Of a DNA stretch of 64,000 nt, positions 1-64,000 are shown one piece after another. Below the pieces are notes generated by a model. The model made no database searches and was not told the DNA's origin. It was given only the letters and a program-made list of their open reading frames with translations. Source of the DNA: Sorangium cellulosum So0157-2 (GTDB taxonomy: Bacteria; Myxococcota_A; Polyangia; Polyangiales; Polyangiaceae). The DNA lies in the NCBI RefSeq assembly GCF_000418325.1, contig NC_021658.1, positions 2,728,001 through 2,792,000 on the forward strand, given 5' to 3'. The position numbers and the translations under genes were made by a program. The first letter of the stretch is position 1; every line of letters begins with the position of its first letter.

Positions 1-1
1 T

Positions 2-688
2 ACGCTGCTGGCCGCGGCCGCATGCATGGCAGGCTACCGCTTCTACGTGCGCAGGGTGGAGAAGCGCGAGCCGCTCGAAGCTGCCGGGCCACGCATCCTG
101 CCGGAGCTGGGCATAGGCTTCGGCGTTGGCGCGGCGCTGGCGGTCGGTGTGGCCGGCGTGTTGCTGCTGTGTGGCGCCCTGCAGGTGCAGGGCCTGGGCG
201 ACTGGCGCGCCATCTTCAAGCCGCTGCCGGAGCAGATCATGGTGGCGACCTTCGAGGAGCTCGTGTTCCGCGCCATCCTGTTCCGCATCGTCGAGCAGCG
301 GTGGGGGTTCCGCATCGCCGCGACATCGAACGTACTGCTGTTTGCGCTTGCCCACCTGCCGAACCAGAACGTGAGCGTCCTCGCGGTTCTGGCCACGGCG
401 TCGGCCGGCGCCGGCCTGCTCGGCGTCTACCTGCTCACCCGCCGCGTATGGATCGCCATGGGCATGCACTTCGCCTGGAACTACCTGTTCGATGCGCTGA
501 TGTCGGTGCCCGTCTCCGGTCATGCGGCGCGCGGCTGGATTCAGGTGACGCCGGCCGGTCCGGCGTGGCTGAGCGGCGGTGCCTACGGCGTCGAGGGTTC
601 GGTCGTCACGCTGATCGCGTGGACCGCTGCCGCCATCGCGCTCTTCCGTAGGGCGGGCCGGCGCTCGGCCAACGTGCTCCCGCACTGA
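2..688 (+). CDS. CPBP-family intramembrane metalloprotease, 5' end outside the window
   Basis: Membrane protein of the CPBP (CAAX protease / bacteriocin-processing) family of Glu-type intramembrane proteases. The reading frame is open to the left edge, so the true start and the first membrane segment lie upstream; an internal ATG at 26 is unlikely to be the start because hydrophobic sequence precedes it. Visible motifs are EELVFRAILFR (the EExxxR catalytic motif), a hydrophobic segment ending in HLPNQN, and HFAWNYLFD (HxxxN). Several Ala/Leu-rich membrane segments lie around them. The family includes CAAX-type proteases, immunity proteins and the enzyme proposed to process MYXO-CTERM proteins; nothing here decides between these roles. 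The next gene is convergent (minus strand), 33 bases after this stop. Confidence 0.85.
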   Translation, partial: TLLAAAACMAGYRFYVRRVEKREPLEAAGPRILPELGIGFGVGAALAVGVAGVLLLCGALQVQGLGDWRAIFKPLPEQIMVATFEELVFRAILFRIVEQRWGFRIAATSNVLLFALAHLPNQNVSVLAVLATASAGAGLLGVYLLTRRVWIAMGMHFAWNYLFDALMSVPVSGHAARGWIQVTPAGPAWLSGGAYGVEGSVVTLIAWTAAAIALFRRAGRRSANVLPH

Positions 689-721
689 TTCCGAAGGATG
701 ATCGCGGCGCGCCGGGGAAGA

Positions 722-3628
722 TCAGAACGTCGAGAAATACGCCCACGGCTGGTTTCCGGCGCTGGTCTGCATGCAATAGCCGCCGTTTCGCTCGGCCGGC
801 AAGGTGACGTTGGCGCCGTTGCAGGTCACGAGCACGCCGTTGATGCGGAACGTCCGCCCCGCGGCGAAGTTGCCGCAGTTGAGCCCTTGCAGGTCCACGG
901 TGGTCTCGTGGCAGGTGGCCGCGGTGCCGAGGTTGCCCGAGTGGTAGCTCTGCGTCGAGAACACGACGGGGCTCGAGCAGAGGCCGTCGCAAGGAGCGCT
1001 GCCGCCGGAAGCGCCGCACTCGTTCGGCGTGCCGCCGCCGCCGCAGGTCTCGGGAGCCGTGCAGCTCCCGCACGAGCTCACGCTCCGCGGCGCGCCGCAG
1101 TTGTCGACGTCGCTCAAGCTGCCGCAGCCGGCGCCGAGGCGCGCGCAGAACTGGGCGTCGCTCTCCGGGGTGCAGGTGCCGAGGTAGAGCGCCGAGACGC
1201 CGGGGAACTCGGTCTGCGCCTTGGCGAGCTCGAGCTCGAGCTGCGGCGTCCAGCGGAAGGCGAGCCGGGCCTCGTCCTCGAGATCCACCCCCGCGGCGCC
1301 CGCGCAGAAGTGGATGAACTCGCCGAGGTTGAGCGGGCGATTGCCGTACGTGCTGTTGATCGTGGGCAGGTGCTCGGCGAGGAGCTGGAAGAACCTGGAC
1401 AGGAACCGGCTGCCCTTGTGGTCCGCGTCCGTGTTGCCGAAATCGCCAGTATAGAGCGGATAGTACCAGTCGCGGAACCAATAAACGCCGAATCCATCGG
1501 TGTGGGACACGTTGTCCGCGTAGATCTCCGGCGCGAGGTTCGGGGAGATCGTGGTCAGGTGCAGGAACACGTCGTAGCCGAAGATCTCGGCCCACTTGCT
1601 GTCACCCCAGGCATTGAAGGCGGGCGAGCCCGCGATGCCGTTGTTGTTGCTCTCGACGATGTGCCCCATCTCGTGGATCAGCGACTGCACGACCCAGCCG
1701 TAGTCCGGCGCCGACCAATCGCTGCTCACGGTGAAGATGATGTTTCGATAGGAGGCGGCGCTGTCCGAGGCGTACACGACTCCACCGACGTTGTAGGCCA
1801 GGGTGCCGGGAACCTCACCCGGAGCGTTGTCCTGGTTTCCGATCATGTGAAGGATCGGGTCGACCATGCTGCCGTAGGTGTCCTTCGCGTAGCCCCAGGC
1901 TTCGCTGACGATCGGGGCCACCCAGGTGGCGCCGGACGGGTTCGGGACGTACTGGTCGAAGTACGCGGCGAGGTTCGCGTCCGAGTAGGCCAAGGTGACC
2001 GTGCGGTTGTGGCCGTCGTACCAGCCGTTCTCCACGAACGACGCGGGCGGCGTGTTCGCGGTGGTGGTCGCGCTCACGGGGCCGACCGTGATCGAGCTGC
2101 CCGCCGCGTTCTGCGCGCTCACGCGGAAATAGTAGGTCTGGTTCGGCGCCAGGCCCGTGGCGCGGAGCTCGGTGCTGCCGGCGCCGGTCGTCCCGACCAC
2201 GAGACCGGAGGTGAAGCTCGAGTTCGTGGCTCGCTCCACGCGGTACGACGCTTCGGGGTTCAGCTGCCCGGCGTTGTCCGTCCAGGTGACGCGGATCTGA
2301 TTGCCCGACAGGGCCTGCGCGTTCACGCTGCCCGGCGCGGCCGGCGCGGCGAGCGAGGCGCTGCTCGTGCCGAAGAGCCGCCACTCTGCGAGCTGCGTGT
2401 CACCGGCGCCGTGGTTGTCCTGGATGTGCAGGCGGTATCGGCTGAACTCCAGCCGCTCGGGGTTGCAGGAATACGCGCGCGCGCTGTGGCGGTTCGTGAA
2501 CGACTGGTTGGTCCGCGTGTCGAGCACGGTCCAGCTCGTGCCGTCGTTTGAACCTTCGAGCGTCCAGTCCTTCGGATCGCGGCTCGGAAAATCGTTGGCG
2601 GACGTCAGGCTGTAGCTGGTGACCACGGCGCTCGGCGTCTCGAGCCGGATCCAGGTGCTGGAGCTCGGCTCGTAGTACTTCGAGAACGGGTTGTTGTCCG
2701 TGACCTTCGCGACATCCTCGCCGGCGACGCCGTTTCCAGGGTGCTGCTCGACGGGCACGGACGAGGAGAGCGCGGTGATGTCCTGGTGCACGGCGACTCC
2801 CGCCGTCGTGGCGCGCGCGGAGACCTCGGACGGGAACCCGCGCAGCGCGCCGTTCACCGCCTGCACTTGATAGAGATAGCTCGTGCCTGGAGCCAGGTTC
2901 GTGTCGGTGTAGCTGGTGGAGCTCGTGAAGATCTCCGTGGTGCCGCTGCCGTCGTCGTTCACGCGCTGGACGTAGTAGCCGGAGGCGTTCGCCGCGGGCG
3001 TCCAGGTCAGCGTGACGGCGTCGGAGTCCACGCTCGGCGCGGCGAGCACCGGAGTTCCGGGCATGGTGCCCGCGGCCAGCGAGCCGCCGACGCGCAGCTC
3101 GGCGAGCTGCAGCGCGTTGCCGCCGCCGAGGTTCTGGCTGACGTTCAAGCGATAGTAGAGGTACGCGCTCGAGTTCGAGAAGGTGAAGGACCGGGTCTGG
3201 TGCCGCGAGGTGAAGGACTGGTTCGTCCTCGTGTCGAGCACGTCCCAGCTCAGGCCGTCGATGGAGCCCTCGAAGGTCCAGCTGCTCGGATCGCGGTCCG
3301 GGAAGTCGTTGGCCGAGGTGATGTCGTACGAGACGATGATCGACGGAGCCTGCATCCGGTACTGGATCCACTCCGTGCGGTGGGGCATGAAGAGCTTGGT
3401 GTCGACGTCGCCGTCGTGCACCTTGTCGATGCCCTCGACCCCCGGGGGATTTCCCCGCATGTCGCTGACGTCGACCGTGGACGCCGGGGTCAGATCCGTG
3501 CCAGTGAGGGCCGCTTGGTGCGACGCGATCGCCTCGTCGGAGTCGAGCGGATCGAAAGATACGCAGGCGGGAAGGAAGAAGAGCGGGAGCCAGAGATGCG
3601 CGCGTGTACGGTGTTGCCGCATTGCCAC
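722..3628 (-). CDS. Secreted multidomain lipoprotein with HExxH peptidase-like domain, discoidin and Fn3 domains
   Basis: A 968-residue exported protein. The N-terminus has a hydrophobic signal ending in FLPAC, a likely lipobox. Then follow an F5/8-type (discoidin) carbohydrate-binding domain (about residues 45-180), a fibronectin type III domain (about 190-275), a second discoidin domain (about 280-420), a second Fn3 (about 430-525), and a domain with SLIHEMGHIVESNNNG (HExxH, zinc-peptidase type; it resembles the plant/bacterial basic secretory protein family). The C-terminus has a Cys-rich linker and a small Cys-containing beta domain that may bind carbohydrate. This suggests a surface protease acting on polymers or on prey. 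The mature N-terminus carries ASHQAAL, a pattern also seen in the lipoprotein at 4174. It is divergent from that gene across a 545-base gap. Confidence 0.85.
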   Translation of the reverse strand: MAMRQHRTRAHLWLPLFFLPACVSFDPLDSDEAIASHQAALTGTDLTPASTVDVSDMRGNPPGVEGIDKVHDGDVDTKLFMPHRTEWIQYRMQAPSIIVSYDITSANDFPDRDPSSWTFEGSIDGLSWDVLDTRTNQSFTSRHQTRSFTFSNSSAYLYYRLNVSQNLGGGNALQLAELRVGGSLAAGTMPGTPVLAAPSVDSDAVTLTWTPAANASGYYVQRVNDDGSGTTEIFTSSTSYTDTNLAPGTSYLYQVQAVNGALRGFPSEVSARATTAGVAVHQDITALSSSVPVEQHPGNGVAGEDVAKVTDNNPFSKYYEPSSSTWIRLETPSAVVTSYSLTSANDFPSRDPKDWTLEGSNDGTSWTVLDTRTNQSFTNRHSARAYSCNPERLEFSRYRLHIQDNHGAGDTQLAEWRLFGTSSASLAAPAAPGSVNAQALSGNQIRVTWTDNAGQLNPEASYRVERATNSSFTSGLVVGTTGAGSTELRATGLAPNQTYYFRVSAQNAAGSSITVGPVSATTTANTPPASFVENGWYDGHNRTVTLAYSDANLAAYFDQYVPNPSGATWVAPIVSEAWGYAKDTYGSMVDPILHMIGNQDNAPGEVPGTLAYNVGGVVYASDSAASYRNIIFTVSSDWSAPDYGWVVQSLIHEMGHIVESNNNGIAGSPAFNAWGDSKWAEIFGYDVFLHLTTISPNLAPEIYADNVSHTDGFGVYWFRDWYYPLYTGDFGNTDADHKGSRFLSRFFQLLAEHLPTINSTYGNRPLNLGEFIHFCAGAAGVDLEDEARLAFRWTPQLELELAKAQTEFPGVSALYLGTCTPESDAQFCARLGAGCGSLSDVDNCGAPRSVSSCGSCTAPETCGGGGTPNECGASGGSAPCDGLCSSPVVFSTQSYHSGNLGTAATCHETTVDLQGLNCGNFAAGRTFRINGVLVTCNGANVTLPAERNGGYCMQTSAGNQPWAYFSTF

Positions 3629-4173
3629 TTGACCTCGTCAGTAATGAAGCGAAACAGATCGGGAAACGACACAAACGAAGGAGCGCCGTTTCGGGGAGAT
3701 GGAAAGCACACAATGCGAGGGCGTCAAGGACGAATCTTTACGCTTGTTTCGGACGGCTGATGATTTCTTATGCAATCTGCTGCCTCCCTTCGCGCCGTGA
3801 GCGCCGGCGCCGCCGCCCCCCCATCCCATACCGGCCTGCGCTCCGGCGCGCTCCGATCCCCCTGACGACTCCCCCCTGGAGGGCGGCGCCTCCAGGCTGA
3901 GGGGGCGCGCCCTCAGCGCGCCGGCGCGGGCGCGGACCGCCCGGGCCGCGGGGCGCGCGGAGGCGCGAAAATGCCGGCGTGCGCGCGGCCGCGCGCCGGG
4001 ATCGGGGAGTGGCACGCTTCCTGTTTATAGGCGCTGCATGACGCTCGGCGCGGTTCAAACCGCGAGCAGGGCGACCCGGGCGACGGATGGACTCGACTCG
4101 GCGCACCCGCGGCGGACTGCCCGCGCGTCAGATCACGTGTTGTTTAACTAAATACCGGAAAGAGAGCTCAATC
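3629..4173. promoter_or_regulatory. Divergent intergenic region with two adjacent hairpins
   Basis: This 545-base gap separates two divergent secreted-protein genes and must hold both promoters. At 3875-3896 an inverted repeat (CCTGGAGG / CCTCCAGG, 6-base loop) is directly followed at 3897-3916 by a second (CTGAGGG / CCCTCAG, 6-base loop). Neither is followed by a T run, so they are not classical terminators. They could be operators, RNA leader structures or a relic. No convincing coding sequence is seen in the gap; the stretch nearest 4174 has AT-richer patches (about 4136-4170) that would suit a promoter. Confidence 0.45.
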
Positions 4174-4776
4174 ATGAAGCGTGCAATGATCCTCCTCGCC
4201 TCGTCCCTCGTGTCCTCGTTCGCGCTCGTGGGCTGCGTCGCCGACGCGACCGACCTCGACGCGGAGCTGTCCGGACCGGAGGAGGTCGAAGAGACCTCGC
4301 AGGCGCTGTGCATCTCCCCGCCGGCGGCCGACCAGACCGCGGCCCAGTCGAACTCGAGCGACGTCGGCAGCTTCACCCTCCGCGAGTCGCCGGACAACAC
4401 CTACTACAGCAGCAAGGGCAACTACGTCGTCGAGGTCACGAACGTGAAGAACGCGTTCGCGTCGACCCAGACGGCGATGGCGTACAGCGTCAACGCCGGC
4501 AAGTCGAAGAGCGTCTGCGAGCACACGACGACCACCGCGACGCTCTACGGCTTCGACGAGGTCGAGGGCTGCTGGGTGCAGATCGGCGCGACGAAGAGCA
4601 AGACCGGCGTGTACTACCCGGGCGGCGGCTTCATCCAGCCGAGCTGCGATGACGTCGTGAGCTGGTCCATCCCGAAGACGGTCACCAAGGTCCGCATCAA
4701 GGGCAAGTCGGTGCTCCAGACGACGTTCGGCCCGGCCGGTCAGAAGATCGCGGAAGGCACGAGCTGGAGCCATTGA
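4174..4776 (+). CDS. Small secreted lipoprotein of unknown function
   Basis: A 200-residue protein with a clear lipoprotein signal (MKRAMILL...FALVGC). After the lipidated Cys there is an acidic stretch ending in EEVEETSQALC, a junction also found in other exported proteins of this type of organism, then a beta-rich domain with four further cysteines (in SVCEH, EGCWV, PSCDD and after SQAL). The start at 4174 is chosen over an upstream in-frame ATG at 4087 because the signal peptide starts there and GGAAAGAGAG lies about 10 bases before it. I do not recognise the folded domain. It could be an adhesin-like or binding protein, but there is no specific evidence. Confidence 0.8.
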   Translation: MKRAMILLASSLVSSFALVGCVADATDLDAELSGPEEVEETSQALCISPPAADQTAAQSNSSDVGSFTLRESPDNTYYSSKGNYVVEVTNVKNAFASTQTAMAYSVNAGKSKSVCEHTTTTATLYGFDEVEGCWVQIGATKSKTGVYYPGGGFIQPSCDDVVSWSIPKTVTKVRIKGKSVLQTTFGPAGQKIAEGTSWSH

Positions 4777-5087
4777 TCCGGCGCGAAGGGCGGGGGAGCA
4801 GGCGCCGGCGAGCGGATGAAGCGGTCGATCGCCGCGGTCACCGACAACCGGCTGGTGGGCCTGCTCGTCTGGATCGTGGCTACGACCCTGCACGACGCGC
4901 CCCGACCCTCTCCGACCGCAACCTCGATCACGTCGACCCGGGGGCCGCCTCGCGGCGACCGCGAGCCGCTCGGGCCCTCACGGCGCGGCGCCGCCGGCCG
5001 CCGGTCGTCCGACCCGCCGCGCGCGGCGGCGGGCCACGGTGAGGTCAGCCGATCAAACCGCGACGGGGAACGGGTTATAGATGGGCC
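4777..5087. other. Intergenic stretch, no gene seen
   Basis: 311 bases between the small lipoprotein gene and the nitrilase gene. Both strands have short open frames, but none has a start with a ribosome site or a recognisable product. It presumably holds the nitrilase promoter. Nothing else stands out. Confidence 0.5.
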
Positions 5088-6077
5088 ATGACCATGACCC
5101 ATCCCCGATTCAAGGCCGCGGCTGTCCAGGCCGCCCCTGCCTTTCTCGATCTCGACGCCGGCGTGGACAAGGCCGTGCGCCTCATCGCCGAGGCCGCTGG
5201 CCACGGCGCCTCGCTCATCGCCTTTCCGGAGGCGTGGCTGCCCGGATACCCGTTCTGGATCTGGCTCGGATCACCGGCCTGGGGCATGCAGTTCGTGCAG
5301 CGCTACGCCGACCAGTCGCTCGAGGTGGGCGAGCGGCATATGGCGCGGCTGCGCGAGGCCGCGGCGCGGCACCGCATCCACGTGGTGATGGGCTACAGCG
5401 AGCGCGCCGGCTCGAGCCTCTACCTCGGACAGGCCCTCCTCGGCCCCGACGGCGGGCTCATCGCCGCGCGGCGCAAGCTCAAGCCCACGCACGCCGAGCG
5501 CACCGTCTTCGGCGAGGGCGACGGCGGCGACCTGAAGGTGCACGCCACCGCGATCGGGCGGCTCGGGGCGCTCAACTGCTGGGAGCACATCCAGCCGCTC
5601 GTGAAGCAGGCGATGTTCATCCAGGGCGAGCAGGTGCACGCGGCCTCGTGGCCCAGCTTCTCGGTCTACCGGGACATGGCCTACGCATTCGGCCCCGAGG
5701 TGAACGCCGCCGCCAGCCGGATCTACGCCGTCGAGGGGCAGTGCTTCGTCGTCGCCGCGTGCGCCACGGTCTCCGAGGAGATGACGGCGCTCCTCTGCGA
5801 CTCGCCGGAGCGGGCCAAGCTCCTCCTGTCCGGCGGCGGCTTCGCGATGATCTACGGTCCGGATGGCCGTGCGCTCGCGGAGCCGCTCGACGAGCGCGCA
5901 GAGGGCCTGATCTACGCCGACGTCGATCTCGGCCTGATCCGGCTCGCCAAGGCGGCGGCCGACCCGACGGGGCACTACGCGCGCCCCGACGTGCTCCGGC
6001 TGCTGTTCAACGAGACGCCCCACCGGCTTGTCGAGCGGTTCACCACGGAGCTCCACGAGGCGGAGCGGACCGCGTGA
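5088..6077 (+). CDS. Nitrilase (carbon-nitrogen hydrolase family)
   Basis: A 329-residue cytoplasmic enzyme expected to hydrolyse nitriles to carboxylic acid and ammonia. The three family residues are visible: Glu48 in IAFPEAWLPGYP, Lys130 in ARRKLKPTHAERTVFGEG, and the nucleophile Cys164 in ALNCWEHIQPL. The LPGYPFW segment and the CWEH context are those of true nitrilases rather than amidases or beta-alanine synthases. Length matches the family (about 310-370). ATG at 5088 and an in-frame ATG at 5094 are both possible. The gene stands alone between a lipoprotein gene and a convergent kinase gene. The actual substrate (aliphatic, arylaceto- or cyanide) cannot be decided here. Confidence 0.92.
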   Translation: MTMTHPRFKAAAVQAAPAFLDLDAGVDKAVRLIAEAAGHGASLIAFPEAWLPGYPFWIWLGSPAWGMQFVQRYADQSLEVGERHMARLREAAARHRIHVVMGYSERAGSSLYLGQALLGPDGGLIAARRKLKPTHAERTVFGEGDGGDLKVHATAIGRLGALNCWEHIQPLVKQAMFIQGEQVHAASWPSFSVYRDMAYAFGPEVNAAASRIYAVEGQCFVVAACATVSEEMTALLCDSPERAKLLLSGGGFAMIYGPDGRALAEPLDERAEGLIYADVDLGLIRLAKAAADPTGHYARPDVLRLLFNETPHRLVERFTTELHEAERTA

Positions 6078-6271
6078 GCGCCCGCGGCCGCCCGGCCGCG
6101 CGCCGCGCCGCCTGCGGAGATGTCAGCCACGAGCCTCCGCCGCCCGCCACACGGGCAGGCCAACACGTCCACGAGGTACACCCTGCGGAGCAGGCTCGCC
6201 CAGTCGATGCGCGCACCGACTGGCTTGGTGACGCCAGTGCCGAGGCTCGATGTGGCCTTTCTGAGTCTCTG

Positions 6272-7585
6272 TCAGCTGAGCAGGATGGCGATCAAGAGCG
6301 CGACGCTGAGCAAGAGCGATACGACGATGGACGCAATGAGCCACGGCCGCATCGCCGGCGAGGTCCACCTGGACGCGAGCGATGTCGCGCTCGTCTGGTG
6401 CCCCGGAGCACCCTGGTGCATCGTAACGGTCGGCTCGAGCTGCCTCGGCGCGCCCTCCATCGCCGCAATGGCCCCGTCGATGGCCGCGATCACGCTGGTA
6501 GCCGTCGGATAGCGTTGGATTGGGTCTCGCTGGACGAGCCGCATCACGATCGCCTCCACTTCGGGGCGGATACCTGATCCCGGAGCACGCTGGCGGAGGG
6601 GGGGCGCATCCTCGAGGAGCCGCTGCCGGAAGGAAGATTGGCCGTCGCTCGCGTCGAACGGGCTTCTCCCGGACAGCATTTCGTACAAGATGATTCCAAG
6701 CGCATAAAGATCTGCGCGAGCATCGACGGCATCCATGCCGCGCACGGCCTCCGGCGCGAGATACCTGAGCGTGCCGAGGACTTGGTCGGCGGCCGTGAGG
6801 TCCTGGCCTTTGCGCGTGGCCTCGCGGCTTTCGGTGGACAGGAGCTCTACGTTCACCTTCGCGAGGCCGAAATCGATGAGCTTCACCTGATCACGGGCGT
6901 TGAGAAGGATGTTCTGCGGCTTCACATCGCGGTGCACGATCCCCTTCGCGTGCACCGCTTCCAGAGCGGACGCGATCTGCCTCGCGATGTGGAGCGCGCG
7001 TCGCGTGGGGAGCGGCGCCGAGGCGATCACGTCCTGGAGCGGGGTGCCCTCGACGTACTCGAGGACGAGAAAATGCGACCGATCCGCGAGCTGACCGAAG
7101 TCGTTTGCCGAGACCACGTTCGGATGCTGGATATGCGCCCCCGCGATCGCCTCGCGCTCGAACCGCGCCACGATCTGGGGGAGGTTCCGGGCGCTCGGAT
7201 GGAGGATTTTGATCGCGACCTGCTTGCGGAGGTGCACCTGCTCGCCGCGGTACACCGCTCCCATACCGCCCTGCCCGATGAGCTCGTGGACGCGGTACCG
7301 CTCCGAGATCAAGCTCCCGATCAGCGCTGGCGCTTTGTTGTCCGAGCGCACCAACGTGGGTGCGTCGTCCGACCACGGCCGTGTCGCAGTCTCGATTTCT
7401 TCTCCAAGGGCCGAGCTTGAGAGCTCAACGACGGATGCGTCGCGTTGTTTCCCGAGCATCGGCACCGTGACGTCGTCGGTGCTTGAGCGCCCCTTGGGGG
7501 GAGTTATCCCTGGCATGCCGAGGAGTGTACACGCACAAAGGTGCCGAGAGCGGAGGAACCGCACCGCCGTCCGAGTGGACATCAT
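6272..7585 (-). CDS. Membrane-anchored eukaryote-like Ser/Thr protein kinase
   Basis: Hanks-type kinase of about 437 residues. Motifs in order: glycine loop GQGGMGAVYRG, catalytic Lys in VAIKILHP, HRDVKPQNILL, DFGLAK, and LAPEAVRG in place of the usual APE. The last about 22 residues form a single membrane helix (IASIVVSLLLSVALLIAILL) with almost no tail, so the kinase sits in the cytoplasm and the protein is C-terminally anchored without a sensor domain. GGAGGG lies about 10 bases before the ATG at 7585; a later ATG at 7516 also fits the conserved region and is the main alternative. The organisation resembles the next gene downstream on the same strand, suggesting a paralogous pair. Substrate unknown. 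Confidence 0.9.
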   Translation of the reverse strand: MMSTRTAVRFLRSRHLCACTLLGMPGITPPKGRSSTDDVTVPMLGKQRDASVVELSSSALGEEIETATRPWSDDAPTLVRSDNKAPALIGSLISERYRVHELIGQGGMGAVYRGEQVHLRKQVAIKILHPSARNLPQIVARFEREAIAGAHIQHPNVVSANDFGQLADRSHFLVLEYVEGTPLQDVIASAPLPTRRALHIARQIASALEAVHAKGIVHRDVKPQNILLNARDQVKLIDFGLAKVNVELLSTESREATRKGQDLTAADQVLGTLRYLAPEAVRGMDAVDARADLYALGIILYEMLSGRSPFDASDGQSSFRQRLLEDAPPLRQRAPGSGIRPEVEAIVMRLVQRDPIQRYPTATSVIAAIDGAIAAMEGAPRQLEPTVTMHQGAPGHQTSATSLASRWTSPAMRPWLIASIVVSLLLSVALLIAILLS

Positions 7586-7838
7586 GCTCAATCCACCCTC
7601 CGCACGGAAAAGCTGTGCAGTTCCGCGATGTTCGGGGACCTGGTTCCGTGCGCCGACATCAGCCTACAAGGATGACCACAGCGCATCGAGCCGTAGCTCG
7701 CTGGTCGCCGCCCGCATCGGGCGCCGCCCGCATCCCCGGAACCTCCAGCCCCGCGGGCGGGCGATCGGGGAGCTCGGCGGCGGCGTGCTCTTCGGCAGGC
7801 CGACACGGTACAAGCTAAGGCCGCCGCTTCTCACAGAG

Positions 7839-9317
7839 CTATTCCCATTGGAGCTCGGAGGGGTGGTAGGCTTTGAGGCCGTCAATCGGAATGGGCCCGT
7901 CGGGGGTGCCGCTGCACACTTTAACGCCCTCATCATTCGTGCGTACTGGATAGGCGTGTTTCAATTTTGACGTGACGCAAAATGGATACTTGCCGTCTTT
8001 CATGAGGAGGCGATACTTGCCATTGGGGGCGGGCCGGCGCGTAGGTAAGGGCGCAGCGGTCGGGGATGTCGGTAAGGGCCTAGCGGTCGAGGATGGTGTG
8101 CTGGTACTGGAAGACGTGGCCATCGTGCGAGAGCTACCGCTCGCCTTGTCCTCTTGAGATGTCTCATCGCCCGCGCTCTCGCGAGTGTCTTCGGCGGAGC
8201 CTTGCGAACGAACGACAAATAGTACAGCGGCAAGGAAAACGGCGACGACAAAAGAGCCAATCACTGCAATCATCAAGAATGGCGAACTCGAGCCCGCTTG
8301 TGGGCTGGTCGCGGCAGATTGAGGCGGCACGGATACGACCATGGGTGCCTGCCTCGCTTGGCCGGGAGCAGGAGCAGCCATCGTCGGGCCATCGACGCTG
8401 ATTGCAGACGACACGTCGGCTCGGAACGACGCTGGGGCCGGCGCGTGAGGGGCAGCATTGGCGCCCAAGACGCGCTCGATGTCTTCACGCATGGCGCGGG
8501 CCGTTGGATAGCGGCGCGACAGATCGAAGGCGAGCGCGCGGTCGACGATGGTGCAAACCTCTGGGCTGACAGAGGGCGCAACGGTGCGCAGGGCCGGCGC
8601 GGGCTGCGTCGCCATTTTGATGAGGAGCTCGCTCTCCGTGGAGCCCTCGTGCACACGGCGTTTCGCTAAAATTCGAAACATCGTCGCGCCAACGGCGAAG
8701 ATGTCGGCCCGCCCATCGATTTCGCCACCAGCGATTTGTTCGGGCGACATGTAAGGTATAGTTCCGAGCATCGCGCCGATGCGCGTGCGAACATTGGAGC
8801 CGCCCTGTCTCATTCGAGCAATCCCGAAGTCGAGGACCTTGACGCCGCCTGACGATGTCAAGAACAGATTGTCGGGTTTGATGTCTCGATGAACGATGCC
8901 AAGCCCGTGCGCGACATCGAGCACTTCGAGCACGGTCGAGGCAACGCGGAGCAGCTCGCGCTCCTCGATGCCGCCGGAGCGGTGGGCGCGCTTGCCGAGC
9001 GATTCGCCGTCGAGCAACTCCATCACCAAGAACGGCGAGCCATCTTCGCTCGTATCGATGTCGAGGACATTGACGGCTGCGGGGTGACCGAGCTGGTTCA
9101 CTGCGAGCGCCTCTTGCTCGAACCTGGCTCGAAGCTCCTTGGAGACGGCGATTTCCGGATGGAGGATTTTGATCGCGCAGCGCCGGCCAATCCTGTGTGT
9201 CGCCTCGTAAACTGCAGCCATCCCGCCGACGCCGATAAGCGAATCAATGCGCCATTTGCCCCGGAGGACCGTTCCGATTCGTGCTGTACAGTGCGCTAGC
9301 TGGGGATCGTCACTCAT
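7839..9317 (-). CDS. Membrane-spanning Ser/Thr protein kinase with small extracytoplasmic C-terminal domain
   Basis: About 492 residues from the ATG at 9317. The kinase domain fills the first about 270 residues: GVGGMAAVYEA, CAIKILHPE, HRDIKPDNLFL, DFGIAR, MSPEQIAGG. A proline/alanine linker follows, then one membrane helix (FLMIAVIGSFVVAVFLAAVL), a Ser/Thr/Pro-rich stretch and a short globular end with two cysteines (YPFCVTS and VKVCSG). This is the usual myxobacterial PknB-like layout with a possible sensor outside the membrane. The open frame runs far upstream, but that part has shadow-type composition. The start overlaps the stop of a small upstream frame as ATGA, which hints at translational coupling. 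Confidence 0.9.
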   Translation of the reverse strand: MSDDPQLAHCTARIGTVLRGKWRIDSLIGVGGMAAVYEATHRIGRRCAIKILHPEIAVSKELRARFEQEALAVNQLGHPAAVNVLDIDTSEDGSPFLVMELLDGESLGKRAHRSGGIEERELLRVASTVLEVLDVAHGLGIVHRDIKPDNLFLTSSGGVKVLDFGIARMRQGGSNVRTRIGAMLGTIPYMSPEQIAGGEIDGRADIFAVGATMFRILAKRRVHEGSTESELLIKMATQPAPALRTVAPSVSPEVCTIVDRALAFDLSRRYPTARAMREDIERVLGANAAPHAPAPASFRADVSSAISVDGPTMAAPAPGQARQAPMVVSVPPQSAATSPQAGSSSPFLMIAVIGSFVVAVFLAAVLFVVRSQGSAEDTRESAGDETSQEDKASGSSRTMATSSSTSTPSSTARPLPTSPTAAPLPTRRPAPNGKYRLLMKDGKYPFCVTSKLKHAYPVRTNDEGVKVCSGTPDGPIPIDGLKAYHPSELQWE

Positions 9318-9538
9318 TGAGGTCCAGGTTCCGATGTGTGCCGGATGCGAGGATAGGTAAAACATCCCCGCTGATCGGGCGGGGGCTCGACGATACCATG
9401 AGACGTTCTGCACCGGCAATGGAGCTTGAAGTGAAAGCCCTTCCCCTTCCACGTCTTGCCCTTCCCCTTCCACTTGCCCTTGCCCGCGGCGAGCAGCCCC
9501 GTCTTCGGATCGTGGACGAGCGGCATCGTGCCGCTCAC
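9314..9538 (-). CDS. Possible small Lys/Gly-rich protein coupled to the downstream kinase
   Basis: A 74-codon frame starting with GTG at 9538 and ending in a TGA that overlaps the kinase ATG (ATGA). The product has a repeated GKGKWKGKGKTWKGKGF stretch followed by two cysteines (HCRC). The frame stays open upstream to a stop at 9632-9634, so the start is uncertain. I recognise no family. The overlap argues for real translation, while the lack of a clear ribosome site and the simple repeat argue against it. It could also be a relic of a longer gene. Confidence 0.3.
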   Translation of the reverse strand: MSGTMPLVHDPKTGLLAAGKGKWKGKGKTWKGKGFHFKLHCRCRTSHGIVEPPPDQRGCFTYPRIRHTSEPGPQ

Positions 9539-9715
9539 GGCTCCGGCCTTGACAGGCTTCCGTGTAGAGGGAAGGCCGGATGCTTCGGCGGCGAGCTTGC
9601 GCTGCGTGCGGAGGCCAGCGATCCTGCCGGGTCACGCGGTGGGTGTGCCACGCGCTGCGTATGCAGCGTCCTCTCCGCTCCGTCTGCGCCTGGGCCGACC
9701 GGCTGCCCGCCGTGG

Positions 9716-10045
9716 TCACACGTACTTCATGACCATCGCATCGACCCTCGCGGAGGGCACGGCGCCGACGATCATCCCGACGACCTTGCCGCCCTGGAAC
9801 AGGAGCATCGCCGGGATCGAGCGGATGCCGTAGGCTTGCGGGGTGTCCTGGTTGTGGTCGATGTTGAGGCGTCCGACCTTGAGCTTGCCGGCGTAGCGGG
9901 TCGCGAGCTGCGTCGTCGTCGGCAGCATCGCCCGCGAGGGGGCGTTCCACGTCGCCCAGAACTCGACCAGGGTCGGCAGCGGCGACTGCAGGACCTCCGC
10001 TGCGAAGTTGTCGTCGGTGAACACGAGCACGGGCGAGCCGGTCAT
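9716..10045 (-). CDS. Thioredoxin-fold protein lacking the CxxC redox pair
   Basis: A 109-residue single-domain protein with the full thioredoxin pattern: an N-terminal strand, LPTLVEFWATW before the active-site loop, LKVGRLNIDHNQDTPQAYGIRSIPAMLLFQGG with the cis-proline (IPA), and the C-terminal helix. At the active site the usual WCGPC reads WNAPS, so both redox cysteines (positions 34 and 37) are replaced. Otherwise it aligns along its whole length with bacterial TrxA. It cannot act as a disulfide reductase; a chaperone, binding or scaffold role is an inference. The ATG at 10045 gives a normal thioredoxin length. The gene is divergent from the ATP-grasp gene at 10363. Confidence 0.88.
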   Translation of the reverse strand: MTGSPVLVFTDDNFAAEVLQSPLPTLVEFWATWNAPSRAMLPTTTQLATRYAGKLKVGRLNIDHNQDTPQAYGIRSIPAMLLFQGGKVVGMIVGAVPSARVDAMVMKYV

Positions 10046-10362
10046 CGCCCGAGTATCCCCGCGGCGCGCCGGGGCGATCAAGCCTCCCCGTCGGCGCCCG
10101 GCCTGTCTGCGGGCGTGATGGTACGCGCAGAGGGGCCACCGACACGCGCGCCTGCGCGCTCGCTCCGGTGATGAGCCGGCGACCGTTCCGGCCTGAACGG
10201 CGGCGCGACGCGCGGGCGGGAGATGCGGCTTTCGTCCCCCGTTGAGCCTATCCTCTCGCAAACGATCGATCCTTGCAAGACTGGTTCTTCGCGAACACGG
10301 GTCCACCTTGTCGGCCCGCCGCGCGTCCCGGATCCACGCGCGGCGCCACCCTGGAGGACTCC

Positions 10363-11238
10363 ATGAGCGACGTCACCATCCTCTTCGGAAGACCCCATGT
10401 GCCTCAGCTCGCCGATGACCGCTTCGAAATCGACGTGCTGGCCGCCGAGGAGCTCGGCATCGAGTCGTACGCTATCCCTCTCGACCCCGTCGTGAATGGC
10501 GAGCCGGAGCGCGCCTTGCGCCGGCTGCCGAAGCCCCGGTACCGGACGTGGCTCTACCGAGGGTGGATGTTGAGCGAGGAGGAATACACCGGCCTGTACG
10601 AGGCCATGCAGGACCGCGGCGAGGAGCTCGTCGTCGATCCCGAGAGCTTCGCCGAGGCGATGTACATGCCGAGCTACGTCCCGCTGCTCGGCGATCGAAC
10701 GGCGCCCACGCGGTGGACCGAAGGTGAAGACATCCGGGAAGCGTGGGAGGTGGCCCTGGAGCTCGGGCCGCCGCCGTGGGTGGTCAAGGACCACGTGAAA
10801 TCGGTCAAGGAGCTCTGGCATCGTGCGTGTTTCGTGCCCGAGGGCGCCACGTACGACGATTTCGCCGAGATTTGCGAGAAGGTCCTGGAGCTCCGCGGCG
10901 ACCGGTTCGAGCGGGGGTTCGTCGTGAGAAAATACCTCGATCTCGCGACGTTGCCCGGCTGGGCGCCCGGCCAGCGTCGCGTGACCGACGAGCACCGGCT
11001 CGTGTTCTGGGAGGGGCGGCTGGTGGCGCACGCGCCGTACTACGACGTGGACTCGACGCTCGAGCATCCGGGGCAATTCGCCCATCTCGGGCAGGTCATC
11101 GGCTCCCCTTTCTTCACGGCCGACGTGGCCCGGCTCGAGCGCGGTGGGTACACGGTGATCGAGATCAACGACGGCGGCTGCTCGGTCTTCCCCGAGCAGA
11201 TGGATCCGCGCGACGTCTACAGGGCGATGCTGGGTTGA
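10363..11238 (+). CDS. ATP-grasp protein, R2K clade type (DUF4343-like)
   Basis: A 291-residue protein resembling the R2K clade of ATP-grasp enzymes. Visible pieces are WVVKDHVKS (Lys for nucleotide binding), GFVVRKYLDL, HRLVFWEGRLV and the end motif VIEINDGGCSVFP, where ATP-grasp enzymes place the metal-binding Glu and Asn. The R2K families are small peptide-ligase-like enzymes often found near toxin, tail or maturation genes; here the neighbours give no such clue. The ATG at 10363 has a strong GGAGG six bases before it; an earlier TTG at 10273 is less likely. It is followed 35 bases later by a Uma2-type gene on the same strand. Confidence 0.75.
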   Translation: MSDVTILFGRPHVPQLADDRFEIDVLAAEELGIESYAIPLDPVVNGEPERALRRLPKPRYRTWLYRGWMLSEEEYTGLYEAMQDRGEELVVDPESFAEAMYMPSYVPLLGDRTAPTRWTEGEDIREAWEVALELGPPPWVVKDHVKSVKELWHRACFVPEGATYDDFAEICEKVLELRGDRFERGFVVRKYLDLATLPGWAPGQRRVTDEHRLVFWEGRLVAHAPYYDVDSTLEHPGQFAHLGQVIGSPFFTADVARLERGGYTVIEINDGGCSVFPEQMDPRDVYRAMLG

Positions 11239-11273
11239 GCCCCCGGGGGAGCGTTCGGTGCTAGCCTCCCCGC

Positions 11274-11903
11274 ATGGCCACCACGGTTCGGGCAGCCCGA
11301 CCGACGCAGCCCGAGCGCGCCACCCTCGCGGACTGGCTCGCCGAGCCCGACGATCGAGGAGCAGAGCTGATCCGCGGCCGGCTCGTCTACAAAGCGGTCC
11401 CGAGCCCGGAGCACGGCCGCGCGCAGCGCAAGCTGGGCGCCCTCCTGGACGCGTTCGACGGCCGGCCGGGCGAGGGCGGGCGGCCCGGCGGATGGTGGCT
11501 CTCGACCGAGGTCGACCTCGAGCTCGCCGGCGAGGGCGTGCGGCCCGACCTCGCCGGCTGGCGGCGCGATCGCGTCCCCACGCTCCCCAAGGCACCCCCG
11601 GGCGGCGCGGTCACCGAGCGCCCCGACTGGGTCGCCGAGGTGCTCTCTTCCTCGACCGCCGCCCGCGACCTCGGCGACAAACGCAGCATCTATCACGCGG
11701 CCGGCGTCGGCCATGACTGGGTCCTCGATCCGGCCAACCGGCTCCTGATCGTCTATCGCTGGGCGCGCGAAGGCTACCTGTTCGCCCTGAGCGCCGGCGC
11801 GGGCGAACCGGTGCGCGCAGAGCCGTTCGAGGCGCTGGAGCTCCGGGTCGAGCTCCTGTTCGGCGACGACGGCGAGCCCGAGGCCGCCGCACCCCGGCCG
11901 TGA
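11274..11903 (+). CDS. Uma2-family (DUF820) putative endonuclease
   Basis: A 209-residue protein of the Uma2/DUF820 group, which has a PD-(D/E)xK nuclease fold and is expanded in cyanobacteria and myxobacteria. Motifs seen are ELIRGRLVYKAVPSPEHG near the N-terminus, VRPDLAGW (the PD motif), PDWVAEVLSSST (ExL with the catalytic acid) and DKRSIYHAAGVGHDWVLDP (Lys and the conserved YxxxGVxxYWxxDP-like block). The biological role of the family is unsettled. The gene is short-spaced behind the ATP-grasp gene and may share its transcript. It ends 55 bases before a convergent gene. Confidence 0.85.
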   Translation: MATTVRAARPTQPERATLADWLAEPDDRGAELIRGRLVYKAVPSPEHGRAQRKLGALLDAFDGRPGEGGRPGGWWLSTEVDLELAGEGVRPDLAGWRRDRVPTLPKAPPGGAVTERPDWVAEVLSSSTAARDLGDKRSIYHAAGVGHDWVLDPANRLLIVYRWAREGYLFALSAGAGEPVRAEPFEALELRVELLFGDDGEPEAAAPRP

Positions 11904-11958
11904 CAGCGGGCTCGATCAGGGCCTCTCGATCGGCGCCCGAGCGCTCCGGCGAACTCCA

Positions 11959-13980
11959 TCACAGGAGCCCGGCGCCGACCCAGAGCCCGGGCTCGTAGGC
12001 CACGAGAACATCCACGTCGCTCGAGCCGAGCAAGAGAAAGTTCACCGGCGAGACACCGACGAACAGGTGCGGCGTGATCGGGAGCTGGATCCCCCACGCG
12101 AAGCGGCCGCCGAAGGCGCCGACGCTCTCGAAATACGGTGAGTCGAAGAAGATGCGGTAATAGCCTGGCGTGATCCCGACCGACATCTCGAGATGCGAGC
12201 CGACGCCCATCACGAGCCGAAGCGGCACGCCGGCCGCAACCTGATCGACGTCGGCGGTCGAGACGCTCCGGAGCTCGACCCCGATCTCGAAGCGGCGCGT
12301 CTCGCTCAGGCGCAGGCGCGCGAGCACGTCGAGATCCACGGACATGCCATCCTTGACCGCGAAGCGCGCCGGGACGAAGTAGCCGGAGATCCCGAGCGAG
12401 AGCGCCATCCGGCGCGCGTTGGCCTCCGCCTGGGGGCCTGTGCCGGGCTCCTCGGCCGCGGGCTCCGGAGGCGCTTTCGTCGCGCGCCCGGGCTGCCGTG
12501 CGGCGGCCGCGGCGGAGGGTGGGGGAGCCGCGGGGGAGCCGCCCGCCGAGGGCGGCGGGGGCGGGTAGGGCGGGGGAGGCCCGCCGGGCGGAGAGGGCGG
12601 GTACGGATAGGGCGGGGGATACGCGCCCGCTGGAGGCGGCGGGTACGGGTAGGGCGCGGGATACGCGCCGGCCGGAGGCGGCGGGTACGGATAGGGCGCG
12701 GGATACCCGCCCGCAGGAGGCGGCGGGTACGGGTAGGGCGCGGGATACGCGCCGGCCGGAGGCGGCGGGTACGGATAGGGCGCGGGATACCCGCCCGCAG
12801 GAGGCGGCGGGTACGGGTAGGGCGCGGGATACGCGCCGGCCGGAGGCGGCGGGTACGGATAGGGCGCGGGATACCCGCCCGCAGGAGGCGGCGGGTACGG
12901 GTAGGGCGCGGGATACGCGCCGGCCGGAGGCGGCGGGTACGGATAGGGCGGGGGATACGCGCCCGCAGGAGGCGGCGGATACGGGTAGGGCGCCGGAGCC
13001 GGTGCCGCCGCCGGAGCCCTCGGCGGCGCCACGGGCGGCGCCGAGCTCGCCGCCGCGGGCTTCGCGGCCGGGGGCGGCTCGGAGCGCGCCGGCTGCGCCG
13101 CAGCCTCCCCCGCGGCCAGGCTCAGGGCGGCGAGCGCCATCAGCGCGGGGGCCGCCGCGGCGCCGCCGCGAGCGCAGCGGGCGCGGCGCGCGCGCAGGAC
13201 GGCCGCCGCGAGGCCCAGCAGGAGCGCCAGCGAGACGAGCTGGGCGGTGCTCAGCCCCCCGTACACGCCGCGCCCAGCGTCCCCGCGGAGGAGCTCGACG
13301 AAGAACCGGCCGGCAGCGTAGAGCGCGAGCCACGTCCCGAAGGCGCGGCCGTCCCGGTGCCCCCGGGCGAGCCAGAGGGCGGCGATCGCGCTCGCCAGCA
13401 GCCCGAGCGCCGCCTCGTAGAGCTGCGTCGGGTGCACGGGCAGGCTCGGCGCCCCGAGGGGCACCCAGCCGGCGGCGACGTGGTCCGCCGCCGCGGGGCT
13501 GCCCGCGGGAAACCGGACGCCCAGCGCGCCCGCCGTGACGCGGCCGTAGTCGCACCCCGCGAGGAAGCACCCGGTCCGCACGCTGGCGTACGTGATCCCG
13601 AGCCCGGGCACGAGCCGGTCGAGGAACGGCAGCACCGGCGCGCCGCGGCGGCGCAGGACCAGGCCGGCGACGGCGACGCCCGCGAGGAGCCCCCCGTACG
13701 CGGCCCGGCCGGCGTGGAGCACCGGACCCCACGCGCCGCGCGCGAGCGCCTCGGGCACCGCGCGCAGCGCCTCGAAGGCGTAGCCGCCGAGGAGCGCGGC
13801 GCCGTAGCCCCACAGGAGCGCGCGACCCTCGACCCCGACGTCGCCCCGATCCCGGCGCACCAGCCAGAAGAACGCCGCCGACCCGAGGAGCCCAGCGACG
13901 GCGACCATCACCGCGTAGCTCGGCGCGAGCCACGGCGGCAGGCCGTGGCGCTCCAGCCAGAGCATCAGCGCCCGGCTCAC
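11959..13980 (-). CDS. Prolipoprotein diacylglyceryl transferase (Lgt) with Pro/Tyr-repeat and beta-rich C-terminal extension
   Basis: A 673-residue fusion. Residues 1 to about 270 are an Lgt-type membrane enzyme, which transfers diacylglycerol to the lipobox Cys. Family blocks are AAYGGLLAGV, SVRTGCFLAGCDYGRVT (with the catalytic-site Arg), HPTQLYEA and GRFFVELLRGD (Arg and Glu kept). Then come a hydrophobic, signal-like segment, about nine 14-residue Pro/Tyr repeats (PYPYPPPPAG type) and a C-terminal domain of about 190 residues with alternating beta strands, as in outer-membrane barrels. Ordinary Lgt has about 260-290 residues and no such tail. The GTG start at 13980 overlaps the stop of the upstream Cys-rich lipoprotein gene (GTGA), so the two are very likely co-translated. 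This may be a dedicated, not housekeeping, Lgt. Confidence 0.85.
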   Translation of the reverse strand: MSRALMLWLERHGLPPWLAPSYAVMVAVAGLLGSAAFFWLVRRDRGDVGVEGRALLWGYGAALLGGYAFEALRAVPEALARGAWGPVLHAGRAAYGGLLAGVAVAGLVLRRRGAPVLPFLDRLVPGLGITYASVRTGCFLAGCDYGRVTAGALGVRFPAGSPAAADHVAAGWVPLGAPSLPVHPTQLYEAALGLLASAIAALWLARGHRDGRAFGTWLALYAAGRFFVELLRGDAGRGVYGGLSTAQLVSLALLLGLAAAVLRARRARCARGGAAAAPALMALAALSLAAGEAAAQPARSEPPPAAKPAAASSAPPVAPPRAPAAAPAPAPYPYPPPPAGAYPPPYPYPPPPAGAYPAPYPYPPPPAGGYPAPYPYPPPPAGAYPAPYPYPPPPAGGYPAPYPYPPPPAGAYPAPYPYPPPPAGGYPAPYPYPPPPAGAYPAPYPYPPPPAGAYPPPYPYPPSPPGGPPPPYPPPPPSAGGSPAAPPPSAAAAARQPGRATKAPPEPAAEEPGTGPQAEANARRMALSLGISGYFVPARFAVKDGMSVDLDVLARLRLSETRRFEIGVELRSVSTADVDQVAAGVPLRLVMGVGSHLEMSVGITPGYYRIFFDSPYFESVGAFGGRFAWGIQLPITPHLFVGVSPVNFLLLGSSDVDVLVAYEPGLWVGAGLL
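12590..12990 (-). repeat. Tandem 42-base repeats (84-base higher-order unit) coding for Pro/Tyr-rich repeats
   Basis: About nine in-frame copies of a 42-base unit encode 14 residues of the type APYPYPPPPAGAYP. Units alternate between two versions (AGA and AGG), so the best-matching period is 84 bases and neighbouring 84-base units are nearly identical. The antisense strand of the array is also open. The uniformity suggests recent expansion by slippage or recombination. Confidence 0.9.
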
Positions 13981-15371
13981 GCCCGCCTCCGGATGCGCAG
14001 CAGCATGTAGCCCGCGGGCACGAGCAGCCAGAACGCGCCGCCGAGGGCCCCGGGCGCGCCCGGGCGGCCCCCCCCGAGGTCGCGCCCGCCCGCGCTCAGC
14101 CGGCAGCTCGTGGCCGAGCTGCTGCCCGCCGTCAGATCGCCGTCCTTGCAGCTCTGGTTGCAGTCGCGGCAGTTCTGGTTGCAATCGCTGCAGTTCTGGT
14201 TGCAGTCGCTGCAGTTCTCGTTGCAGGTCGCGATCTCCTCGTTGCAGCCGGCGCAGCCGCCGCTGCAGGTGCCGCACTCGCCGTCGCCCGACGAGCCGCT
14301 CGGCGCGCCGATGGGGACGCCGGCCGGCGAGGTCGGCTCGCCGTACTGGAGGCAGCGGTCGAGCACGGCCATGCAGCCCGCGTCCGCGGCGAAGGCGAGC
14401 GCGCCGTCGCGGTCGGCGATCGGCAGGGCGGCGCACGCGCCGCTGCCCGCGGCGAGGACGCACTCCTTCACCCCCTCGATGCTCATCAGCGCGAGCACGC
14501 AGAGCGCCTCGGCGTTCGTCGCGCCGGCGCTGACCCACGCGCACTCCGCCTGCGCGTCGGCGAAGCGCGGATCCGTGCGCTCGTGCTCGCATCGCCCGGC
14601 CTGGGCGCAGGTGCACACGTCCCGCACGCCGGCGGCGCACTCCGCGACCGACCCGGGGAGGTGATACGGGTTCGCGCGCACCGACTGCGGCTCGCTCCGG
14701 GGGAGCTCGGGCAGCGCGACGCCGCCCTGGGGGCTCTCGAGCGCGGGCGCGTCCGAGGGCGAGAGGGCGCTCAGCGCGACCAGCCACGCGGCGTTGACGT
14801 AGACCGCCCCCTCCTGGGCGACCACGCCCGCCGGCAGCCCGGTGACGCGGACGAGCTCGCGCGCGCCCGCGCGCCGCGCGAGGTCCGCCACGATCGCGCC
14901 GGCCCGGCCGCCGAGCGCCGCGTCCTCGAGCCCCGCGGTCTCCGGCGACGCCGGCTGGCCCGCGAGGACGGGCCGGGCGAGCGGCCGCTCCGACCCGCGC
15001 TCCGCCGCGAGGGAGCGGAGCACGAACCCCTCGGCGGACGGCTCGAGCGCGCCGAGGACGATCGCGTCCTTCCCGAGCTCCTCCCGCGCCGCGTCCGCGG
15101 TGCGGACCAGCGCCGGGGCGCTCGCGATCTCCGCGTCGAGGATCGGCGTCTCCTCCCCCTGCTCGCGGTGCGCCGCCTCCAGCCGGGCCGCGACGTCGTG
15201 GAGCGCCTCCTCGGGCAAGGCCGCGAGGACCTCCGGCGCGGCGCTCAGCGCGTCGCGCAGCGGCAGGTCCTCGTAGGGCGGCGCCTCCGCGCTGCACGCG
15301 CCCAGCGCGGCGATCGCGAGCAGCACGGCGGCACGGCGGATCGCGCTCTCGATGACGACGTTCGTTGGCAT
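13977..15371 (-). CDS. Cys-rich lipoprotein with MYXO-CTERM-like C-terminal tag
   Basis: A 464-residue exported protein. The signal peptide ends in the lipobox LGAC at about residue 26. A poorly conserved Ala/Glu-rich body follows, then a region with several Cys (about 255-365), an array with cysteines every three or four residues (CNENCSDCNQNC and further copies, about 385-410), and a C-terminal tag: SCRLSAGG, a Gly/Pro stretch, one membrane helix (AFWLLVPAGYMLL) and RIRRRA. The Cys plus helix plus Arg cluster is the layout of MYXO-CTERM sorting tags, which place proteins on the myxobacterial surface. A strong ribosome site (GGAGCGAGGGGGG) precedes ATG 15371. Its stop overlaps the start of the Lgt gene, implying that Lgt acts on this protein or its relatives. 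Confidence 0.8.
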   Translation of the reverse strand: MPTNVVIESAIRRAAVLLAIAALGACSAEAPPYEDLPLRDALSAAPEVLAALPEEALHDVAARLEAAHREQGEETPILDAEIASAPALVRTADAAREELGKDAIVLGALEPSAEGFVLRSLAAERGSERPLARPVLAGQPASPETAGLEDAALGGRAGAIVADLARRAGARELVRVTGLPAGVVAQEGAVYVNAAWLVALSALSPSDAPALESPQGGVALPELPRSEPQSVRANPYHLPGSVAECAAGVRDVCTCAQAGRCEHERTDPRFADAQAECAWVSAGATNAEALCVLALMSIEGVKECVLAAGSGACAALPIADRDGALAFAADAGCMAVLDRCLQYGEPTSPAGVPIGAPSGSSGDGECGTCSGGCAGCNEEIATCNENCSDCNQNCSDCNQNCRDCNQSCKDGDLTAGSSSATSCRLSAGGRDLGGGRPGAPGALGGAFWLLVPAGYMLLRIRRRA

Positions 15372-15776
15372 GCCCCCCCTCGCTCCCCGGGGCGCGCGGA
15401 CCCGGACTGGACACGTCGCGCTCGGCGGGCGCGGGCGCATCGCCGGTGAGGACGCCGCCGCGAGGAGACACGACGAGCGTGCCAGAAGGCGCGGCGCCGG
15501 CCAAGGCCCATGCGGGGGAGCGCCGGTGAGGGAGATCGCGCCGATCGCGAGAGGCTCCTTCGACGCGGTTCCTCTCAGCGTCCGACATCGGGTGGCCCTG
15601 GCAACCTGGTGGGAGTTCGGCGTCGCCGCGATGCGCAGGGGCGCTGACAAGCCGCTCGATACCACCCTCCGCCGCGGCCTCGCCGGCGTGTCGAATTTCG
15701 GTTCACACCGCGCGCCGGCGCGGGTCTGCCTCGGGGAACGCCGGCGGAGGGCCGGCCTCACCCGAGGAGCAGAGCC
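15372..15776. other. Divergent intergenic stretch
   Basis: 405 bases between the Cys-rich lipoprotein gene (minus) and the secreted deacetylase gene (plus). It must carry both promoters. Open frames run through it on both strands but lack start signals and recognisable sequence. I see no strong repeat. Confidence 0.45.
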
Positions 15777-18770
15777 ATGACTCGCATCCATCCGAGAGCA
15801 CACCTGTGGACCAAGGCGGCGCGGACCCTGACGGCGCTGGGCGGCCTGCTGGCCGCGACGGCGGCCCCTGCCAGCGCGCGCGCCGAGATCCTCGCTTACG
15901 ACGAGCACGACGGGGAGGTGGGCGGCGCCGTCGGCTGGGCGGACGATTGGCCCTTCGCGCGGGAGGGCGGCGAGCTCGTGCAGACCGCCAGCTACGTTCG
16001 CCGCCGGTTCGCGGCCCCGCTGTCGGCCGCGCACGCCACCCGGTGGATCGCCGTCACCGGCCGCATGGCCGCGCCCCCGGCCGGCTACGCGTACCACGTG
16101 CCCATGGGCGTCAGCTCCTGGACGACCGCCCACCAGCACCCCGGCCTCCATTTCGACACGTCGAGCCCCGCGGGCCTGCTCGCCGACGGCGCCGGCCCGA
16201 CGAGCGGCATCGCCGGGACCACGCTGCAAACGTGGCTCGCGCGGTACGTGTTCGGCCCCGCCAACGCGAACGGCCGGTACAGCGCCACCGTGAGCATCTG
16301 GGCCGGATCCGGCGCCGGCCGCCGCATCGACCCGGGGGCGCCGCCGGCCGTCGTCCGCACGCTCGCCGACACCACGCTGGACAGCCTCTATGCCGGGCAG
16401 AGCGACGCTCAGGACCTCTTCTTCGTGGAGCGCGAGAGCGTCGCCACCACGGCCCGGGAGGCGCTCGCCGCGCCCGAGCGCGACCTCTACGTGGTCGCGC
16501 ACCAGGACGACGATCTGCTCTTCATGAACCCCGACATCGCGGACTCGATCCAGGCGGGGAATTCCGTGGAGACGGTCTACGTCACCGCGGGCCTCGGCGG
16601 CAATTGCCTGGACGTGATGGGCGAGCGGGAGGCCGGGATGAAGGCCGCGTACGCGGCGATGGCCGGCCTCGCCAACAGCTGGAGCTGCGCCGAGGCCGCG
16701 GTGCTGGGCAAGGATCTCGTGCGCTGCGCGCTCGACGGGAGCGCCGGCCGCGTCGGGCTCGTGTTCCTGCGGCTCCCCTCGTCCCCGGACACGGCGCTCC
16801 TGAGCGACCTCTGGAACGGGGGCGCGCCGACCTTGACGCGCGTCGACCGCACCGGCGACGAATGCGACTACAGATGCGCCACCGGCGACGCCGCCGACGA
16901 CGCGTGCGACGACCCCGATGACGAGCTCCCCTCCGACGAGCTCCCCGTCGATTACACCCGCGAGGAGCTCATCGGCGTCCTCGCTCGCCTGATGTCCGAT
17001 TTCCGCGCGAGCCGCGTCGGCACGCTGAACAGCGACCACGGCCACGCCGGGGACCACACCGATCATTACCACACGTCGCTGTTCGCGTTCGCCGCGCAGC
17101 AGGCCTACGCCGCGGGGCACGCGCTCCAGACCTACCGGGGCTACGACATGTCCAACGAGCAGGCGAACGTCTCCGACGAGGAGTTCGACATCACCTGGGA
17201 CGCGTTCCGGTGGTATGCGCAATGCGACCGATTCACCTGCACGGACATGAGCGCGTGCGGCACCGGGACCACCTGCGAACCGGACAACTCGAACTATCGC
17301 GCCTGGGCGCGCCGCCGGTACGTGGCCTCGGCGATCGCGGGCGTCTCGGGCCGCCTCGGCGCGCTGGGGGGCAAATGCCTCGCGGCCGCGGGCGCGTCGA
17401 GCGGCGCGCCCGTGGTCCTCGCCGATTGCTCCATGGCCGCGGCGCAGCAATGGACCGTCGCGGAGGACCGCATCGGCGGCCCCGGCGGCCGCTGCCTCGG
17501 CGTCGCCGGCGGCAGCGCGTCGAACGGCGCGCCCGTGGTGCTCGAGAGCTGCGCCGGCACGAGAGGCCAGGCGTGGACGATGCTGGACGGCGGGCAGATC
17601 CGCGGCCTCCAGGGGAGGTGCCTCGCGGTCGCCGGCGGCAACGCCGCGAACGGCACGCCGGTGCAGATGGTCGACTGCAATGGCGCCGAGGCGCAGCGGT
17701 TCGCGATCCAGCTCTCGGCGCCCACCCGCTGGTCGTACGGCAACGATTTCTCCGACGCCCAGATCGGCACGAGCCAGTCCTACACCCGCACGGTCCGGCT
17801 CGGCGACGTGAACGGCGACGGCAAGGCCGACGCGTGCGTGCGGCGCGCCGACGGCGTGTATTGCGCGCGCAGCAACGGCGCGGGCGGGTTCCTCCCCGCG
17901 CAGCGGTACACGACGGAGTTCTCCGATGCGAACGGCTGGCAGCCGGCGCACTACGGCAACACGATCCAGCTCGCCGACATCGACGGCGACGGCAAGGCCG
18001 ACCTCTGCGGCCGCGGCGCCTGGGGCATCCTCTGCCAGGTCGCGAACGCCGCCGGCGACGCGTTCGTGGCCTCCGGCGGCGGCTGGTGGACGTACAGCTT
18101 CTCCGACGCGGAGGGGTTCGACGACGCGCCGAGCTATTACCGCTCGATCCACCTCGCCGACGTGGACGCCGACGGCTACGCCGACGTGTGCGGCCGCGGC
18201 GCCGACGGCCTGCGCTGCGCGATCAACACGACCGCCGGGAGCTTCGGATCGGCGGCGCTCTGGCTCGCCGAGATGTCCGACGCGAACGGCTGGCTCCCCG
18301 AGCAGTACGGCGCCACGATCCAGCTCGGCGACATCGACGGCGACGGCGCGGCGGACGCCTGCGGCCGCGGGCCGTCGGGCGTTGTGTGCGCGGTGGCGAG
18401 CGCTTCCGGCGCCGGGTTCGCGCGGCCGCACGTCTGGTCGTACAGCCGCGGGGGCGCGCCGGATTACGGCGACGGGTCGGAGTTCGACGCGGCGCCGAGC
18501 CACTGGGGGAGCCTCGGCCTCGGCGACGTCGACGGCGACGGCGACGCCGACCTCTGCGGCCGCGGCGCCTCCGGCGCGCTGTGCGCCCTGTCGAACCGCC
18601 TCGGCTTCGGCGCGGCGCGCCCCGCGTCGATCGGCGCCTTCGGCGATGCCCAGGGGTGGCTCGCCGCGCGGTACGGCGCGACGGTGCAGCCCGGCGACGT
18701 CGACGGCGACGGCCGCGCCGACCTGTGCGGCCGCGCGTCGGACGGCCTCTGGTGCGCGCTCGCGCCGTGA
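15777..18770 (+). CDS. Secreted PIG-L/LmbE-type deacetylase with ricin-B lectin and FG-GAP repeats
   Basis: A 997-residue exported protein with a signal peptide ending near ASARA. After an N-terminal beta domain of about 190 residues comes a PIG-L (LmbE-like) N-acetyl-sugar deacetylase domain: VVAHQDDDLLFMNP (the AHxDD zinc motif) and GDHTDHYHTS, the second metal-binding block. Then a ricin-B lectin domain with three repeats ending in QQWTV, QAWTM and QRFAI, and finally about five FG-GAP/VCBS-like repeats with GDVNGDGKADAC and GDVDGDGDADLC calcium-binding loops. It probably binds and deacetylates extracellular polysaccharide. The ATG at 15777 follows GAGGAG by 8 bases. Antisense long frames here are composition artefacts. 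Confidence 0.9.
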   Translation: MTRIHPRAHLWTKAARTLTALGGLLAATAAPASARAEILAYDEHDGEVGGAVGWADDWPFAREGGELVQTASYVRRRFAAPLSAAHATRWIAVTGRMAAPPAGYAYHVPMGVSSWTTAHQHPGLHFDTSSPAGLLADGAGPTSGIAGTTLQTWLARYVFGPANANGRYSATVSIWAGSGAGRRIDPGAPPAVVRTLADTTLDSLYAGQSDAQDLFFVERESVATTAREALAAPERDLYVVAHQDDDLLFMNPDIADSIQAGNSVETVYVTAGLGGNCLDVMGEREAGMKAAYAAMAGLANSWSCAEAAVLGKDLVRCALDGSAGRVGLVFLRLPSSPDTALLSDLWNGGAPTLTRVDRTGDECDYRCATGDAADDACDDPDDELPSDELPVDYTREELIGVLARLMSDFRASRVGTLNSDHGHAGDHTDHYHTSLFAFAAQQAYAAGHALQTYRGYDMSNEQANVSDEEFDITWDAFRWYAQCDRFTCTDMSACGTGTTCEPDNSNYRAWARRRYVASAIAGVSGRLGALGGKCLAAAGASSGAPVVLADCSMAAAQQWTVAEDRIGGPGGRCLGVAGGSASNGAPVVLESCAGTRGQAWTMLDGGQIRGLQGRCLAVAGGNAANGTPVQMVDCNGAEAQRFAIQLSAPTRWSYGNDFSDAQIGTSQSYTRTVRLGDVNGDGKADACVRRADGVYCARSNGAGGFLPAQRYTTEFSDANGWQPAHYGNTIQLADIDGDGKADLCGRGAWGILCQVANAAGDAFVASGGGWWTYSFSDAEGFDDAPSYYRSIHLADVDADGYADVCGRGADGLRCAINTTAGSFGSAALWLAEMSDANGWLPEQYGATIQLGDIDGDGAADACGRGPSGVVCAVASASGAGFARPHVWSYSRGGAPDYGDGSEFDAAPSHWGSLGLGDVDGDGDADLCGRGASGALCALSNRLGFGAARPASIGAFGDAQGWLAARYGATVQPGDVDGDGRADLCGRASDGLWCALAP

Positions 18771-18908
18771 AGCCGTGACGGCGGTCGGGCCGCGTGTTCC
18801 GGCGCCGCGTCGATCCTCTCTCCACGGCGTGGACCTGCGGCGCCGCCGCGGGACGGCGGGATCGCCGACCGCGGGACGTCGGCGGACGGTGATATCCTCG
18901 GCGCCACG

Positions 18909-19529
18909 ATGTCCCTCGACCGAGAGCACCTCGAGCGCGAGGTCCGCGAGCGCTGCGAGAGCGGCGCCGTCGCGCGGGCCGCCGAGCTCGCCATCCGCGG
19001 CTACGGGCCCGAGATCCTCGGCTTCCTGACCGCGCTCCTCCGCCGCGAGGAGGACCCCGACGACGTCTTCTCGGTGTGGTGCGAGCGCCTCCTGCGCGGG
19101 CTGCCGACCTTCGCGTGGGAGTGCTCGCTCCGCACCTTCGCGTACACGATCGCGCGGAACGCGGCGAAGAACCACGCCCGCGACAGGCGCGCCCGCGAGC
19201 GGCGGGTGCGCCCCTCGCTCGGGACGACGGAGCTGAGCGCGATCGAGCAGCAGGTGCGCACCGAGACGCGGCCCTACCTGCGCACCGACGCGAAGGACAA
19301 GCTCATGGAGCTGCGCGAGGCGCTGCCGCCGGACGATCGGATGTTGCTCGTGCTGCGCCTCGACAAGGGGCTGGAGTGGAAGGACGTGGCGCGGGTGATG
19401 CTCGGCGAAGACGCGGCGGACGAGGCCGCGCTGAAGCGGGAGGCGCAGCGGCTGCGCAAGCGCTTTCAGATCGTGAAGGACCATCTCGTCGAGGCGGGCC
19501 GGCGCGCGGGGCTGCTCGGCGAGGGGTGA
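18909..19529 (+). CDS. RNA polymerase sigma-70 family factor, ECF-like
   Basis: A 206-residue sigma factor. Region 2 is visible as REEDPDDVFSVWCERLLRGL, then TFAWECSLRTFAYTIARNAAKNHARD, which covers the core-binding and -10-reading helices. Region 4 follows: LREALPPDDRMLLVLRLDKGLEWKDVARVM, then a helix rich in Arg/Lys. The helix-turn-helix has an insertion (LGEDAADEAALKRE) compared with textbook ECF factors, as in several myxobacterial groups. No anti-sigma gene is adjacent: upstream is the secreted deacetylase on the same strand (138 bases), downstream a convergent gene. The regulon is unknown. Confidence 0.88.
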   Translation: MSLDREHLEREVRERCESGAVARAAELAIRGYGPEILGFLTALLRREEDPDDVFSVWCERLLRGLPTFAWECSLRTFAYTIARNAAKNHARDRRARERRVRPSLGTTELSAIEQQVRTETRPYLRTDAKDKLMELREALPPDDRMLLVLRLDKGLEWKDVARVMLGEDAADEAALKREAQRLRKRFQIVKDHLVEAGRRAGLLGEG

Positions 19530-19548
19530 CGCGCTCGGCCCGCGGGCG

Positions 19549-20811
19549 CTACCACGCGCCGAGCGCGCCGCCGTGGGCGCCCGCGGCGACGCGCTCGGCG
19601 CCGTCCTCGCCGAGGCAGCCGGCCGTCAGCGCCGGCGAGCCGGCGCCCGGGTGAAAGTCGCCCGCGAGCAGGTCCGCGAAGATCGGGTCGGCCTCGATGT
19701 TCCCGTCCTGACCGGGCACGATCACGTTGCCCAGCCGCTCGTTCCCGAAGAGCACGTTGCACCGCACGCGCCCGCGCTGCACGTGCTCCTGCTCGAGCGC
19801 GGCGCCGTTCGCGACGATCACGTTGTTGAGGACGTCGAGCTCCGCGGCGCCCGCGGCGATCGCGTGATCGCGGTTCTCGTAGAACACGTTCTGGGCGACG
19901 ACCGCGTGATCCTGCAGGTGGCTCCCCACGAAGCCATGCCCGTTACCGATGAACACGTTGTTGCGGATCACGGCGAGCGCGTGGAAGTAGAGCATCACGC
20001 CGACCTCGTTGCCCTCGATGATGTTCTGCGTGAGGAGCAGCGACGGACGCGCGCAGTCTTCCCAGTTATCGCCGCTGTGGCCGTCCGCGTAGACGGCCGC
20101 GGAGTACCAGTCGCCCGAGCAATTCAGCACGTCGCGCGAGCAGTCCCCCGCCGATCCCACGTTCCGCAGCCTGAAGCCCCGGACGACGGCGTTCTGGGCG
20201 CCGGTGTAGTCGATGAGGTTCTCGCTCAGCCCCTGGCCGTCGAGCACCGTCGTCGTCGCGCCCGCGCCGACCAGCTTCACGCCCGAGCGCAGGCGGAGGT
20301 GCTCGTGGTACTCCCCCGGCTGGACGAAGACGGTATCGCCATACGCCGCGGCGTCGATGGCCGCCTGGATGCTCGGGTAGGCGTCCGGCACCACGAGCAC
20401 GCGCTCCTCGCCCGGGATCGGGAGCGAGCACCCCGCCGTGCCCGTGCTCGCGTCCAGCACCTCGCCGCCCTCGTCGAGCGCCACCGCGGACGCGAGCGCC
20501 GCGTCGCCGGTGGCCAGCGTGATGATCGGGCCCGTCGCGCTCTCGACGTCCAGCACCGCCGGGGCGTCCGAGGTCACGACCAAGCTGTCGACGGTCACGC
20601 GCTCGCCGCCGGGCACGCGGAGCCGCAGCGCGGAGGGCGCGCCCTGCGCCGATCCATCGGTGCCGCCCGGCGCGTCGTCCGGCCAGCTCGCCCCGCCAGG
20701 CGGCTCGGGGATCGAGGGCCCCTTGGGATCCCCTCCTGTCGAGACCTCCGTCCCACACGCCATGATCCACATCGTGGCGCAGAGCACTCCGAAGCGAGAG
20801 ATGGTGTTCAT
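19549..20811 (-). CDS. Lipoprotein with right-handed parallel beta-helix repeats
   Basis: About 420 residues. The signal MNTISRFGVLCATMWIMAC ends in a lipobox Cys. After a low-complexity linker and a small beta domain, residues from about 140 on form a pectate-lyase-like beta helix: PSIQAAIDAAAYGDTVFVQP begins the typical 'parallel beta-helix' family, and short repeats such as LLLTQNIIEGNEVGV, AVIRNNVFIGNGHGF and AVVAQNVFYENRDHA follow. Such folds bind or cut polysaccharides; catalytic residues are not obvious, so binding is as likely as lysis. An upstream in-frame ATG at 20835 has a fair ribosome site but would put acidic residues in front of the signal, so 20811 is preferred. Confidence 0.85.
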   Translation of the reverse strand: MNTISRFGVLCATMWIMACGTEVSTGGDPKGPSIPEPPGGASWPDDAPGGTDGSAQGAPSALRLRVPGGERVTVDSLVVTSDAPAVLDVESATGPIITLATGDAALASAVALDEGGEVLDASTGTAGCSLPIPGEERVLVVPDAYPSIQAAIDAAAYGDTVFVQPGEYHEHLRLRSGVKLVGAGATTTVLDGQGLSENLIDYTGAQNAVVRGFRLRNVGSAGDCSRDVLNCSGDWYSAAVYADGHSGDNWEDCARPSLLLTQNIIEGNEVGVMLYFHALAVIRNNVFIGNGHGFVGSHLQDHAVVAQNVFYENRDHAIAAGAAELDVLNNVIVANGAALEQEHVQRGRVRCNVLFGNERLGNVIVPGQDGNIEADPIFADLLAGDFHPGAGSPALTAGCLGEDGAERVAAGAHGGALGAW

Positions 20812-20949
20812 GGCGGTGAGCTCGGCAAACGCCATGCCGCTCCGCTGAAGGAGAGAGCGACGGCTTCGGCCGCGATCCAGGAGCGGCGTGTGTCATGCCG
20901 AGCCACGCGCCGGACGACGCTGACAGCCGCCGCGAGCGCGCGGGAGCGG

Positions 20950-21612
20950 CTACCGCTTCGATCCGGCGGCGTCGAAGCGCGGGACCTCCGGGAGCTCCGG
21001 GGCGTCGAGCCCCGCGAACGGATCGCGCCAGGCGTCGAGCTGCAACAGGCGCGCGTGCCAGGCCGCGACGTGCGGGTAGTCCGACAGCGGCAGCCCGGCG
21101 AGATCCGCGAACGGGAGCACCGACGCCATGCGAAAGTCCGCGTACGAAGCCGCGCTCCCGACGAGCCAGTCCCTGCCGCTCAGGACCTTGTCGAGCAGCG
21201 TCGCCGCTTCGGCGAACCCCGAGAGCCCCTCGGCCACGAGGTCGTCGCGGATGGGACCGAGCCCGTAGCGCTGCTTCGTCACGCGCTCGAAGTGGACCTT
21301 GTCGCACGCCGCGACGAAGTTGTGCGTGCCCCAGCTCAACCAGCGGATCATCTCCGGTTGTGCGGCGCCCGTGCGCCAGAAGTCCGAGCCCGTGAGCTGC
21401 GAGAGGCGGCACGCGATCGCGTCCGTCTCCCAGAGCGACTGGTCCCCCTCGACCAGGATGGGCAGGCGCAGGTTCGGGTTCAGCGCGCGAAACTTCTCCT
21501 GCTGTGACGGGTCGAGAGGCGCCGCGTGGATGTATTCCACGGGTGCATCGAGGTGGCGCGCCACGGCGACGGCGACGCGTGGATTCAAGTTCCGGCTGAA
21601 GTAGAGTTTCAT
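20950..21612 (-). CDS. Glutathione S-transferase family protein
   Basis: A 220-residue cytosolic GST. The N-terminal thioredoxin-like domain reads MKLYFSRNLNPRVAVAVARHL, with LRLPILVEGDQSLWETDAIA holding the cis-Pro (LPIL) and the glutathione gamma-Glu-binding ET/ESxAI block. The helical C-terminal domain includes LSGRDWLVGSAASYADFRMA, the conserved N-capping motif with Asp. The substrate is not predictable. The start at 21612 has AGGAG 10 bases upstream; a longer frame to 21795 is not supported. It lies between the beta-helix lipoprotein and the kinase-ATPase gene, all on the minus strand, but gaps of more than 100 bases do not suggest one operon. Confidence 0.92.
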   Translation of the reverse strand: MKLYFSRNLNPRVAVAVARHLDAPVEYIHAAPLDPSQQEKFRALNPNLRLPILVEGDQSLWETDAIACRLSQLTGSDFWRTGAAQPEMIRWLSWGTHNFVAACDKVHFERVTKQRYGLGPIRDDLVAEGLSGFAEAATLLDKVLSGRDWLVGSAASYADFRMASVLPFADLAGLPLSDYPHVAAWHARLLQLDAWRDPFAGLDAPELPEVPRFDAAGSKR

Positions 21613-21734
21613 GGATCGTCCGCTCCTGTGGGCTGGCTCTATGCGCCGATGACGTGCCGGCGCTGCAGTGTCTGGCTTGAAGCCCGTTCGTCGCTCGAAG
21701 GGGAACGCACGAGGCCTCGCAAGTGCGTTCGGCG

Positions 21735-22690
21735 CTAGCCCCCCAGCGTGGCGGCGAACCGCTCGGGGCGCCGCACGCCGCGGGCCTCCATCCACGCGTC
21801 CGCCGCGGCGACGAGCGCGCGCCCCTCGTCGCCGCCGAGCCAGACCCCCCGCGCGCGGCGCGCGGCGGCCGCCAGGAGGGCGGCGCCCAGCCGGTCGAGC
21901 GCGGCCTCGGCGCCGCGCATGCGCTCGGCGGCCTCGGCCGCGCGGCCGCGCTGCGCGGCGACGCTGGCCCGGATCATCGCGGCGACGGGCGGGCCCCAGA
22001 AGACGTCGCGCCGATCGAGCGCGCGCGCGTCGGCGAGGGCGAGGGCCCGCAACGCGACCGCCCGCGCGGAGCCGCGCGCGGCGACCGCGAGGGACGCGAG
22101 GGCGCGCAGGTAGTGGAGCTCGCCCCGCACCAGCGGGATCGCGACCATGCCGGAGCCGAGGAGCGGCGGCGTCGCCGCCAGGACGAAGCGCAGCGCCGCG
22201 GCCGCGTCGCCCTCGTAGAGCGCGATCCGCCCGCGGGCGAGGACCTCGCGGAAGTGCTGGAGGTGGTAGCCGGCGCGCGACCAGCGCTCCATGGCGGCGT
22301 CCACCGCGGCGCGCGCCGAGGTCGGCCGATCGGCGGCGAGGTCGAGCAGGTACGCGCCGTTGAGGCGGATCATGGTCTCGCGGTAGCGGTCGCCGCGCTC
22401 GCGCGCCTCGGCGAGGAGCTCGGCCGTGATCGCCGCGAGGCCGGGGATCTTGCCCTGGAGCCAGAGCACCGTCGCCAGGAGCGCGTGCGCGAAGCTCCCG
22501 CCGCTCCCGCTCTCGCCGCCGTGCGCCCCGAGCGCCGCGCTGCTCCGCCCGAGGAGCACCTCGGCCCGCTCGATCTCGCCGCGGGCGAACGCGGTCACGC
22601 CCTCGGCCAGCAGGTGGAAGTTGCGCGCCTCCGGGCGCGGCGAGCGCGCGGCCACCCGCTCGAGGAGCGCCAGCAACGCGGCGGCGCGCC
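21735..22690 (-). pseudogene. C-terminal TPR part of the PknK-like kinase-ATPase, in a shifted frame
   Basis: Continues the protein encoded upstream (22595-25555) in the -1 frame. It begins with RRAAALLALLERVAARSP where the upstream frame degenerates, and runs about 315 residues through helical TPR-like repeats (for example RNFHLLAEGVTAFARGEIERA and EVLARGRIALYEGDAAAALRF) to a normal stop. No start codon with a ribosome site is seen for it as an independent gene. The whole would be a typical protein of about 1,270 residues. Either one base is missing in the GC-rich stretch near 22,680-22,705 (assembly error) or the gene is truly split. Confidence 0.7.
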
Positions 22691-25555
22691 GGCGCGCTGG
22701 CCGCGGAGCGCGGCGTGGATCGTCTCGAGGGTGAGCGCCCGCGCGAGGCGGTGCGGCTCGCCGGCGTCGAGCGCGAGGAGCAGGTGCCTCGCCGCGAACG
22801 GCGCGCTCTGGACGGGCGCCGTCACGGCCAGGCTCGCGGCCGCGTGGCACGCGTCCATGGCGAGCAGGTCGCGGCCCGGGATCTCGCGCTCCGCGCGCTC
22901 GCGGAACGCGAGGCCGCGGGCCCAGAGCCGCGCCCGCAGGGCGGCCGCCTGCGCGAGCGCCTCGAGCGTCGACGCCGGCCTGGAGAGCCCGAGCTCGGCC
23001 AGGACGCCGTCGAGCACCGACAGCCCTTCGTCCACGTACCCGCCCGCGAGGAGCAGCTGCATCGCCCGCAGCCGGTGGGCGAGCGCCTCGCGCGGCGGCT
23101 CGCGCGACGCGAGATCGAGGTACGCCTCCGCCGCCTCGCGCGCCCGGCCGCCGCTCGCCAGCGCGGCGGCGAGCGCGCGGCGGGCGCCGCGGGCGACCGC
23201 GGCGTCGGGCTCGCCGAGCTCGAGCGCCTCGCGCGCGAAGCGCGCCGCCCGATCGAAGGCGAGGGCCGCCTGCGCCTGCGCGGCCGCCTCGACGGCGCGA
23301 GCCGCGGCCTCCGCGTCGAGCCCGGCCCCGCGGAGGTGGTGCGCGAGCAGGGACGGCTCGGCGCCGCCCTGGCCCTCCAGCGCCCGCGCGAGGCGCAGGT
23401 GGTGCTCGCGGCGGCGCGCGCGCGGCAGCGCGGCGAGCACCGCCTCGCCGACGCGATCGTGGTACGGCAGGAGCTCCTCACGCTCGTGCGCCTCCCGCAC
23501 GCGCACGACCTGCGCGGCGACGAGCCGCGAGAGCGCCTCGGGCTCGTCCAGCGCCTCGCCCTCCGCCTCGGCCGCGCGCGCCGCGGTCCGCCGCGCGATC
23601 GGCTGCCCAGCCACCGCGACCACCTCGAGCAGCCGCCGCGCCGGCGCGGGGAGCCGCTCGATGCGCCCCGCGAGCAGCGCGGACAGGTCGGGCGCGGCGC
23701 CGCCGAGATCGCCGCTCTCCACCGCGAGGCGCGAGAGCTCGGTGATGAAGAGCGGGCTGTGGTGGGCCTCCGCCGCGATCCGCGCCGCCGCGCCGCCGGC
23801 CGCGCCCGCGCCCGCGAGCAGCGCGCCCGCGAGCGCCGCGGCGTCGGCGGGGGGCAGCTCGCCGACGTCGATCTCGTGCACGCGCACGTCCGCCGCGAGA
23901 CCTTCGCGCAGCGCCGCGAGCAGCGCGCGCAGGACGGGGCTCGTCTCGGCCTCCTCCGCGCGGTACGAGGCGACGAAGAGCAGCGGCGGCGCCGCGGGGG
24001 GGCGCAGCAGCTCGGCGAGCAGCGCGACGCTGTCGAGGTCGCCCCACTGGAGATCGTCGACCGCGAGCACCAGCGCGCGCGCCCGGCCGAGGCGCGCGCA
24101 CAGCTCGCGCAGCGCGGCGAAGGCCCGGCGCCTGCGCTCCGCGTCGTCCGGCGCCGCGCCCTCCCGCGGCGCGGCCGCCGCGATCGCCGGCACCTCCCGG
24201 AGCACCGGGAAGGCGCGCCCGAGCTCGACAACGTCGTCGGGCAGCCACGCGGCGAGGTCCTCCGGCGCCGCGCGGGCGAGGAGCCGGCCGAGCGCGTCGA
24301 CGACGCCGTCGAGCGCCTTGTACGGCACCGACTCCTGCTGAAAGCAGCGCCCCGCGAGCGGGACCGCCCCGGGCTCGCGGCCCGCCGACTCCAGGAACCG
24401 CTGCAGGAGCGCGCTCTTTCCGATCCCCGACGAGCCGCAGAGCAGCGCGACCACCGTGCGCCCCGCGCGCGCCTCGTCGAGGGCCTCGTGGAGCCGCCCG
24501 AGCTCGGCCGCGCGGCCCACGAAGGGGGCCGCCGGCGCCGGGCGCGGCGTGAGCGGCGCGCCGGCGGCCTGGCCGAGGAGCCGCGCCGCGACCTCGCGGG
24601 CCGTGGGTCGGGCCGCGGGATCGTGCGCCAGGAGCTCGCGGCAGAGGCGGTCGAGATCCTCGGGCGCGTCCCTCGCGGCCGGTCCCGGCGCGGGCGCCGC
24701 GCCGCCTCGCGCGGGCAAGCGGCCGGTGAGCGCCTGGTGGAGCATCACGCCGACGGCGTACATGTCGGCGGCCGGCCCGACCGCGAGCCCCGCGGCCTGC
24801 TCCGGCGCCATGTACCTCGGCGTCCCCGCCCGCACGGGCGCCGTGGGGGTGTTGAGATCGGCGACGAGCCCGAAGTCGAGGACCTTCACGGCGCCGGCCG
24901 CGTCGACCATCACGTTCGACGGCTTGATGTCGCGGTGGAGCTTGCCCGCGTCGTGCAGGAAGGCGAGCCCCTCGGCGATCTCCCGGAAGGCCGCGCGCAG
25001 GCGCGCCTCGTCCGGCCCTCCCTCGCCGCGCGCGTGCGTGAGCACGTCCGTGCCCGAGACGAGCTCCATGGTGAAGAACCAGCGCGCGTCGTCCCGGTGC
25101 AGCTCGTAGAGCCGGACGAGGCGCGGGTGGACGATCCCGGCCAGCGCGCGGAACTCCTGCTTGAACAGGGCGATGGCCTGCCCGTCCGGGCGCCGCAGCA
25201 CCTTGAGCGCGACGAGCGCGCCGCGCTTCCGGTCGAAGGCCTCGTACACGGTGCCGAACCCGCCGCTCCCGAGGCGCCGGCGGAGCGCGAAGCGCGGCGG
25301 ATCTTCGCCGGCGGCGAGGAAGGCGCCGCTCTCGTCGGCGTCGATGGGGGCGGCGGGGACGACCTCGGGCACGCGGGCGATCTGGCGGAGGAACGCGAGG
25401 GACGGCGAGGAAGCGGTGGAGCCGCCGCCGGAGAGGCTGCCGGCGTCGGCGGTGGCGCCGGCGGACGGCGCGGCGTCCGCCGTGACGCCGGAGGATGGCT
25501 GGGGCTCGACCGTGACGCCGGGGGGTGGCTCGGATCGGTGGTCTTCAGCGGACAA
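22595..25555 (-). CDS. PknK-like Ser/Thr kinase fused to AAA ATPase and TPR (frameshifted near the end)
   Basis: N-terminal Hanks kinase at about residues 90-335 (GSGGFGTVYEA, VALKVL, HRDIKPSNVMV, DFGLVAD, MAPEQAAG), then a STAND/AAA-type ATPase (about 345-700) with Walker A CGSSGIGKSALLQRF and Walker B LVLAVDDLQWGD, then helical repeats. This layout belongs to the PknK/multi-enzyme kinase group, in which the kinase signals to or through a large scaffold. The last about 30 codons (after LETIHAALRGQRA) read as Arg/Ser-rich nonsense because the frame shifts by one base near 22,690; the real C-terminus continues in another frame to 21,735. Upstream lies a divergent-free gap of about 110 bases to the phosphoesterase stop. 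Confidence 0.88.
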   Translation of the reverse strand: MSAEDHRSEPPPGVTVEPQPSSGVTADAAPSAGATADAGSLSGGGSTASSPSLAFLRQIARVPEVVPAAPIDADESGAFLAAGEDPPRFALRRRLGSGGFGTVYEAFDRKRGALVALKVLRRPDGQAIALFKQEFRALAGIVHPRLVRLYELHRDDARWFFTMELVSGTDVLTHARGEGGPDEARLRAAFREIAEGLAFLHDAGKLHRDIKPSNVMVDAAGAVKVLDFGLVADLNTPTAPVRAGTPRYMAPEQAAGLAVGPAADMYAVGVMLHQALTGRLPARGGAAPAPGPAARDAPEDLDRLCRELLAHDPAARPTAREVAARLLGQAAGAPLTPRPAPAAPFVGRAAELGRLHEALDEARAGRTVVALLCGSSGIGKSALLQRFLESAGREPGAVPLAGRCFQQESVPYKALDGVVDALGRLLARAAPEDLAAWLPDDVVELGRAFPVLREVPAIAAAAPREGAAPDDAERRRRAFAALRELCARLGRARALVLAVDDLQWGDLDSVALLAELLRPPAAPPLLFVASYRAEEAETSPVLRALLAALREGLAADVRVHEIDVGELPPADAAALAGALLAGAGAAGGAAARIAAEAHHSPLFITELSRLAVESGDLGGAAPDLSALLAGRIERLPAPARRLLEVVAVAGQPIARRTAARAAEAEGEALDEPEALSRLVAAQVVRVREAHEREELLPYHDRVGEAVLAALPRARRREHHLRLARALEGQGGAEPSLLAHHLRGAGLDAEAAARAVEAAAQAQAALAFDRAARFAREALELGEPDAAVARGARRALAAALASGGRAREAAEAYLDLASREPPREALAHRLRAMQLLLAGGYVDEGLSVLDGVLAELGLSRPASTLEALAQAAALRARLWARGLAFRERAEREIPGRDLLAMDACHAAASLAVTAPVQSAPFAARHLLLALDAGEPHRLARALTLETIHAALRGQRAGAPPRCWRSSSGWPRARRARRRATSTCWPRA

Positions 25556-25664
25556 GCAGGGGCTCCTGGGGGAGGAGCATACCGCGGGCGCGCTTCACGA
25601 TGCAGGCGCCGCCGGCGCGAGCGCGGGCGTGAGGAGGCGGTCTCGCCGCCTCACGCCGGGCGCT

Positions 25665-28448
25665 TCACCAGGCCTGGTGCCAGACCTGATCGCGGTCGGC
25701 CACCACGCCGGCGCTCGAGCCATACAGGACGTTGACGTGGCCGTCGTTGTCGTCGCCGCCGCGCGAGATGTCCTCGCCGGGCGCGCCGATGGCCAGGTCG
25801 GCCTTGCCGTCGCCGTCGAAGTCGCCGGCGGCCAGCGCGTACCCGGAGCGGTCATCGTCCTCCAGGCTGCCCTCCACGCCCGGACTGTCCTGCGTGTACG
25901 CCGGGTCGCCGAGGGTCGACAGGCCCGTGGCGGTGCCGCGGAAGAGGTGCGTTATCCCGGCGTCGTCGTGGCCGTCGATGTCCTCGTGCGGCGCGCCGAC
26001 CGCCAGATCGGCCTTGCCGTCGCCGTCGAAGTCCCCTGACGCCAGGGCCCAGCCGAAGTGATCGCCGTCCGCGACGCTGCTGCCCACGTTCGGGGTGTCC
26101 TGGCTCAGCAGCGGATCCCCTGCGGCGGAGAGGCCCGACGCGGTGCCGCGGAAGACGTGCACCACGCCGCCGCCGCCGTGCCCGGCGAAATCCTCGTGCG
26201 GCACGCCGATCGCGAGGTCGGCCTTGCCGTCGCCGTCGAAATCGCCCGAGGCGAGCGCGTAGCCGAAGTGATCGCCGTCCTGCACGGTCTCGGCGACGTT
26301 CGGGCTGTCCTGGTGGAACATCGGATCGCCGACGGCCGACAGGCCCGCCGCCGTACCGCGGAAGACGTGCACCGCGCCGGCGCCGCCGTGCCCGGCGAGA
26401 TCCTCGTAGGGCGCGCCGATCGCCAGGTCGTCGAAGCCGTCGCCGTCGAAGTTGCCGGCGGCCAGCGACCAGCCGAGGCGATCCCCTTTCTCGACGCTGC
26501 CGGCCACGTTCGGGCTGTTCTCGTGGAACATCGGATCTCCGGCGGCCGACAGGCCCGCCGCCGTACCGCGGAAGACGTGCACCGCGCCGCCGTCGTCGTG
26601 GCCGTCCACGTCCTCGTCGGGCGCGCCGATCGCCAGGTCGGCGTAGCCGTCGCCGGTGAAGTCGCCGGCGGCCAGGGACCAGCCGAAATGATCGCCGCCC
26701 TCGACGCCGCCGGCCACGTTCGGGCTGTCCTGGTCCCAGCCCTGATTGCCGGCGCTCGTGAGCCCGGACGGAGAGCCGTAGAGGACGTAGACCGAGCCGG
26801 CGTCGTCGTCGCCGCCGATGTCCTCGCCGGGCGCGCCGATCGCGAGGTCGTCGAAGCCGTCGCCGTTGAAGTCGCCGGCTGCCAGGGCATAGCCGAAGCG
26901 ATCGTCGTTCTCGGCGCTGCCCACCACGCCCGGCGAGTCCTGGTGCCACAGCTGGTCTCCGCCGCTCGTCAGCCCGAGGATCGAGCCGTAGATCACGTTC
27001 ACGGCGCCCGCGTCGTCCGCGCCGTTGATGTCCTCGTAGGGCGCGCCCACCGCCAGGTCGGCGTAGCCGTCTCCATTGAAGTCCGCCGTGGCCAGCGCCC
27101 GGCCGAAATGATCGTCCTTTTCGGCCTTGTCCTCGGTGTGGCCGTCGGTGATCCGCTGCGCCGGCACCACCGCGCAGCGGTAGCTCGACGCCGGGGCCGG
27201 CGCGAGGTCGGGCTGGGTGCCCCCCGGGCAAGGATTGACGGGGTAGGGGTGGTGCGACGGCGCCTTGACGTTGGCGCAGTTGCCCACGCCGTAACGGTCG
27301 CAGTCCGAGGTCGTGTACGCCGTGACCTGCGCGGGGACGCCGCCCTCGCTGTGAACGGCGCTCACATCCATGCTGTCGCCGTCGAACTGGACGAGCAGGA
27401 AGTAGCTGTACGTCGCGGAGCCGGTGCGAAACCACGGGATCTGGACGCCGTTCACGGCGATGTTCCCCCTGTGGCCGGCCTGGCTGTGGATGTGCCCCGA
27501 GAAGATGCCGAGGACGTTGTATTCGAAGCCGGTGATGGCGCCGATGAACTCCGCGTCCGTGGTCGACATGTCGTCGCCGAAATCGTGCATGTTGATGACG
27601 GCGCGCTGCCCTTCGCCCACCGCGTCGGCGAGCTGGTTCCGGAGGAAGTCGATCGACTTCGAGATGTGGAAGTCGGGCTCCTCGTAGGTGGGGTGATTGT
27701 GGAGCTGGATGAAGCGGATCCCGTTCTTCGCGAACGAGTAGGCCACGCTGCCCGGATCATAAGCCTCGAGCTGGCCGCGGTGCTTCTTGATCCAGCGCTC
27801 CATCCACCGCCGCGACTCGTTCCCGCAGTAGTTGGATCCCTCGCCGGTCATCCGGTCGCACTCGGCGCACCCCTTGTCGCAATCGCAGGCGCCCACGAGC
27901 TCGCACAGGTCGCAGCCGGGGCTCGCCGCGCAATAGCCGCAGGCCTCGGCGATGTCCTGCGCCGAGGCGCCGCAGCTGTCGTGCACGTTGCTCCCGTAGT
28001 CGTGGTTCCCCAGCCCCGGGAAGACGTCGACCAGGAGGTCGTCTTCATACTGATCCTCGTACGCGGCCCACTGGTCGGGGCGGGCGAACGAGGTCAGATC
28101 GCCGTTGACGACGACCGCGCTTGGCGCGCTGTAGCCAGGAGGCGTCGCGCCCTTGACGAGCGCGTTGATCGCCTTGACCTGATCCCGGTTGGTCTTGTTG
28201 CCCAGGGCCTTGATGTCCGCCGACGAGAGCTTGGCCTTCGCGGCGTCCTCGCCCACGAGGTCGTCCTCGCTCCACCAGTATTGCGGATCGGAGGCGATGA
28301 CGACCGAGAACGGCGCCACGGCCTGGAGCGGCGCGGGGGCCTCGGCGAGGGGGGCGGGCGGCTCGACGTCGGCGGCCTCGCACGCGGCGAGGGCCATGGC
28401 GGTGCCCAGGGTGATGATGGACAGGAGGATCGGCGCTGCGCGTCTCAT
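25665..28448 (-). CDS. Secreted metallophosphoesterase lipoprotein with FG-GAP repeats
   Basis: A 927-residue exported protein. Signal ends at the lipobox LAAC. Residues about 45-400 form a calcineurin-like phosphoesterase: SVVIASDPQYWW, VVVNGDLTSF (GD), FPGLGNHDYGSN (GNHD), INMHDFGDD, GIFSGHIHSQAGH (GHxH) supply the dimetal ligands. A Cys-rich insertion (about 165-215) is probably disulfide-bonded. The C-terminal half carries seven FG-GAP repeats of about 60 residues, each with DFNGDGYADLAVGAPYED-like calcium loops, which probably form a beta-propeller for binding. No long-range partner is evident; the next upstream gene on the same strand is a serpin. Preceding purine-rich sequence (GGAGACC) supports the 28448 ATG. 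Confidence 0.92.
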   Translation of the reverse strand: MRRAAPILLSIITLGTAMALAACEAADVEPPAPLAEAPAPLQAVAPFSVVIASDPQYWWSEDDLVGEDAAKAKLSSADIKALGNKTNRDQVKAINALVKGATPPGYSAPSAVVVNGDLTSFARPDQWAAYEDQYEDDLLVDVFPGLGNHDYGSNVHDSCGASAQDIAEACGYCAASPGCDLCELVGACDCDKGCAECDRMTGEGSNYCGNESRRWMERWIKKHRGQLEAYDPGSVAYSFAKNGIRFIQLHNHPTYEEPDFHISKSIDFLRNQLADAVGEGQRAVINMHDFGDDMSTTDAEFIGAITGFEYNVLGIFSGHIHSQAGHRGNIAVNGVQIPWFRTGSATYSYFLLVQFDGDSMDVSAVHSEGGVPAQVTAYTTSDCDRYGVGNCANVKAPSHHPYPVNPCPGGTQPDLAPAPASSYRCAVVPAQRITDGHTEDKAEKDDHFGRALATADFNGDGYADLAVGAPYEDINGADDAGAVNVIYGSILGLTSGGDQLWHQDSPGVVGSAENDDRFGYALAAGDFNGDGFDDLAIGAPGEDIGGDDDAGSVYVLYGSPSGLTSAGNQGWDQDSPNVAGGVEGGDHFGWSLAAGDFTGDGYADLAIGAPDEDVDGHDDGGAVHVFRGTAAGLSAAGDPMFHENSPNVAGSVEKGDRLGWSLAAGNFDGDGFDDLAIGAPYEDLAGHGGAGAVHVFRGTAAGLSAVGDPMFHQDSPNVAETVQDGDHFGYALASGDFDGDGKADLAIGVPHEDFAGHGGGGVVHVFRGTASGLSAAGDPLLSQDTPNVGSSVADGDHFGWALASGDFDGDGKADLAVGAPHEDIDGHDDAGITHLFRGTATGLSTLGDPAYTQDSPGVEGSLEDDDRSGYALAAGDFDGDGKADLAIGAPGEDISRGGDDNDGHVNVLYGSSAGVVADRDQVWHQAW

Positions 28449-28554
28449 ACGGGTCTCCTTTCGGGTGTCGCAGAGGCAGACCCGGCCCGCGGAGGATGTG
28501 AAGCACCCGATGCTCCGGAAGCGGCGCCGCCGCGCCCCGGGGTCTGGGCCGCGG

Positions 28555-28574
28555 GCCCCCGCGCCGGCGGGGGC
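28555..28574 (-). terminator. Strong GC hairpin after the serpin gene
   Basis: A perfect 8-base-pair stem (GCCCCCGC / GCGGGGGC) with a 4-base loop lies 15 bases past the serpin stop and before the phosphoesterase gene. There is no T run, as is common in very GC-rich genomes, so termination would be helped by Rho or the hairpin may protect the mRNA end. Confidence 0.4.
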
Positions 28575-28589
28575 TCGGGGCCCTTCGGG

Positions 28590-29927
28590 TCAGCTCGCGC
28601 TGGGATCGGCGACGCGGCCGACGAACAGGATGCTGCCCGTCGCGTTGTCGCGGATGAGGAACAGGAAGGGATTCACGAGCGCGAGCGATGCCGGCACGGG
28701 CGCCGACTCGTCGCCGACGATGACCGCGGTCGCGGCCGCCGCCTCGGTGCCGGCCTCGTTCACGCCGACGAACGCCTTGTGGAGGACGTCCTGGATGTAG
28801 GGCTGTCCCTGGGCGTTGATGCCGGTGAAGTCCGCGGCCCCGGCCGTGAACGCGATCTCCATCCCCATCGCCTCCAGCGTCTTCTTGAGGCTCAGCTCGT
28901 ACTCGAACTTGAACTTGGGCATGGTGGTCTCGACCAGGTGCTCGCTCATCGCGCCGACGATGCCGTCGACCTTCGCCGCGTCGAGCGACGCCTCGAACGC
29001 GTCGAGCGTGCCCTTGGCGGGCAGGACGAGCACCATCGACAGCTCGTCCCCGTCGTAGGGCATCGCGACCGCCTGGTAGCCGTCGCCCTCGGCGTACGGC
29101 ATCTCCAGGTTGGCGTGCATCAGGGGCACCGTCACCTCGGTTCCATCGGCCTTCTCGAACGGCCCGTCCGCCGTCGCGGTGGGCTCGAAGGGGGTGCGCC
29201 ACGCCGCGTTGAAGTAGATGGCGTTCGTGAGGACCAGCACCGTCTCGGGGGTGATCGCGTCGAGGGGCACCAGCTTTTCGATCTTGCCCTCGGTCTGGTC
29301 GCTGACCCAGCCGTTGATGAGATCGACCGCTTCCTGCTTGTGGCCCACGAAGTCCACGACGCGCATTCCGGCGCCGTAGTTCAGCGCGAGCGTATCCAGG
29401 AAGGGCGCCTCGAACCCGTAGCCGATCTGCCCCCAGAGCGCGTTCACGACGTTGAGGCGGAAGCCTTCTCCATCGGCGCCCTGGGCGCCCTGACCGCGGC
29501 TCTCGAGCTCCTGGTCGATCCAGTTGAACGCCGGGTGGAGCTTGTCCTGCCCGAGGCCGAAGCGCAGCGTGTCGGCCATGGCGGTCTCGGTCTCGCCCTT
29601 CGCGCCGGCCCAGGTCATCGCGAGCGCCGTCGAGATGCTGTAGGGCGAGTAGAAGACGTTCCCGGGCTCCTGGCGGAGCTCCTGGTAGAGGTCGAGCGCG
29701 AACGCGGAGTTGCCCGAGACGAGCGCGGTCTTGTCCTCCGGAGGGACGTCCGGGGTCGAGATGCGCTGTTTGTCCGAGGCGACCACGCACCCGGCCGTAT
29801 CGGCGTCGCGGCACGCCTCGTCCCCGGGCTCGGGGGTCGGGGTGGGCTCGGTGGACGTCTCGCAGCCGAGGATCGCGGCCAGAGACAGGGCGAAGAGCGG
29901 AGCGCAGGTTCGGAGGGTTCGCATCAT
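28590..29927 (-). CDS. Serpin (serine protease inhibitor) lipoprotein
   Basis: A 445-residue protein with a lipobox (AAILGCETS) and a Pro/Thr linker in front of a full serpin domain from about residue 70: NVFYSPYSISTALAMTWAGA, LTNAIYFNAAWRTPFE, MPYDGDELSMVLVLP and the C-terminal NPFLFLIRDNATGSILFVGR. The reactive-centre hinge reads VNEAGTEAAAATAVIV, with the small residues that inhibitory serpins need for loop insertion. The target protease cannot be read from the loop with certainty. Extracellular or surface anchoring suggests protection against proteases of prey, or self-protection from the organism's own secreted enzymes. The second codon is also ATG. Confidence 0.95.
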   Translation of the reverse strand: MMRTLRTCAPLFALSLAAILGCETSTEPTPTPEPGDEACRDADTAGCVVASDKQRISTPDVPPEDKTALVSGNSAFALDLYQELRQEPGNVFYSPYSISTALAMTWAGAKGETETAMADTLRFGLGQDKLHPAFNWIDQELESRGQGAQGADGEGFRLNVVNALWGQIGYGFEAPFLDTLALNYGAGMRVVDFVGHKQEAVDLINGWVSDQTEGKIEKLVPLDAITPETVLVLTNAIYFNAAWRTPFEPTATADGPFEKADGTEVTVPLMHANLEMPYAEGDGYQAVAMPYDGDELSMVLVLPAKGTLDAFEASLDAAKVDGIVGAMSEHLVETTMPKFKFEYELSLKKTLEAMGMEIAFTAGAADFTGINAQGQPYIQDVLHKAFVGVNEAGTEAAAATAVIVGDESAPVPASLALVNPFLFLIRDNATGSILFVGRVADPSAS

Positions 29928-30150
29928 GCCGCCCCGCCCAGCATCGGCCGTGCCGCGCCCGCCCGCGATCGCGGGCGCGTGGGTTTCCGGGGCGATGCGC
30001 GCGGAGGGATTGAGCCGCAGCGCTCCGGGCGCTTCCGCTCCCTGACATCCGGAGAAGCGGTGGCCCGTTCTGGCACAAGAGGCTTCGCCCGGGCCGCCGA
30101 GCGCTACCGCGTGGAGCGTCGCGTCGGCGGGGCCGATGCGCGTGCTCCCG

Positions 30151-31557
30151 CTACCGCGCCGGGGTGAGGGTCACCTTCAGCAGCTGGTTCGACGCGGGAT
30201 ACGGATACCCGTCGTCGACGGGGCGCACCTGGTCCGTGGGATCGTCGGCGCCCATCTGCGGCCCGGCCTGGCGCGGCGCCTGGTCGGGGCCCACGCCGGG
30301 CCACTGGTTGGCCTCGGTGCCCGCGTCCCAGATCGTGACCTGGTCGGACACATCGCCGCTCACCGGCTCGCCGCTCGCGTCGAACAGCGCGATCCCCTGC
30401 TCGCTCGGCGCGAAGAACAGATCGTTCGATTGCCCCAGCATCGACGCGAAGCTCAGCCGCTCGCCGGGCCGCGCGGTCACCGTGAAGCTGAGCTTCGCGC
30501 CGGGCAGCAGCGGCCCTGGCATCGAGGCGCCCACGGGCGTGTTGTAGACCAGCACCGACGAGATCCCGCTCTCGCCGCCGACCTCGGATTCCAGCGACGC
30601 CGCGAGCGCGGTCGGGTTCCCGTCCTCGGCCAGCATTTCGAGGCCCTTGCCTCGGTCGGCCTCGCCCGATTCGAACAGGGGCGCTCCGGACCCGTGCACC
30701 ACCGCGACGCCCGGCGCCACCGGCGAGGTCAGCCCTGCGCGGGGCATGGCGCCCTCGTGCAGCATCCTCGGGTTCCCGTCCTCGGCTTGCGCCTCCAGGC
30801 CGTTGTCGGGGTACGCCTGCCCGACCGTGAACAGCGGGTCGTCCATCGTGTGCACCACGAAGAGCCCCGGCGACAGCGGCACGGCGGCCGGCTCGCCGCC
30901 CTCGGGCATCAGCGTCCCCGCCTTTGACATGTTGGTGATCCGGATCGTGAACTCATTGCCCGGCTCCGGCGTCACCGTCACCTGGATGACCTCCTCGACC
31001 GCCGGGTAGGTATAGCCATCGTCGACCAGCCGCACCGTGTTGTCCGGGTCCGGAGCGCCCGTGTTGGGGCCGCTCTGCCGGGGCGCCTGGTTCGGCCCGG
31101 CGCCCGGCTCCTCGTTGGCCTCGGTGCCCGCGTCCCACAGCAGGACCTGGTCGGTCACGTCGCCGCTCACCGGGGCGCCTTTCTCGTCGTAGAGCGCGAT
31201 CCCGGCGCCGTCGGGCGCATAGAACAGATCGTTGGATTGACCGAACATGGTCGTGAACGACAGCCTGTCGCCGGGCAGGGCGCCGACGCGGAGCTCGAAG
31301 CTCTTCTCGGGGAAGAGCGGCCCGGGCATGCTCTCGCCCACGGGCGTGTCGAACACGCCGGCCACCCGGTACTCCCGCGCGGGCGTCACGTTCTCGAGGG
31401 TGACCTCGAAGCTCGTGACCGCATCCCCGCCGGCGGACCCGCTGGCGTCTCCCCCGCCCATGCCACCGGCGCCGGTGGTATCGCCGCCGTCGCCGCAAGC
31501 AGCGGCGAGGGTGAGGACGAGGGGCAGGGCCGACAGCGCGCGATTCCGAATCTTCAT
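30151..31557 (-). CDS. Lipoprotein with two spondin-type domains
   Basis: A 468-residue protein starting MKIRNRALSALP with lipobox Cys (AAACG), then a Gly/Ser/Asp-rich linker. Two spondin_N-like domains follow (about residues 50-255 and 270-468). Each has a core such as PGDRLSFTTMFGQSNDLFYAP / PGERLSFASMLGQSNDLFFAP, GIALYDEKGAPVSGDVTDQV and LLWDAGTEANEEPG. The first domain is longer because of a block between the two cores. Spondin_N domains in animals bind matrix; the bacterial role is unclear. The ATG at 31557 follows GGAGG by 6 bases; the ATG at 31563 is too close to that site. No enzyme motif is visible. Confidence 0.85.
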   Translation of the reverse strand: MKIRNRALSALPLVLTLAAACGDGGDTTGAGGMGGGDASGSAGGDAVTSFEVTLENVTPAREYRVAGVFDTPVGESMPGPLFPEKSFELRVGALPGDRLSFTTMFGQSNDLFYAPDGAGIALYDEKGAPVSGDVTDQVLLWDAGTEANEEPGAGPNQAPRQSGPNTGAPDPDNTVRLVDDGYTYPAVEEVIQVTVTPEPGNEFTIRITNMSKAGTLMPEGGEPAAVPLSPGLFVVHTMDDPLFTVGQAYPDNGLEAQAEDGNPRMLHEGAMPRAGLTSPVAPGVAVVHGSGAPLFESGEADRGKGLEMLAEDGNPTALAASLESEVGGESGISSVLVYNTPVGASMPGPLLPGAKLSFTVTARPGERLSFASMLGQSNDLFFAPSEQGIALFDASGEPVSGDVSDQVTIWDAGTEANQWPGVGPDQAPRQAGPQMGADDPTDQVRPVDDGYPYPASNQLLKVTLTPAR

Positions 31558-32164
31558 GAACATCCTCCAGGAGCGGTGATTGAGATGACGCGACCTGGAT
31601 CGCCCCCGCCGCGGCGAGCCGCGTGGCAGTGGGCGATCCTCCAGCAGCACGCCGACGAGACCGGAGCGGCCGCGGGCGCCCGCGTGGCGCCCGCCTCGGC
31701 CTGCGATGGTTCGTGGCGCGTCGTTCGATGGTGCTACGTGAGGGGGGGCGGGTCGGTTTCGCGATGAGCGCGCGCGCCTGCTCGATCGTGCTCGGGAGGA
31801 ATTTTTCGGCGCGGCTGGTGGCCGCCGGCGCGCTCGCCTCGCTCCCCTTGGGGGCCAAGGCGACGCGTTGGGTGGTGGCCGTCGCGAGGACACCGGGTCG
31901 AGCGCCACGTGGACCAGCTCCTGCCCGCCTTCGAACGGAGCTCGAGGCCGTCGACGCAGCGGCTGGCCCTGGGGCGACGACCGCGGCGAGGAGGACGAGG
32001 CTCGCGCTCGGACCGAGCCCCGCGAGCGCCGAGCTCACCCGGAACCGGAGGCCGAGGAGCGAGCTCTCGCGCCCACCGTCACTTGCATGCTTGCGCGGAT
32101 TGACGCTCTCGCGCTGCCGTCGAATCGTTGACACGCGATCCAGAGAGCTGCTATATGCGCTCGT
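31558..32164. other. Intergenic stretch of 0.6 kb with no convincing gene
   Basis: Between the spondin lipoprotein (minus) and a small lipoprotein (plus). Frames stay open on both strands because of the GC content. One minus-strand frame contains a signal-like hydrophobic run (LGPSASLVLLAAVVAPG), but no start with a ribosome site and no recognisable domain follow. I treat the stretch as promoter region plus possible relic. Confidence 0.4.
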
Positions 32165-32617
32165 ATGTGGCGAGCGTTTCGTGGGCGTGCGTTTCGTGTC
32201 TTGGCCTCGCGGCTGCCGCTGTTGCCGCTTACGGCATCGGCGATCGTCGCGGCAGCGTCGGCGTGTGGGTGGCCGTCTTCCAAGCCGAAGGCTGCGATGT
32301 CGCTGGGCTGCAGCGAGGACCAGCTCACGATTCAGCCGAACTCGACGTACTCGGAGATCGTCTCCGGCTGCGGGAAGAGCGATGTGATGACGCTCGAAGG
32401 CGGCAGCTGGGCTTCGCTGAGGGAGCGGGTGGCGTTCGAGCTGTCCTGCCCTGCCAACCAGATCGACGTGAAGATCATCAGCTCGTCGTTGTATGGCGTG
32501 ACGGGTTGCAACAAGAAGCTGGTGTATAAGTACGTTCTCAATGCCGGGATTGTGATCCAGTCGGTGCAGGACACAGGCGGGACAGGGCCTGCGGACCCGG
32601 CAGCGATGACCAAGTAA
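32165..32617 (+). CDS. Small lipoprotein with a duplicated Cys motif
   Basis: A 150-residue exported protein. Signal peptide (LPLLPLTASAIVAAASAC) ends in a lipobox Cys. The mature part holds two copies of one motif: LGCSEDQLTIQPNS-YSEIVSGCGKSDV and LSCPANQIDVKIIS-LYGVTGCNKKLV, each with a Cys pair about 20 residues apart that may form a disulfide. I recognise the repeat as typical of hypothetical lipoproteins in large myxobacterial genomes but know no function. The C-terminus is short and Gly/Asp/Pro-rich. The start at 32165 gives a normal signal peptide; other nearby starts are possible. Confidence 0.75.
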   Translation: MWRAFRGRAFRVLASRLPLLPLTASAIVAAASACGWPSSKPKAAMSLGCSEDQLTIQPNSTYSEIVSGCGKSDVMTLEGGSWASLRERVAFELSCPANQIDVKIISSSLYGVTGCNKKLVYKYVLNAGIVIQSVQDTGGTGPADPAAMTK

Positions 32618-32773
32618 GCTCCGACGTCGCTCCCCACCTCGCGCGGAGGTCATCGCGAGCGTTCACCACCCATAAGGCCCAAGCCCACGATGCCGCCCGA
32701 CGAACCGCTGGTACCGACCGCGCTTCGCGCGGCGGCACACCGGCAACCAGCGCTCTGCTCCAGATCGGCGCGC

Positions 32774-33196
32774 ATGACCAAGGAACTCGACATCGTCCTC
32801 TTCGGTGCCACCGGCTTCACCGGTCGGCTGGTCGCGGAGTACCTCGTGGCGCGGCGCCCAGGCGTGCGCTGGGCCTTGGCGGGGAGGAGACGGCACCGGA
32901 TCGAGCACGTCCGGAGCGGGCTCGCCGCCCTCGATCCCGCCGCGGAGGCTCTCCCCATCCTCGTCGGCGACAGCCTCGATCGCGGCGCCATGGACGACAT
33001 CGCTCGCCGGGCGCGGGTCGTGTGCAGCACGGCCGGGCCCTACGCGAAGTTACGGCGATCAGGTGGTCGCCGCTTGCGTCGAGGCGGGTTCTACTGGCTG
33101 CACTCGTACCTGGAGCACGTCTGGCTGTTCAAAGACCAGGTCTTTCGCGACAAGACGGCCGAGGTCGTCGAGCGCATCGCGGCGTGCTCGAGCTGA
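32774..33196 (+). pseudogene. Truncated, frameshifted saccharopine-dehydrogenase-like (trans-acting enoyl reductase type) gene
   Basis: The N-terminus is a good Rossmann start of the saccharopine dehydrogenase / trans-acting enoyl reductase family: KELDIVLFGATGFTGRLVAEYL, then WALAGR and VVCSTAGPYAK. At 33047-33051 (AAG-T-TAC) one extra T shifts the frame; restoring it gives YGDQVVAACVEAG, the conserved continuation. Beyond that the match is lost in all frames and the frame ends at 33196, whereas the family has about 400 residues. The gene is thus a 5' fragment and not functional. The rest was probably lost by deletion up to the smpB region. Confidence 0.75.
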
Positions 33197-33315
33197 GGCG
33201 CCTCCGGGGGTGCGCGAAGCGACGGTGCGCGCATCGCTGCTCGATGCAGGGCAGGGTGGCTCGCGCGGCTCCTCCACGGTCGGGGGGGACGGCAGCGTCG
33301 TGCTAAGGTCCCTGC

Positions 33316-33804
33316 GTGCCGAAGGAAAAGGTCAGGCCGGGCGAGGTTCTCATCGCGCGCAACAAGCGCGCAGGCTTCGACTACGATCTCGGTGACCGGT
33401 TCGAGGCGGGCATCGTCCTCAAGGGGAGCGAGGTCAAGATGCTCCGCGACGGCAAGGCCGACTTGACCGACTCGTTCTGCACGGTCCTGCGGGGCGAGGC
33501 GTTCTTGCACGGCGTGAGCATCGCCGCGATGGCCGGCGCCGCCTTCGGCCACTTGCCGAAGGGCGCGCGCAAGCTCCTGCTCCACCGGCGCGAGATCGAG
33601 CGCATCGACCATTCAATCGCCCGTGAGGGGATGACCGCCGTCGCTACCCGGCTCTACTTCAAGAGCGGCTTCGCCAAGGTCGAGATCGCGCTGGCGAGGG
33701 GGAAGAAGATCTACGACAAGCGCGAGGCCATCAAGACGCAAGACGCCGAGCGCGAGGCGCGCGCCGTGGTGGTGCACGGACAACGACGGTACGGACGCGC
33801 GTGA
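33316..33804 (+). CDS. smpB: SsrA-binding protein SmpB
   Basis: A 162-residue RNA-binding protein that delivers tmRNA to stalled ribosomes. Family blocks run along its whole length: IARNKRAGFDYDLGDRFEAG, IVLKGSEVKMLRDGKADLTD, LPKGARKLLLHRREIERI, LYFKSGFAKVEIALARGKKIYDKRE, and the basic C-terminal tail. Length is that of the family. It starts with GTG at 33316 (AAGG eight bases before). The tmRNA gene (ssrA) is not seen beside it. This is a housekeeping gene surviving between relics on both sides. Confidence 0.97.
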   Translation: MPKEKVRPGEVLIARNKRAGFDYDLGDRFEAGIVLKGSEVKMLRDGKADLTDSFCTVLRGEAFLHGVSIAAMAGAAFGHLPKGARKLLLHRREIERIDHSIAREGMTAVATRLYFKSGFAKVEIALARGKKIYDKREAIKTQDAEREARAVVVHGQRRYGRA

Positions 33805-34047
33805 CGCTCCTTTTGCCCTGGCGCTCGTGCATAGTCTTTCCCGCCGCGGAACGCGTTTGCTTGTCCTATCCGCTCGCTGAAAGCGAAGCGATCGACGCGG
33901 CCGTTCGGGGTGGCGCGCGGATCGAAGAGACCCTCGAAGGCGCCCGGCGGCGCGCGCGGTGCTCCTGTTCGCCAGCCTTACGAGCGCCCTCACCGAACGG
34001 CGCGCGCCTCCGCTTGGGCACAGGCCGCGCGTCTTGCACGAGCTGGT

Positions 34048-35352
34048 CTATTTTGTCGTCACACAGGACGCGTCGTCCGTCGGAGTCGTCAACTCTATCT
34101 CTTGAGATGGATAGTACATCACGAAATTATAACACATCTCATCCACCGTCCGCTCCCCGAATTCCACGGCCCTGTTGCCCGGGTTGTCCCACGCGCAACG
34201 CGTCCTCACGGTGTCGCCGCCTCGAAGGATGGTATCGTTGTCGTACCAGATCTGGTTGTCGAAGTTCCACGGATCGGCGAGCCCCAGGTTGCTCGGCTCG
34301 CTGCCGTCCGTGGGCACCGTGTTGCTCGACAGGTGCTTGCCGAGATTGTGCATGTGCGGCATAACACTGATTACCGAAATCGCCCCCATATCCCGCGGGA
34401 ACTGGTAATCGCAGCTCACGTCGAGCGAGCCGTGAGGCGGGATGTTGATGTCTTCTGTGCCGAACGAGAAGATGCCGGCGTCGTTGGGGCGGAGCTCCGT
34501 CGTCGTGCAGACGTTGAAGCCGGTGCTGTCTTGCTGCCCGTCGAGGCCCTTGATGTTGCTGTAGTGCACCTGGACTACGAAGTGTGCCGTGCCTTCCAGC
34601 GGGAAGCCCGCCTCTAGCGGCAGCTCCGTGGCCTTGCCGCCGGGCGCCCAGACGGACAAAAGAGCCCCCTGGATGTCGCCCCCCTCACAGGGCGTGGGCG
34701 TCGAGGGAGACGCCTCATCCGCCTTGAAGAGCAGGATATGGTGTACAATGGTGCTGTTGTCGATCTGGGGTGCGATCCCGACGAGGTGTCGTTTCTGGCC
34801 GATCTCTACATCGACCCCATAACACATATACTGGTCCTGGACGCCCTTCGGCATGACGTAAGGCGCGGACGGCGCTAGCAGGACATCCGGTGTGCAGCTC
34901 AGGGTCGGAGGGTCGATGGTTCCGCCGCCGCCCGGGTCGACGCACGTGTCTTTACCGGCCGGCATGCCGGCGGCGATCCATCGATCGAAGATCGCGAGCT
35001 CCGCGGCGGTCAGGCGCTCGGTTGGGGGCGGAGGCATGGGGCGCGCGGTGTCGCGGGCGCGTGCGGCGACGAGCTCGTAGACCTTCTTGTTGGGATCGCT
35101 CACCGCGGGCGCGACCAGATCGCTCCGGTCGACCAGCGGGAACGGCGCGCCGAACTTCGGGGACGCCCCGTGACAGGTCTGGCACTTCGTGGAGAGGATC
35201 TTGTCGACGTCGCACGGCAGCGCTTCCGCGTTGCCGTTCTCCGGACCGGAGCCGGATGTGCCGCTGCTGCCCTTCTCGGCGTCGCTGCACGCGACGACCA
35301 CGAGAGCGGATAGGAAGGACAGCGCCGAGAACAAACAACGACTACGATTCAT
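34048..35352 (-). CDS. Lipoprotein with c-type heme motif and copper type II monooxygenase-like domain
   Basis: A 434-residue exported protein. Signal ends in the lipobox VVACS. A short cytochrome-c-like part follows with KCQTCHGASP (CxxCH heme site) and a Met-containing loop (RPMPPPP). The rest resembles dopamine beta-/peptidylglycine monooxygenases: STIVHHILLF (two copper His), HFVVQVHYSN (third His), VMPHMHNLGKH (HxH of the second copper) and VDEMCYNFVMYYP (the copper-binding Met). So both copper sites look complete. A heme group in front could feed electrons to the coppers; this is inference. GAGGAG lies 6 bases before ATG 35352. Base composition is somewhat less GC-rich than the surroundings. 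Confidence 0.85.
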   Translation of the reverse strand: MNRSRCLFSALSFLSALVVVACSDAEKGSSGTSGSGPENGNAEALPCDVDKILSTKCQTCHGASPKFGAPFPLVDRSDLVAPAVSDPNKKVYELVAARARDTARPMPPPPTERLTAAELAIFDRWIAAGMPAGKDTCVDPGGGGTIDPPTLSCTPDVLLAPSAPYVMPKGVQDQYMCYGVDVEIGQKRHLVGIAPQIDNSTIVHHILLFKADEASPSTPTPCEGGDIQGALLSVWAPGGKATELPLEAGFPLEGTAHFVVQVHYSNIKGLDGQQDSTGFNVCTTTELRPNDAGIFSFGTEDINIPPHGSLDVSCDYQFPRDMGAISVISVMPHMHNLGKHLSSNTVPTDGSEPSNLGLADPWNFDNQIWYDNDTILRGGDTVRTRCAWDNPGNRAVEFGERTVDEMCYNFVMYYPSQEIELTTPTDDASCVTTK

Positions 35353-35877
35353 GCGAGCTCCTCGGGAAAAAGTGCGACCTGAATCGGCGTTCGAGGGTAT
35401 CGAGCGCTGATCTGCCGCTTTTTGAAAGGGCGGTCGAAGACCGAGATTCCGAAAAACGCCGTCGAATTGGGTGGAAGAAGAACGCGCGCCGCGAGCTCCC
35501 GAGAACAGCGGGAGACTTTGCGCGTGAGAGCACCGGCGACCCAGGTCTACGGACGGGCCGGCGACCTGGCGTCGGTGCTCCTTCGGTGAGTGCCCGCCCG
35601 CTCTGAGATCGTTCAACGGTGCGCTCACGCGGAAGGTATCGAGGCGCTCGCGCGCCAGGAGGCGCGGTGCCGTCTGGTCAAAGCTCGGCTGCGGACTGGT
35701 ACCGCGTCGCCTGAGTTCGTCCCTGGTTCTGCGTGTCGGTGATCGTCGCGTCCCGCGTCCGATCCGTGAAGACCGCCGCCCCGTGATCGCCGGCGGTCAC
35801 CGTTCACCGCCGGCCCCCACGCGGATCTGGGCCGCGCTCGCCTCCGCGGCGTAGACGTCACGCCCGCCGAAAAGTCG

Positions 35878-35907
35878 AAGGCCCGAGGGCTGCCACCCTC
35901 GGGCCTT
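35878..35907. terminator. Perfect 12-bp hairpin
   Basis: AAGGCCCGAGGG pairs perfectly with CCCTCGGGCCTT around a 6-base loop. It could terminate transcription in either direction (a short T/A run on each side: CTTCT after, AAAAGTCGAAG before). It sits inside the IS21 remnant, upstream of the Cys-rich frame; it may be a terminator of a lost gene or part of the element. Confidence 0.45.
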
Positions 35908-35986
35908 CTGGAGCTCCGCCTACCGGAGTCCCCCACCTTCATCACAAGCCGGGCTCCAGGTCCAGAAAACGGCGGCATGGAGCCCA

Positions 35987-36840
<854 letters not shown>

Positions 36841-36847
36841 GCGGCAT

Positions 36848-36948
36848 CTTCACCGGTCACTTTCCCCGGTATCGGCCGCGCACTTCACCGGCGTCCGGCG
36901 TGGTCTTCACCGGCACCGGCTGCGGATTTCACCGGTGAACTTCACCGA
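36848..36948 (+). repeat. Five CTTCACCGG-type repeats at the IS21 right end
   Basis: Copies at 36848, 36883, 36905, 36928 (TTCACCGG) and 36940 (CTTCACCGA), all in the same direction. IS21-family ends carry several such transposase-binding repeats. Inverted relatives are seen on the left side near 35738-35815. Confidence 0.65.
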
Positions 36949-37043
36949 ATTCCCGCGGGTTGCCTTCCACCCAACACTCTGGCGATGATCAGCGGGCGAA
37001 GCCCGTCTGATCCATCGCCCTGTCGGGCCGCATCCATCAACCG

Positions 37044-37420
37044 TCAGGAGAGCACTTCGGCGGCGGTCTTCGCCCCGAGGACGTTATCGATCCAGCGGTC
37101 GAGGGTCGCGACGTCCGCGCATGCCTGGACGCGAGCGCTCTCGTTCTCGGTGAGCACGATCCCTGCACGCGCGAGCAGCCGCAACAGCGTATCCCTCTTG
37201 CCCTTGAGCTCGCCCTCGCGGATGCCCTCGATCTTGCCGCGATCGATGAGCCTCTGCACGAACGGGGGAAAAGTCGCCTCGCCTTCGATCTGCCGTTCCA
37301 TGACCAACGCCTCCAGAGCCTACCGCATCGGCTCACGCAACCCGTTCCAGATGAGCTGAAATAGGCCATCGCGTGCTCCTGGTCGGCATGACGCTCGGCC
37401 TCGAGCATGCCCCATGCCGG
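37044..37420 (-). pseudogene. Decayed C-terminal fragment of a Rpn/PD-(D/E)xK nuclease-like gene
   Basis: The last about 87 codons (37044-37307) form a clean frame: MERQIEGEATFPPFVQRLID, then GKIEGIREGELKGKRDTLLRLLARAG and an end with TLDRWIDNVL. This helical tail is typical of Rpn-type transposase-like nucleases and DUF4351-like proteins. Upstream the same gene continues in other frames (GMLEAERHADQEHAMAYF and FQLIWNGLREPMR), so at least two frameshifts and a stop separate the parts, and the catalytic domain is missing. It abuts the IS21 remnant, which may have caused the decay. Confidence 0.6.
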
Positions 37421-37592
37421 CACGAAACCACGGGAAAACCCGAGGAGAGGGGCAGCTCAGGGGGGGCGGCGCCATGGCGGAGGGGGCGGCGACCAGGCCC
37501 CACTCCACGGCGCTATCGTCCTCCATTCTGGCATTCGGCGGAAGCGCGAAGCGCCGTCCGCTGCAATGCCACGATGTTGGGCAGCTCCGCGC

Positions 37593-38309
37593 TCATTCCG
37601 GGAATGCCGCTGCGATGCGGCGCCGGAGCAGCGCTCGAGCGTCATCGCGCAAGGGTTCTCCGTGGGCGCTGATCAAGTGCCGAAATGTCAGGGAAACAAG
37701 CCGTCGGTAATCGGCGACATCGGGGCTGCACGCGCTCAGCCAGGTCGACGGTATGTTCGCGGCGCCGATCAGGCCCTGCTCCAGGAATGAATCTCCTGTT
37801 TCTTTCGAGAAGAAGGGATCGACGCGGGTCCAGTTCTGCACGGCGTCACAGGTGATGAGAATCCCGCCCTCCTGAGGGAGCACCACCGCAGCCTCGGGGA
37901 ACGACGCGGTGGAGAAGACGAAGACCTTGCCCCCATGCGCCGGGAAGGGTGCGGTGGGGTCGAGCTCTCTATCCGCCGGACGTCCATCGGCGCATCGAAC
38001 ACCTGGAAGCGCCCAGGTCGTCGCGCCGTACCGATCGCGGTAGAAAGGGTCATCTCGACCGTGGAAGGCGCCCAGTCGAACGACGTTGCGGACTCGACCG
38101 AGCTCCTCGAGCTCGCCGAGCCCATGCTCTGTCAGCCGCACGGTGTTGACGAGCGTGAGGGCGCCGCCGTCGCGAAGTATGACCATCGTGCGGCTGGTTT
38201 GAAGGTCCGTGCCCGCGTGATGGGTTTTGTTGGTCCCAACGACGAAGTAAACATCCGCGAACGCCGACTGAAGCGCGCCGTGCGGCCAGGCTGGGGTGTA
38301 CTCGAACAT
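37593..38309 (-). CDS. MBL-fold-like protein of unknown substrate
   Basis: A 238-residue cytoplasmic protein with features of degenerate metallo-beta-lactamase-fold proteins: ALTLVNTVRLTEHGLGELEELG (the edge strand and helix), RNVVRLGAFHGRDDPFYRDRYG (HGxDD, an atypical metal motif in place of HxHxDH), GGILITCDAVQNWT and LTFRHLISAHGEPLRDDA (final His and Gly). Similar proteins occur in many proteobacteria and lack a known role. No signal peptide. The gene is isolated between two relics and looks intact. The start at 38309 is the only good one. Confidence 0.7.
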   Translation of the reverse strand: MFEYTPAWPHGALQSAFADVYFVVGTNKTHHAGTDLQTSRTMVILRDGGALTLVNTVRLTEHGLGELEELGRVRNVVRLGAFHGRDDPFYRDRYGATTWALPGVRCADGRPADRELDPTAPFPAHGGKVFVFSTASFPEAAVVLPQEGGILITCDAVQNWTRVDPFFSKETGDSFLEQGLIGAANIPSTWLSACSPDVADYRRLVSLTFRHLISAHGEPLRDDARALLRRRIAAAFPE

Positions 38310-38403
38310 GTGGACCTCTCGCTTTCAATAGCCGACATTCATCGGCGACGGTGGGATTGCTGGCAGGAAAATCCTTCTGCATACCCAGTCGCGCCCCGCC
38401 GCT

Positions 38404-38559
38404 CCCGGCGAGCGGCCGTGCCGCCCTGGCCGCTCCGCGGCGCTCGTGCTCGATGCCGACGGAAACACCATCGAAGTCGTCCGCCACGGCCGTCCGGATC
38501 ACGCTCCGACCCGGGCGAGGTCGCCCTATGGCGCCGACCCACCACCCTTGCGCACATGA
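38404..38559 (+). pseudogene. C-terminal remnant of a VOC (glyoxalase-like) protein gene
   Basis: This frame reads RPGRSAALVLDADGNTIEVVRHG and ends in TGA. The block (A)xVLDxDGNxIEVV(C/R)H is the conserved C-terminal strand of VOC-family proteins and includes their metal-binding Glu. No upstream part of the domain (about 80-100 residues) is found in any frame next to it, so only a tail survives. No start signal. Confidence 0.55.
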
Positions 38560-38726
38560 TGGTGAATCCGGAGACTCCCGAGCGAGCCGCTTCGACCGTT
38601 CCTGATTCCTGTTTCGCCCTCCCGGTGGTATCGTAGACGACATGCCCCGGTCTCGGTGGCCAGGAGCGTTGTCGCATCAGCGCGTCAACGAGCTTGGACA
38701 CGGCGACGGCACGGAGGGTACCGCTC

Positions 38727-40175
38727 GTGTGGCAAGCATCGGCTTCCGCTGGACAATCTGACGCCAATCCCCCGATCAGCGCGCGCGCCGCTCTGGCGCG
38801 CGCCGGCCGCTCCGGCGACGCCGGCCCCGCCTCTTCCGCAGCCGGGCGGGGCGACGTCGCGCAGGACCCCCGGCGCAACCAGGTCGTCGCCGGGCGGTAC
38901 AAGCTCCTGCGGCTGATCGGCCGCGGCGCCATGGGCGAGGTGTGGCTCGCGCACGACAGGGCCCTGCGGATCGACGTCGCGCTCAAGCTCCTCACCGTCC
39001 AGCGCGAGAGCCAGGCCGGCACCGCGCTGGAGCGCTTCCGGTTCGAGGCCCAGGTCGCGGCGCAGCTGGCGCAGAAGACGGACCACGTCGTCGCCGTGCG
39101 CGACGTCGGGAGCGATCCCGACGTGGGTCCGTACCTCGTCATGGGCTACGTTCGAGGCCGGTCCCTGAGGCAGCTCATGCAGGAGCGGGGGCCGATGTCC
39201 CCGGCGGAGCTCGCCCCGCTCCTCGGCCAGATCGGAGAGGCCCTCTCGGTCGCGCACGGCCTCGGCATCGTGCACCGCGACGTCAAGCCGACGAACGTGC
39301 TGCTCGAGGAGGAGCGGAGCGGCGAGGTGCGCGCCAAGGTCGCGGACTTCGGCATCGCGAAGTGGATCCGGAAGGACCTGCCTGCCGATTTCCCCCGTCG
39401 GACCGCCGACGGCGTGGTGCTGGGCACGCCGGCGTACCTGAGCCCGGAGCACGCATGCGACGGGGACACGAGCGCGCACTCGGACATGTGGGCGCTCGCG
39501 GTCGTCTCGTACGAGGCGCTCACGGGCCAGCTGCCCTTCCCGGGCCAGACCATGAGCGACGTGCTCGCCTCGATCCTGGCCAGCGCGCAGCCGCCGCGGT
39601 CGTCGCTGTGCCCGGCGGCGCCGCCGGCGCTCTCCGGCTGGTTCGGGCGCGCCTTCGCCCTGGATCCGACGGAGCGGTTCCCCTCGATCGAGGCCATGGT
39701 CGCCGCCTACGAGGCCGCGGTCGGCCCGTCGGCGGCGCCGGCGCGCGCCGAGCCCGCGCGCCGGGGCAAGCTGGGCCTCGCGGCCGGCCTCGTCGTGGCG
39801 CTCGGCGTCGTGCTGTCGACCGGCGCGCTGTGGGCGCAGGTCCAGGTCCCCGGCGCGCTGCGGGCGGCGAGCGTCGACGCGCGCGCCGGGGCCATGGTCC
39901 GCGCCGCGCAGGCGCGCATCGCCGCCCAGGCGAGCCCGCGCACGGCCGCGCGATCGGGGGACGCCGCGACGGCGGGGGGCGCCGCCGCGGCGACCGAGGA
40001 GGCCGCCGCCCCGGCGGCCGCGCCGCGCCCCCTCGCCGCGCAGCAGGCCGCGCGCCCGGTCGAGCCCCGCCCGGCGCCGCGGAGCGCGCGTGCTCCCCGC
40101 GGCGACCGCGGCGAACGCGGAACGAGCGCGAGGAGCGCGCCCACCGAACGCGATCTGCTCAGGACGCGCCACTGA
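38727..40175 (+). CDS. Ser/Thr protein kinase with membrane anchor and Ala/Pro/Arg-rich tail
   Basis: About 482 residues from GTG 38727, which has GGAGGG eight bases before it (an earlier TTG at 38694 does not). The Hanks kinase domain occupies about residues 55-330: IGRGAMGEVWLAHD, VALKLLTV, HRDVKPTNVLLEE, VADFGIAKW, GTPAYLSPEHACDG. Then one membrane helix (LGLAAGLVVALGVVLSTGALWA) and a low-complexity Ala/Pro/Arg tail, probably outside the cytoplasm, without a recognisable sensor. The N-terminal about 50 residues are disordered. The gene is convergent with the giant hybrid kinase. Confidence 0.9.
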   Translation: MWQASASAGQSDANPPISARAALARAGRSGDAGPASSAAGRGDVAQDPRRNQVVAGRYKLLRLIGRGAMGEVWLAHDRALRIDVALKLLTVQRESQAGTALERFRFEAQVAAQLAQKTDHVVAVRDVGSDPDVGPYLVMGYVRGRSLRQLMQERGPMSPAELAPLLGQIGEALSVAHGLGIVHRDVKPTNVLLEEERSGEVRAKVADFGIAKWIRKDLPADFPRRTADGVVLGTPAYLSPEHACDGDTSAHSDMWALAVVSYEALTGQLPFPGQTMSDVLASILASAQPPRSSLCPAAPPALSGWFGRAFALDPTERFPSIEAMVAAYEAAVGPSAAPARAEPARRGKLGLAAGLVVALGVVLSTGALWAQVQVPGALRAASVDARAGAMVRAAQARIAAQASPRTAARSGDAATAGGAAAATEEAAAPAAAPRPLAAQQAARPVEPRPAPRSARAPRGDRGERGTSARSAPTERDLLRTRH

Positions 40176-40229
40176 GCGGTGGGTCCGTCGCCTGGGCGCC
40201 GCGGCGCGAGCGCCCGGATCGGCGCCCTG

Positions 40230-40278
40230 GCGCTCAGCTCATCTCGAGGAACAGCCGATCGGGACCCTGCCTACCCGA
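40230..40278 (-). repeat. Copy of an acyltransferase (E2) gene 3' end
   Basis: On the minus strand it reads Q-G-PDRLFLEMS-stop, almost the same as the end of the E2 gene at 46626-46677 (EDPDRLFLEMS-stop). The DNA matches over about 49 bases with few changes. It lies directly beyond the stop of the giant kinase gene, so the kinase region is bracketed by direct repeats 6.4 kb apart. Confidence 0.65.
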
Positions 40279-43200
40279 CTAGCCGGGCTCGTCCGCCTCC
40301 GGCGGGTTCAGCGGGAGCTCCACCACGAACGTCGCGCCCGCGCCCGGATGGCTCTCCACCCGGATGGATCCGCCGTGCGACATCACGATCGAGCGCACGA
40401 TGTACAGCCCGAGGCCGAGGCCGCCGAAGTTCCGCACCGACACCGCGCGCTCGAAGCGCTCGAAGATCCTGCCCTGATCGGCCTCGGCGATCCCGATCCC
40501 CTGATCCCGGACGACCACCAGCGCGCGATCGGCCTTCCGCCGCACGCCGACGAGGATAGGCCTCTCTGCACCGTACTTCATCGCGTTCGACAGGAGGTTG
40601 ATGACGACCTGCTCCACGCGAGACGGATCCCAGTGGCCGACCACGGGCTCGTCCAGATCGAGCTGGATCGGGCAGCGGGCGTCCGCGAGCTGCGGGCGCA
40701 TCCGGTCGACGACCTCGCGCGCCAGCGCCGTCAGATCGACCGGCGCCCGCGCGAGCGTCAGCCGCCCGGCGTTCAGCCGCGTGACGTCGAGCAGCTCGTC
40801 GATCAAGCGCCCGAGCCGCAACGTCTGGCGGCCGAGCGTCTGGAACATCCGCTCGAACCGCTCCGGGGGGACGTCCGCGAGCGAGCGGCGGCGCAGGGCG
40901 CGCTCGACCGCCTGCACCTGCATCTGCAGCGAGGTCAGCGGGGTCTTGAGCTCGTGAGACGCGACGACGAGGAACTCGTCCCGCCGCTGGATCGCCTCCT
41001 GGGCCTCGGCATACAGACGGGCGTTGTCGAGCACGAGCGCCGCGCGGCGCCCCAGCTCCTCGGCCAGCTGCAGGTCGGCGGGACCATAACGGCGCTCGGG
41101 CGCGGTCGCCAGCAGGGTCATGACGCCGAAGTACCGGTCGCGCGCGAGCAGCGGAACCCGCAGGAAGGAACGGACGCCGAGCCGATCCCAGGGGGGCCTG
41201 ACCCGGGGGTCGAGCGAATGCACCTGCTGCAACAGCGGCGTGGCGCGGCCATCTTTCCCCTCGGAGCTGGCCGGCGACGCCTCTGCCAGCGCGCGCAGCG
41301 CGTCCTTCAGCGCTCCCAGCTGCTCGCGGGGCACCCCTGCGACGGCCGTCGGGCCCGGCGTCCTGTCCTCCAAGAGCACCTCGACGACGCACTGATCCGA
41401 GAGCTCGGGCACCGGGAGCTGCGCCACGCTCTCGAAGGTCGCGCCGTAGCCCAGCGTCATCAGCCTGCGGCTCGCCTCGGCCAGGAAGCGCTCGGCCTGC
41501 TCGGCCCGCTTGCGCTCGGTGATGTCGGTGGAGATGCCGCAGACCGCGCGAGGCTCAGCGCCCTGGCCCAGAGGGAACTTGACGGAGAGCGCGGTGCGCA
41601 GCCCGCTGGCGAGCGGCACCGTCTCCTCCCACTCCATCGGCGCGCCCGCCTCGAGCACCTGCCGGTCGTGCTCGCGGAGCGCCGCGGCGACGGGCGGAGG
41701 AAAGAGCTCGGCGTCGGTCTTCCCGAGGATCTGCTCGCTCGGCACGCCCAGGAGGGCCGCTACCGGCCGGTTGGCGAGCAGGTAGCGACCCTCGCAATCC
41801 TTCACGTAGACGCCCGCCGCCGAGTTGTCGACGATCGCCTGGAGCATCTCCTGGTTGGCCTTGAGCGCCTGTTCCGCCCGCCGCCGCTCGGCGTTCTCCT
41901 GCTCCAGCTCGGCATAGAGCATCGCGTTCTCCAGCGAGATCGCCGACTGCGAGGCGAGCAGCTCGATGACGCTGAGCCGCCCGGCGGTGAAGGCGCCGGT
42001 GACGAGGTTGTTCTCCAGGTAAAGCAGGCCGATGAGCCGGGCCTGGCGCACGATCGGGAGACACAGCACCGATCTCGGGCGCTTGCGCCGGAAATACTCA
42101 TCCTCCATGAAGGGGTGCCGGGCGGCGGCGTCGTCGAGCAGCACGCGCTCGTGGCTCCGGCGAACATAGTTGAGGACGGACCGCGGCAGCGCGGCCGAAG
42201 GCGCCTCGTCCGCGCCGAGCAGCCGCACCGCGCCCCCTGGCGTCTCGATCGCCGCGGTCCACAGCCGCTCATCCCGGACGAGGAGGACACAGCCCTCCTC
42301 GGCGCCCGCGTGCTCGACCACGACGCGAAGCAGCGTCTCGAGTAGCGGCGGGAGCTTGAGCTCACCGGAGATGCCTTGCGAGGCCTTGACCACCGACAGG
42401 ACGTCGAACTGCTCGGCCCGCACGGCGAAGGTGACGGTGGGGGCGATCGGCTTGCGCTCGACGAGGTGGGGGTAGCGCTGATCGAGCTGCTCCACCTTGG
42501 CGTGGGCGCCCCACGTGAAGTAGGCGGCGCGGGCCTTTCGCAGGTGGGCGTCTTCGGACGTGGAGAGGCCGCGCGCGCGGTAGAGCTCCGCGGCGAGCTC
42601 GGAGGCGATGGCCTCGTGCTGGACGAAGCCGCCCTCCCGCGCCGACGAGATGGCCTGCTCGTAGAGCCCGATGGCCTCCAGGTCCTGCCCACGGAGCCGG
42701 GCGATCTCGGCGCGGACCAGGGCGTGCTTGTGAAGGAAGTTGTCGGGGCCGCTCCTGGCCCACTCGCCCAGCTGCCGCTCGCACTCGAGGAGCTCCTCGG
42801 GGAGCGCCCGCTGCGGGGACGGCTGCGCCTCGTGCGCCTCGTAGGAGAGGGCCGCGAGCGAGAGCGCGCGAACATAGAAGCTCTCGACAATGAGCGCGTG
42901 TGGCCCGACCCTTGGGGGGTGCTCGGCGATCGCGCGGGTCGCCGCCGCGAGCGCCTCTCGGGGAGAGCCGAGGACGAAGAGCGCCTGCGCCTTCAAGCTG
43001 TAATGGAGAGCGCGAACCCCCCGCAGATCCTCCTCCTCCAGCTGCGCCTCGAAGGCCGGCGGATCCAGCTCGGACCCGTCCGGCATCGAGAAGCGGACCG
43101 GCCTCCCGCGCAGCGTCTGGATCATGGCGTGGCCGCTGAGGAGGGCGATGTGCGCGAACGCGTAACCGGCCCTGCGCACGAAGCCGAGGCGCTCTTCGAC

Positions 43201-46200
43201 CTCGCGGAGCACGTCCTCCAGCGGCTCGCCGCAGAGGAGCCGGAACACCGTGACCCAGAGGCAGCCGAAGCACGCGTTGTTCAGATCGCCGGACTCGACC
43301 GCGGCGCTGAAGCCGGCGCGCGCGTACGGATACGCCTCTCTGTAGTGGCGTGTCCAGAAGACGACGGTCTGTCCGAGGTAGCTGAACACCGCCGATTTCG
43401 TGGTGAGGAGGCCGCTCCTGTCCGCCAGGTCGCAGCCGAGCTTGCCGAACAGATACCCCTCCTCGTATCGCCCGAACCTCGGGCCGATCAGCCTCGCGAA
43501 GGCGGCGTACGCGAGAGCGGAGGGCTCGGCGTTGCCGTGGCGCAGGCTGAGCTGGACCATGCGCAGGACGACCAAATAGTGCAGGTCCGGGTCCACGAAG
43601 ACCGCTGGGAGGACCATACGCTGCAGCACGCCCATCGTGATCTCGATCTCTGGGTCCGTCATGGGGGGCAGATGGATCAGGTCCTCGATGGCGCGGTCGC
43701 CCAGGACCTGCCAGACGCTCTTCGTCTCCTCTTCGATCTGTGCGCCGGCGGGGTGGAGCGGAAGATCGATGCCGCAGGCGCGGAGCCAGGAGAGCCCGAT
43801 CTCCACCGCGCGTGCGTAGTGCCCGCGGGTCAGGTAGAAGGCAAGGACGAGCTCGACGGCGGCGGCCGTCTCGCGCCGGGTTTTCGCGCGCTCCATGAGC
43901 TCTTCCAGGAGCCGCTCGGCCTCGTCGAAGCCGCCGGTGATGTACGCGACGTGCGCGCGCTCGAGCGTCAGGTCGTAGGTCAGCTCGTGTTGCGTCTCCC
44001 AAGAGGCCGGCGCGAGCAGCGAGAGGCCCGCGGCGAAGAGCGCGGCGGCGGACTCGAAGGCCGCGGCGGCCTTGGCCTTCCTGCCGGCGCGGAGGTTCAG
44101 CGCGGCGACCTCATCCCGCTCCGCCTGGGAACGCAGGAACGCGGCGCCGCGGTTGAGATGGCCGACAATGTCGAAGAGCGCCTCGTCGCGCGCTTCCGCG
44201 CGTTGCGCCCTGAGGAGCAGCCGCCCGATCCCGAGGTGCATCTCGGCGAGCTGTCCCGCCGGGATGAGCGAGTAAGCGGCCTGCTGTACCCGGTCATGGA
44301 GGAATCGATAGGCAGAACCCCGGCGGAGCAGCAGCCCCTCCCGCACGGCCTCCTCGAGCGCGTCGCGGAGCTCCGCCGCCGGACGGCCCGCGACCACCGC
44401 GAGCGTGTCGAGGTCCAGGCTGCTGCCGAGGCACGCGGCGAGCGTGAGCGCCTCGCGCGTCGGGGCCGAGAGCCGCATCAGCTTGCCCGCCATCAGGTCG
44501 ACGACGTTGTCGGTGAACCCCTTGTCGCGGATCGCGGCGATGTCCCACCGCCACCTGCCCTCCTCCGCATCGAAGGCGATGAGCCCCTCCTGGTGCAGCG
44601 CGATCAGGAACTGGAGCACGAAGAACGGGTTGCCGCCGGTCTTCTCGTAGACCAGCCGCGAGAGCGGCTCGACCTGCTCTGCGGGCGCGTGCGGCGCGTG
44701 GACCGTCTCGGCCACGAGCGCCCCGACGTGGGCGGCGGAGAGCGGCGCGAGGACGAGCTCGGAGACGGCGGCGCCGCGCTTGCGCGCCTCGGCCAGCGTG
44801 AGCCGCAGCGGGTGCGCGGGGCCGACCTCGTTGTCGCGGTACGCGCCGATCAAGAGGAGGTGCTCGGACCCGGCGTAGGTGGCGAGCTGCTCGAGCAGCT
44901 GGAGGCTTCCCGCGTCGGCCCACTGCAGATCGTCGAGGAAGAGCGCCACGGGGTGCTCCTTCTGGGCGCACGCGGAGACGAAGCGCTGGAGCGTCGCGTG
45001 CAGCCGGCTCTGGGCCTCGGTGGGCGGCAGCTCGGGCACGGGCGGCTGCGGGCCGAGGAGCAGCCCGAGCTCGGGGAGCACATCGGCGAGCAGCCTGCCG
45101 CTTTCGCCGAGGGCCTCCCGGAAACGCTGTCTCCAGCGCTCGACCTGCTCCTCGCTCGCGCCGAGGATCTCCTGCAGAAGCGCCCGGAACGCCTGAAGGA
45201 AAGCGCGGTAGGGGACGTCCCTCGCGGTTTGATCGAACTTGCCGGAGAGGAAGAACCCCCGCTCCCGCACGATCGGCCGGTGCAGCTCGGCGACGAGCGA
45301 CGACTTCCCGATGCCCGCATAGCCCGACACCAGCACCAGCTCTGGCCGGCCCTGCGCCACCACCCGCTCGAACACGGCGAGCAGCGCCTCCACCTCGCGC
45401 TCGCGCCCGTACAGCCGCTGCGGCACCTGGAACCGATCGGAGAGGTCGCGCTGACCGAGCGCGAAGGGCGGAATGGCGCCGCTCTCCCGCCACCGGGCGA
45501 AGCACTCGTCCAGATCGTGCCGCAGGCCGGCCGCGCTCTGGTAACGCTCCTCGGCGGCCTTGGAGAGCAGCTTGAGCACGACTTCCGACAGGAGCGGGGG
45601 AATCGAGGGGACGAGCGCGTGCGGCGGGACCGGCTTCTGGGCGATGTGGCAATAAACCCACGCGACGGGATCGCTGGCCCGGAACGGCAGGGTGCCCGTC
45701 AGCATCTCGTAGAAGACGACGCCCAGGGAGTAGAGATCGGTCCGCTCGTCGATCCAGCGGTTCATCCGGCCCGTCTGCTCCGGGGCCATGTACGCCAGGG
45801 TCCCCTCGATGAGCCCGACGTGCGCGAGGTGCTGGAGCTCGCGGGGTATCTGGGACGCAATCCCCAGGTCGGTGATCTTCACCTCGCCGGTGGCGGGGTG
45901 GAGGAGCACGTTCTGAGGCTTGATGTCCTTGTGAACGACGCCGTGCCGATGCAGCCCGGCGAGCGCTTCCGCCAGGCGGACGGCGAGGGGGAAGAAGCGC
46001 TCGAGCGGCGTCGGCCCGTCCAGGAGCCGATCGAGCGACACGCCGCCGAAATCCTCCAGGACCAGCGCCGGCAGATCGCCGAGCATCTCGAGCGCATAGG
46101 GCTTGACGATGGCGGTGGAGTCGATCGCCCGGGCGACCTCGTGCTCGTGACGCAGTCGCTCGAAGGCGCGAGGGCTCGCGTGATCGCGACGGAGGACCTT

Positions 46201-46422
46201 GAGCACCACGGGACGGCGGTCGCCCTGGCGTACACCCCGGTAAAGAAGGGTGTCCGAACCCTCGCAGAGGACCTCGATGATGGCGTAACGGGACGACACC
46301 CCGGGATCGGAGAAGACGGGAATGGTGTTCACAGGAGCTGTACGACGGGTAATGCGAGACGCATGCTGCCATGGTCGGCGCGCATCGCCATCGCTTTGAG
46401 CGGGCGAGGCGTCGGACCTCAT
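40279..46422 (-). CDS. Hybrid Ser/Thr kinase - AAA ATPase - GAF - PAS - GAF - sensor histidine kinase
   Basis: About 2,047 residues. Order: Hanks kinase domain (about 30-290; catalytic loop HKDIKPQNVLL rather than HRD, DLGIAS, YMAPEQTGRMN); AAA/STAND ATPase (about 350-650; VSGYAGIGKSSLVAEL, ALFLDDLQWADAGS); helical TPR-like scaffold (about 700-1250); GAF (about 1330-1480); PAS (about 1520-1640; LQAIVDNSAAGVYVKDCEGR); second GAF (about 1660-1790); HisKA with SHELKTPL; HATPase with NLLSNAMKYG, DQGIGIAEAD and GLGLGLYIV. No membrane segment or receiver domain, so a cytoplasmic sensor needing an outside response regulator. The kinase loop HKD and DLG are typical for this family. ATG 46422 has GGAGGAGG before it. 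Neighbouring repeats suggest that the gene was inserted. Confidence 0.93.
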   Translation of the reverse strand: MRSDASPAQSDGDARRPWQHASRITRRTAPVNTIPVFSDPGVSSRYAIIEVLCEGSDTLLYRGVRQGDRRPVVLKVLRRDHASPRAFERLRHEHEVARAIDSTAIVKPYALEMLGDLPALVLEDFGGVSLDRLLDGPTPLERFFPLAVRLAEALAGLHRHGVVHKDIKPQNVLLHPATGEVKITDLGIASQIPRELQHLAHVGLIEGTLAYMAPEQTGRMNRWIDERTDLYSLGVVFYEMLTGTLPFRASDPVAWVYCHIAQKPVPPHALVPSIPPLLSEVVLKLLSKAAEERYQSAAGLRHDLDECFARWRESGAIPPFALGQRDLSDRFQVPQRLYGREREVEALLAVFERVVAQGRPELVLVSGYAGIGKSSLVAELHRPIVRERGFFLSGKFDQTARDVPYRAFLQAFRALLQEILGASEEQVERWRQRFREALGESGRLLADVLPELGLLLGPQPPVPELPPTEAQSRLHATLQRFVSACAQKEHPVALFLDDLQWADAGSLQLLEQLATYAGSEHLLLIGAYRDNEVGPAHPLRLTLAEARKRGAAVSELVLAPLSAAHVGALVAETVHAPHAPAEQVEPLSRLVYEKTGGNPFFVLQFLIALHQEGLIAFDAEEGRWRWDIAAIRDKGFTDNVVDLMAGKLMRLSAPTREALTLAACLGSSLDLDTLAVVAGRPAAELRDALEEAVREGLLLRRGSAYRFLHDRVQQAAYSLIPAGQLAEMHLGIGRLLLRAQRAEARDEALFDIVGHLNRGAAFLRSQAERDEVAALNLRAGRKAKAAAAFESAAALFAAGLSLLAPASWETQHELTYDLTLERAHVAYITGGFDEAERLLEELMERAKTRRETAAAVELVLAFYLTRGHYARAVEIGLSWLRACGIDLPLHPAGAQIEEETKSVWQVLGDRAIEDLIHLPPMTDPEIEITMGVLQRMVLPAVFVDPDLHYLVVLRMVQLSLRHGNAEPSALAYAAFARLIGPRFGRYEEGYLFGKLGCDLADRSGLLTTKSAVFSYLGQTVVFWTRHYREAYPYARAGFSAAVESGDLNNACFGCLWVTVFRLLCGEPLEDVLREVEERLGFVRRAGYAFAHIALLSGHAMIQTLRGRPVRFSMPDGSELDPPAFEAQLEEEDLRGVRALHYSLKAQALFVLGSPREALAAATRAIAEHPPRVGPHALIVESFYVRALSLAALSYEAHEAQPSPQRALPEELLECERQLGEWARSGPDNFLHKHALVRAEIARLRGQDLEAIGLYEQAISSAREGGFVQHEAIASELAAELYRARGLSTSEDAHLRKARAAYFTWGAHAKVEQLDQRYPHLVERKPIAPTVTFAVRAEQFDVLSVVKASQGISGELKLPPLLETLLRVVVEHAGAEEGCVLLVRDERLWTAAIETPGGAVRLLGADEAPSAALPRSVLNYVRRSHERVLLDDAAARHPFMEDEYFRRKRPRSVLCLPIVRQARLIGLLYLENNLVTGAFTAGRLSVIELLASQSAISLENAMLYAELEQENAERRRAEQALKANQEMLQAIVDNSAAGVYVKDCEGRYLLANRPVAALLGVPSEQILGKTDAELFPPPVAAALREHDRQVLEAGAPMEWEETVPLASGLRTALSVKFPLGQGAEPRAVCGISTDITERKRAEQAERFLAEASRRLMTLGYGATFESVAQLPVPELSDQCVVEVLLEDRTPGPTAVAGVPREQLGALKDALRALAEASPASSEGKDGRATPLLQQVHSLDPRVRPPWDRLGVRSFLRVPLLARDRYFGVMTLLATAPERRYGPADLQLAEELGRRAALVLDNARLYAEAQEAIQRRDEFLVVASHELKTPLTSLQMQVQAVERALRRRSLADVPPERFERMFQTLGRQTLRLGRLIDELLDVTRLNAGRLTLARAPVDLTALAREVVDRMRPQLADARCPIQLDLDEPVVGHWDPSRVEQVVINLLSNAMKYGAERPILVGVRRKADRALVVVRDQGIGIAEADQGRIFERFERAVSVRNFGGLGLGLYIVRSIVMSHGGSIRVESHPGAGATFVVELPLNPPEADEPG

Positions 46423-46525
46423 CCGTCCTCCTCCGCGAACCAGCGCGAACCTGCGCGCGCCGCGCCCCACACCGGCGCCGCCCTGTCGATGACATCGTGA
46501 CAGGGCTCGTCGAAGAAGATGCCGA

Positions 46526-46609
46526 CCAGGTGGGCTCGCGAGCCAGGTGAGACAGGGGGCGCTCGCTCAGCGCAGCGCGCAGGCGAGCCCGCCAGGTGGG
46601 CTCGCGAGC
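46526..46609. repeat. Direct repeat of an 18-base unit between kinase and E2 genes
   Basis: CCAGGTGGGCTCGCGAGC occurs at 46526-46543 and again at 46592-46609, with a related inverted GGCGAGCCCGCC between. It contains the palindrome GCTCGCGAGC. This looks like a small intergenic repeat family or a binding site. Confidence 0.6.
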
Positions 46610-46625
46610 GTGGCGAGGCGGGGAT

Positions 46626-46677
46626 GCGCTCAGCTCATCTCGAGGAAGAGCCGGTCCGGATCCTCCAGATACCCGAT
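46626..46677 (-). repeat. 3' end of the E2 gene, matching the copy at 40230
   Basis: The last codons of the E2 gene and its stop (from IGYLEDPDRLF to the end) are repeated imperfectly at 40230-40278. This is the intact member of the pair. Confidence 0.65.
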
Positions 46678-48138
46678 GATCTCGTAGGCGAACGCCGCCC
46701 CCACGTGACCGTCGATGATCCGGTGGTCGAACGAGAGCGACAGCAGCATCACCTCGCCGATCACGATCTGCCCGTCGCGCACCACCGGCTTCTGCTTCAT
46801 CTGGTGGATCCCGAGGATCGCCACCTCGGGGAAGTTCAGGATCGGCGTCGCGAGCAGCCCGCCTTGCTGGCCGAGCGACGTGATCGTGAACGTCGAGCCG
46901 CCGAGATCCTCCGGCTTCACCCGCCCTGCCTTCGTGTCCTCGCCGAGCCGCGCGATCTCCTGCGCGATCTGAAGGACGCTCCGGCGATCCGCGTCGCGCA
47001 CGACCGGCACGATGAGCCCGGCCTCGGTCGAGGAGGCGATGCCGATATGGTAGCTCTTCCGGACGACGATCTCCTGCGCGGCCTCGTCGAAGGCGCTGTT
47101 CAGCGTCGGGTGCTTCTTGAGCGCGGCGACAACGGCCTTCACGAAGAAGGGCAGGAAGGTGAGCTTGACGCCCGCCTTCTCGGCCAGCGGGCGCAGGCGC
47201 GCGCGGCGCTCCTTGAGGGCCGACACGTCGCACTCCTCGACGAAGGTGAAGTGCGCCGCCGTGTGCTTCGACCGCGACATCGCCTCGAAGATCCGCTTGC
47301 GCACGCCGCGCAGCGGGATGCGCTCGTCGCCTGGCGCCGCCGGCAGCCCGCGGCCGCGCTCCCCCTCGGGCCGGGCCGCCACGCGCACCGGCGGCTCGTC
47401 CAGCAGCTCGGCCTCCACCGCCGCCGCGCCGGCCGCGCCGACGACGCCCGCCGGCCGCTTCGGCGCCACCTCGGACAGCGCCGGGGTCGTCACGGGCGCC
47501 ACCTCGGCCGCCTCGGGCGCCTCCAGCGCCCGCACGTCGTCCTTCGTCACGCGGCCCCCCGGGCCGGTCGGCGGCACGCGCCGCAGGTCGACCCCGAGGT
47601 CGCGCGCCAGCTTGCGCGTCGCCGGCGTCGCGAGCGGCTTCTCGTTGAAGTAGGCCGCCGCGCCGGCGCCCGCGCTGCCGTTCGCCCACGCGGGCCGCGC
47701 CGGCACCATCAGGTTCATCCCCGGGAGGTCCTCCCGGATGTCGCCGACCGCCGTCGCCGCAGGCTCGGCAGGGCCGGTCTTCGCGGCGGACTGACGCATC
47801 CCCGCCCCGGACGAGGGCGACGGCGCCGCAGGCCGGCCGTGCGCCCCCGCGCCCGCGTCGGGCGGCGCCGGTGCCGGCGACGCGGCGGCGGGCCGGTCGT
47901 CGAGATCGAACACCACGAGCACCGAGTGGACCGGGACCACCCCGCCCACCTTGCCCCGCGTCTCCACGATCCGACCCGAGCGCGGCGACGTGATCGTCAC
48001 CGTCGCCTTGTCGGTCATCACCTCGACCATCGGCTGGTCCTCGACGACCACGTCGCCCGGCGACACCAGCCAGCTGACGATCTCCCCCTCCGTGACGCCC
48101 TCGCCGATGTCCGGAAGCCTGAACTCGTACTTGCCCAT
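46630..48138 (-). CDS. bkdB: 2-oxoacid dehydrogenase E2, dihydrolipoamide acyltransferase (branched-chain type)
   Basis: A 502-residue subunit that takes the acyl group from E1 and passes it to CoA. Lipoyl domain at the N-terminus with lipoyl-Lys44 in EVMTDKATVT; the TDKA rather than ETDK context is common in branched-chain complexes. A long Ala/Pro linker, the E3/E1-binding domain (about 165-205; TRKLARDLGVDLRRVPPTGPGG) and the catalytic domain (about 260-502) with SFDHRIIDG, His472 and Asp. It follows E1beta by 3 bases. The substrate (branched-chain rather than pyruvate) is inferred from E1 similarity. No E3 gene is in the window. Upstream overlapping repeats are described at 46626. Confidence 0.92.
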   Translation of the reverse strand: MGKYEFRLPDIGEGVTEGEIVSWLVSPGDVVVEDQPMVEVMTDKATVTITSPRSGRIVETRGKVGGVVPVHSVLVVFDLDDRPAAASPAPAPPDAGAGAHGRPAAPSPSSGAGMRQSAAKTGPAEPAATAVGDIREDLPGMNLMVPARPAWANGSAGAGAAAYFNEKPLATPATRKLARDLGVDLRRVPPTGPGGRVTKDDVRALEAPEAAEVAPVTTPALSEVAPKRPAGVVGAAGAAAVEAELLDEPPVRVAARPEGERGRGLPAAPGDERIPLRGVRKRIFEAMSRSKHTAAHFTFVEECDVSALKERRARLRPLAEKAGVKLTFLPFFVKAVVAALKKHPTLNSAFDEAAQEIVVRKSYHIGIASSTEAGLIVPVVRDADRRSVLQIAQEIARLGEDTKAGRVKPEDLGGSTFTITSLGQQGGLLATPILNFPEVAILGIHQMKQKPVVRDGQIVIGEVMLLSLSFDHRIIDGHVGAAFAYEIIGYLEDPDRLFLEMS

Positions 48139-48141
48139 GCG

Positions 48142-49116
48142 TCAGTACCTCGCCGTCTCCAGGATCGCCGGAAGGATACGATGCGAGAGCGGGAGGTACT
48201 CGTTCTCGAGGGTGTAAGGGAAGGGGGTGTCGAAGCCCGTGACCCGGAGCGGCGGCGCCTCCAGGTGGAGGAACGCCTTCTCGTTGACCAGCGCGACGAT
48301 CTCGGCCCCGAACCCGCAGGTCTTCGGCGCCTCGTGCACCACGATGAACCGGCCCGTCCGCTTCACCGACTCGACCACCGTGTCGATGTCGAGCGGCCAG
48401 AGCGTGCGCAGGTCGATCACCTCGCACTCGATGCCCTGCGCGGCCGCCTGGTTCGCCGCGTCGAGCGCCTCGTAGAGCATCGCGCCCCAGACCACGAGCG
48501 TCACGTGCCAGCCCGGCCGGACCACGCTCGCCTGGCCGAGCGGGACCGTGTAGTCGCCCTCGGGCACGTCGCCCTTCGCCGCGCGGTAGATGCGCTTCGG
48601 CTCGAAGAACAGCACCGGATCGGGATCCCGGATCGACGAGAGCAGGAGCCCCTTCGCGTCGGCCGGGTTCGACGGGCACACGACCTTCAGGCCCGCCACG
48701 TGGATGAACTGCGCCTCGGGCGACTGCGAGTGGTAGTGCCCGCCGCGGATGCCGCCGCCCACCGGCGTGCGGATGACGAGCTTCGACGGGTACTCGCCGC
48801 CCGAGCGGTAGCGGTACTTCGCCAGCTCGGACACGATCTGGTCGTACGCGGGATAGATGAAATCGGCGAACTGGATCTCCGGGATCGGCACGAGCCCGTA
48901 GAGCGCCATGCCGATCGCCGTCCCCACGATGCCGCCCTCCGAGAGCGGCGTGTCGATCACCCGGTCGTCCCCGAACTCGTCGAACAGGCCCTGGGTAACG
49001 CGGAACACCCCCCCGACCTTGCCGACATCCTCGCCGAGCACGACGACCCGCGCGTCCCGCCGCATCTCGAGGCGTAGCGCGTCGTTGATCGCCTGGACCA
49101 TGTTCATCTGAGGCAT
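48142..49116 (-). CDS. bkdA2: 2-oxoacid dehydrogenase E1 component, beta subunit (branched-chain type)
   Basis: A 324-residue thiamine-diphosphate enzyme subunit. It reads NMVQAINDALRLEMRRDARV, VLGEDVGKVGGVFRVTQGL, IDTPLSEGGIVGTAIGMAL, then PEIQFADFIYPAYDQIVSELAK and YRSGGEYPSKLVIRTPVGGG, all conserved in E1beta. The GGVFR and FIYPAxDQ motifs are more like branched-chain than pyruvate dehydrogenases. The C-terminal transketolase domain contains CEVIDLRTLWPLD and HEAPKTCGFGAEI. The start at 49116 gives the usual length. Alpha, beta and E2 lie on one strand in the usual order, with 168 bases between alpha and beta. Confidence 0.93.
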   Translation of the reverse strand: MPQMNMVQAINDALRLEMRRDARVVVLGEDVGKVGGVFRVTQGLFDEFGDDRVIDTPLSEGGIVGTAIGMALYGLVPIPEIQFADFIYPAYDQIVSELAKYRYRSGGEYPSKLVIRTPVGGGIRGGHYHSQSPEAQFIHVAGLKVVCPSNPADAKGLLLSSIRDPDPVLFFEPKRIYRAAKGDVPEGDYTVPLGQASVVRPGWHVTLVVWGAMLYEALDAANQAAAQGIECEVIDLRTLWPLDIDTVVESVKRTGRFIVVHEAPKTCGFGAEIVALVNEKAFLHLEAPPLRVTGFDTPFPYTLENEYLPLSHRILPAILETARY

Positions 49117-49284
49117 GCTCTTCGTCTCCGTCTCTCGGCCAGAAGGTGGGAATGCAACCTCACAGGCGCCCCCGCTCCCCTGGGGACCCTATCGATCGCG
49201 GGCGGCGGCGCCACCCCGGCCATCGGCGCCGCCCGGCGAGCCGCCCCGCCGACCGCGCCGTCGTCCACGCCGCGCCCGCACGCG

Positions 49285-50475
49285 CTAGTGGCCGCCGTGG
49301 CCCTTGGGCCTCGGGCCCGCCTTGAGCTGCTCCCGCTGCTCGACCAGGTGCCACGGCGGCTCCGCATAGACGTCCTCGAACATCGAGTCGAGCGACGGCG
49401 GCGCCACCTTCTCCGAGACCGCGATGCAAGCCTTGATCTCCGCGTCGACCGCCGCCTCGATCTCGCGATCCTGCGCCTCGGTCCAGCCGTGGGCGCGCTC
49501 CATGTGCCGCCGCAGCCGCGCGATCGGATCGAGCCGGCGCCACGGGTCGAGCCACGCGTCGGGGCGGTACGCCTTGGGGTCGTCGCTCGTCGAGTGGCCC
49601 GACAGGCGGTACGTCATCGCCTCGATGAGCGTCGGGCCCTCGCCGCGCGCGGCGCGCGCGATCGCGTCGCGCGTCACCTTCACGACGGCGAACAGGTCGT
49701 TGCCGTCGACCCGCACCCCGGGGACGCCGTACGCGACGCCCTTGCACGCGAACGTGTTGCTCGACGTCTGGCGCTCGGTCGGCACGCTGATCGCCCAGCC
49801 GTTGTTGCGGCAGAAGAAGACGACCGGCACCTTGAACACGCCCGCGAAGTTGAGGCCGCTGTGGAAGTCCGACGAGCTCGTCGCGCCGTCGCCGAAGTAG
49901 ACGAGCGCGGCGAGCTCGTCGCGCTTCAGCTTCGCGGCCCACGCGAACCCCACGGCCTGCGTGATCTGCGTGCCGATGGGCGAGCTCACCGAGCCGAAGT
50001 GCCCCTCGCGGTAGGTGTAGTGGTCCGGCATCTGCCGCCCCTTCACCGTGTCGTTCGCGTTGCCGAACATGTTGTCCATGTACCGCTGGAGCGGCAGCCC
50101 CCGCCAGAGCGCGGCGCTGAACTCGCGGTAGCAGGGGAACACCCAGTCCTGGGGCCGCGTCGCGGAGGCGCTGCCGAGGATCGCCGCCTCCTCGCCGAGC
50201 GAGCCGACGTGGAACCCGATGCGCCCCTGCCGCTGCAGCGCCACGAGGCGCTCGTCGAGGTGGCGCACGCGCACCATGAACTTGTAGAGGGCGCTCACCT
50301 CCGACGGGTCGAGCTTCGGATCGTGCGCGGGATCGAGCGAGCCGTCGTCGCGCAGGACCTTGATCACGTCGTCGGCACACGTGTCGAGCGGGTGCCGGGC
50401 GACGGCAGCCTGCGGCTCCAGGCTTGCCCCTGAGACGTTCGGCGGGCGGTCGGTGGAGTACGTCGCGGTGCTCAT
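49285..50475 (-). CDS. bkdA1: 2-oxoacid dehydrogenase E1 component, alpha subunit (branched-chain type)
   Basis: A 396-residue subunit that decarboxylates the 2-oxoacid with thiamine diphosphate. It has HVGSLGEEAAILGSASAT near the N-terminus, QDWVFPCYREFSAALWRG, the cofactor motif GDGATSSSDFHSGLNFA...RNNGWAIS, and RLSGHSTSDDPKAYR (the phosphorylation-loop region of branched-chain E1alpha; residues for a kinase target are present but regulation is unknown). Length and motifs fit branched-chain E1alpha better than pyruvate. ATG 50475. A 22-base direct repeat lies 84-135 bases upstream and may be an operator. The enzyme supplies branched acyl-CoA, important for myxobacterial iso-fatty acids. Confidence 0.93.
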   Translation of the reverse strand: MSTATYSTDRPPNVSGASLEPQAAVARHPLDTCADDVIKVLRDDGSLDPAHDPKLDPSEVSALYKFMVRVRHLDERLVALQRQGRIGFHVGSLGEEAAILGSASATRPQDWVFPCYREFSAALWRGLPLQRYMDNMFGNANDTVKGRQMPDHYTYREGHFGSVSSPIGTQITQAVGFAWAAKLKRDELAALVYFGDGATSSSDFHSGLNFAGVFKVPVVFFCRNNGWAISVPTERQTSSNTFACKGVAYGVPGVRVDGNDLFAVVKVTRDAIARAARGEGPTLIEAMTYRLSGHSTSDDPKAYRPDAWLDPWRRLDPIARLRRHMERAHGWTEAQDREIEAAVDAEIKACIAVSEKVAPPSLDSMFEDVYAEPPWHLVEQREQLKAGPRPKGHGGH

Positions 50476-50558
50476 CGGCTCGCGTGGACACTAATCAAAG
50501 GCGCTGCCCGAGACCAGTGCCGAGACGCGGCGTTCGCTCATTCGCTTTACGCGCGACG

Positions 50559-50610
50559 TTGACTCGTCGCAGCGATCGCGCCTCCGGCTTGACTCGCCGC
50601 GGCGATCACG
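50559..50610. promoter_or_regulatory. Two 22-base direct repeats upstream of E1alpha
   Basis: TTGACTCGTCGCAGCGATCGCG at 50559-50580 and a copy with three changes at 50589-50610, thus a 30-base period, three helical turns. Sited 84 bases before the E1alpha start and after the TerB-like gene, in the position for an operator. The owner of the site is unknown. Confidence 0.5.
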
Positions 50611-50669
50611 GACCCGCGCGCGACCCCGCCGCACGTCGCACACCGCACGCCGCGGTGTCGATGTCCCGG

Positions 50670-51254
50670 CTAGACGTTCCCGGGCTCGGCCGCCTGCGCG
50701 AGCGCCTCGTCCACCGCGGCCGCGTCGAGCTTGAACCCGCGCGCGAGCTGCTCGAGCACGCCGCGCTCGTGCACGCTCACGCCGCCGGAGGCCTGCGCCA
50801 TGAACGCCGCCACGCGGAGCACCTCGCGCTGGTGCTCGGTCCGCCCGATCGTGCGGGAGACCATGGCGACGCGCTTCTCCATCCCGTCCTCGGCCAGCAT
50901 CTCGCCGAGGTCGGCGAGCAGCGCCTCGAGCTGCTTTTCGTGGACGAGGTTCTGGCATGCGTCCACGACGATGGCCTGGAAGCGCTTGCGCTCCGCCTCG
51001 TCGAAGTGGCCGTCGGCGTTCGCGACGAGGAACGCGGCCTCGATGATCGTCTCGAAGAGCGCCACGGCGGCCGGATCGAAGCCGGTGGGCATCGTGATGT
51101 CCTCGATCGGGGGTCGCGCGCTGTAGGCCCTCGCCGCCTGGGCGATGATGGAAGCCACGCGTGCGCGGGGCGTCTCCGCGCCGAGGCGTGACGCGCCGGG
51201 AGCGATGCCGCCCGGAGCGATGCCGCGGGGGCGCCTGTCGATGGGAGCGGACAT
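50670..51254 (-). CDS. TerB-like (tellurite resistance TerB family) protein
   Basis: A 194-residue cytoplasmic helical protein. After an N-terminal Arg/Pro linker the TerB-like domain (about residues 40-190) has FETIIEAAFLVANADGHFDEAE, an acidic motif that in TerB binds metal, and VAAFMAQASGGVSVHERGVLE with the second acidic helix pair. TerB proteins are linked to tellurite resistance and stress, but single-domain relatives are common and their jobs are unclear. ATG 51254 has AGGAGGG about 12 bases before it. It sits between lipA and the E1alpha gene on the same strand, though the gaps (127 and 194 bases) leave an operon unproven. Confidence 0.78.
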   Translation of the reverse strand: MSAPIDRRPRGIAPGGIAPGASRLGAETPRARVASIIAQAARAYSARPPIEDITMPTGFDPAAVALFETIIEAAFLVANADGHFDEAERKRFQAIVVDACQNLVHEKQLEALLADLGEMLAEDGMEKRVAMVSRTIGRTEHQREVLRVAAFMAQASGGVSVHERGVLEQLARGFKLDAAAVDEALAQAAEPGNV

Positions 51255-51381
51255 CGTGGTCTTTGACCCTCCTGCCGTCTCCAACGCTCGGACAATCCCC
51301 GGGGAGCGTCAAGGCGCTTGCGCCGGCCGCCGCTGCGCGCGGCGAATCCGTTCGGTTTCTCGTCCGACCCGGCCCGCGGGA

Positions 51382-52512
51382 CTAGCGGCGGACCAGGGAC
51401 GCTGCAGGGACGAGCCGCGCGGCGGGCGCCGGAGCGCCGAGCGGGCGGGGCTCGCCGTCGTCGGGCGCGAGCTCCGCCTCGATCCGGGCGGCCTCGCGGC
51501 GCGCCACGGCGAGCCGCTCCTCGAGGAGCGCCTCGACGTGCGCGCCCGCGGGGGCCTCGCCCGCCGGGGCGCCGTCCTGCGGCGCCGGCGGGCGGCGGTC
51601 GACGAGGCTGCGGACGAAGACCTCCGCGGCCTTGTAGCTCGATCGCACGAGCGGCGCGCTGGCGGCGTAGAGGAAGCCCATCTCGAGCGCCGCCCGCTCG
51701 AACGCGGCGAACGCGTCCGGCTCGACGAAGCGCTGCACGGGCGCGTGCTTCGAGGACGGGCGGAGGTACTGGCCGATGGTCACGATGTCGACCCCCGCCT
51801 CGCGCAGGTCGCGCAGCGCCTCCAGCACCTCGTCGTCGGTCTCGCCGATGCCGACCATGATCGAGCTCTTCGTGAGCCGCCGCGGCGCCGGCGCGCCGCG
51901 CCCCTCCGCGTCCGCGGCGAGGCGCCGCTGCCGGTCCTTCGCGCGCCGCAGCACGGCGAGCGACTGGTCGTAGCTCGACCGGACGTCGCGGATGACGCGG
52001 GTGATGCGGCGGACGACCTCGACGTTGTGGGCGAAGACGTCGGGCCCGGCGTCGACGACGGCGTCGACGGCGCTCATGTGGCCCTGGAAGTCGCCGACCA
52101 GGGTCTCGATGAGCAGGTCGGGGCGGAGCGCGTGCAGGCGGCTCACCGTGCGGGCGACGTGATCGGCGCCGCCGTCGAGCAGGTCGTCGCGGTTGACCAT
52201 CGTCATCACGACGTACTGGAGCGAGAGCCGGGCGATGGCGCGGGCCACGTGCTCCGGCTCGCGCACGTCGACCGCGCCGCGCGGGTCGCCGGTCGTGACC
52301 GCGCAGAAGCGGCAGCCGCGCGTGCACACGTCGCCGAGGAGCATCACCGTCGCGGTCCCCTCGCGCCAGCACTCGCCGACGTTCGGGCAGCGCGCCTCCT
52401 CGCAGACCGTGTGGAGATCGAGCTTGCGGAACGTCTCCTTGAGGTGGTGGTAGGTGTCGCCTCCAGGAGCGCGGACCTTGAGCCATTCAGGCTTGGGCGA
52501 GAACTGCGCCAT
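51382..52512 (-). CDS. lipA: Lipoyl synthase
   Basis: A 376-residue radical-SAM enzyme that inserts two sulfurs into protein-bound octanoyl groups. It has both clusters' ligands: CEEARCPNVGEC (auxiliary cluster) and CTRGCRFCAV (radical-SAM), plus the end motif RSSYKA that holds the terminal serine ligand. Compared with the usual about 300-320 residues there is a 20-residue insert (about 195-215, Arg/Ala/Pro-rich) and a C-terminal extension of about 60. Close to the E2 gene whose lipoyl-Lys it would modify. The start MAQFSPKPEWL at 52512 looks right. lipB is not in the window. Confidence 0.95.
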   Translation of the reverse strand: MAQFSPKPEWLKVRAPGGDTYHHLKETFRKLDLHTVCEEARCPNVGECWREGTATVMLLGDVCTRGCRFCAVTTGDPRGAVDVREPEHVARAIARLSLQYVVMTMVNRDDLLDGGADHVARTVSRLHALRPDLLIETLVGDFQGHMSAVDAVVDAGPDVFAHNVEVVRRITRVIRDVRSSYDQSLAVLRRAKDRQRRLAADAEGRGAPAPRRLTKSSIMVGIGETDDEVLEALRDLREAGVDIVTIGQYLRPSSKHAPVQRFVEPDAFAAFERAALEMGFLYAASAPLVRSSYKAAEVFVRSLVDRRPPAPQDGAPAGEAPAGAHVEALLEERLAVARREAARIEAELAPDDGEPRPLGAPAPAARLVPAASLVRR

Positions 52513-52566
52513 CAGGGGTGTCCTTAGCCCATGCGGCGCGTGCGCGCGAGGGGGAGGCGGCCGGCG

Positions 52567-53706
52567 TCAGCCGCCCGGCGGCACGGAGCGGCTGATCTCG
52601 CGCGTCGTCAGCTTGCCGCGCTCGGTGAAGATGGCGGTGATGAGCTCCGCGGGGGTGACGTCGAAGGCCGGGTGGCGGACCGGCACCCCGGGCGGGACGA
52701 CGCGGCGGCCGCCGACGACGGCGACCTCGTCGCGGGTCCGCTCCTCGATCGGGATCGACGCGCCGGTGTCGGTCGCGAGGTCGATCGTGCTCCACGGGGC
52801 GGCCACGTAGAACGGGACGCCGTGGTGGCGCGAGAGGCAGGCGAGGCCGTAGGTGCCGATCTTGTTGGCGACGTCGCCGTTCCGCGCGATGCGGTCGGCC
52901 CCGACGACCACGGCGCCGATCTCGCCCTTCTGCATGAACCACGCGGCCATCGAGTCGGAGATCACCTCGACGGGGATGCCGTCGCGCTGGAGCTCCCAGG
53001 CCGTGAGGCGCGCGCCCTGGAGGTACGGGCGGGTCTCGCACGCGAGCACGCGGATGTTCTTGCCGTCGGCGACGGCGGCGCGGATGACCCCGAGCGCCGT
53101 GCCGTAGCCGCCGGTCGCGAGCGCGCCGGCGTTGCAGTGGGTGAGGACCGTGCCCGACTCGGGCAGGCGCGCGGCGCCGGCGCGGGCCATCTGGTGGCAG
53201 GCGGCGACGTCCTCCCGGTGGATCTCGCGCGCGAGCGCGGCGAGCTCCCGCGCGCGCTCCTCGCCGCGGCGCCCCGCGTGCTCCAGGGCCAGGGCGAGGG
53301 CGCGCCGCACCGCCCACCCGAGGTTCACGGCGGTGGGCCGGGCGGAGGCGAGGTGCTCCCCCGCCGCGCGCATGGCGGCGACGTAGCCGGAGGCGATCTC
53401 GTTCCGGGCGGCGCGCGCGGCGAGGGCCATCCCGTACGCGGCGGCGATGCCGATCGCCGGGGCGCCGCGGACCACCATGGTCCGGATGGCCTCGGCGACG
53501 CCCGCGGCGTCGGTCGCGGTGACGTAGCGCTCGCGCTCGGGCAGGTCGCGCTGCTCGAGGAGGAACACGCGGTCGTCGCCCTGCGCGAGCTCGACGGCCG
53601 AGTAGTCCGCGCCGGAGATGGCCTCGGCCGGCGCCCACGGCGGCGCGAGCCGCGCGCCGTCGCCTGCCTGCTGCGACCTCTGTTCTGCTTCGAAGCTCGT
53701 GCTCAT
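52567..53706 (-). CDS. mtnA: S-methyl-5-thioribose-1-phosphate isomerase
   Basis: A 379-residue enzyme of methionine salvage that converts methylthioribose-1-phosphate to methylthioribulose-1-phosphate. Family motifs are [20 protein letters not shown], the catalytic Cys in [20 protein letters not shown], the catalytic Asp in [21 protein letters not shown], and [16 protein letters not shown]. Length is normal. The start at 53706 directly abuts the stop of the upstream small gene (TGAATG), implying co-translation. MTA phosphorylase/nucleosidase and other mtn genes are not adjacent. Confidence 0.95.
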
Positions 53707-54042
53707 TCAGCGCCTCCCGTTCGAGCGTGACGGTTCCCCCTGCGATCCTGCGTCCGTCCCCGAGCCCTCGGCGCTCACGGCGAGCCGGCCGCGGATCTCC
53801 TCGGCGACGGTCGCGAAGTCCTCGGCCGCCTCGGCCTTGCGGCCCGCGAGGTAGGCGCGGAGCGCGTCGGCGGCGAGCAGCGCGAGGCTCGCGTTGATCC
53901 CGCGCGCGGTGAGCGCGGCGATCACGTCGCCGTTCTTGAGCAGCGTCTCGAGATCGTCGAAGACCGCGGCGACCTCGGGCCCGGGATCGATGCCGCCGCC
54001 GGCGCCGGGGCGCGTCTTCTCGTCGTCGTCGTCGCGGCTCAC
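53707..54042 (-). CDS. Small acidic hypothetical protein co-translated with mtnA
   Basis: 111 residues with charged, disordered ends and one predicted helical core (VAAVFDDLETLLKNGDVIAALTARGINASLALLAADALRAYL). I recognise no family. Its stop is fused to the mtnA start and its start is 10 bases after the SDR stop, so the three genes form a tight minus-strand unit (SDR, this gene, mtnA). Codon use is normal, so it is probably real. Confidence 0.7.
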   Translation of the reverse strand: MSRDDDDEKTRPGAGGGIDPGPEVAAVFDDLETLLKNGDVIAALTARGINASLALLAADALRAYLAGRKAEAAEDFATVAEEIRGRLAVSAEGSGTDAGSQGEPSRSNGRR

Positions 54043-54052
54043 GCGTCGCGCC

Positions 54053-54892
54053 TCATTTCTTGGTGGTGGTCGCCTTGGGGATCGCGCTGAAGGGGAAGTG
54101 CGGCGGCTCCACGCCGGGCACGCACTGGTACTTCGAGAAGTCGGTGACGCCCTCCTCGCGGAGCAGGGCCTCGTCGATCCACGCCTTGCCGGGGCGGGCC
54201 GACGGCTCGCGCGCGAGCAGCGCCACGGTCGCGTCGGCGATGATGTCCGCCTTGCGCCAGAGCTCCGGGCCGCCGAGGCCGAAGTTCATGGTCGCGTAGC
54301 TCTCGATCGCGGTCGCGGGCCAGAGGGCGTGGGCGGTGACGTTGTGCTCGGCGTACTCCCCGGCGATCGCGTTGGCGATCATCGTCATGCCGAACTTCGA
54401 GACCGCATAGGCGCCGTGGTGGGCGCAGGCCTCGGGCTCGACGGGGGGCGACATCATGATGATGTGGCCGTATTTCTGCGCGATCATGTGGGGGAGGACG
54501 GCCTGCGAGAGGGCGAACGACGCGCGCACGTTGATGCCCATGATGAGGTCGAACTTCTTCATGGGCGTGTCCGCGACGTCGGCCCACCAGAGCGCGCCCG
54601 CGTTGTTGACGAGCGCGTCGACGCGCCCGAAGCGCTCGACGGCCGCGGCGACGGCGGCCTTGCAGGCCTCGTCGTCGCGCACGTCGAGCTTGACGGGCAG
54701 CGCGCGGCGGCCGAGCTGCTCGACCTCGCGGGCGACGTCGAGGATCGTGCCCGGCAGGCGCGGGTTCTCGGCGACCTCCGTCTTCGCGGCGACGACGATG
54801 TCCGCGCCCTCCCGCGCGCAGGCGAGGGCGACGGCCCGACCGATCCCGCGGGAAGCTCCGGTGATGAAGACAACGCGGTCCTTGAGGCGCAT
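54053..54892 (-). CDS. SDR-family NAD(P)-dependent oxidoreductase (HSDL2-like)
   Basis: A 279-residue short-chain dehydrogenase. Cofactor motif VFITGASRGIGRAVA, LDVRDD, VNNAGALWWAD, and the catalytic YAVSK preceded by the Ser in IIMMSPP. The region KYGHIIMMSPPVEP and LWPATAIESYA match the hydroxysteroid-dehydrogenase-like-2 group, often linked to fatty-acid metabolism. The enzyme probably acts on a lipid or hydroxyacyl substrate. The C-terminal KATTTKK is basic. Start ATG 54892. First gene of the SDR-small gene-mtnA unit. Confidence 0.88.
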   Translation of the reverse strand: MRLKDRVVFITGASRGIGRAVALACAREGADIVVAAKTEVAENPRLPGTILDVAREVEQLGRRALPVKLDVRDDEACKAAVAAAVERFGRVDALVNNAGALWWADVADTPMKKFDLIMGINVRASFALSQAVLPHMIAQKYGHIIMMSPPVEPEACAHHGAYAVSKFGMTMIANAIAGEYAEHNVTAHALWPATAIESYATMNFGLGGPELWRKADIIADATVALLAREPSARPGKAWIDEALLREEGVTDFSKYQCVPGVEPPHFPFSAIPKATTTKK

Positions 54893-54937
54893 GGAGGGCG
54901 GTCATAGCACAGGACCCGGCGAGGGTGCGGGCCCGCG

Positions 54938-54965
54938 GCGCGATCTCGTGATCGCGTGATCGCGC
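54938..54965. promoter_or_regulatory. Inverted repeat upstream of the SDR unit
   Basis: GCGCGATC at 54938-54945 and GATCGCGC at 54958-54965 are exact inverted copies, with a tandem GTGATCGC in the spacer. It is placed about 45 bases before the SDR start, where an operator is expected. Chance is possible in GC-rich DNA. Confidence 0.35.
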
Positions 54966-55806
54966 GCGGCCGTCCGCTACGCCGCGCGACGCCAGGCGGC
55001 GCCACGCCGCGCGGCCACGCCGCGCGACCTCGCGAGCGGCACGAGGCGCAAGGACAGGCTCTGCCGTGGACGGGAGCGGGCGAGGGCTCCGAGGGGCGCG
55101 GGGCGACGCGGCGATGATCCGCCGGGAGCCCCGGATGTCAGGGGGCTTTCAACGCATGGCGCGCAGCTCGCCCCGGACGAGCGCGCCGGGCGGTCGAGGC
55201 GGGCCGCGCGATGAGGGCTGTGGCGGTCGAGCGACGCTGCGGCGCCCGGCTCGGTGCAGCGCGCGGACGGGCGATGGGGCCGGGCGCGGGCCGGGAAAGG
55301 CCGCTCCCGTCGAGCGTCGGCCGCTGGAGGGGCCCTGTCCAGCAGGTCAGTCGTGGTCTCGCTGACACGGTGTTGCCGGCATCGACGGATCGCTGGGCTC
55401 GGTCTCCTCTCGGAGCACGAACACCTACCCTTCGGCTCAAGGGAGATGGGGTGTCCTGCCGGCGCCCTGTCGCGTACCGGTCTCGAGTGAAGAAATCCTG
55501 TCTCATGGAGCCTTGTGAAGGTCGGTTTCACGCGTCGTGGAAAGGTTCAGTGATTCGGGGGTAAATCATGCGGTTGGGCGTGTTTCGTATCTGGACATGC
55601 CAGCGGTCAGGTGACACCGTGTTGTCAGCGAACTGAAGGGAGGCGCTGCGCTGCGCGGGATCGCGCTGGGCGCTACTCCGCCCCCTGAACAACGCTGTAC
55701 TGGGGTGGCCCGCCATGGCGCCGTGTGCCCCGGCGTACCTGCCGGCGCGAGCCGCGGGGCCGGGGCGGGCCGAGCTCAGACAGGCTTAATCACAAGGAGC
55801 ATGCAT
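54966..55806. other. 0.84-kb stretch without a convincing gene
   Basis: No frame here has both a start signal and a recognisable product. It contains two copies of TGACAC(G/C)GTGTTG(C/T)C, at 55363-55377 and 55612-55627, the second being part of the inverted repeat TGACA-N6-TGTCA. The 55,490-55,620 part is less GC-rich than the rest. The stretch may carry a relic of a mobile element; its right part must hold the promoter of the SUEL gene. Confidence 0.4.
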
Positions 55807-56340
55807 ATGAGCGCTTTGCACCGGACGCTGGTCCTCGCCTTCATCGCTGGCTGTTCTGCCGTCGGTTGTCTCGCATCGACCGAGGTCGACCACGAGCCGT
55901 CCGGCGAGGCGTCCGAGCCGGTCGAGGGGGCGGTCTGCGATACGGCTCCGGAGGGCTCGGACATCTCGCTCTCCTGCCCGGCCGGCGAGGTCATCACGGC
56001 GGTCGAGTTCGCGAGCTACGGCACGCCGCGGGGGGTCTGCGGCAGCTACCGCGCGACCTCGTGCAACGCGCCGACGTCGAAGGCGGTGGTGGAGCGCGCG
56101 TGCCTCGGGCAGTCGAGCTGCACCGTGCGGGCGAACAACGCGACCTTCGGCGATCCGTGCAGGAGGAGCACGAAGCGGATGTACGTTCAGGTCGCGTGCG
56201 CCCCCGCGGCGCCGGACGGCGGCTCGACGGGCACGGGCACGGGCGGCTCGACGGGGGAGGGCGGCTCGACGGGTACCGGAGGGCGGCTCGAGCTCGACGG
56301 GTACCGGTGGCTCGACGGGCGTTGGGGGCTCGACGGGTGA
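55807..56340 (+). CDS. SUEL-type lectin lipoprotein, N-terminal part of a frameshifted gene
   Basis: 177 codons. Signal peptide with lipobox (SAVGC), acidic linker (SGEASEPVEGAV), then a rhamnose/galactose-binding SUEL lectin domain (about residues 40-135): AVCDTAPEGSDISLSCPAGE, VEFASYGTPRGVCGSY and CLGQSSCTVRANNATFGDPC with eight or so Cys. A Gly/Ser/Thr repeat linker follows. At 56279-56283 a run GGAGGGCGGC holds one G too many; the frame then reads Arg/Leu/Asp-rich nonsense to a stop at 56340, while the linker and CAP domain continue in the next frame. The ATG at 55807 has AAGGAG 7 bases before it. Confidence 0.8.
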   Translation: MSALHRTLVLAFIAGCSAVGCLASTEVDHEPSGEASEPVEGAVCDTAPEGSDISLSCPAGEVITAVEFASYGTPRGVCGSYRATSCNAPTSKAVVERACLGQSSCTVRANNATFGDPCRRSTKRMYVQVACAPAAPDGGSTGTGTGGSTGEGGSTGTGGRLELDGYRWLDGRWGLDG

Positions 56341-56812
56341 AGGCGGCTCGACGGGCGGCGAGACGTGCGGCGGCGCCGGGGCCAGCACCACGACGCTCGA
56401 TGCCGAGGAGCAGGCGTTCCTGTCCATCATCAACCAGTACCGCGCGCAGAACGGCCTCGGGGCGCTCTCGGCGTGCACCGCGCTGAGCCGCGCCGCCCAG
56501 GGGCACAGCGAGGACATGCGCGATCACAACTACTTCGATCACGCGAGCCAGGATGGCCGGACGCCGTGGGATCGCGCGGCCAACGCCTGTTATGCGTCCG
56601 CCGGCAGGACCGCCATGGCCGAGAACATCGCCGCCGGCAACTCGGCGGCGCAGGCGACGTTCACCCAGTGGAAGAACTCGGACGGCCACAACAAGAACAT
56701 GCTCGGGTCGTCCTACAAGGTCATCGGCATCGGGCGGGCGACCGGGGGCGGGACCTACGGGTCCTACTGGACCACGATGTTCGGCGGCGCGTCCGACGCG
56801 AGCTGCAACTAG
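56284..56812 (+). pseudogene. CAP/SCP-domain C-terminal part of the SUEL lectin gene, other frame
   Basis: This frame begins with the rest of the GGSTG linker (GGSSSTGTGGSTGVGGSTGE), then a CAP (SCP/PR1) domain: LDAEEQAFLSIINQYRAQNG, LSRAAQGHSEDMRDHNYFDH, AENIAAGNSAAQATFTQWKNS and YGSYWTTMFGG, with the His and Glu residues of the CAP cavity. No own start with a ribosome site. With one base removed the two parts give one lectin-CAP protein of about 334 residues. CAP proteins are secreted and bind lipids or act on surfaces. Confidence 0.7.
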
Positions 56813-57140
56813 CGCCGAGCAGCCGTGAAGCCGCGCACGTGCGCGGCCTCTGACGGCCGCTGAGGCGCGGAGCAGCCTGTCACGCATGAGGCGATCTGCC
56901 ACGGCGGCGCGGCGCGATCTGGGCTGAAGAGGGCCTGGGCCGCGCCGCGCGCCGCGGCCGGTGCGCCGCGAACGCGGGGCGGCCTGGCGATTGCTTCGTT
57001 CTGGGTCCGGCGGAACGGCAGACCTCCGTGCAGGCGAAGAATCGCGAAGTCGGGAGCAGATCCAGGACTTCCCGTCTTCCTGGGGACGGATCGTGTCCTC
57101 GGGCGATCGGGCTGCGCGGGTCCTCCGTCTGGAAGAGCCC
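56813..57140. other. Intergenic stretch, no gene seen
   Basis: 328 bases between the CAP part and the esterase gene. An in-frame extension of the esterase upstream exists but has the look of non-coding DNA (many Arg/Ser codons). No repeat or hairpin stands out. Confidence 0.45.
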
Positions 57141-57950
57141 ATGGCGGAACACATCATCTATCTCCTCGGTCCGTATCGCATTCCCGGCTTTCGGGGCGAG
57201 CGCAACGTCCGCGTCTATCTGCCCAGCGAGGGGGCGCACGCCGCGCCGTCGCCGGTGCTCTTTCTGTTCGATGGGCAGAACGTCTTTCACGACGATCCCT
57301 CCTACAGCGGCGGCTGGCACCTGCACGAGGCGGTGCGCGATCTCTCGGATCGAGGCCAGGTGGCGCCGGTCCTCGTGGGGATCGATCACGGCGGGAGCGA
57401 GCGGCTGACCGAGCTGTCGCCGTTCCCGGGCGACGGCGGCGAGGGGAGGCTCGACGACTTCCTCGGCTGGCTCGCGTCCGAGATCGTGCCGGCCGTTCGG
57501 GAGCGCTTCCCGGTGCGGCGCGACGCGGCCGGCACGGCGATCGGCGGCTCGTCGATGGGGGGCCTCGCGGCGCTCTACGCGCATTTCCGCCGCCCCGACG
57601 TGCTCGGGGCCGCGCTCTGCATGTCGCCGTCGCTCTGGTTCGCGGAGCGGAAGATCTTCGACGTCATCGCGTCGCAGCCCGTCCCTCCGGGCTCGCGGCT
57701 GTACGTCGACGCCGGCGCGCAGGAGGACGGCGGCTCGGTGCTGCGCGACGCCGCGCGGCTCGTGGAGCACCTGCGCGAGCGGGGCTACGGCGAGTCGAAC
57801 CTGCGCTTCTGCCCGGACGAGGACGGGACGCACTCCGAGGACGCGTGGCGCCGGCGCGCGCCGGGGGCGCTGCAGTTCCTGTTCGCCGAGGCCGCCGGGG
57901 AGCGGCAGGGGGGCGCCGGGGAGGCGGAGGGGTCGCAGCAGGCCGCCTGA
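57141..57950 (+). CDS. Enterochelin-esterase-like alpha/beta hydrolase
   Basis: A 269-residue cytoplasmic serine hydrolase of the esterase D/IroE-like group. It reads VRVYLPSEG near the start, PVLFLFDGQNVFHDDPSY, the nucleophile elbow TAIGGSSMGGLAALY (GxSxGG), and the catalytic Asp and His in DEDGTHSEDAWRRR. The family includes siderophore esterases and S-formylglutathione hydrolase-like enzymes; no siderophore genes are nearby, so the substrate is open. ATG 57141 follows GGAAGAGCCC. The last about 15 residues are Gly/Glu/Gln-rich. It precedes the nucleosidase-ATPase gene by 39 bases, but the latter has a very different base composition. Confidence 0.88.
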   Translation: MAEHIIYLLGPYRIPGFRGERNVRVYLPSEGAHAAPSPVLFLFDGQNVFHDDPSYSGGWHLHEAVRDLSDRGQVAPVLVGIDHGGSERLTELSPFPGDGGEGRLDDFLGWLASEIVPAVRERFPVRRDAAGTAIGGSSMGGLAALYAHFRRPDVLGAALCMSPSLWFAERKIFDVIASQPVPPGSRLYVDAGAQEDGGSVLRDAARLVEHLRERGYGESNLRFCPDEDGTHSEDAWRRRAPGALQFLFAEAAGERQGGAGEAEGSQQAA

Positions 57951-57989
57951 GCCAGGGCAAGCGCAGGCGCCGCGCGTGGCGCCCGCGGC

Positions 57990-60368
57990 GTGTCGGCCCG
58001 TGAGGAGAGGGGCGCGGTACGCCCTCGGACGTGGTATGACGTGAACCTGAGCATGCGGGAAGCGTTGCCGAGGGCCGATGTCGGGATTTTGACCTTCCGG
58101 GAGGACGAGCTCGAGGCCGTGCTAGAGCGGTTTCCCGGGGAGAAGTACGTCTCCACCCAGCGGGTGTACAACATCAGCCGGCTGCCGCTTGACGGAGGTG
58201 AGAGGTACACGATCGCGGTAACCCGCTGCGTTGCAGATTTCGCTAGCGGCGATGCCGTGCTGGCCTTCAACGAAATCGTCCAAGATCTGGCGCCGAACCT
58301 TCTTCTGATCGTGGGGATCGCGGTAGGGACGCCATCGGAGGATTACACACTTGGAGATGTGGTCGTCGCGACCGGTATAATCGACGCGAGCAAGAACGAA
58401 ATCCGTGGTTCCGGGGCCCTCACGCCGGAGCCTATGCACAAAGACGTTGTTAAGTGGGCATCCAACCTCCCAGCGCTGGTTGCGCCCGGGTGGAACGATG
58501 AGAAGCTTACAGGGCCAGCCCCCAGTATACCGCAACGATTCCAAGGGAACATATCATTAAAGAATGTCGTTCTTTCGTCGCTGAAGCACCAATTCGCTGG
58601 AGGGACAGCCTCCTATTACACTGTTCCGCGTCTGAAGCTTCGAGCCTCGCGCCTGGTGGCTGGTACAGTAGCAGCAAGTGACCATGCGCTGAGCGATTCT
58701 GATCTCGAATGCATTTATGAAAAGGCAGGGAGCGACCTCCGCGCAATTGAGTCTAAGTCCCTAGACGTCTACGGCGCAGCGCTGTTGTATGGCGTGCCCA
58801 CCATGTCGATCCGGGGCATCAATGAAATTGTCGGTATGGAGCGCGACCCGAAGTGGACTCGCTATGCATCCCGGGTGGCTGCGTCATTCGCATTGGCCTT
58901 CTTGAAGGCGCGTCCTATCGAGCCATACGAGCGCCCCGCACTTTTTACGGCAGCCACGGAAGCCTCCTCCGAGAGAGAGATCAGTCTTACAGCAGCATTC
59001 TCGGTGAAGCGCCTAACTCTTTCGTCCATTAGAGGGTTTCCTCTGCTCGATCTTCCTCTGAAGCTGCCGGAAAAACAGGAGCAGGGACAGTGGACCGTCA
59101 TCCTGGGTGACAACGGGATCGGCAAGACCACCATTTTACGTGCTCTCACGCTCGCACTTTCTCCGAGCGATGTAGTCCATGCCGTGCTGGGTAGGATGGG
59201 AGCCACTTCCCCGACGGTGCGAGCCGGCAGCGCGAAGGCCGTGATTCGCCTCCGAGCTCACGATGACGAAGATGACCTCACGACGCTCGCCCTGGAGCCG
59301 TCCCCAGGCGGCGAGGTCCTCCGGCGACGGACCTTCACCGAAGCGGCCATGCCCTTCATTGTGGCCTACGGCTCCCGCCGCGGCTCCGGCCTCCTCGACT
59401 CCGGACGCAGCGCCGAGCCCACGCCCCTGGCGGCCGTCGAAACCCTGTTCGACGAGGGCGCTAGCCTGATGCAGCCGGATTCATGGCTTATTCGGTGGCA
59501 GCTTGCTGCGCTGCAAGGCGGCAAGGGCTCGCGAGAGGCGCGCTTCTTCGATGCGATCCTCTCCACGCTGTGCGAGCTGCTTCCGGACGTGAAGGCGGTT
59601 CACGTGAGCGCCAAGGGGGTCGAGATTGAGGGCCCCACACTCGGCCGGGTGCCGCTCGGAGCGCTGAGCGACGGCTACCGGACGACCATGGGCTGGATCC
59701 TCGACATGGTGGCGCGCTGGGTCGAGGAGGCGCGGCGACGCAATCTCCAGGTCGATGGTGATTTTCACGAGAAGATGGCCGGCGTTGCCGTGATCGACGA
59801 GATCGATCTGCACCTTCATCCTCGGTGGCAGCGCGACGTGATCTCGATGGTACGCGGACACTTCCCGCGGATGAGCTTCGTGGTCACCACACACAACCCG
59901 CTGACGCTTCTCGGCGCGCGGCCGGGAGAGATCTACGTGCTGCGACGGGGTGCGCGAGGCGGCGTGGAGATCCTCCAGCGGGACCTCCCGCCCGGTGCGG
60001 GCGCCGAGCGGATCCTCACGGGCGAGTGGTTCGGCCTCCCGTCGACGCTGGACGACGAGACGCTGGACATGCTCGCCGAGCACCAGCGGCTCATCCGCGA
60101 CAGCGGCTTGGACGCACCCGAGGCGGTGAAGCTCGAAGAGGAGCTGCGGCGGCGGCTCGGGTCTTTCGCGGATACGCCGGTGGAGCGGCTGGCGCACGAA
60201 GCGATGGCGGAGCATGTCGAGAAGGATCTGCGCGAGCTGACGCCCGAGGAGCGGAAGCAGGCTCGGGCGAAGGTCGCGCAGATCCTTGATGAAAAGCCGG
60301 GTCCGGTGAAGCCGGCGCCGGTGAAGAGCAAGCCAAAGGCGAAACGACCCAAGCAATCTGCGGGTTGA
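57990..60368 (+). CDS. Nucleoside-phosphorylase-like domain fused to PtuA-like ABC-type ATPase
   Basis: A 792-residue fusion. Residues about 28-305 are a purine-nucleoside phosphorylase/MTA nucleosidase-like domain: LLLIVGIAVGTPSEDYTLGD, then AIESKSLDVYGAALL and SIRGINEIVG...KWTRYASRVAASFALAFL. Residues about 330-700 are an SMC/OLD-like ATPase: ILGDNGIGKTTILRAL (Walker A), PLGALSDGYRT (signature), VAVIDEIDLHLHPRWQ (Walker B), FVVTTHNPL (switch His). The tail is Lys/Pro-rich. The following gene is an HNH nuclease 8 bases on. This pair resembles Septu (PtuA/PtuB) but the N-terminal domain is additional. Starts GTG 57990 or ATG 58053 (before the domain) are both possible. The first about 1.2 kb is less GC-rich than the flanks, as in transferred DNA. 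Confidence 0.85.
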   Translation: MSAREERGAVRPRTWYDVNLSMREALPRADVGILTFREDELEAVLERFPGEKYVSTQRVYNISRLPLDGGERYTIAVTRCVADFASGDAVLAFNEIVQDLAPNLLLIVGIAVGTPSEDYTLGDVVVATGIIDASKNEIRGSGALTPEPMHKDVVKWASNLPALVAPGWNDEKLTGPAPSIPQRFQGNISLKNVVLSSLKHQFAGGTASYYTVPRLKLRASRLVAGTVAASDHALSDSDLECIYEKAGSDLRAIESKSLDVYGAALLYGVPTMSIRGINEIVGMERDPKWTRYASRVAASFALAFLKARPIEPYERPALFTAATEASSEREISLTAAFSVKRLTLSSIRGFPLLDLPLKLPEKQEQGQWTVILGDNGIGKTTILRALTLALSPSDVVHAVLGRMGATSPTVRAGSAKAVIRLRAHDDEDDLTTLALEPSPGGEVLRRRTFTEAAMPFIVAYGSRRGSGLLDSGRSAEPTPLAAVETLFDEGASLMQPDSWLIRWQLAALQGGKGSREARFFDAILSTLCELLPDVKAVHVSAKGVEIEGPTLGRVPLGALSDGYRTTMGWILDMVARWVEEARRRNLQVDGDFHEKMAGVAVIDEIDLHLHPRWQRDVISMVRGHFPRMSFVVTTHNPLTLLGARPGEIYVLRRGARGGVEILQRDLPPGAGAERILTGEWFGLPSTLDDETLDMLAEHQRLIRDSGLDAPEAVKLEEELRRRLGSFADTPVERLAHEAMAEHVEKDLRELTPEERKQARAKVAQILDEKPGPVKPAPVKSKPKAKRPKQSAG

Positions 60369-60376
60369 ACGGGAAC

Positions 60377-61273
60377 ATGCTCCGGTTCCGGCGTCCCAAG
60401 CCTCCCAGGAGGTTTGCGAAAGAGGTCGATGCGGCCCGACGCGCCGTGGCGCGCGCGATCGCCGCGGGGCAGGCGCCGGAATTCCCTCCGTTGTGGCGCA
60501 AGGAGGAGTACAAACGCGCGTTCGTCGCCGCGCAGCACGGCAAATGTGGCTACTGCGAGACGTACGCGCTGAACCACCCTCCCGCCATCGAACACTACGC
60601 GCCGAAAGGTGAGCTCGAGGACCTGGCCAACGATGGAATGGAAGCGGACGGGCTCTACGGCGTCCGGGAGCGTGACGCGCGACAGATCAGCGCGACCGGC
60701 TACCACTGGCTTGCCTATGAATGGAAAAACTGGTTGCTTGCGTGCGAGCGCTGCAACACGGGCTGGAAGCGGTCGCTCTTTCCGGTGCGAGAGCGTCCGC
60801 ACCCTTGCCCGCCGACGCCGGACCAGCCCTATACGCCGCTGCTACTGAGCCCGTTCGGCGTGGAAGATCCCGTCGAGCACCTGGAGTTCAGCGTGCTTGG
60901 CAATGTCATCGCCCGTCATGGGAGCGAGCATGGGGAGGCGACGATACGTACGCTCGGGTTTTCTCGCCGTGAATCGCTGCGCAAGATTCGGCATGGCTTC
61001 GCGGAGGACGCAACCCGGCACGCGAGAGGGCTCGAGCAGGCACTCGCCGACGACAAGCTCGATCGTGCACAGATTCACGCTGAAGCATTGATCTCGCTCG
61101 GTGGTGAGGAGCGCTTGCATGCAGGCATGGTGCGGAGCATCGTCCTGTCCAAGCTCGGCCTGCGCTGGTCCGAGATGGAGGAGCTGGCGGAGAAGATCGC
61201 CGCGAAGTCGCTTCCTCACGCCAAGGATCCGAGCCTCGGTACGGACAACAGGAAACGGGGGCGGAAGAGATAG
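60377..61273 (+). CDS. PtuB-like HNH endonuclease
   Basis: A 298-residue protein, second gene of the cassette, 8 bases after the ATPase stop. HNH motif: KCGYCETYALN...PAIEHYAPKGE (first Cys pair and the His), then WKNWLLACERCNTGWKRSLFP (second Cys pair and Asn), so four zinc Cys and the catalytic His-Asn are in place. The long insert between the halves and the helical C-terminus fit the Septu nuclease PtuB, which cuts nucleic acid when freed from the PtuA complex. The tail GTDNRKRGRKR is basic. ATG 60377 is preferred over the TTG at 60365, which overlaps the ATPase stop. Confidence 0.85.
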   Translation: MLRFRRPKPPRRFAKEVDAARRAVARAIAAGQAPEFPPLWRKEEYKRAFVAAQHGKCGYCETYALNHPPAIEHYAPKGELEDLANDGMEADGLYGVRERDARQISATGYHWLAYEWKNWLLACERCNTGWKRSLFPVRERPHPCPPTPDQPYTPLLLSPFGVEDPVEHLEFSVLGNVIARHGSEHGEATIRTLGFSRRESLRKIRHGFAEDATRHARGLEQALADDKLDRAQIHAEALISLGGEERLHAGMVRSIVLSKLGLRWSEMEELAEKIAAKSLPHAKDPSLGTDNRKRGRKR

Positions 61274-61369
61274 AGATCGTTCACAGTATCGGGATCGCTT
61301 CGTCGGCGCCTGCTCAGCGCCCCCGCGCTCGAAGCGTTCTGGCGGAACTTCCCCCCGAGCACCGCCCCT

Positions 61370-62353
61370 CTACCGCCGCCCCTTGCTCCGCTTGCGCGTC
61401 CCCTGGACGATGCGCGACGGGTCGCGCGGCGGCGGGGCGGTCGCCGAGAGCGCCGCGGCGAGCCGATCGGTCTCCGCGTCCGAGAACGACCCCTTCCGGA
61501 GCGCCGCGATCGCCTGCCCCACGACGTCGCGCGACTCGGGGCGCTCCGCCTGCGTCTTCTCCTCCAGCCAGCGCACCACCTCGGGGAAGCGCCCCGCGAG
61601 GGTCGCGATCTGCGCGGGCATCCCCTGCCGCAGGAGGCGCAGCCCCTGCAGCCGCTCGTCGGCCCGCGGCGAGCGGTCCGAGATCGCGAACGCCTCCTCG
61701 AGCCGCGCGACCACCTCCGCGCCCGCCGAGAGCCCCGCGAGCAGCGTGCGCTCCGCGAGCGCCTCGAGCGCCACGTACGCCTGCAAGTAGCCGTCGGTCC
61801 AGGACGAGAGCTCGCCGACCACCGCGTCGCCGCGCGCCGCGATGACGGCGCGGAGCGCCGCCACGACCCCGTCGCGCACGACGCGCCGCGGATCCTCGGC
61901 CAGCTGCCCGAGCTCGCCCAGCGGATCGAGCCCGCCCCGGCCGCCCCGCGCGCGCGGCGGCCGCCCCGACCTGGCCGCGCCCTCCGCCTGCGCGCCCTGC
62001 GCCGCGATCGCCGCGAGCGCCTGCGCCGCCACGATGAGCGCGTACTCCTCGGCGCTCGAGCAGAGCGCCCGCACGAGGCGCTCGGCCGGCGCGCCGCGGT
62101 CCGCGATCGCCGCGCCGACCGCGCGCGCGAGATCCAGGTTCACGCGCGGCAAGGGGGCGTTCGGGCCGAGGTCGGGCCCGGGCGCGCGCCCCCCGCCGCG
62201 CCGGGCAGGGAGCCCGGAGCTGCGATCGAGCAGCGCGAGCAGCTCGGCCGGGTCGCCGAGCTGGACGGCGCGCTCGATCGCAGCGTCGATCTTCGGGTTG
62301 CGCAGCGCGCCCGGGGGCGTCGCGCCCCGGCGCAGATCCGACGTATCGGCCAT
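61370..62353 (-). CDS. Hypothetical helical protein
   Basis: A 327-residue protein without signal peptide, rich in Ala/Arg/Leu helices (for example EEYALIVAAQALAAIAAQG and VVRDGVVAALRAVIAARG) spaced like HEAT or ARM-type repeats, with basic ends (GTRKRSKGRR). I recognise no defined family. The start abuts the stop of the upstream gene (TGA-ATG), so both are co-translated; the upstream product is exported, which gives no function. The stop lies 97 bases from the convergent HNH gene. Confidence 0.7.
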   Translation of the reverse strand: MADTSDLRRGATPPGALRNPKIDAAIERAVQLGDPAELLALLDRSSGLPARRGGGRAPGPDLGPNAPLPRVNLDLARAVGAAIADRGAPAERLVRALCSSAEEYALIVAAQALAAIAAQGAQAEGAARSGRPPRARGGRGGLDPLGELGQLAEDPRRVVRDGVVAALRAVIAARGDAVVGELSSWTDGYLQAYVALEALAERTLLAGLSAGAEVVARLEEAFAISDRSPRADERLQGLRLLRQGMPAQIATLAGRFPEVVRWLEEKTQAERPESRDVVGQAIAALRKGSFSDAETDRLAAALSATAPPPRDPSRIVQGTRKRSKGRR

Positions 62354-63979
62354 TCAGAACCCCAGGGAGAGGCCGACCTCCGGAGAGAGGACGGCGGTCA
62401 CGGCAGGAAAGGTGAGGCTCGCGCGGAGCGCGAGGTTCAGCGATACGGCCTCGAGCGGCGCATAGGCGACGCCCGCGCCGAGCGACGCGAACCCCTGGCC
62501 CGCTTGCCGGGTCGCGGCGAGCGTCTGCTGGCGCTCCTCGACCCTCCCGCTCCGGCCGGGCCTCGTGCACGGGCTCGTGATGTCGTCAGGATCGGCCCCG
62601 CACGCGGCCGCGTCCTCGAGGACCTCGACGTCGACCTCGGCGTCGACCTGCGCGACCCCGGCCGCGGCGAGCACGAACGGGCGGGCGCCGAGCTGCTCGA
62701 ACGGCCGCGCCATGAGGAAGTACTGCGCCCGCGCCTCGAGGTGGAGCGGCAGGAACGAGGCGCCGCCGCCCGTCGTGCCGCCGGCCGCGAAGCCGACGCG
62801 GCCGCCGACCGTGAGGTTGTCGAGGACCAGCCGGTCGTAGGCGAGCGCCACCCGCGACGTCGCGAGCGCGAAGCCGAGGTTCACGTCGTTCGCGACGTCC
62901 GCCGTCGGCGCGCCGTCGTACCGGGTCCCGTCGCCGCGCAGGCAGACGACGTTGCCGCGCTCCTGCGACGCGAGGGAGCACACCTCCCGGCCGGAGAGCA
63001 GCGCGACGTCGGGGGAGAAGGTGAGCCCGACCCAGCTCCGTGAGACGCTGGGCGCGACCTCCGCGGGGGGCCTCGCGACGCACGCGCCGCGGACGCACGC
63101 GAGCCCCCGGCTGCACTGCCGGTCGTCGATGCACTGCCGCGGCCGCTCCCGCTCCGGCGCCGCGCACATCGCCGGCGGCGCATGGCCGGGCCAGCGGGGC
63201 GGCGCCGACGTGATGCGCGCCTCGATCTCCGTGGTGAGCGGCGCGTCGCGCGCGCCCGCGCTCGCGAGGATCGCGCCGTCCTCGTCGACGGCCGCGACGT
63301 GATAGCGGAGCGTCCCCTCCGCAACGGTCGCGGCGCACGGCACGTTGATCCCGAACCCCTGGCCGCGCAGCTTCTTCATGACGAGCGGGCGGTACTCGCG
63401 CTCGCCGGGCGCCTGGTACCAGAGCGTCACCTGCTTCACGCTGGGCAGCAGCTCGGCCGGGACCTCGACATAGATCGGGACGGGCGTGCGGATGCGCTGC
63501 TCGGGCGGCGGCGCGATCGTGAGCTGCGGCCCGGCCGCCGCGGGCGCAGCGACGCCGGTCGCGGCCCGCGCCTGCTCGAACGCGAACGAGACCTCCGGCG
63601 TCGCGAGATCCGGGCTCGGCTTCGCCGACGGATCGATGCGCAGGGCGTCCGCGAACGCGTCGCGCGCGTCCCCCAGCTCCTTTCTGCCCTGGGCGAGCAC
63701 GGAGCCGAGCGCGACGAACAGCCTGGCCTTCATCGCGGGCGAGCACGCCGACGCGCCGCAGGCGTCGATGGCGGCCCGCAGCTTGCGCTCCGCCTGATCG
63801 AACCGGGTCTCGAGGTAGTCGACCCCCATCGCCTCGTTCAGGGCCGCCTCCGCCTGCGCATCCCGGGGAGGCGCCTGCGCGGCGGCCGCGCCCGCGACGA
63901 GCCACCCGGAGAGCCCCCCCGCCGCGATCGCGACCAGCGCGCGCGGCGCGCGGAGAGCGGAGCCGTTGCGTACGGGCAT
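62354..63979 (-). CDS. Secreted TPR protein with outer-membrane beta-barrel-like C-terminus
   Basis: A 541-residue protein with a signal peptide ending at AAAAQA. Residues about 40-125 are TPR-like helices (ALNEAMGVDYLETRFDQAERKL and ARDAFADALRIDPS). A beta domain with PVPIYVEVPAELLPSVKQVTLWY follows, then a Cys-rich spot (CIDDRQCSRGLACVRGAC) and, from about residue 310, alternating strands such as WVGLTFSPDVALLSG and NLGFALATSRVALAYDRLV ending in LSPEVGLSLGF, whose last residue is Phe as in many outer-membrane proteins. Common in Polyangiales; role unknown. The start lies at the window end, 63979, with a plausible upstream region still visible. Confidence 0.8.
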   Translation of the reverse strand: MPVRNGSALRAPRALVAIAAGGLSGWLVAGAAAAQAPPRDAQAEAALNEAMGVDYLETRFDQAERKLRAAIDACGASACSPAMKARLFVALGSVLAQGRKELGDARDAFADALRIDPSAKPSPDLATPEVSFAFEQARAATGVAAPAAAGPQLTIAPPPEQRIRTPVPIYVEVPAELLPSVKQVTLWYQAPGEREYRPLVMKKLRGQGFGINVPCAATVAEGTLRYHVAAVDEDGAILASAGARDAPLTTEIEARITSAPPRWPGHAPPAMCAAPERERPRQCIDDRQCSRGLACVRGACVARPPAEVAPSVSRSWVGLTFSPDVALLSGREVCSLASQERGNVVCLRGDGTRYDGAPTADVANDVNLGFALATSRVALAYDRLVLDNLTVGGRVGFAAGGTTGGGASFLPLHLEARAQYFLMARPFEQLGARPFVLAAAGVAQVDAEVDVEVLEDAAACGADPDDITSPCTRPGRSGRVEERQQTLAATRQAGQGFASLGAGVAYAPLEAVSLNLALRASLTFPAVTAVLSPEVGLSLGF

Positions 63980-64000
63980 CGGCCCGCAACGTAGCCCACC

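What the first reader, a model, noticed from the sequence alone, without database searches (positions are those of the whole stretch)
57990..61273. Septu-like pair in which the ATPase carries a nucleoside-phosphorylase-like domain
One gene joins a PNP/MTA-nucleosidase-like domain to an SMC/OLD-type ATPase with intact Walker A, signature, Walker B and switch-His motifs. An HNH nuclease with PtuB-like Cys and His-Asn motifs follows 8 bases later. The ATPase-HNH pair is the Septu layout. PNP-fold domains are known ATP nucleosidases in other anti-phage systems (for example Detocs). A single system with both nuclease and nucleotide-depleting potential would be new to me; whether it has been catalogued I cannot check.
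Basis: partly seen in the sequence, partly recalled or inferred. Interest (0 to 1): 0.88.

Follow-up and report, generated by a model that had tools for sequence, protein, structure and literature searches.

The report
Septu defence pair with phosphorylase-fold domain
A two-gene bacterial anti-virus cassette of the Septu type has an extra domain, related to nucleoside-cutting enzymes, on its ATPase; relatives carry a seemingly working version of that domain, but this copy has lost its key catalytic residues and so probably senses or gates rather than cuts.

Summary
Window 57990-60368 (+) encodes an N-terminal PNP/MTA-nucleosidase-fold domain joined to a PtuA ATPase; a PtuB-type HNH gene follows at 60377-61273. 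A model of the domain (pLDDT 85) matches MTA/SAH nucleosidases first. The same PNP-PtuA + HNH order was found in another Myxococcota genome (L078; its HNH breaks off near the contig end) and in a genome from the Planctomycetota draw (L155, complete). PNP-PtuA fusion arose at least twice: a PNP-TPR-PtuA in the window's genus lies on another branch. The nearest other PtuAs mostly carry STAND-type N-termini. At the same site two congeners hold a different ATPase pair, like candidate defence HEC-01, and a third has no insert.

Of 35 domain sequences aligned at both catalytic columns, 34 keep Glu and 34 keep Asp; the window has Lys and Glu. L078 and L155 keep both, so a double effector stays possible there. 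Best reading: a Septu variant whose PNP domain gates the PtuA-PtuB nuclease, by catalysis in relatives, by binding or structure here. New variant of a known kind; function untested.

The parts
57990..60368 (+). PNP-PtuA fusion gene, 792 aa as the longest frame; likely true start GTG 58041 or ATG 58053
   Evidence: frame and translation; start candidates; start choice judged by eye from relatives
58080..58901 (+). N-terminal PNP/MTA-nucleosidase-fold domain, residues 31-304
   Evidence: PF01048 E 9e-5, below its cut-off; AF2 pLDDT 85.3; Foldseek 6aym E 5.5e-14; profile to 4qez E 6.4e-13
58107..58109 (+). Glu40, the position of MTA-nucleosidase Glu12: kept
58323..58325 (+). Val112 in the GIA(G)G loop, where the other sequences have Gly, Ala or Ser
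58755..58757 (+). Lys256 at the Glu174 position, which is Glu in 34 of 35 aligned sequences
58824..58826 (+). Glu279 at the Asp197 position, which is Asp in 34 of 35 aligned sequences
58971..60284 (+). PtuA ATPase domain, residues 328-765
   Evidence: PADLOC PtuA E 2.8e-59; PDB PtuA 8ee4 E 3.6e-20
59106..59132 (+). Walker A, GDNGIGKTT
59664..59681 (+). signature-like LSDGYR
59784..59822 (+). Walker B, VAVIDEIDLHLHP
59880..59900 (+). switch-His motif, VVTTHNP
60377..61273 (+). PtuB-type HNH nuclease, 298 aa
   Evidence: PADLOC PtuB E 9.8e-36; 50% identity over 271 aa to the HNH of L155
60542..60757 (+). HNH core: KCGYCE, IEHYAPK, WKNWLLACERCN
57952..61361 (.). variable-site insert between an esterase gene and a downstream minus-strand gene; about 50 bases in its place in G476, another ATPase pair in G477 and G479; edges uncertain by about 15 bases
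   Evidence: GC 0.638 against 0.720 and 0.773 in the flanks

Best explanation
It is a Septu-type anti-phage cassette whose PtuA carries an N-terminal PNP/MTA-nucleosidase-fold module. SHOWN by sequence: the domain order, intact ATPase and HNH motifs, relatives in other genomes, change of the PNP catalytic Glu and Asp in this copy, and a site with exchanged cargo. INFERRED: PtuA and PtuB form the nuclease complex that cuts tRNA or DNA and stops the infected cell; the N-terminal module is the gate that keeps the complex off or turns it on, standing where most of the nearest relatives have a STAND-type module. In the catalytically intact relatives the PNP domain may cleave a nucleotide and so act as a switch (for example by lowering the ATP that holds PtuA back) or as a second effector. 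In the window's protein it most likely works without catalysis, by binding a nucleotide-like ligand or by shaping the oligomer.
For: Same order PNP-PtuA then HNH in L078 (PtuA 49%, PNP 33% identity) and L155 (PtuA 54%, HNH 50%). The PtuA tree puts window, L078 and L155 in one clade (99/98) beside five STAND-type PtuAs (81/87), so PNP and STAND stand in the same position. Catalytic columns: 34 of 35 sequences keep Glu and 34 of 35 keep Asp, the window being the exception at both; L155, not in that count, keeps both. Fold kept in the model. Literature, passages seen: Walker and HNH mutants of an E. coli Septu lose immunity, and it cuts tRNA-Tyr (PMC13096335); retron Eco7 PtuAB degrades tRNA-Tyr (PMC11555353); retron Ec83 keeps PtuAB inhibited until release (PMC12948488). 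Other cargo at the same site: a pair resembling HEC-01 of the PADLOC library.
Against: No function was tested. Asp to Glu is conservative and some activity might remain. The PNP module occurs with EAD5, EAD7, Fic, SAVED and HNH, and published work treats PNP as an effector or signal maker (passages), which favours an effector rather than a gate in the intact relatives. The window PNP does not group with those of L078 and L155 in the tree (a single clade is not rejected, p 0.35), so its history may be separate. STAND-type N-termini of some relatives are weak or absent in Pfam. The ATP brake on PtuA is recalled from Li et al. 2024, whose text was not held.
Confidence: 0.5

Rival explanations
1. 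Double effector: PNP depletes ATP or another nucleotide while PtuB cuts nucleic acid, both released by the same trigger.
For: PNP is listed as an ATP-degrading domain (Cap17) in CBASS, Detocs, pAgo, DRT8 and NLR-like systems (table in PMC10952713; meeting report PMC9966839). L078 and L155 keep the catalytic Glu and Asp. The L078 protein matches the PADLOC PN-superfamily Effector model at E 1.7e-19, over residues 15-258.
Against: The window copy has Lys and Glu at these positions. Most nearest PtuA relatives have a STAND-type module at this position rather than another effector enzyme.
Confidence: 0.25
2. The window PNP domain is a relic or only a scaffold: it has lost catalysis and contributes fold or oligomer contacts, with no ligand.
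For: Catalytic positions changed and long branch (1.74) in the PNP tree. PtuA forms a trimer of dimers (passage in PMC11980606), and PNP-fold enzymes are oligomers (recalled).
Against: No stop or frameshift over about 300 codons, third-position GC above second in each 60-codon block though only just in one, confident fold, and the Glu12 position is kept. The PtuA part of the window is also faster than its sisters (0.54 against 0.26 and 0.22), so the long branch is not special to PNP.
Confidence: 0.2
3. Not a defence system: an ATPase-nuclease pair with a housekeeping or DNA-repair role.
For: The neighbours scanned are not defence genes (an esterase upstream, two unassigned genes downstream), so no defence island was seen around it.
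Against: Patchy presence: of 6 genus genomes only the window's own shows a full-length match; the same site holds about 50 bases or another defence-like pair in congeners; both proteins match PADLOC Septu models best.
Confidence: 0.05

Closest known systems
Septu (PtuA-PtuB), including the retron I-A effectors (retron Eco7/Ec78)
   Same: SMC/OLD-type ATPase followed at once by an HNH nuclease; Walker, LSDGYR, TTHNP and HNH motifs; PADLOC PtuA and PtuB as best matches; sequence match to solved PtuA.
   Different: About 300-residue PNP-fold domain at the N-terminus. NCBIfam PtuA and PtuB models, named for retron Ec78, are matched far below their cut-offs (116 of 500 and 24 of 150 bits). None of the five proteins scanned (the pair, one upstream, two downstream) is a reverse transcriptase.
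PNP ATP-nucleosidase effectors (Cap17 of CBASS and Detocs)
   Same: PNP-superfamily domain in a multidomain defence protein.
   Different: Fused to PtuA; catalytic Glu and Asp changed here; no Detocs kinase or regulator and no CBASS cyclase among the five proteins scanned; the wider window was not scanned.
STAND-PtuA fusions of Myxococcota (L035-L039, L136; found here)
   Same: Nearest PtuA relatives; large N-terminal part, PtuA at the C-terminus, HNH gene next.
   Different: STAND-type NTPase and a long further region in place of PNP (clear in L035, weak in L037-L039, not in Pfam output for L036, by eye in L136).
EAD- and death-domain-linked PNPase conflict proteins (PMC7159879, PMC8195603; passages)
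   Same: The best-scoring PNP module found in the genome draws is of this kind, EAD5-PNP in L031.
   Different: No effector-associated domain in the window protein in the Pfam output; PtuA instead.

Membership tests
Septu (PtuAB) | PtuA-type ATPase with Walker A, signature, Walker B and switch His | tested here: met
   PADLOC E 2.8e-59; motifs; PDB PtuA E 3.6e-20
Septu (PtuAB) | adjacent PtuB-type HNH nuclease with Cys, His and Asn motifs | tested here: met
   PADLOC E 9.8e-36; motifs; Pfam HNH is below its cut-off and no PDB sequence match at E 0.1
Septu (PtuAB) | protection against phage dependent on both proteins | not testable with these tools
   needs a bench test
Retron I-A (PtuAB with RT and msDNA) | match to the NCBIfam retron Ec78 PtuA and PtuB equivalog models | tested here: not met
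   116.2 of 500 bits and 24.3 of 150 bits
Retron I-A (PtuAB with RT and msDNA) | reverse transcriptase and ncRNA beside the effectors | not tested
   no RT or Rfam search was run; the five proteins scanned show none
PNP/MTA-nucleosidase superfamily | fold | tested here: met
   model pLDDT 85.3; 598 PDB matches at E 0.001 or better, the listed 50 all MTA/SAH or futalosine nucleosidases, query TM 0.43-0.57
PNP/MTA-nucleosidase superfamily | catalytic residues (E. coli MTAN Glu12, Glu174, Asp197; numbering recalled, Glu12 and Asp197 mutants named in PDB titles) | tested here: not met
   Glu12 position kept; Glu174 position Lys, Asp197 position Glu
ATP-nucleosidase effector (Cap17) | cleavage of (d)ATP | not testable with these tools
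   needs an enzyme assay; changed motifs argue against it for this copy
Detocs | sensor kinase and response regulator partners | tested here: inconclusive
   the three neighbours scanned by Pfam show none; wider neighbourhood not scanned

The most novel reading that the evidence does not exclude
PtuA is a general output platform with exchangeable N-terminal triggers. In PNP-PtuA the trigger is a nucleotide-cleaving enzyme that, once released, destroys the ATP that holds PtuA-PtuB off: a self-licensing, two-step switch from nucleotide loss to nuclease. The window's copy has turned this enzyme into a pseudoenzyme sensor of a phage-altered nucleotide.
Probability: 0.2. Interest if true: 0.85.

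Novelty: new variant of a known kind. Interest (0 to 1): 0.62.

Why it matters
PNP ATP nucleosidases and Septu nucleases are each known, but this joins them in one protein, seen in three genomes of apparently two phyla, with a further independent PNP-TPR-PtuA. That the same position is taken by STAND-type, PNP, PNP-TPR or metallophosphoesterase-like modules suggests a simple rule for how Septu is switched on; a review table gives 'Unclear' in what reads as the activation column for PtuAB (passage of PMC12198126). The natural contrast between catalytically intact (L078, L155) and changed (window) PNP makes effector-or-sensor directly testable.

Tried and rejected
Direct scan of genome contigs with the window PNP found no relative. 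Alignment A1 was too diverse for the search for related loci; a closer set of three (A2) worked in genome contigs (22 loci) and found no relative in viral contigs. Plasmids and phages: no place covers 80% of the fusion (95 of 72,556 and 7 of 50,697 records match). A full-length model of the fusion was poor (pLDDT 62.2, much of the ATPase under 50) and is not used. N-termini of L123, L124 and L125 looked PNP-like by eye but hhalign gave no support; dropped. L126 is only a possible degenerate PNP (hhalign E 5e-5, probability 67%; HMM E 0.001); it is not counted among the fusions, and its match was too short for the census, as were L063 and L088; by eye it lacks both catalytic residues. L121, L122 and L132 N-termini remain unknown. 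A retron was not tested. The tRNA scan of the window found none.

Literature limits: no paper in the held library has Septu, PtuA and nucleoside phosphorylase together. Nine papers were seen as passages only. Most subscription papers are not held, so absence from print is not shown. Rousset 2023 and Li et al. 2024 were not read; they are known here through other papers' passages or recalled.
Full report
WHAT IS THERE. The 792-codon frame at 57990-60368 (+) and the HNH frame at 60377-61273 (+) are as described. Pfam gives PNP_UDP_1 at residues 31-304 (E 9e-5, 22.4 bits, cut-off 25.1) and AAA_21 further on (E 6.1e-13). PADLOC gives PtuA (E 2.8e-59, residues 328-765) and PtuB (E 9.8e-36) as best matches. 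NCBIfam retron PtuA and PtuB models are hit far below cut-off. The ATPase matches solved PtuA 8ee4 at E 3.6e-20 and retron PtuA structures; the HNH has no PDB sequence match at E 0.1. Likely starts are GTG 58041 or ATG 58053, judged by eye from where relatives begin.

THE PNP DOMAIN IS REAL. A profile of 17 relatives including the window (A3) matches 40 distinct PDB sequences at E 0.001 or better, led by MTA/SAH nucleosidases (4qez, E 6.4e-13). AlphaFold2 on that alignment gives pLDDT 85.3 and pTM 0.86. Foldseek finds 598 PDB chains at E 0.001 or better; all 50 listed are MTA/SAH or futalosine nucleosidases, though with 12-17% identity, query TM-scores of only 0.43-0.57, and rmsd of 11-15 in all listed rows but one (4.4). 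The single-sequence PDB search of the window domain alone was weak (best E 0.073).

BUT ITS CATALYTIC RESIDUES ARE CHANGED. One search aligned 38 distinct domain sequences whose match spans at least 180 residues; three (L060, L083, L048) lack the catalytic columns, leaving 35. The position of MTA-nucleosidase Glu174 is Glu in 34 of 35 and Lys256 in the window; the Asp197 position is Asp in 34 of 35 and Glu279 in the window. The Glu12 position is kept (Glu40). The window has Val112 where others have Gly, Ala or Ser. PDB titles name Glu12Gln, Asp197Asn and D198N mutants of such enzymes; the role of Glu174 in ribose binding is recalled. The census used a profile that contains the window itself; shorter matches (L126, L063, L088) were left out, and L155 and L159 were fetched later. 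So the window domain is probably a pseudoenzyme; Asp to Glu alone would be less telling than both together.

RELATIVES WITH THE SAME ORDER. L078 (VBLP01000091.1, a Deltaproteobacteria MAG that treekit places in Myxococcota) has PNP-PtuA in one frame (PtuA 48.9%, PNP 33.3% identity) and an HNH frame (48% over 91 aa) that loses similarity and stops about 100 bases before the contig ends, so whether it is cut, misassembled or broken cannot be told. L155 (G1157, drawn as phylum of G495, whose locus L076 is a Candidatus Brocadia MAG, hence Planctomycetota by inference) has PNP-PtuA 6547-8772 (62% to L078, PF01048 E 2e-18) and a full HNH 8785-9609 (50% to the window's over 271 aa). Both keep Glu and Asp. 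In L155 the cassette lies between direct repeats of 1,021 bases, 93% identical.

HOW RARE. The first phylum draw (377 genomes) and the order draw (183, overlapping) show a match over both domains only in the window's own genome; 71 of a class (overlapping) none; 235 of L078's phylum (overlapping) only L078 itself; draws of 347, 343 and 350 genomes in three other phyla gave 0, 1 (L155) and 0. Thresholds differed (E 1e-3 to 1e-25). These searches score few candidates per genome and miss distant fusions: L130 was listed only by its ATPase part.

OTHER N-TERMINAL MODULES ON PtuA. L130 (G476, window's genus) is PNP-TPR-PtuA (PF01048 E 4.1e-12, above cut-off) with an HNH frame next (weak, E 9e-6). 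L035-L039 and L136 are long frames with PtuA at the C-terminus and HNH next; P-loop STAND/NACHT-like N-terminal matches are clear in L035 (E 3.6e-7), weak in L037-L039, and absent from Pfam output in L036; L136 was read by eye. L129 and L134 have AAA_16/STAND-type N-termini, L131 a calcineurin-like phosphoesterase (E 2e-6). The PtuA tree (22 chosen of the 61 rows available) joins window, L078 and L155 (99/98), beside five STAND-type PtuAs (81/87); L037 is not in that group. Holding L130 with window and L078 is rejected in a PtuA tree of 36 rows (p 2.5e-33) and in a PNP tree of 28 rows (p 2.8e-4), hence at least two fusions; the groups were named after a first tree was seen, which the test does not allow for. 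In the PNP tree L078 and L155 join (99/100), the window is an unresolved long branch, and one clade of the three is not rejected (p 0.35; 30 rows, ten of the 38 census rows left out and L155 and L159 added).

THE PNP MODULE ELSEWHERE. It is joined to EAD5 (L031), Fic (L032), TPR (L054), WD40 (L074), STAND-like NTPase (L076), HNH_2 and EAD7 (L089) and an annotated SAVED domain next to a CBASS cyclase (L090). This is a shuffled conflict-system module.

THE SITE. In the window's genus (6 genomes searched, 4 with the esterase, own included) the spot between esterase and downstream gene was read in the three others. G476 has about 50 bases there; G477 and G479 carry about 1.8 kb. In G479 this holds an ATPase (HEC-01A E 2.8e-23, AriA 1.6e-19, and weaker PtuA matches, best 6.6e-14) and a small protein weakly like HEC-01B (E 1.1e-5); in G477 only the small protein was scanned (E 4.5e-5), its ATPase was seen in the frame list. 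The window's insert has GC 0.638 against 0.720 and 0.773 in its flanks; the stretch 58300-59199 is lower still (0.55-0.57).

MECHANISM. See Best explanation. PtuA-PtuB as a nuclease dependent on Walker and HNH residues, and its tRNA-Tyr target, come from passages of PMC13096335 and PMC11555353; another E. [quoted passage not shown] PNP as ATP-degrading effector comes from a table in PMC10952713 and a meeting report. That ATP inhibits PtuAB is recalled from Li et al. 2024.

VERDICT. A real Septu variant seen in three genomes; the defence role is likely but untested; the double-effector claim is not supported for this copy and open for its relatives.

Noticed in passing
L038 (G000:C1:9980000-9992000), frame 2508-7343 +: The window's own genome holds a second, long PtuA fusion with a weak STAND-type N-terminus and an HNH match next to it.
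   Followed up: partly
L130 (G476:C7), 3553-7933 +: A PNP-TPR-PtuA protein with catalytic positions kept and an HNH frame next, in the window's genus, on a separate branch.
   Followed up: yes
L131 (G380:C111), 3508-6048 +: PtuA with an N-terminal calcineurin-like phosphoesterase domain (PF00149 E 2e-6).
   Followed up: no
L126 (G381:C115), 3828-5981 +: PtuA with a possible degenerate PNP domain (hhalign E 5e-5, probability 67%).
   Followed up: partly
L089 (pTiBo542), 4599-6029 +: HNH_2-PNP-EAD7 protein, followed by a 1,142-aa protein without Pfam match and an annotated response regulator: a possible Detocs-like locus.
   Followed up: partly
L090 (Nostoc plasmid pNPM2), 4995-7621 +: PNP joined to an annotated SAVED domain beside a CBASS cyclase.
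   Followed up: no
L142 3295-5131 and L144 566-2370: HEC-01-like ATPase plus small partner at the window's site in two congeners.
   Followed up: partly
L155 4459-5479 and 10021-11041: Direct repeat of 1,021 bases, 93% identical, around the PNP-PtuA-HNH cassette.
   Followed up: no
window 12540-12997 and 25767-27114: Tandem arrays: 42-base unit, about 11 copies; 210-base unit, about 6 copies.
   Followed up: no
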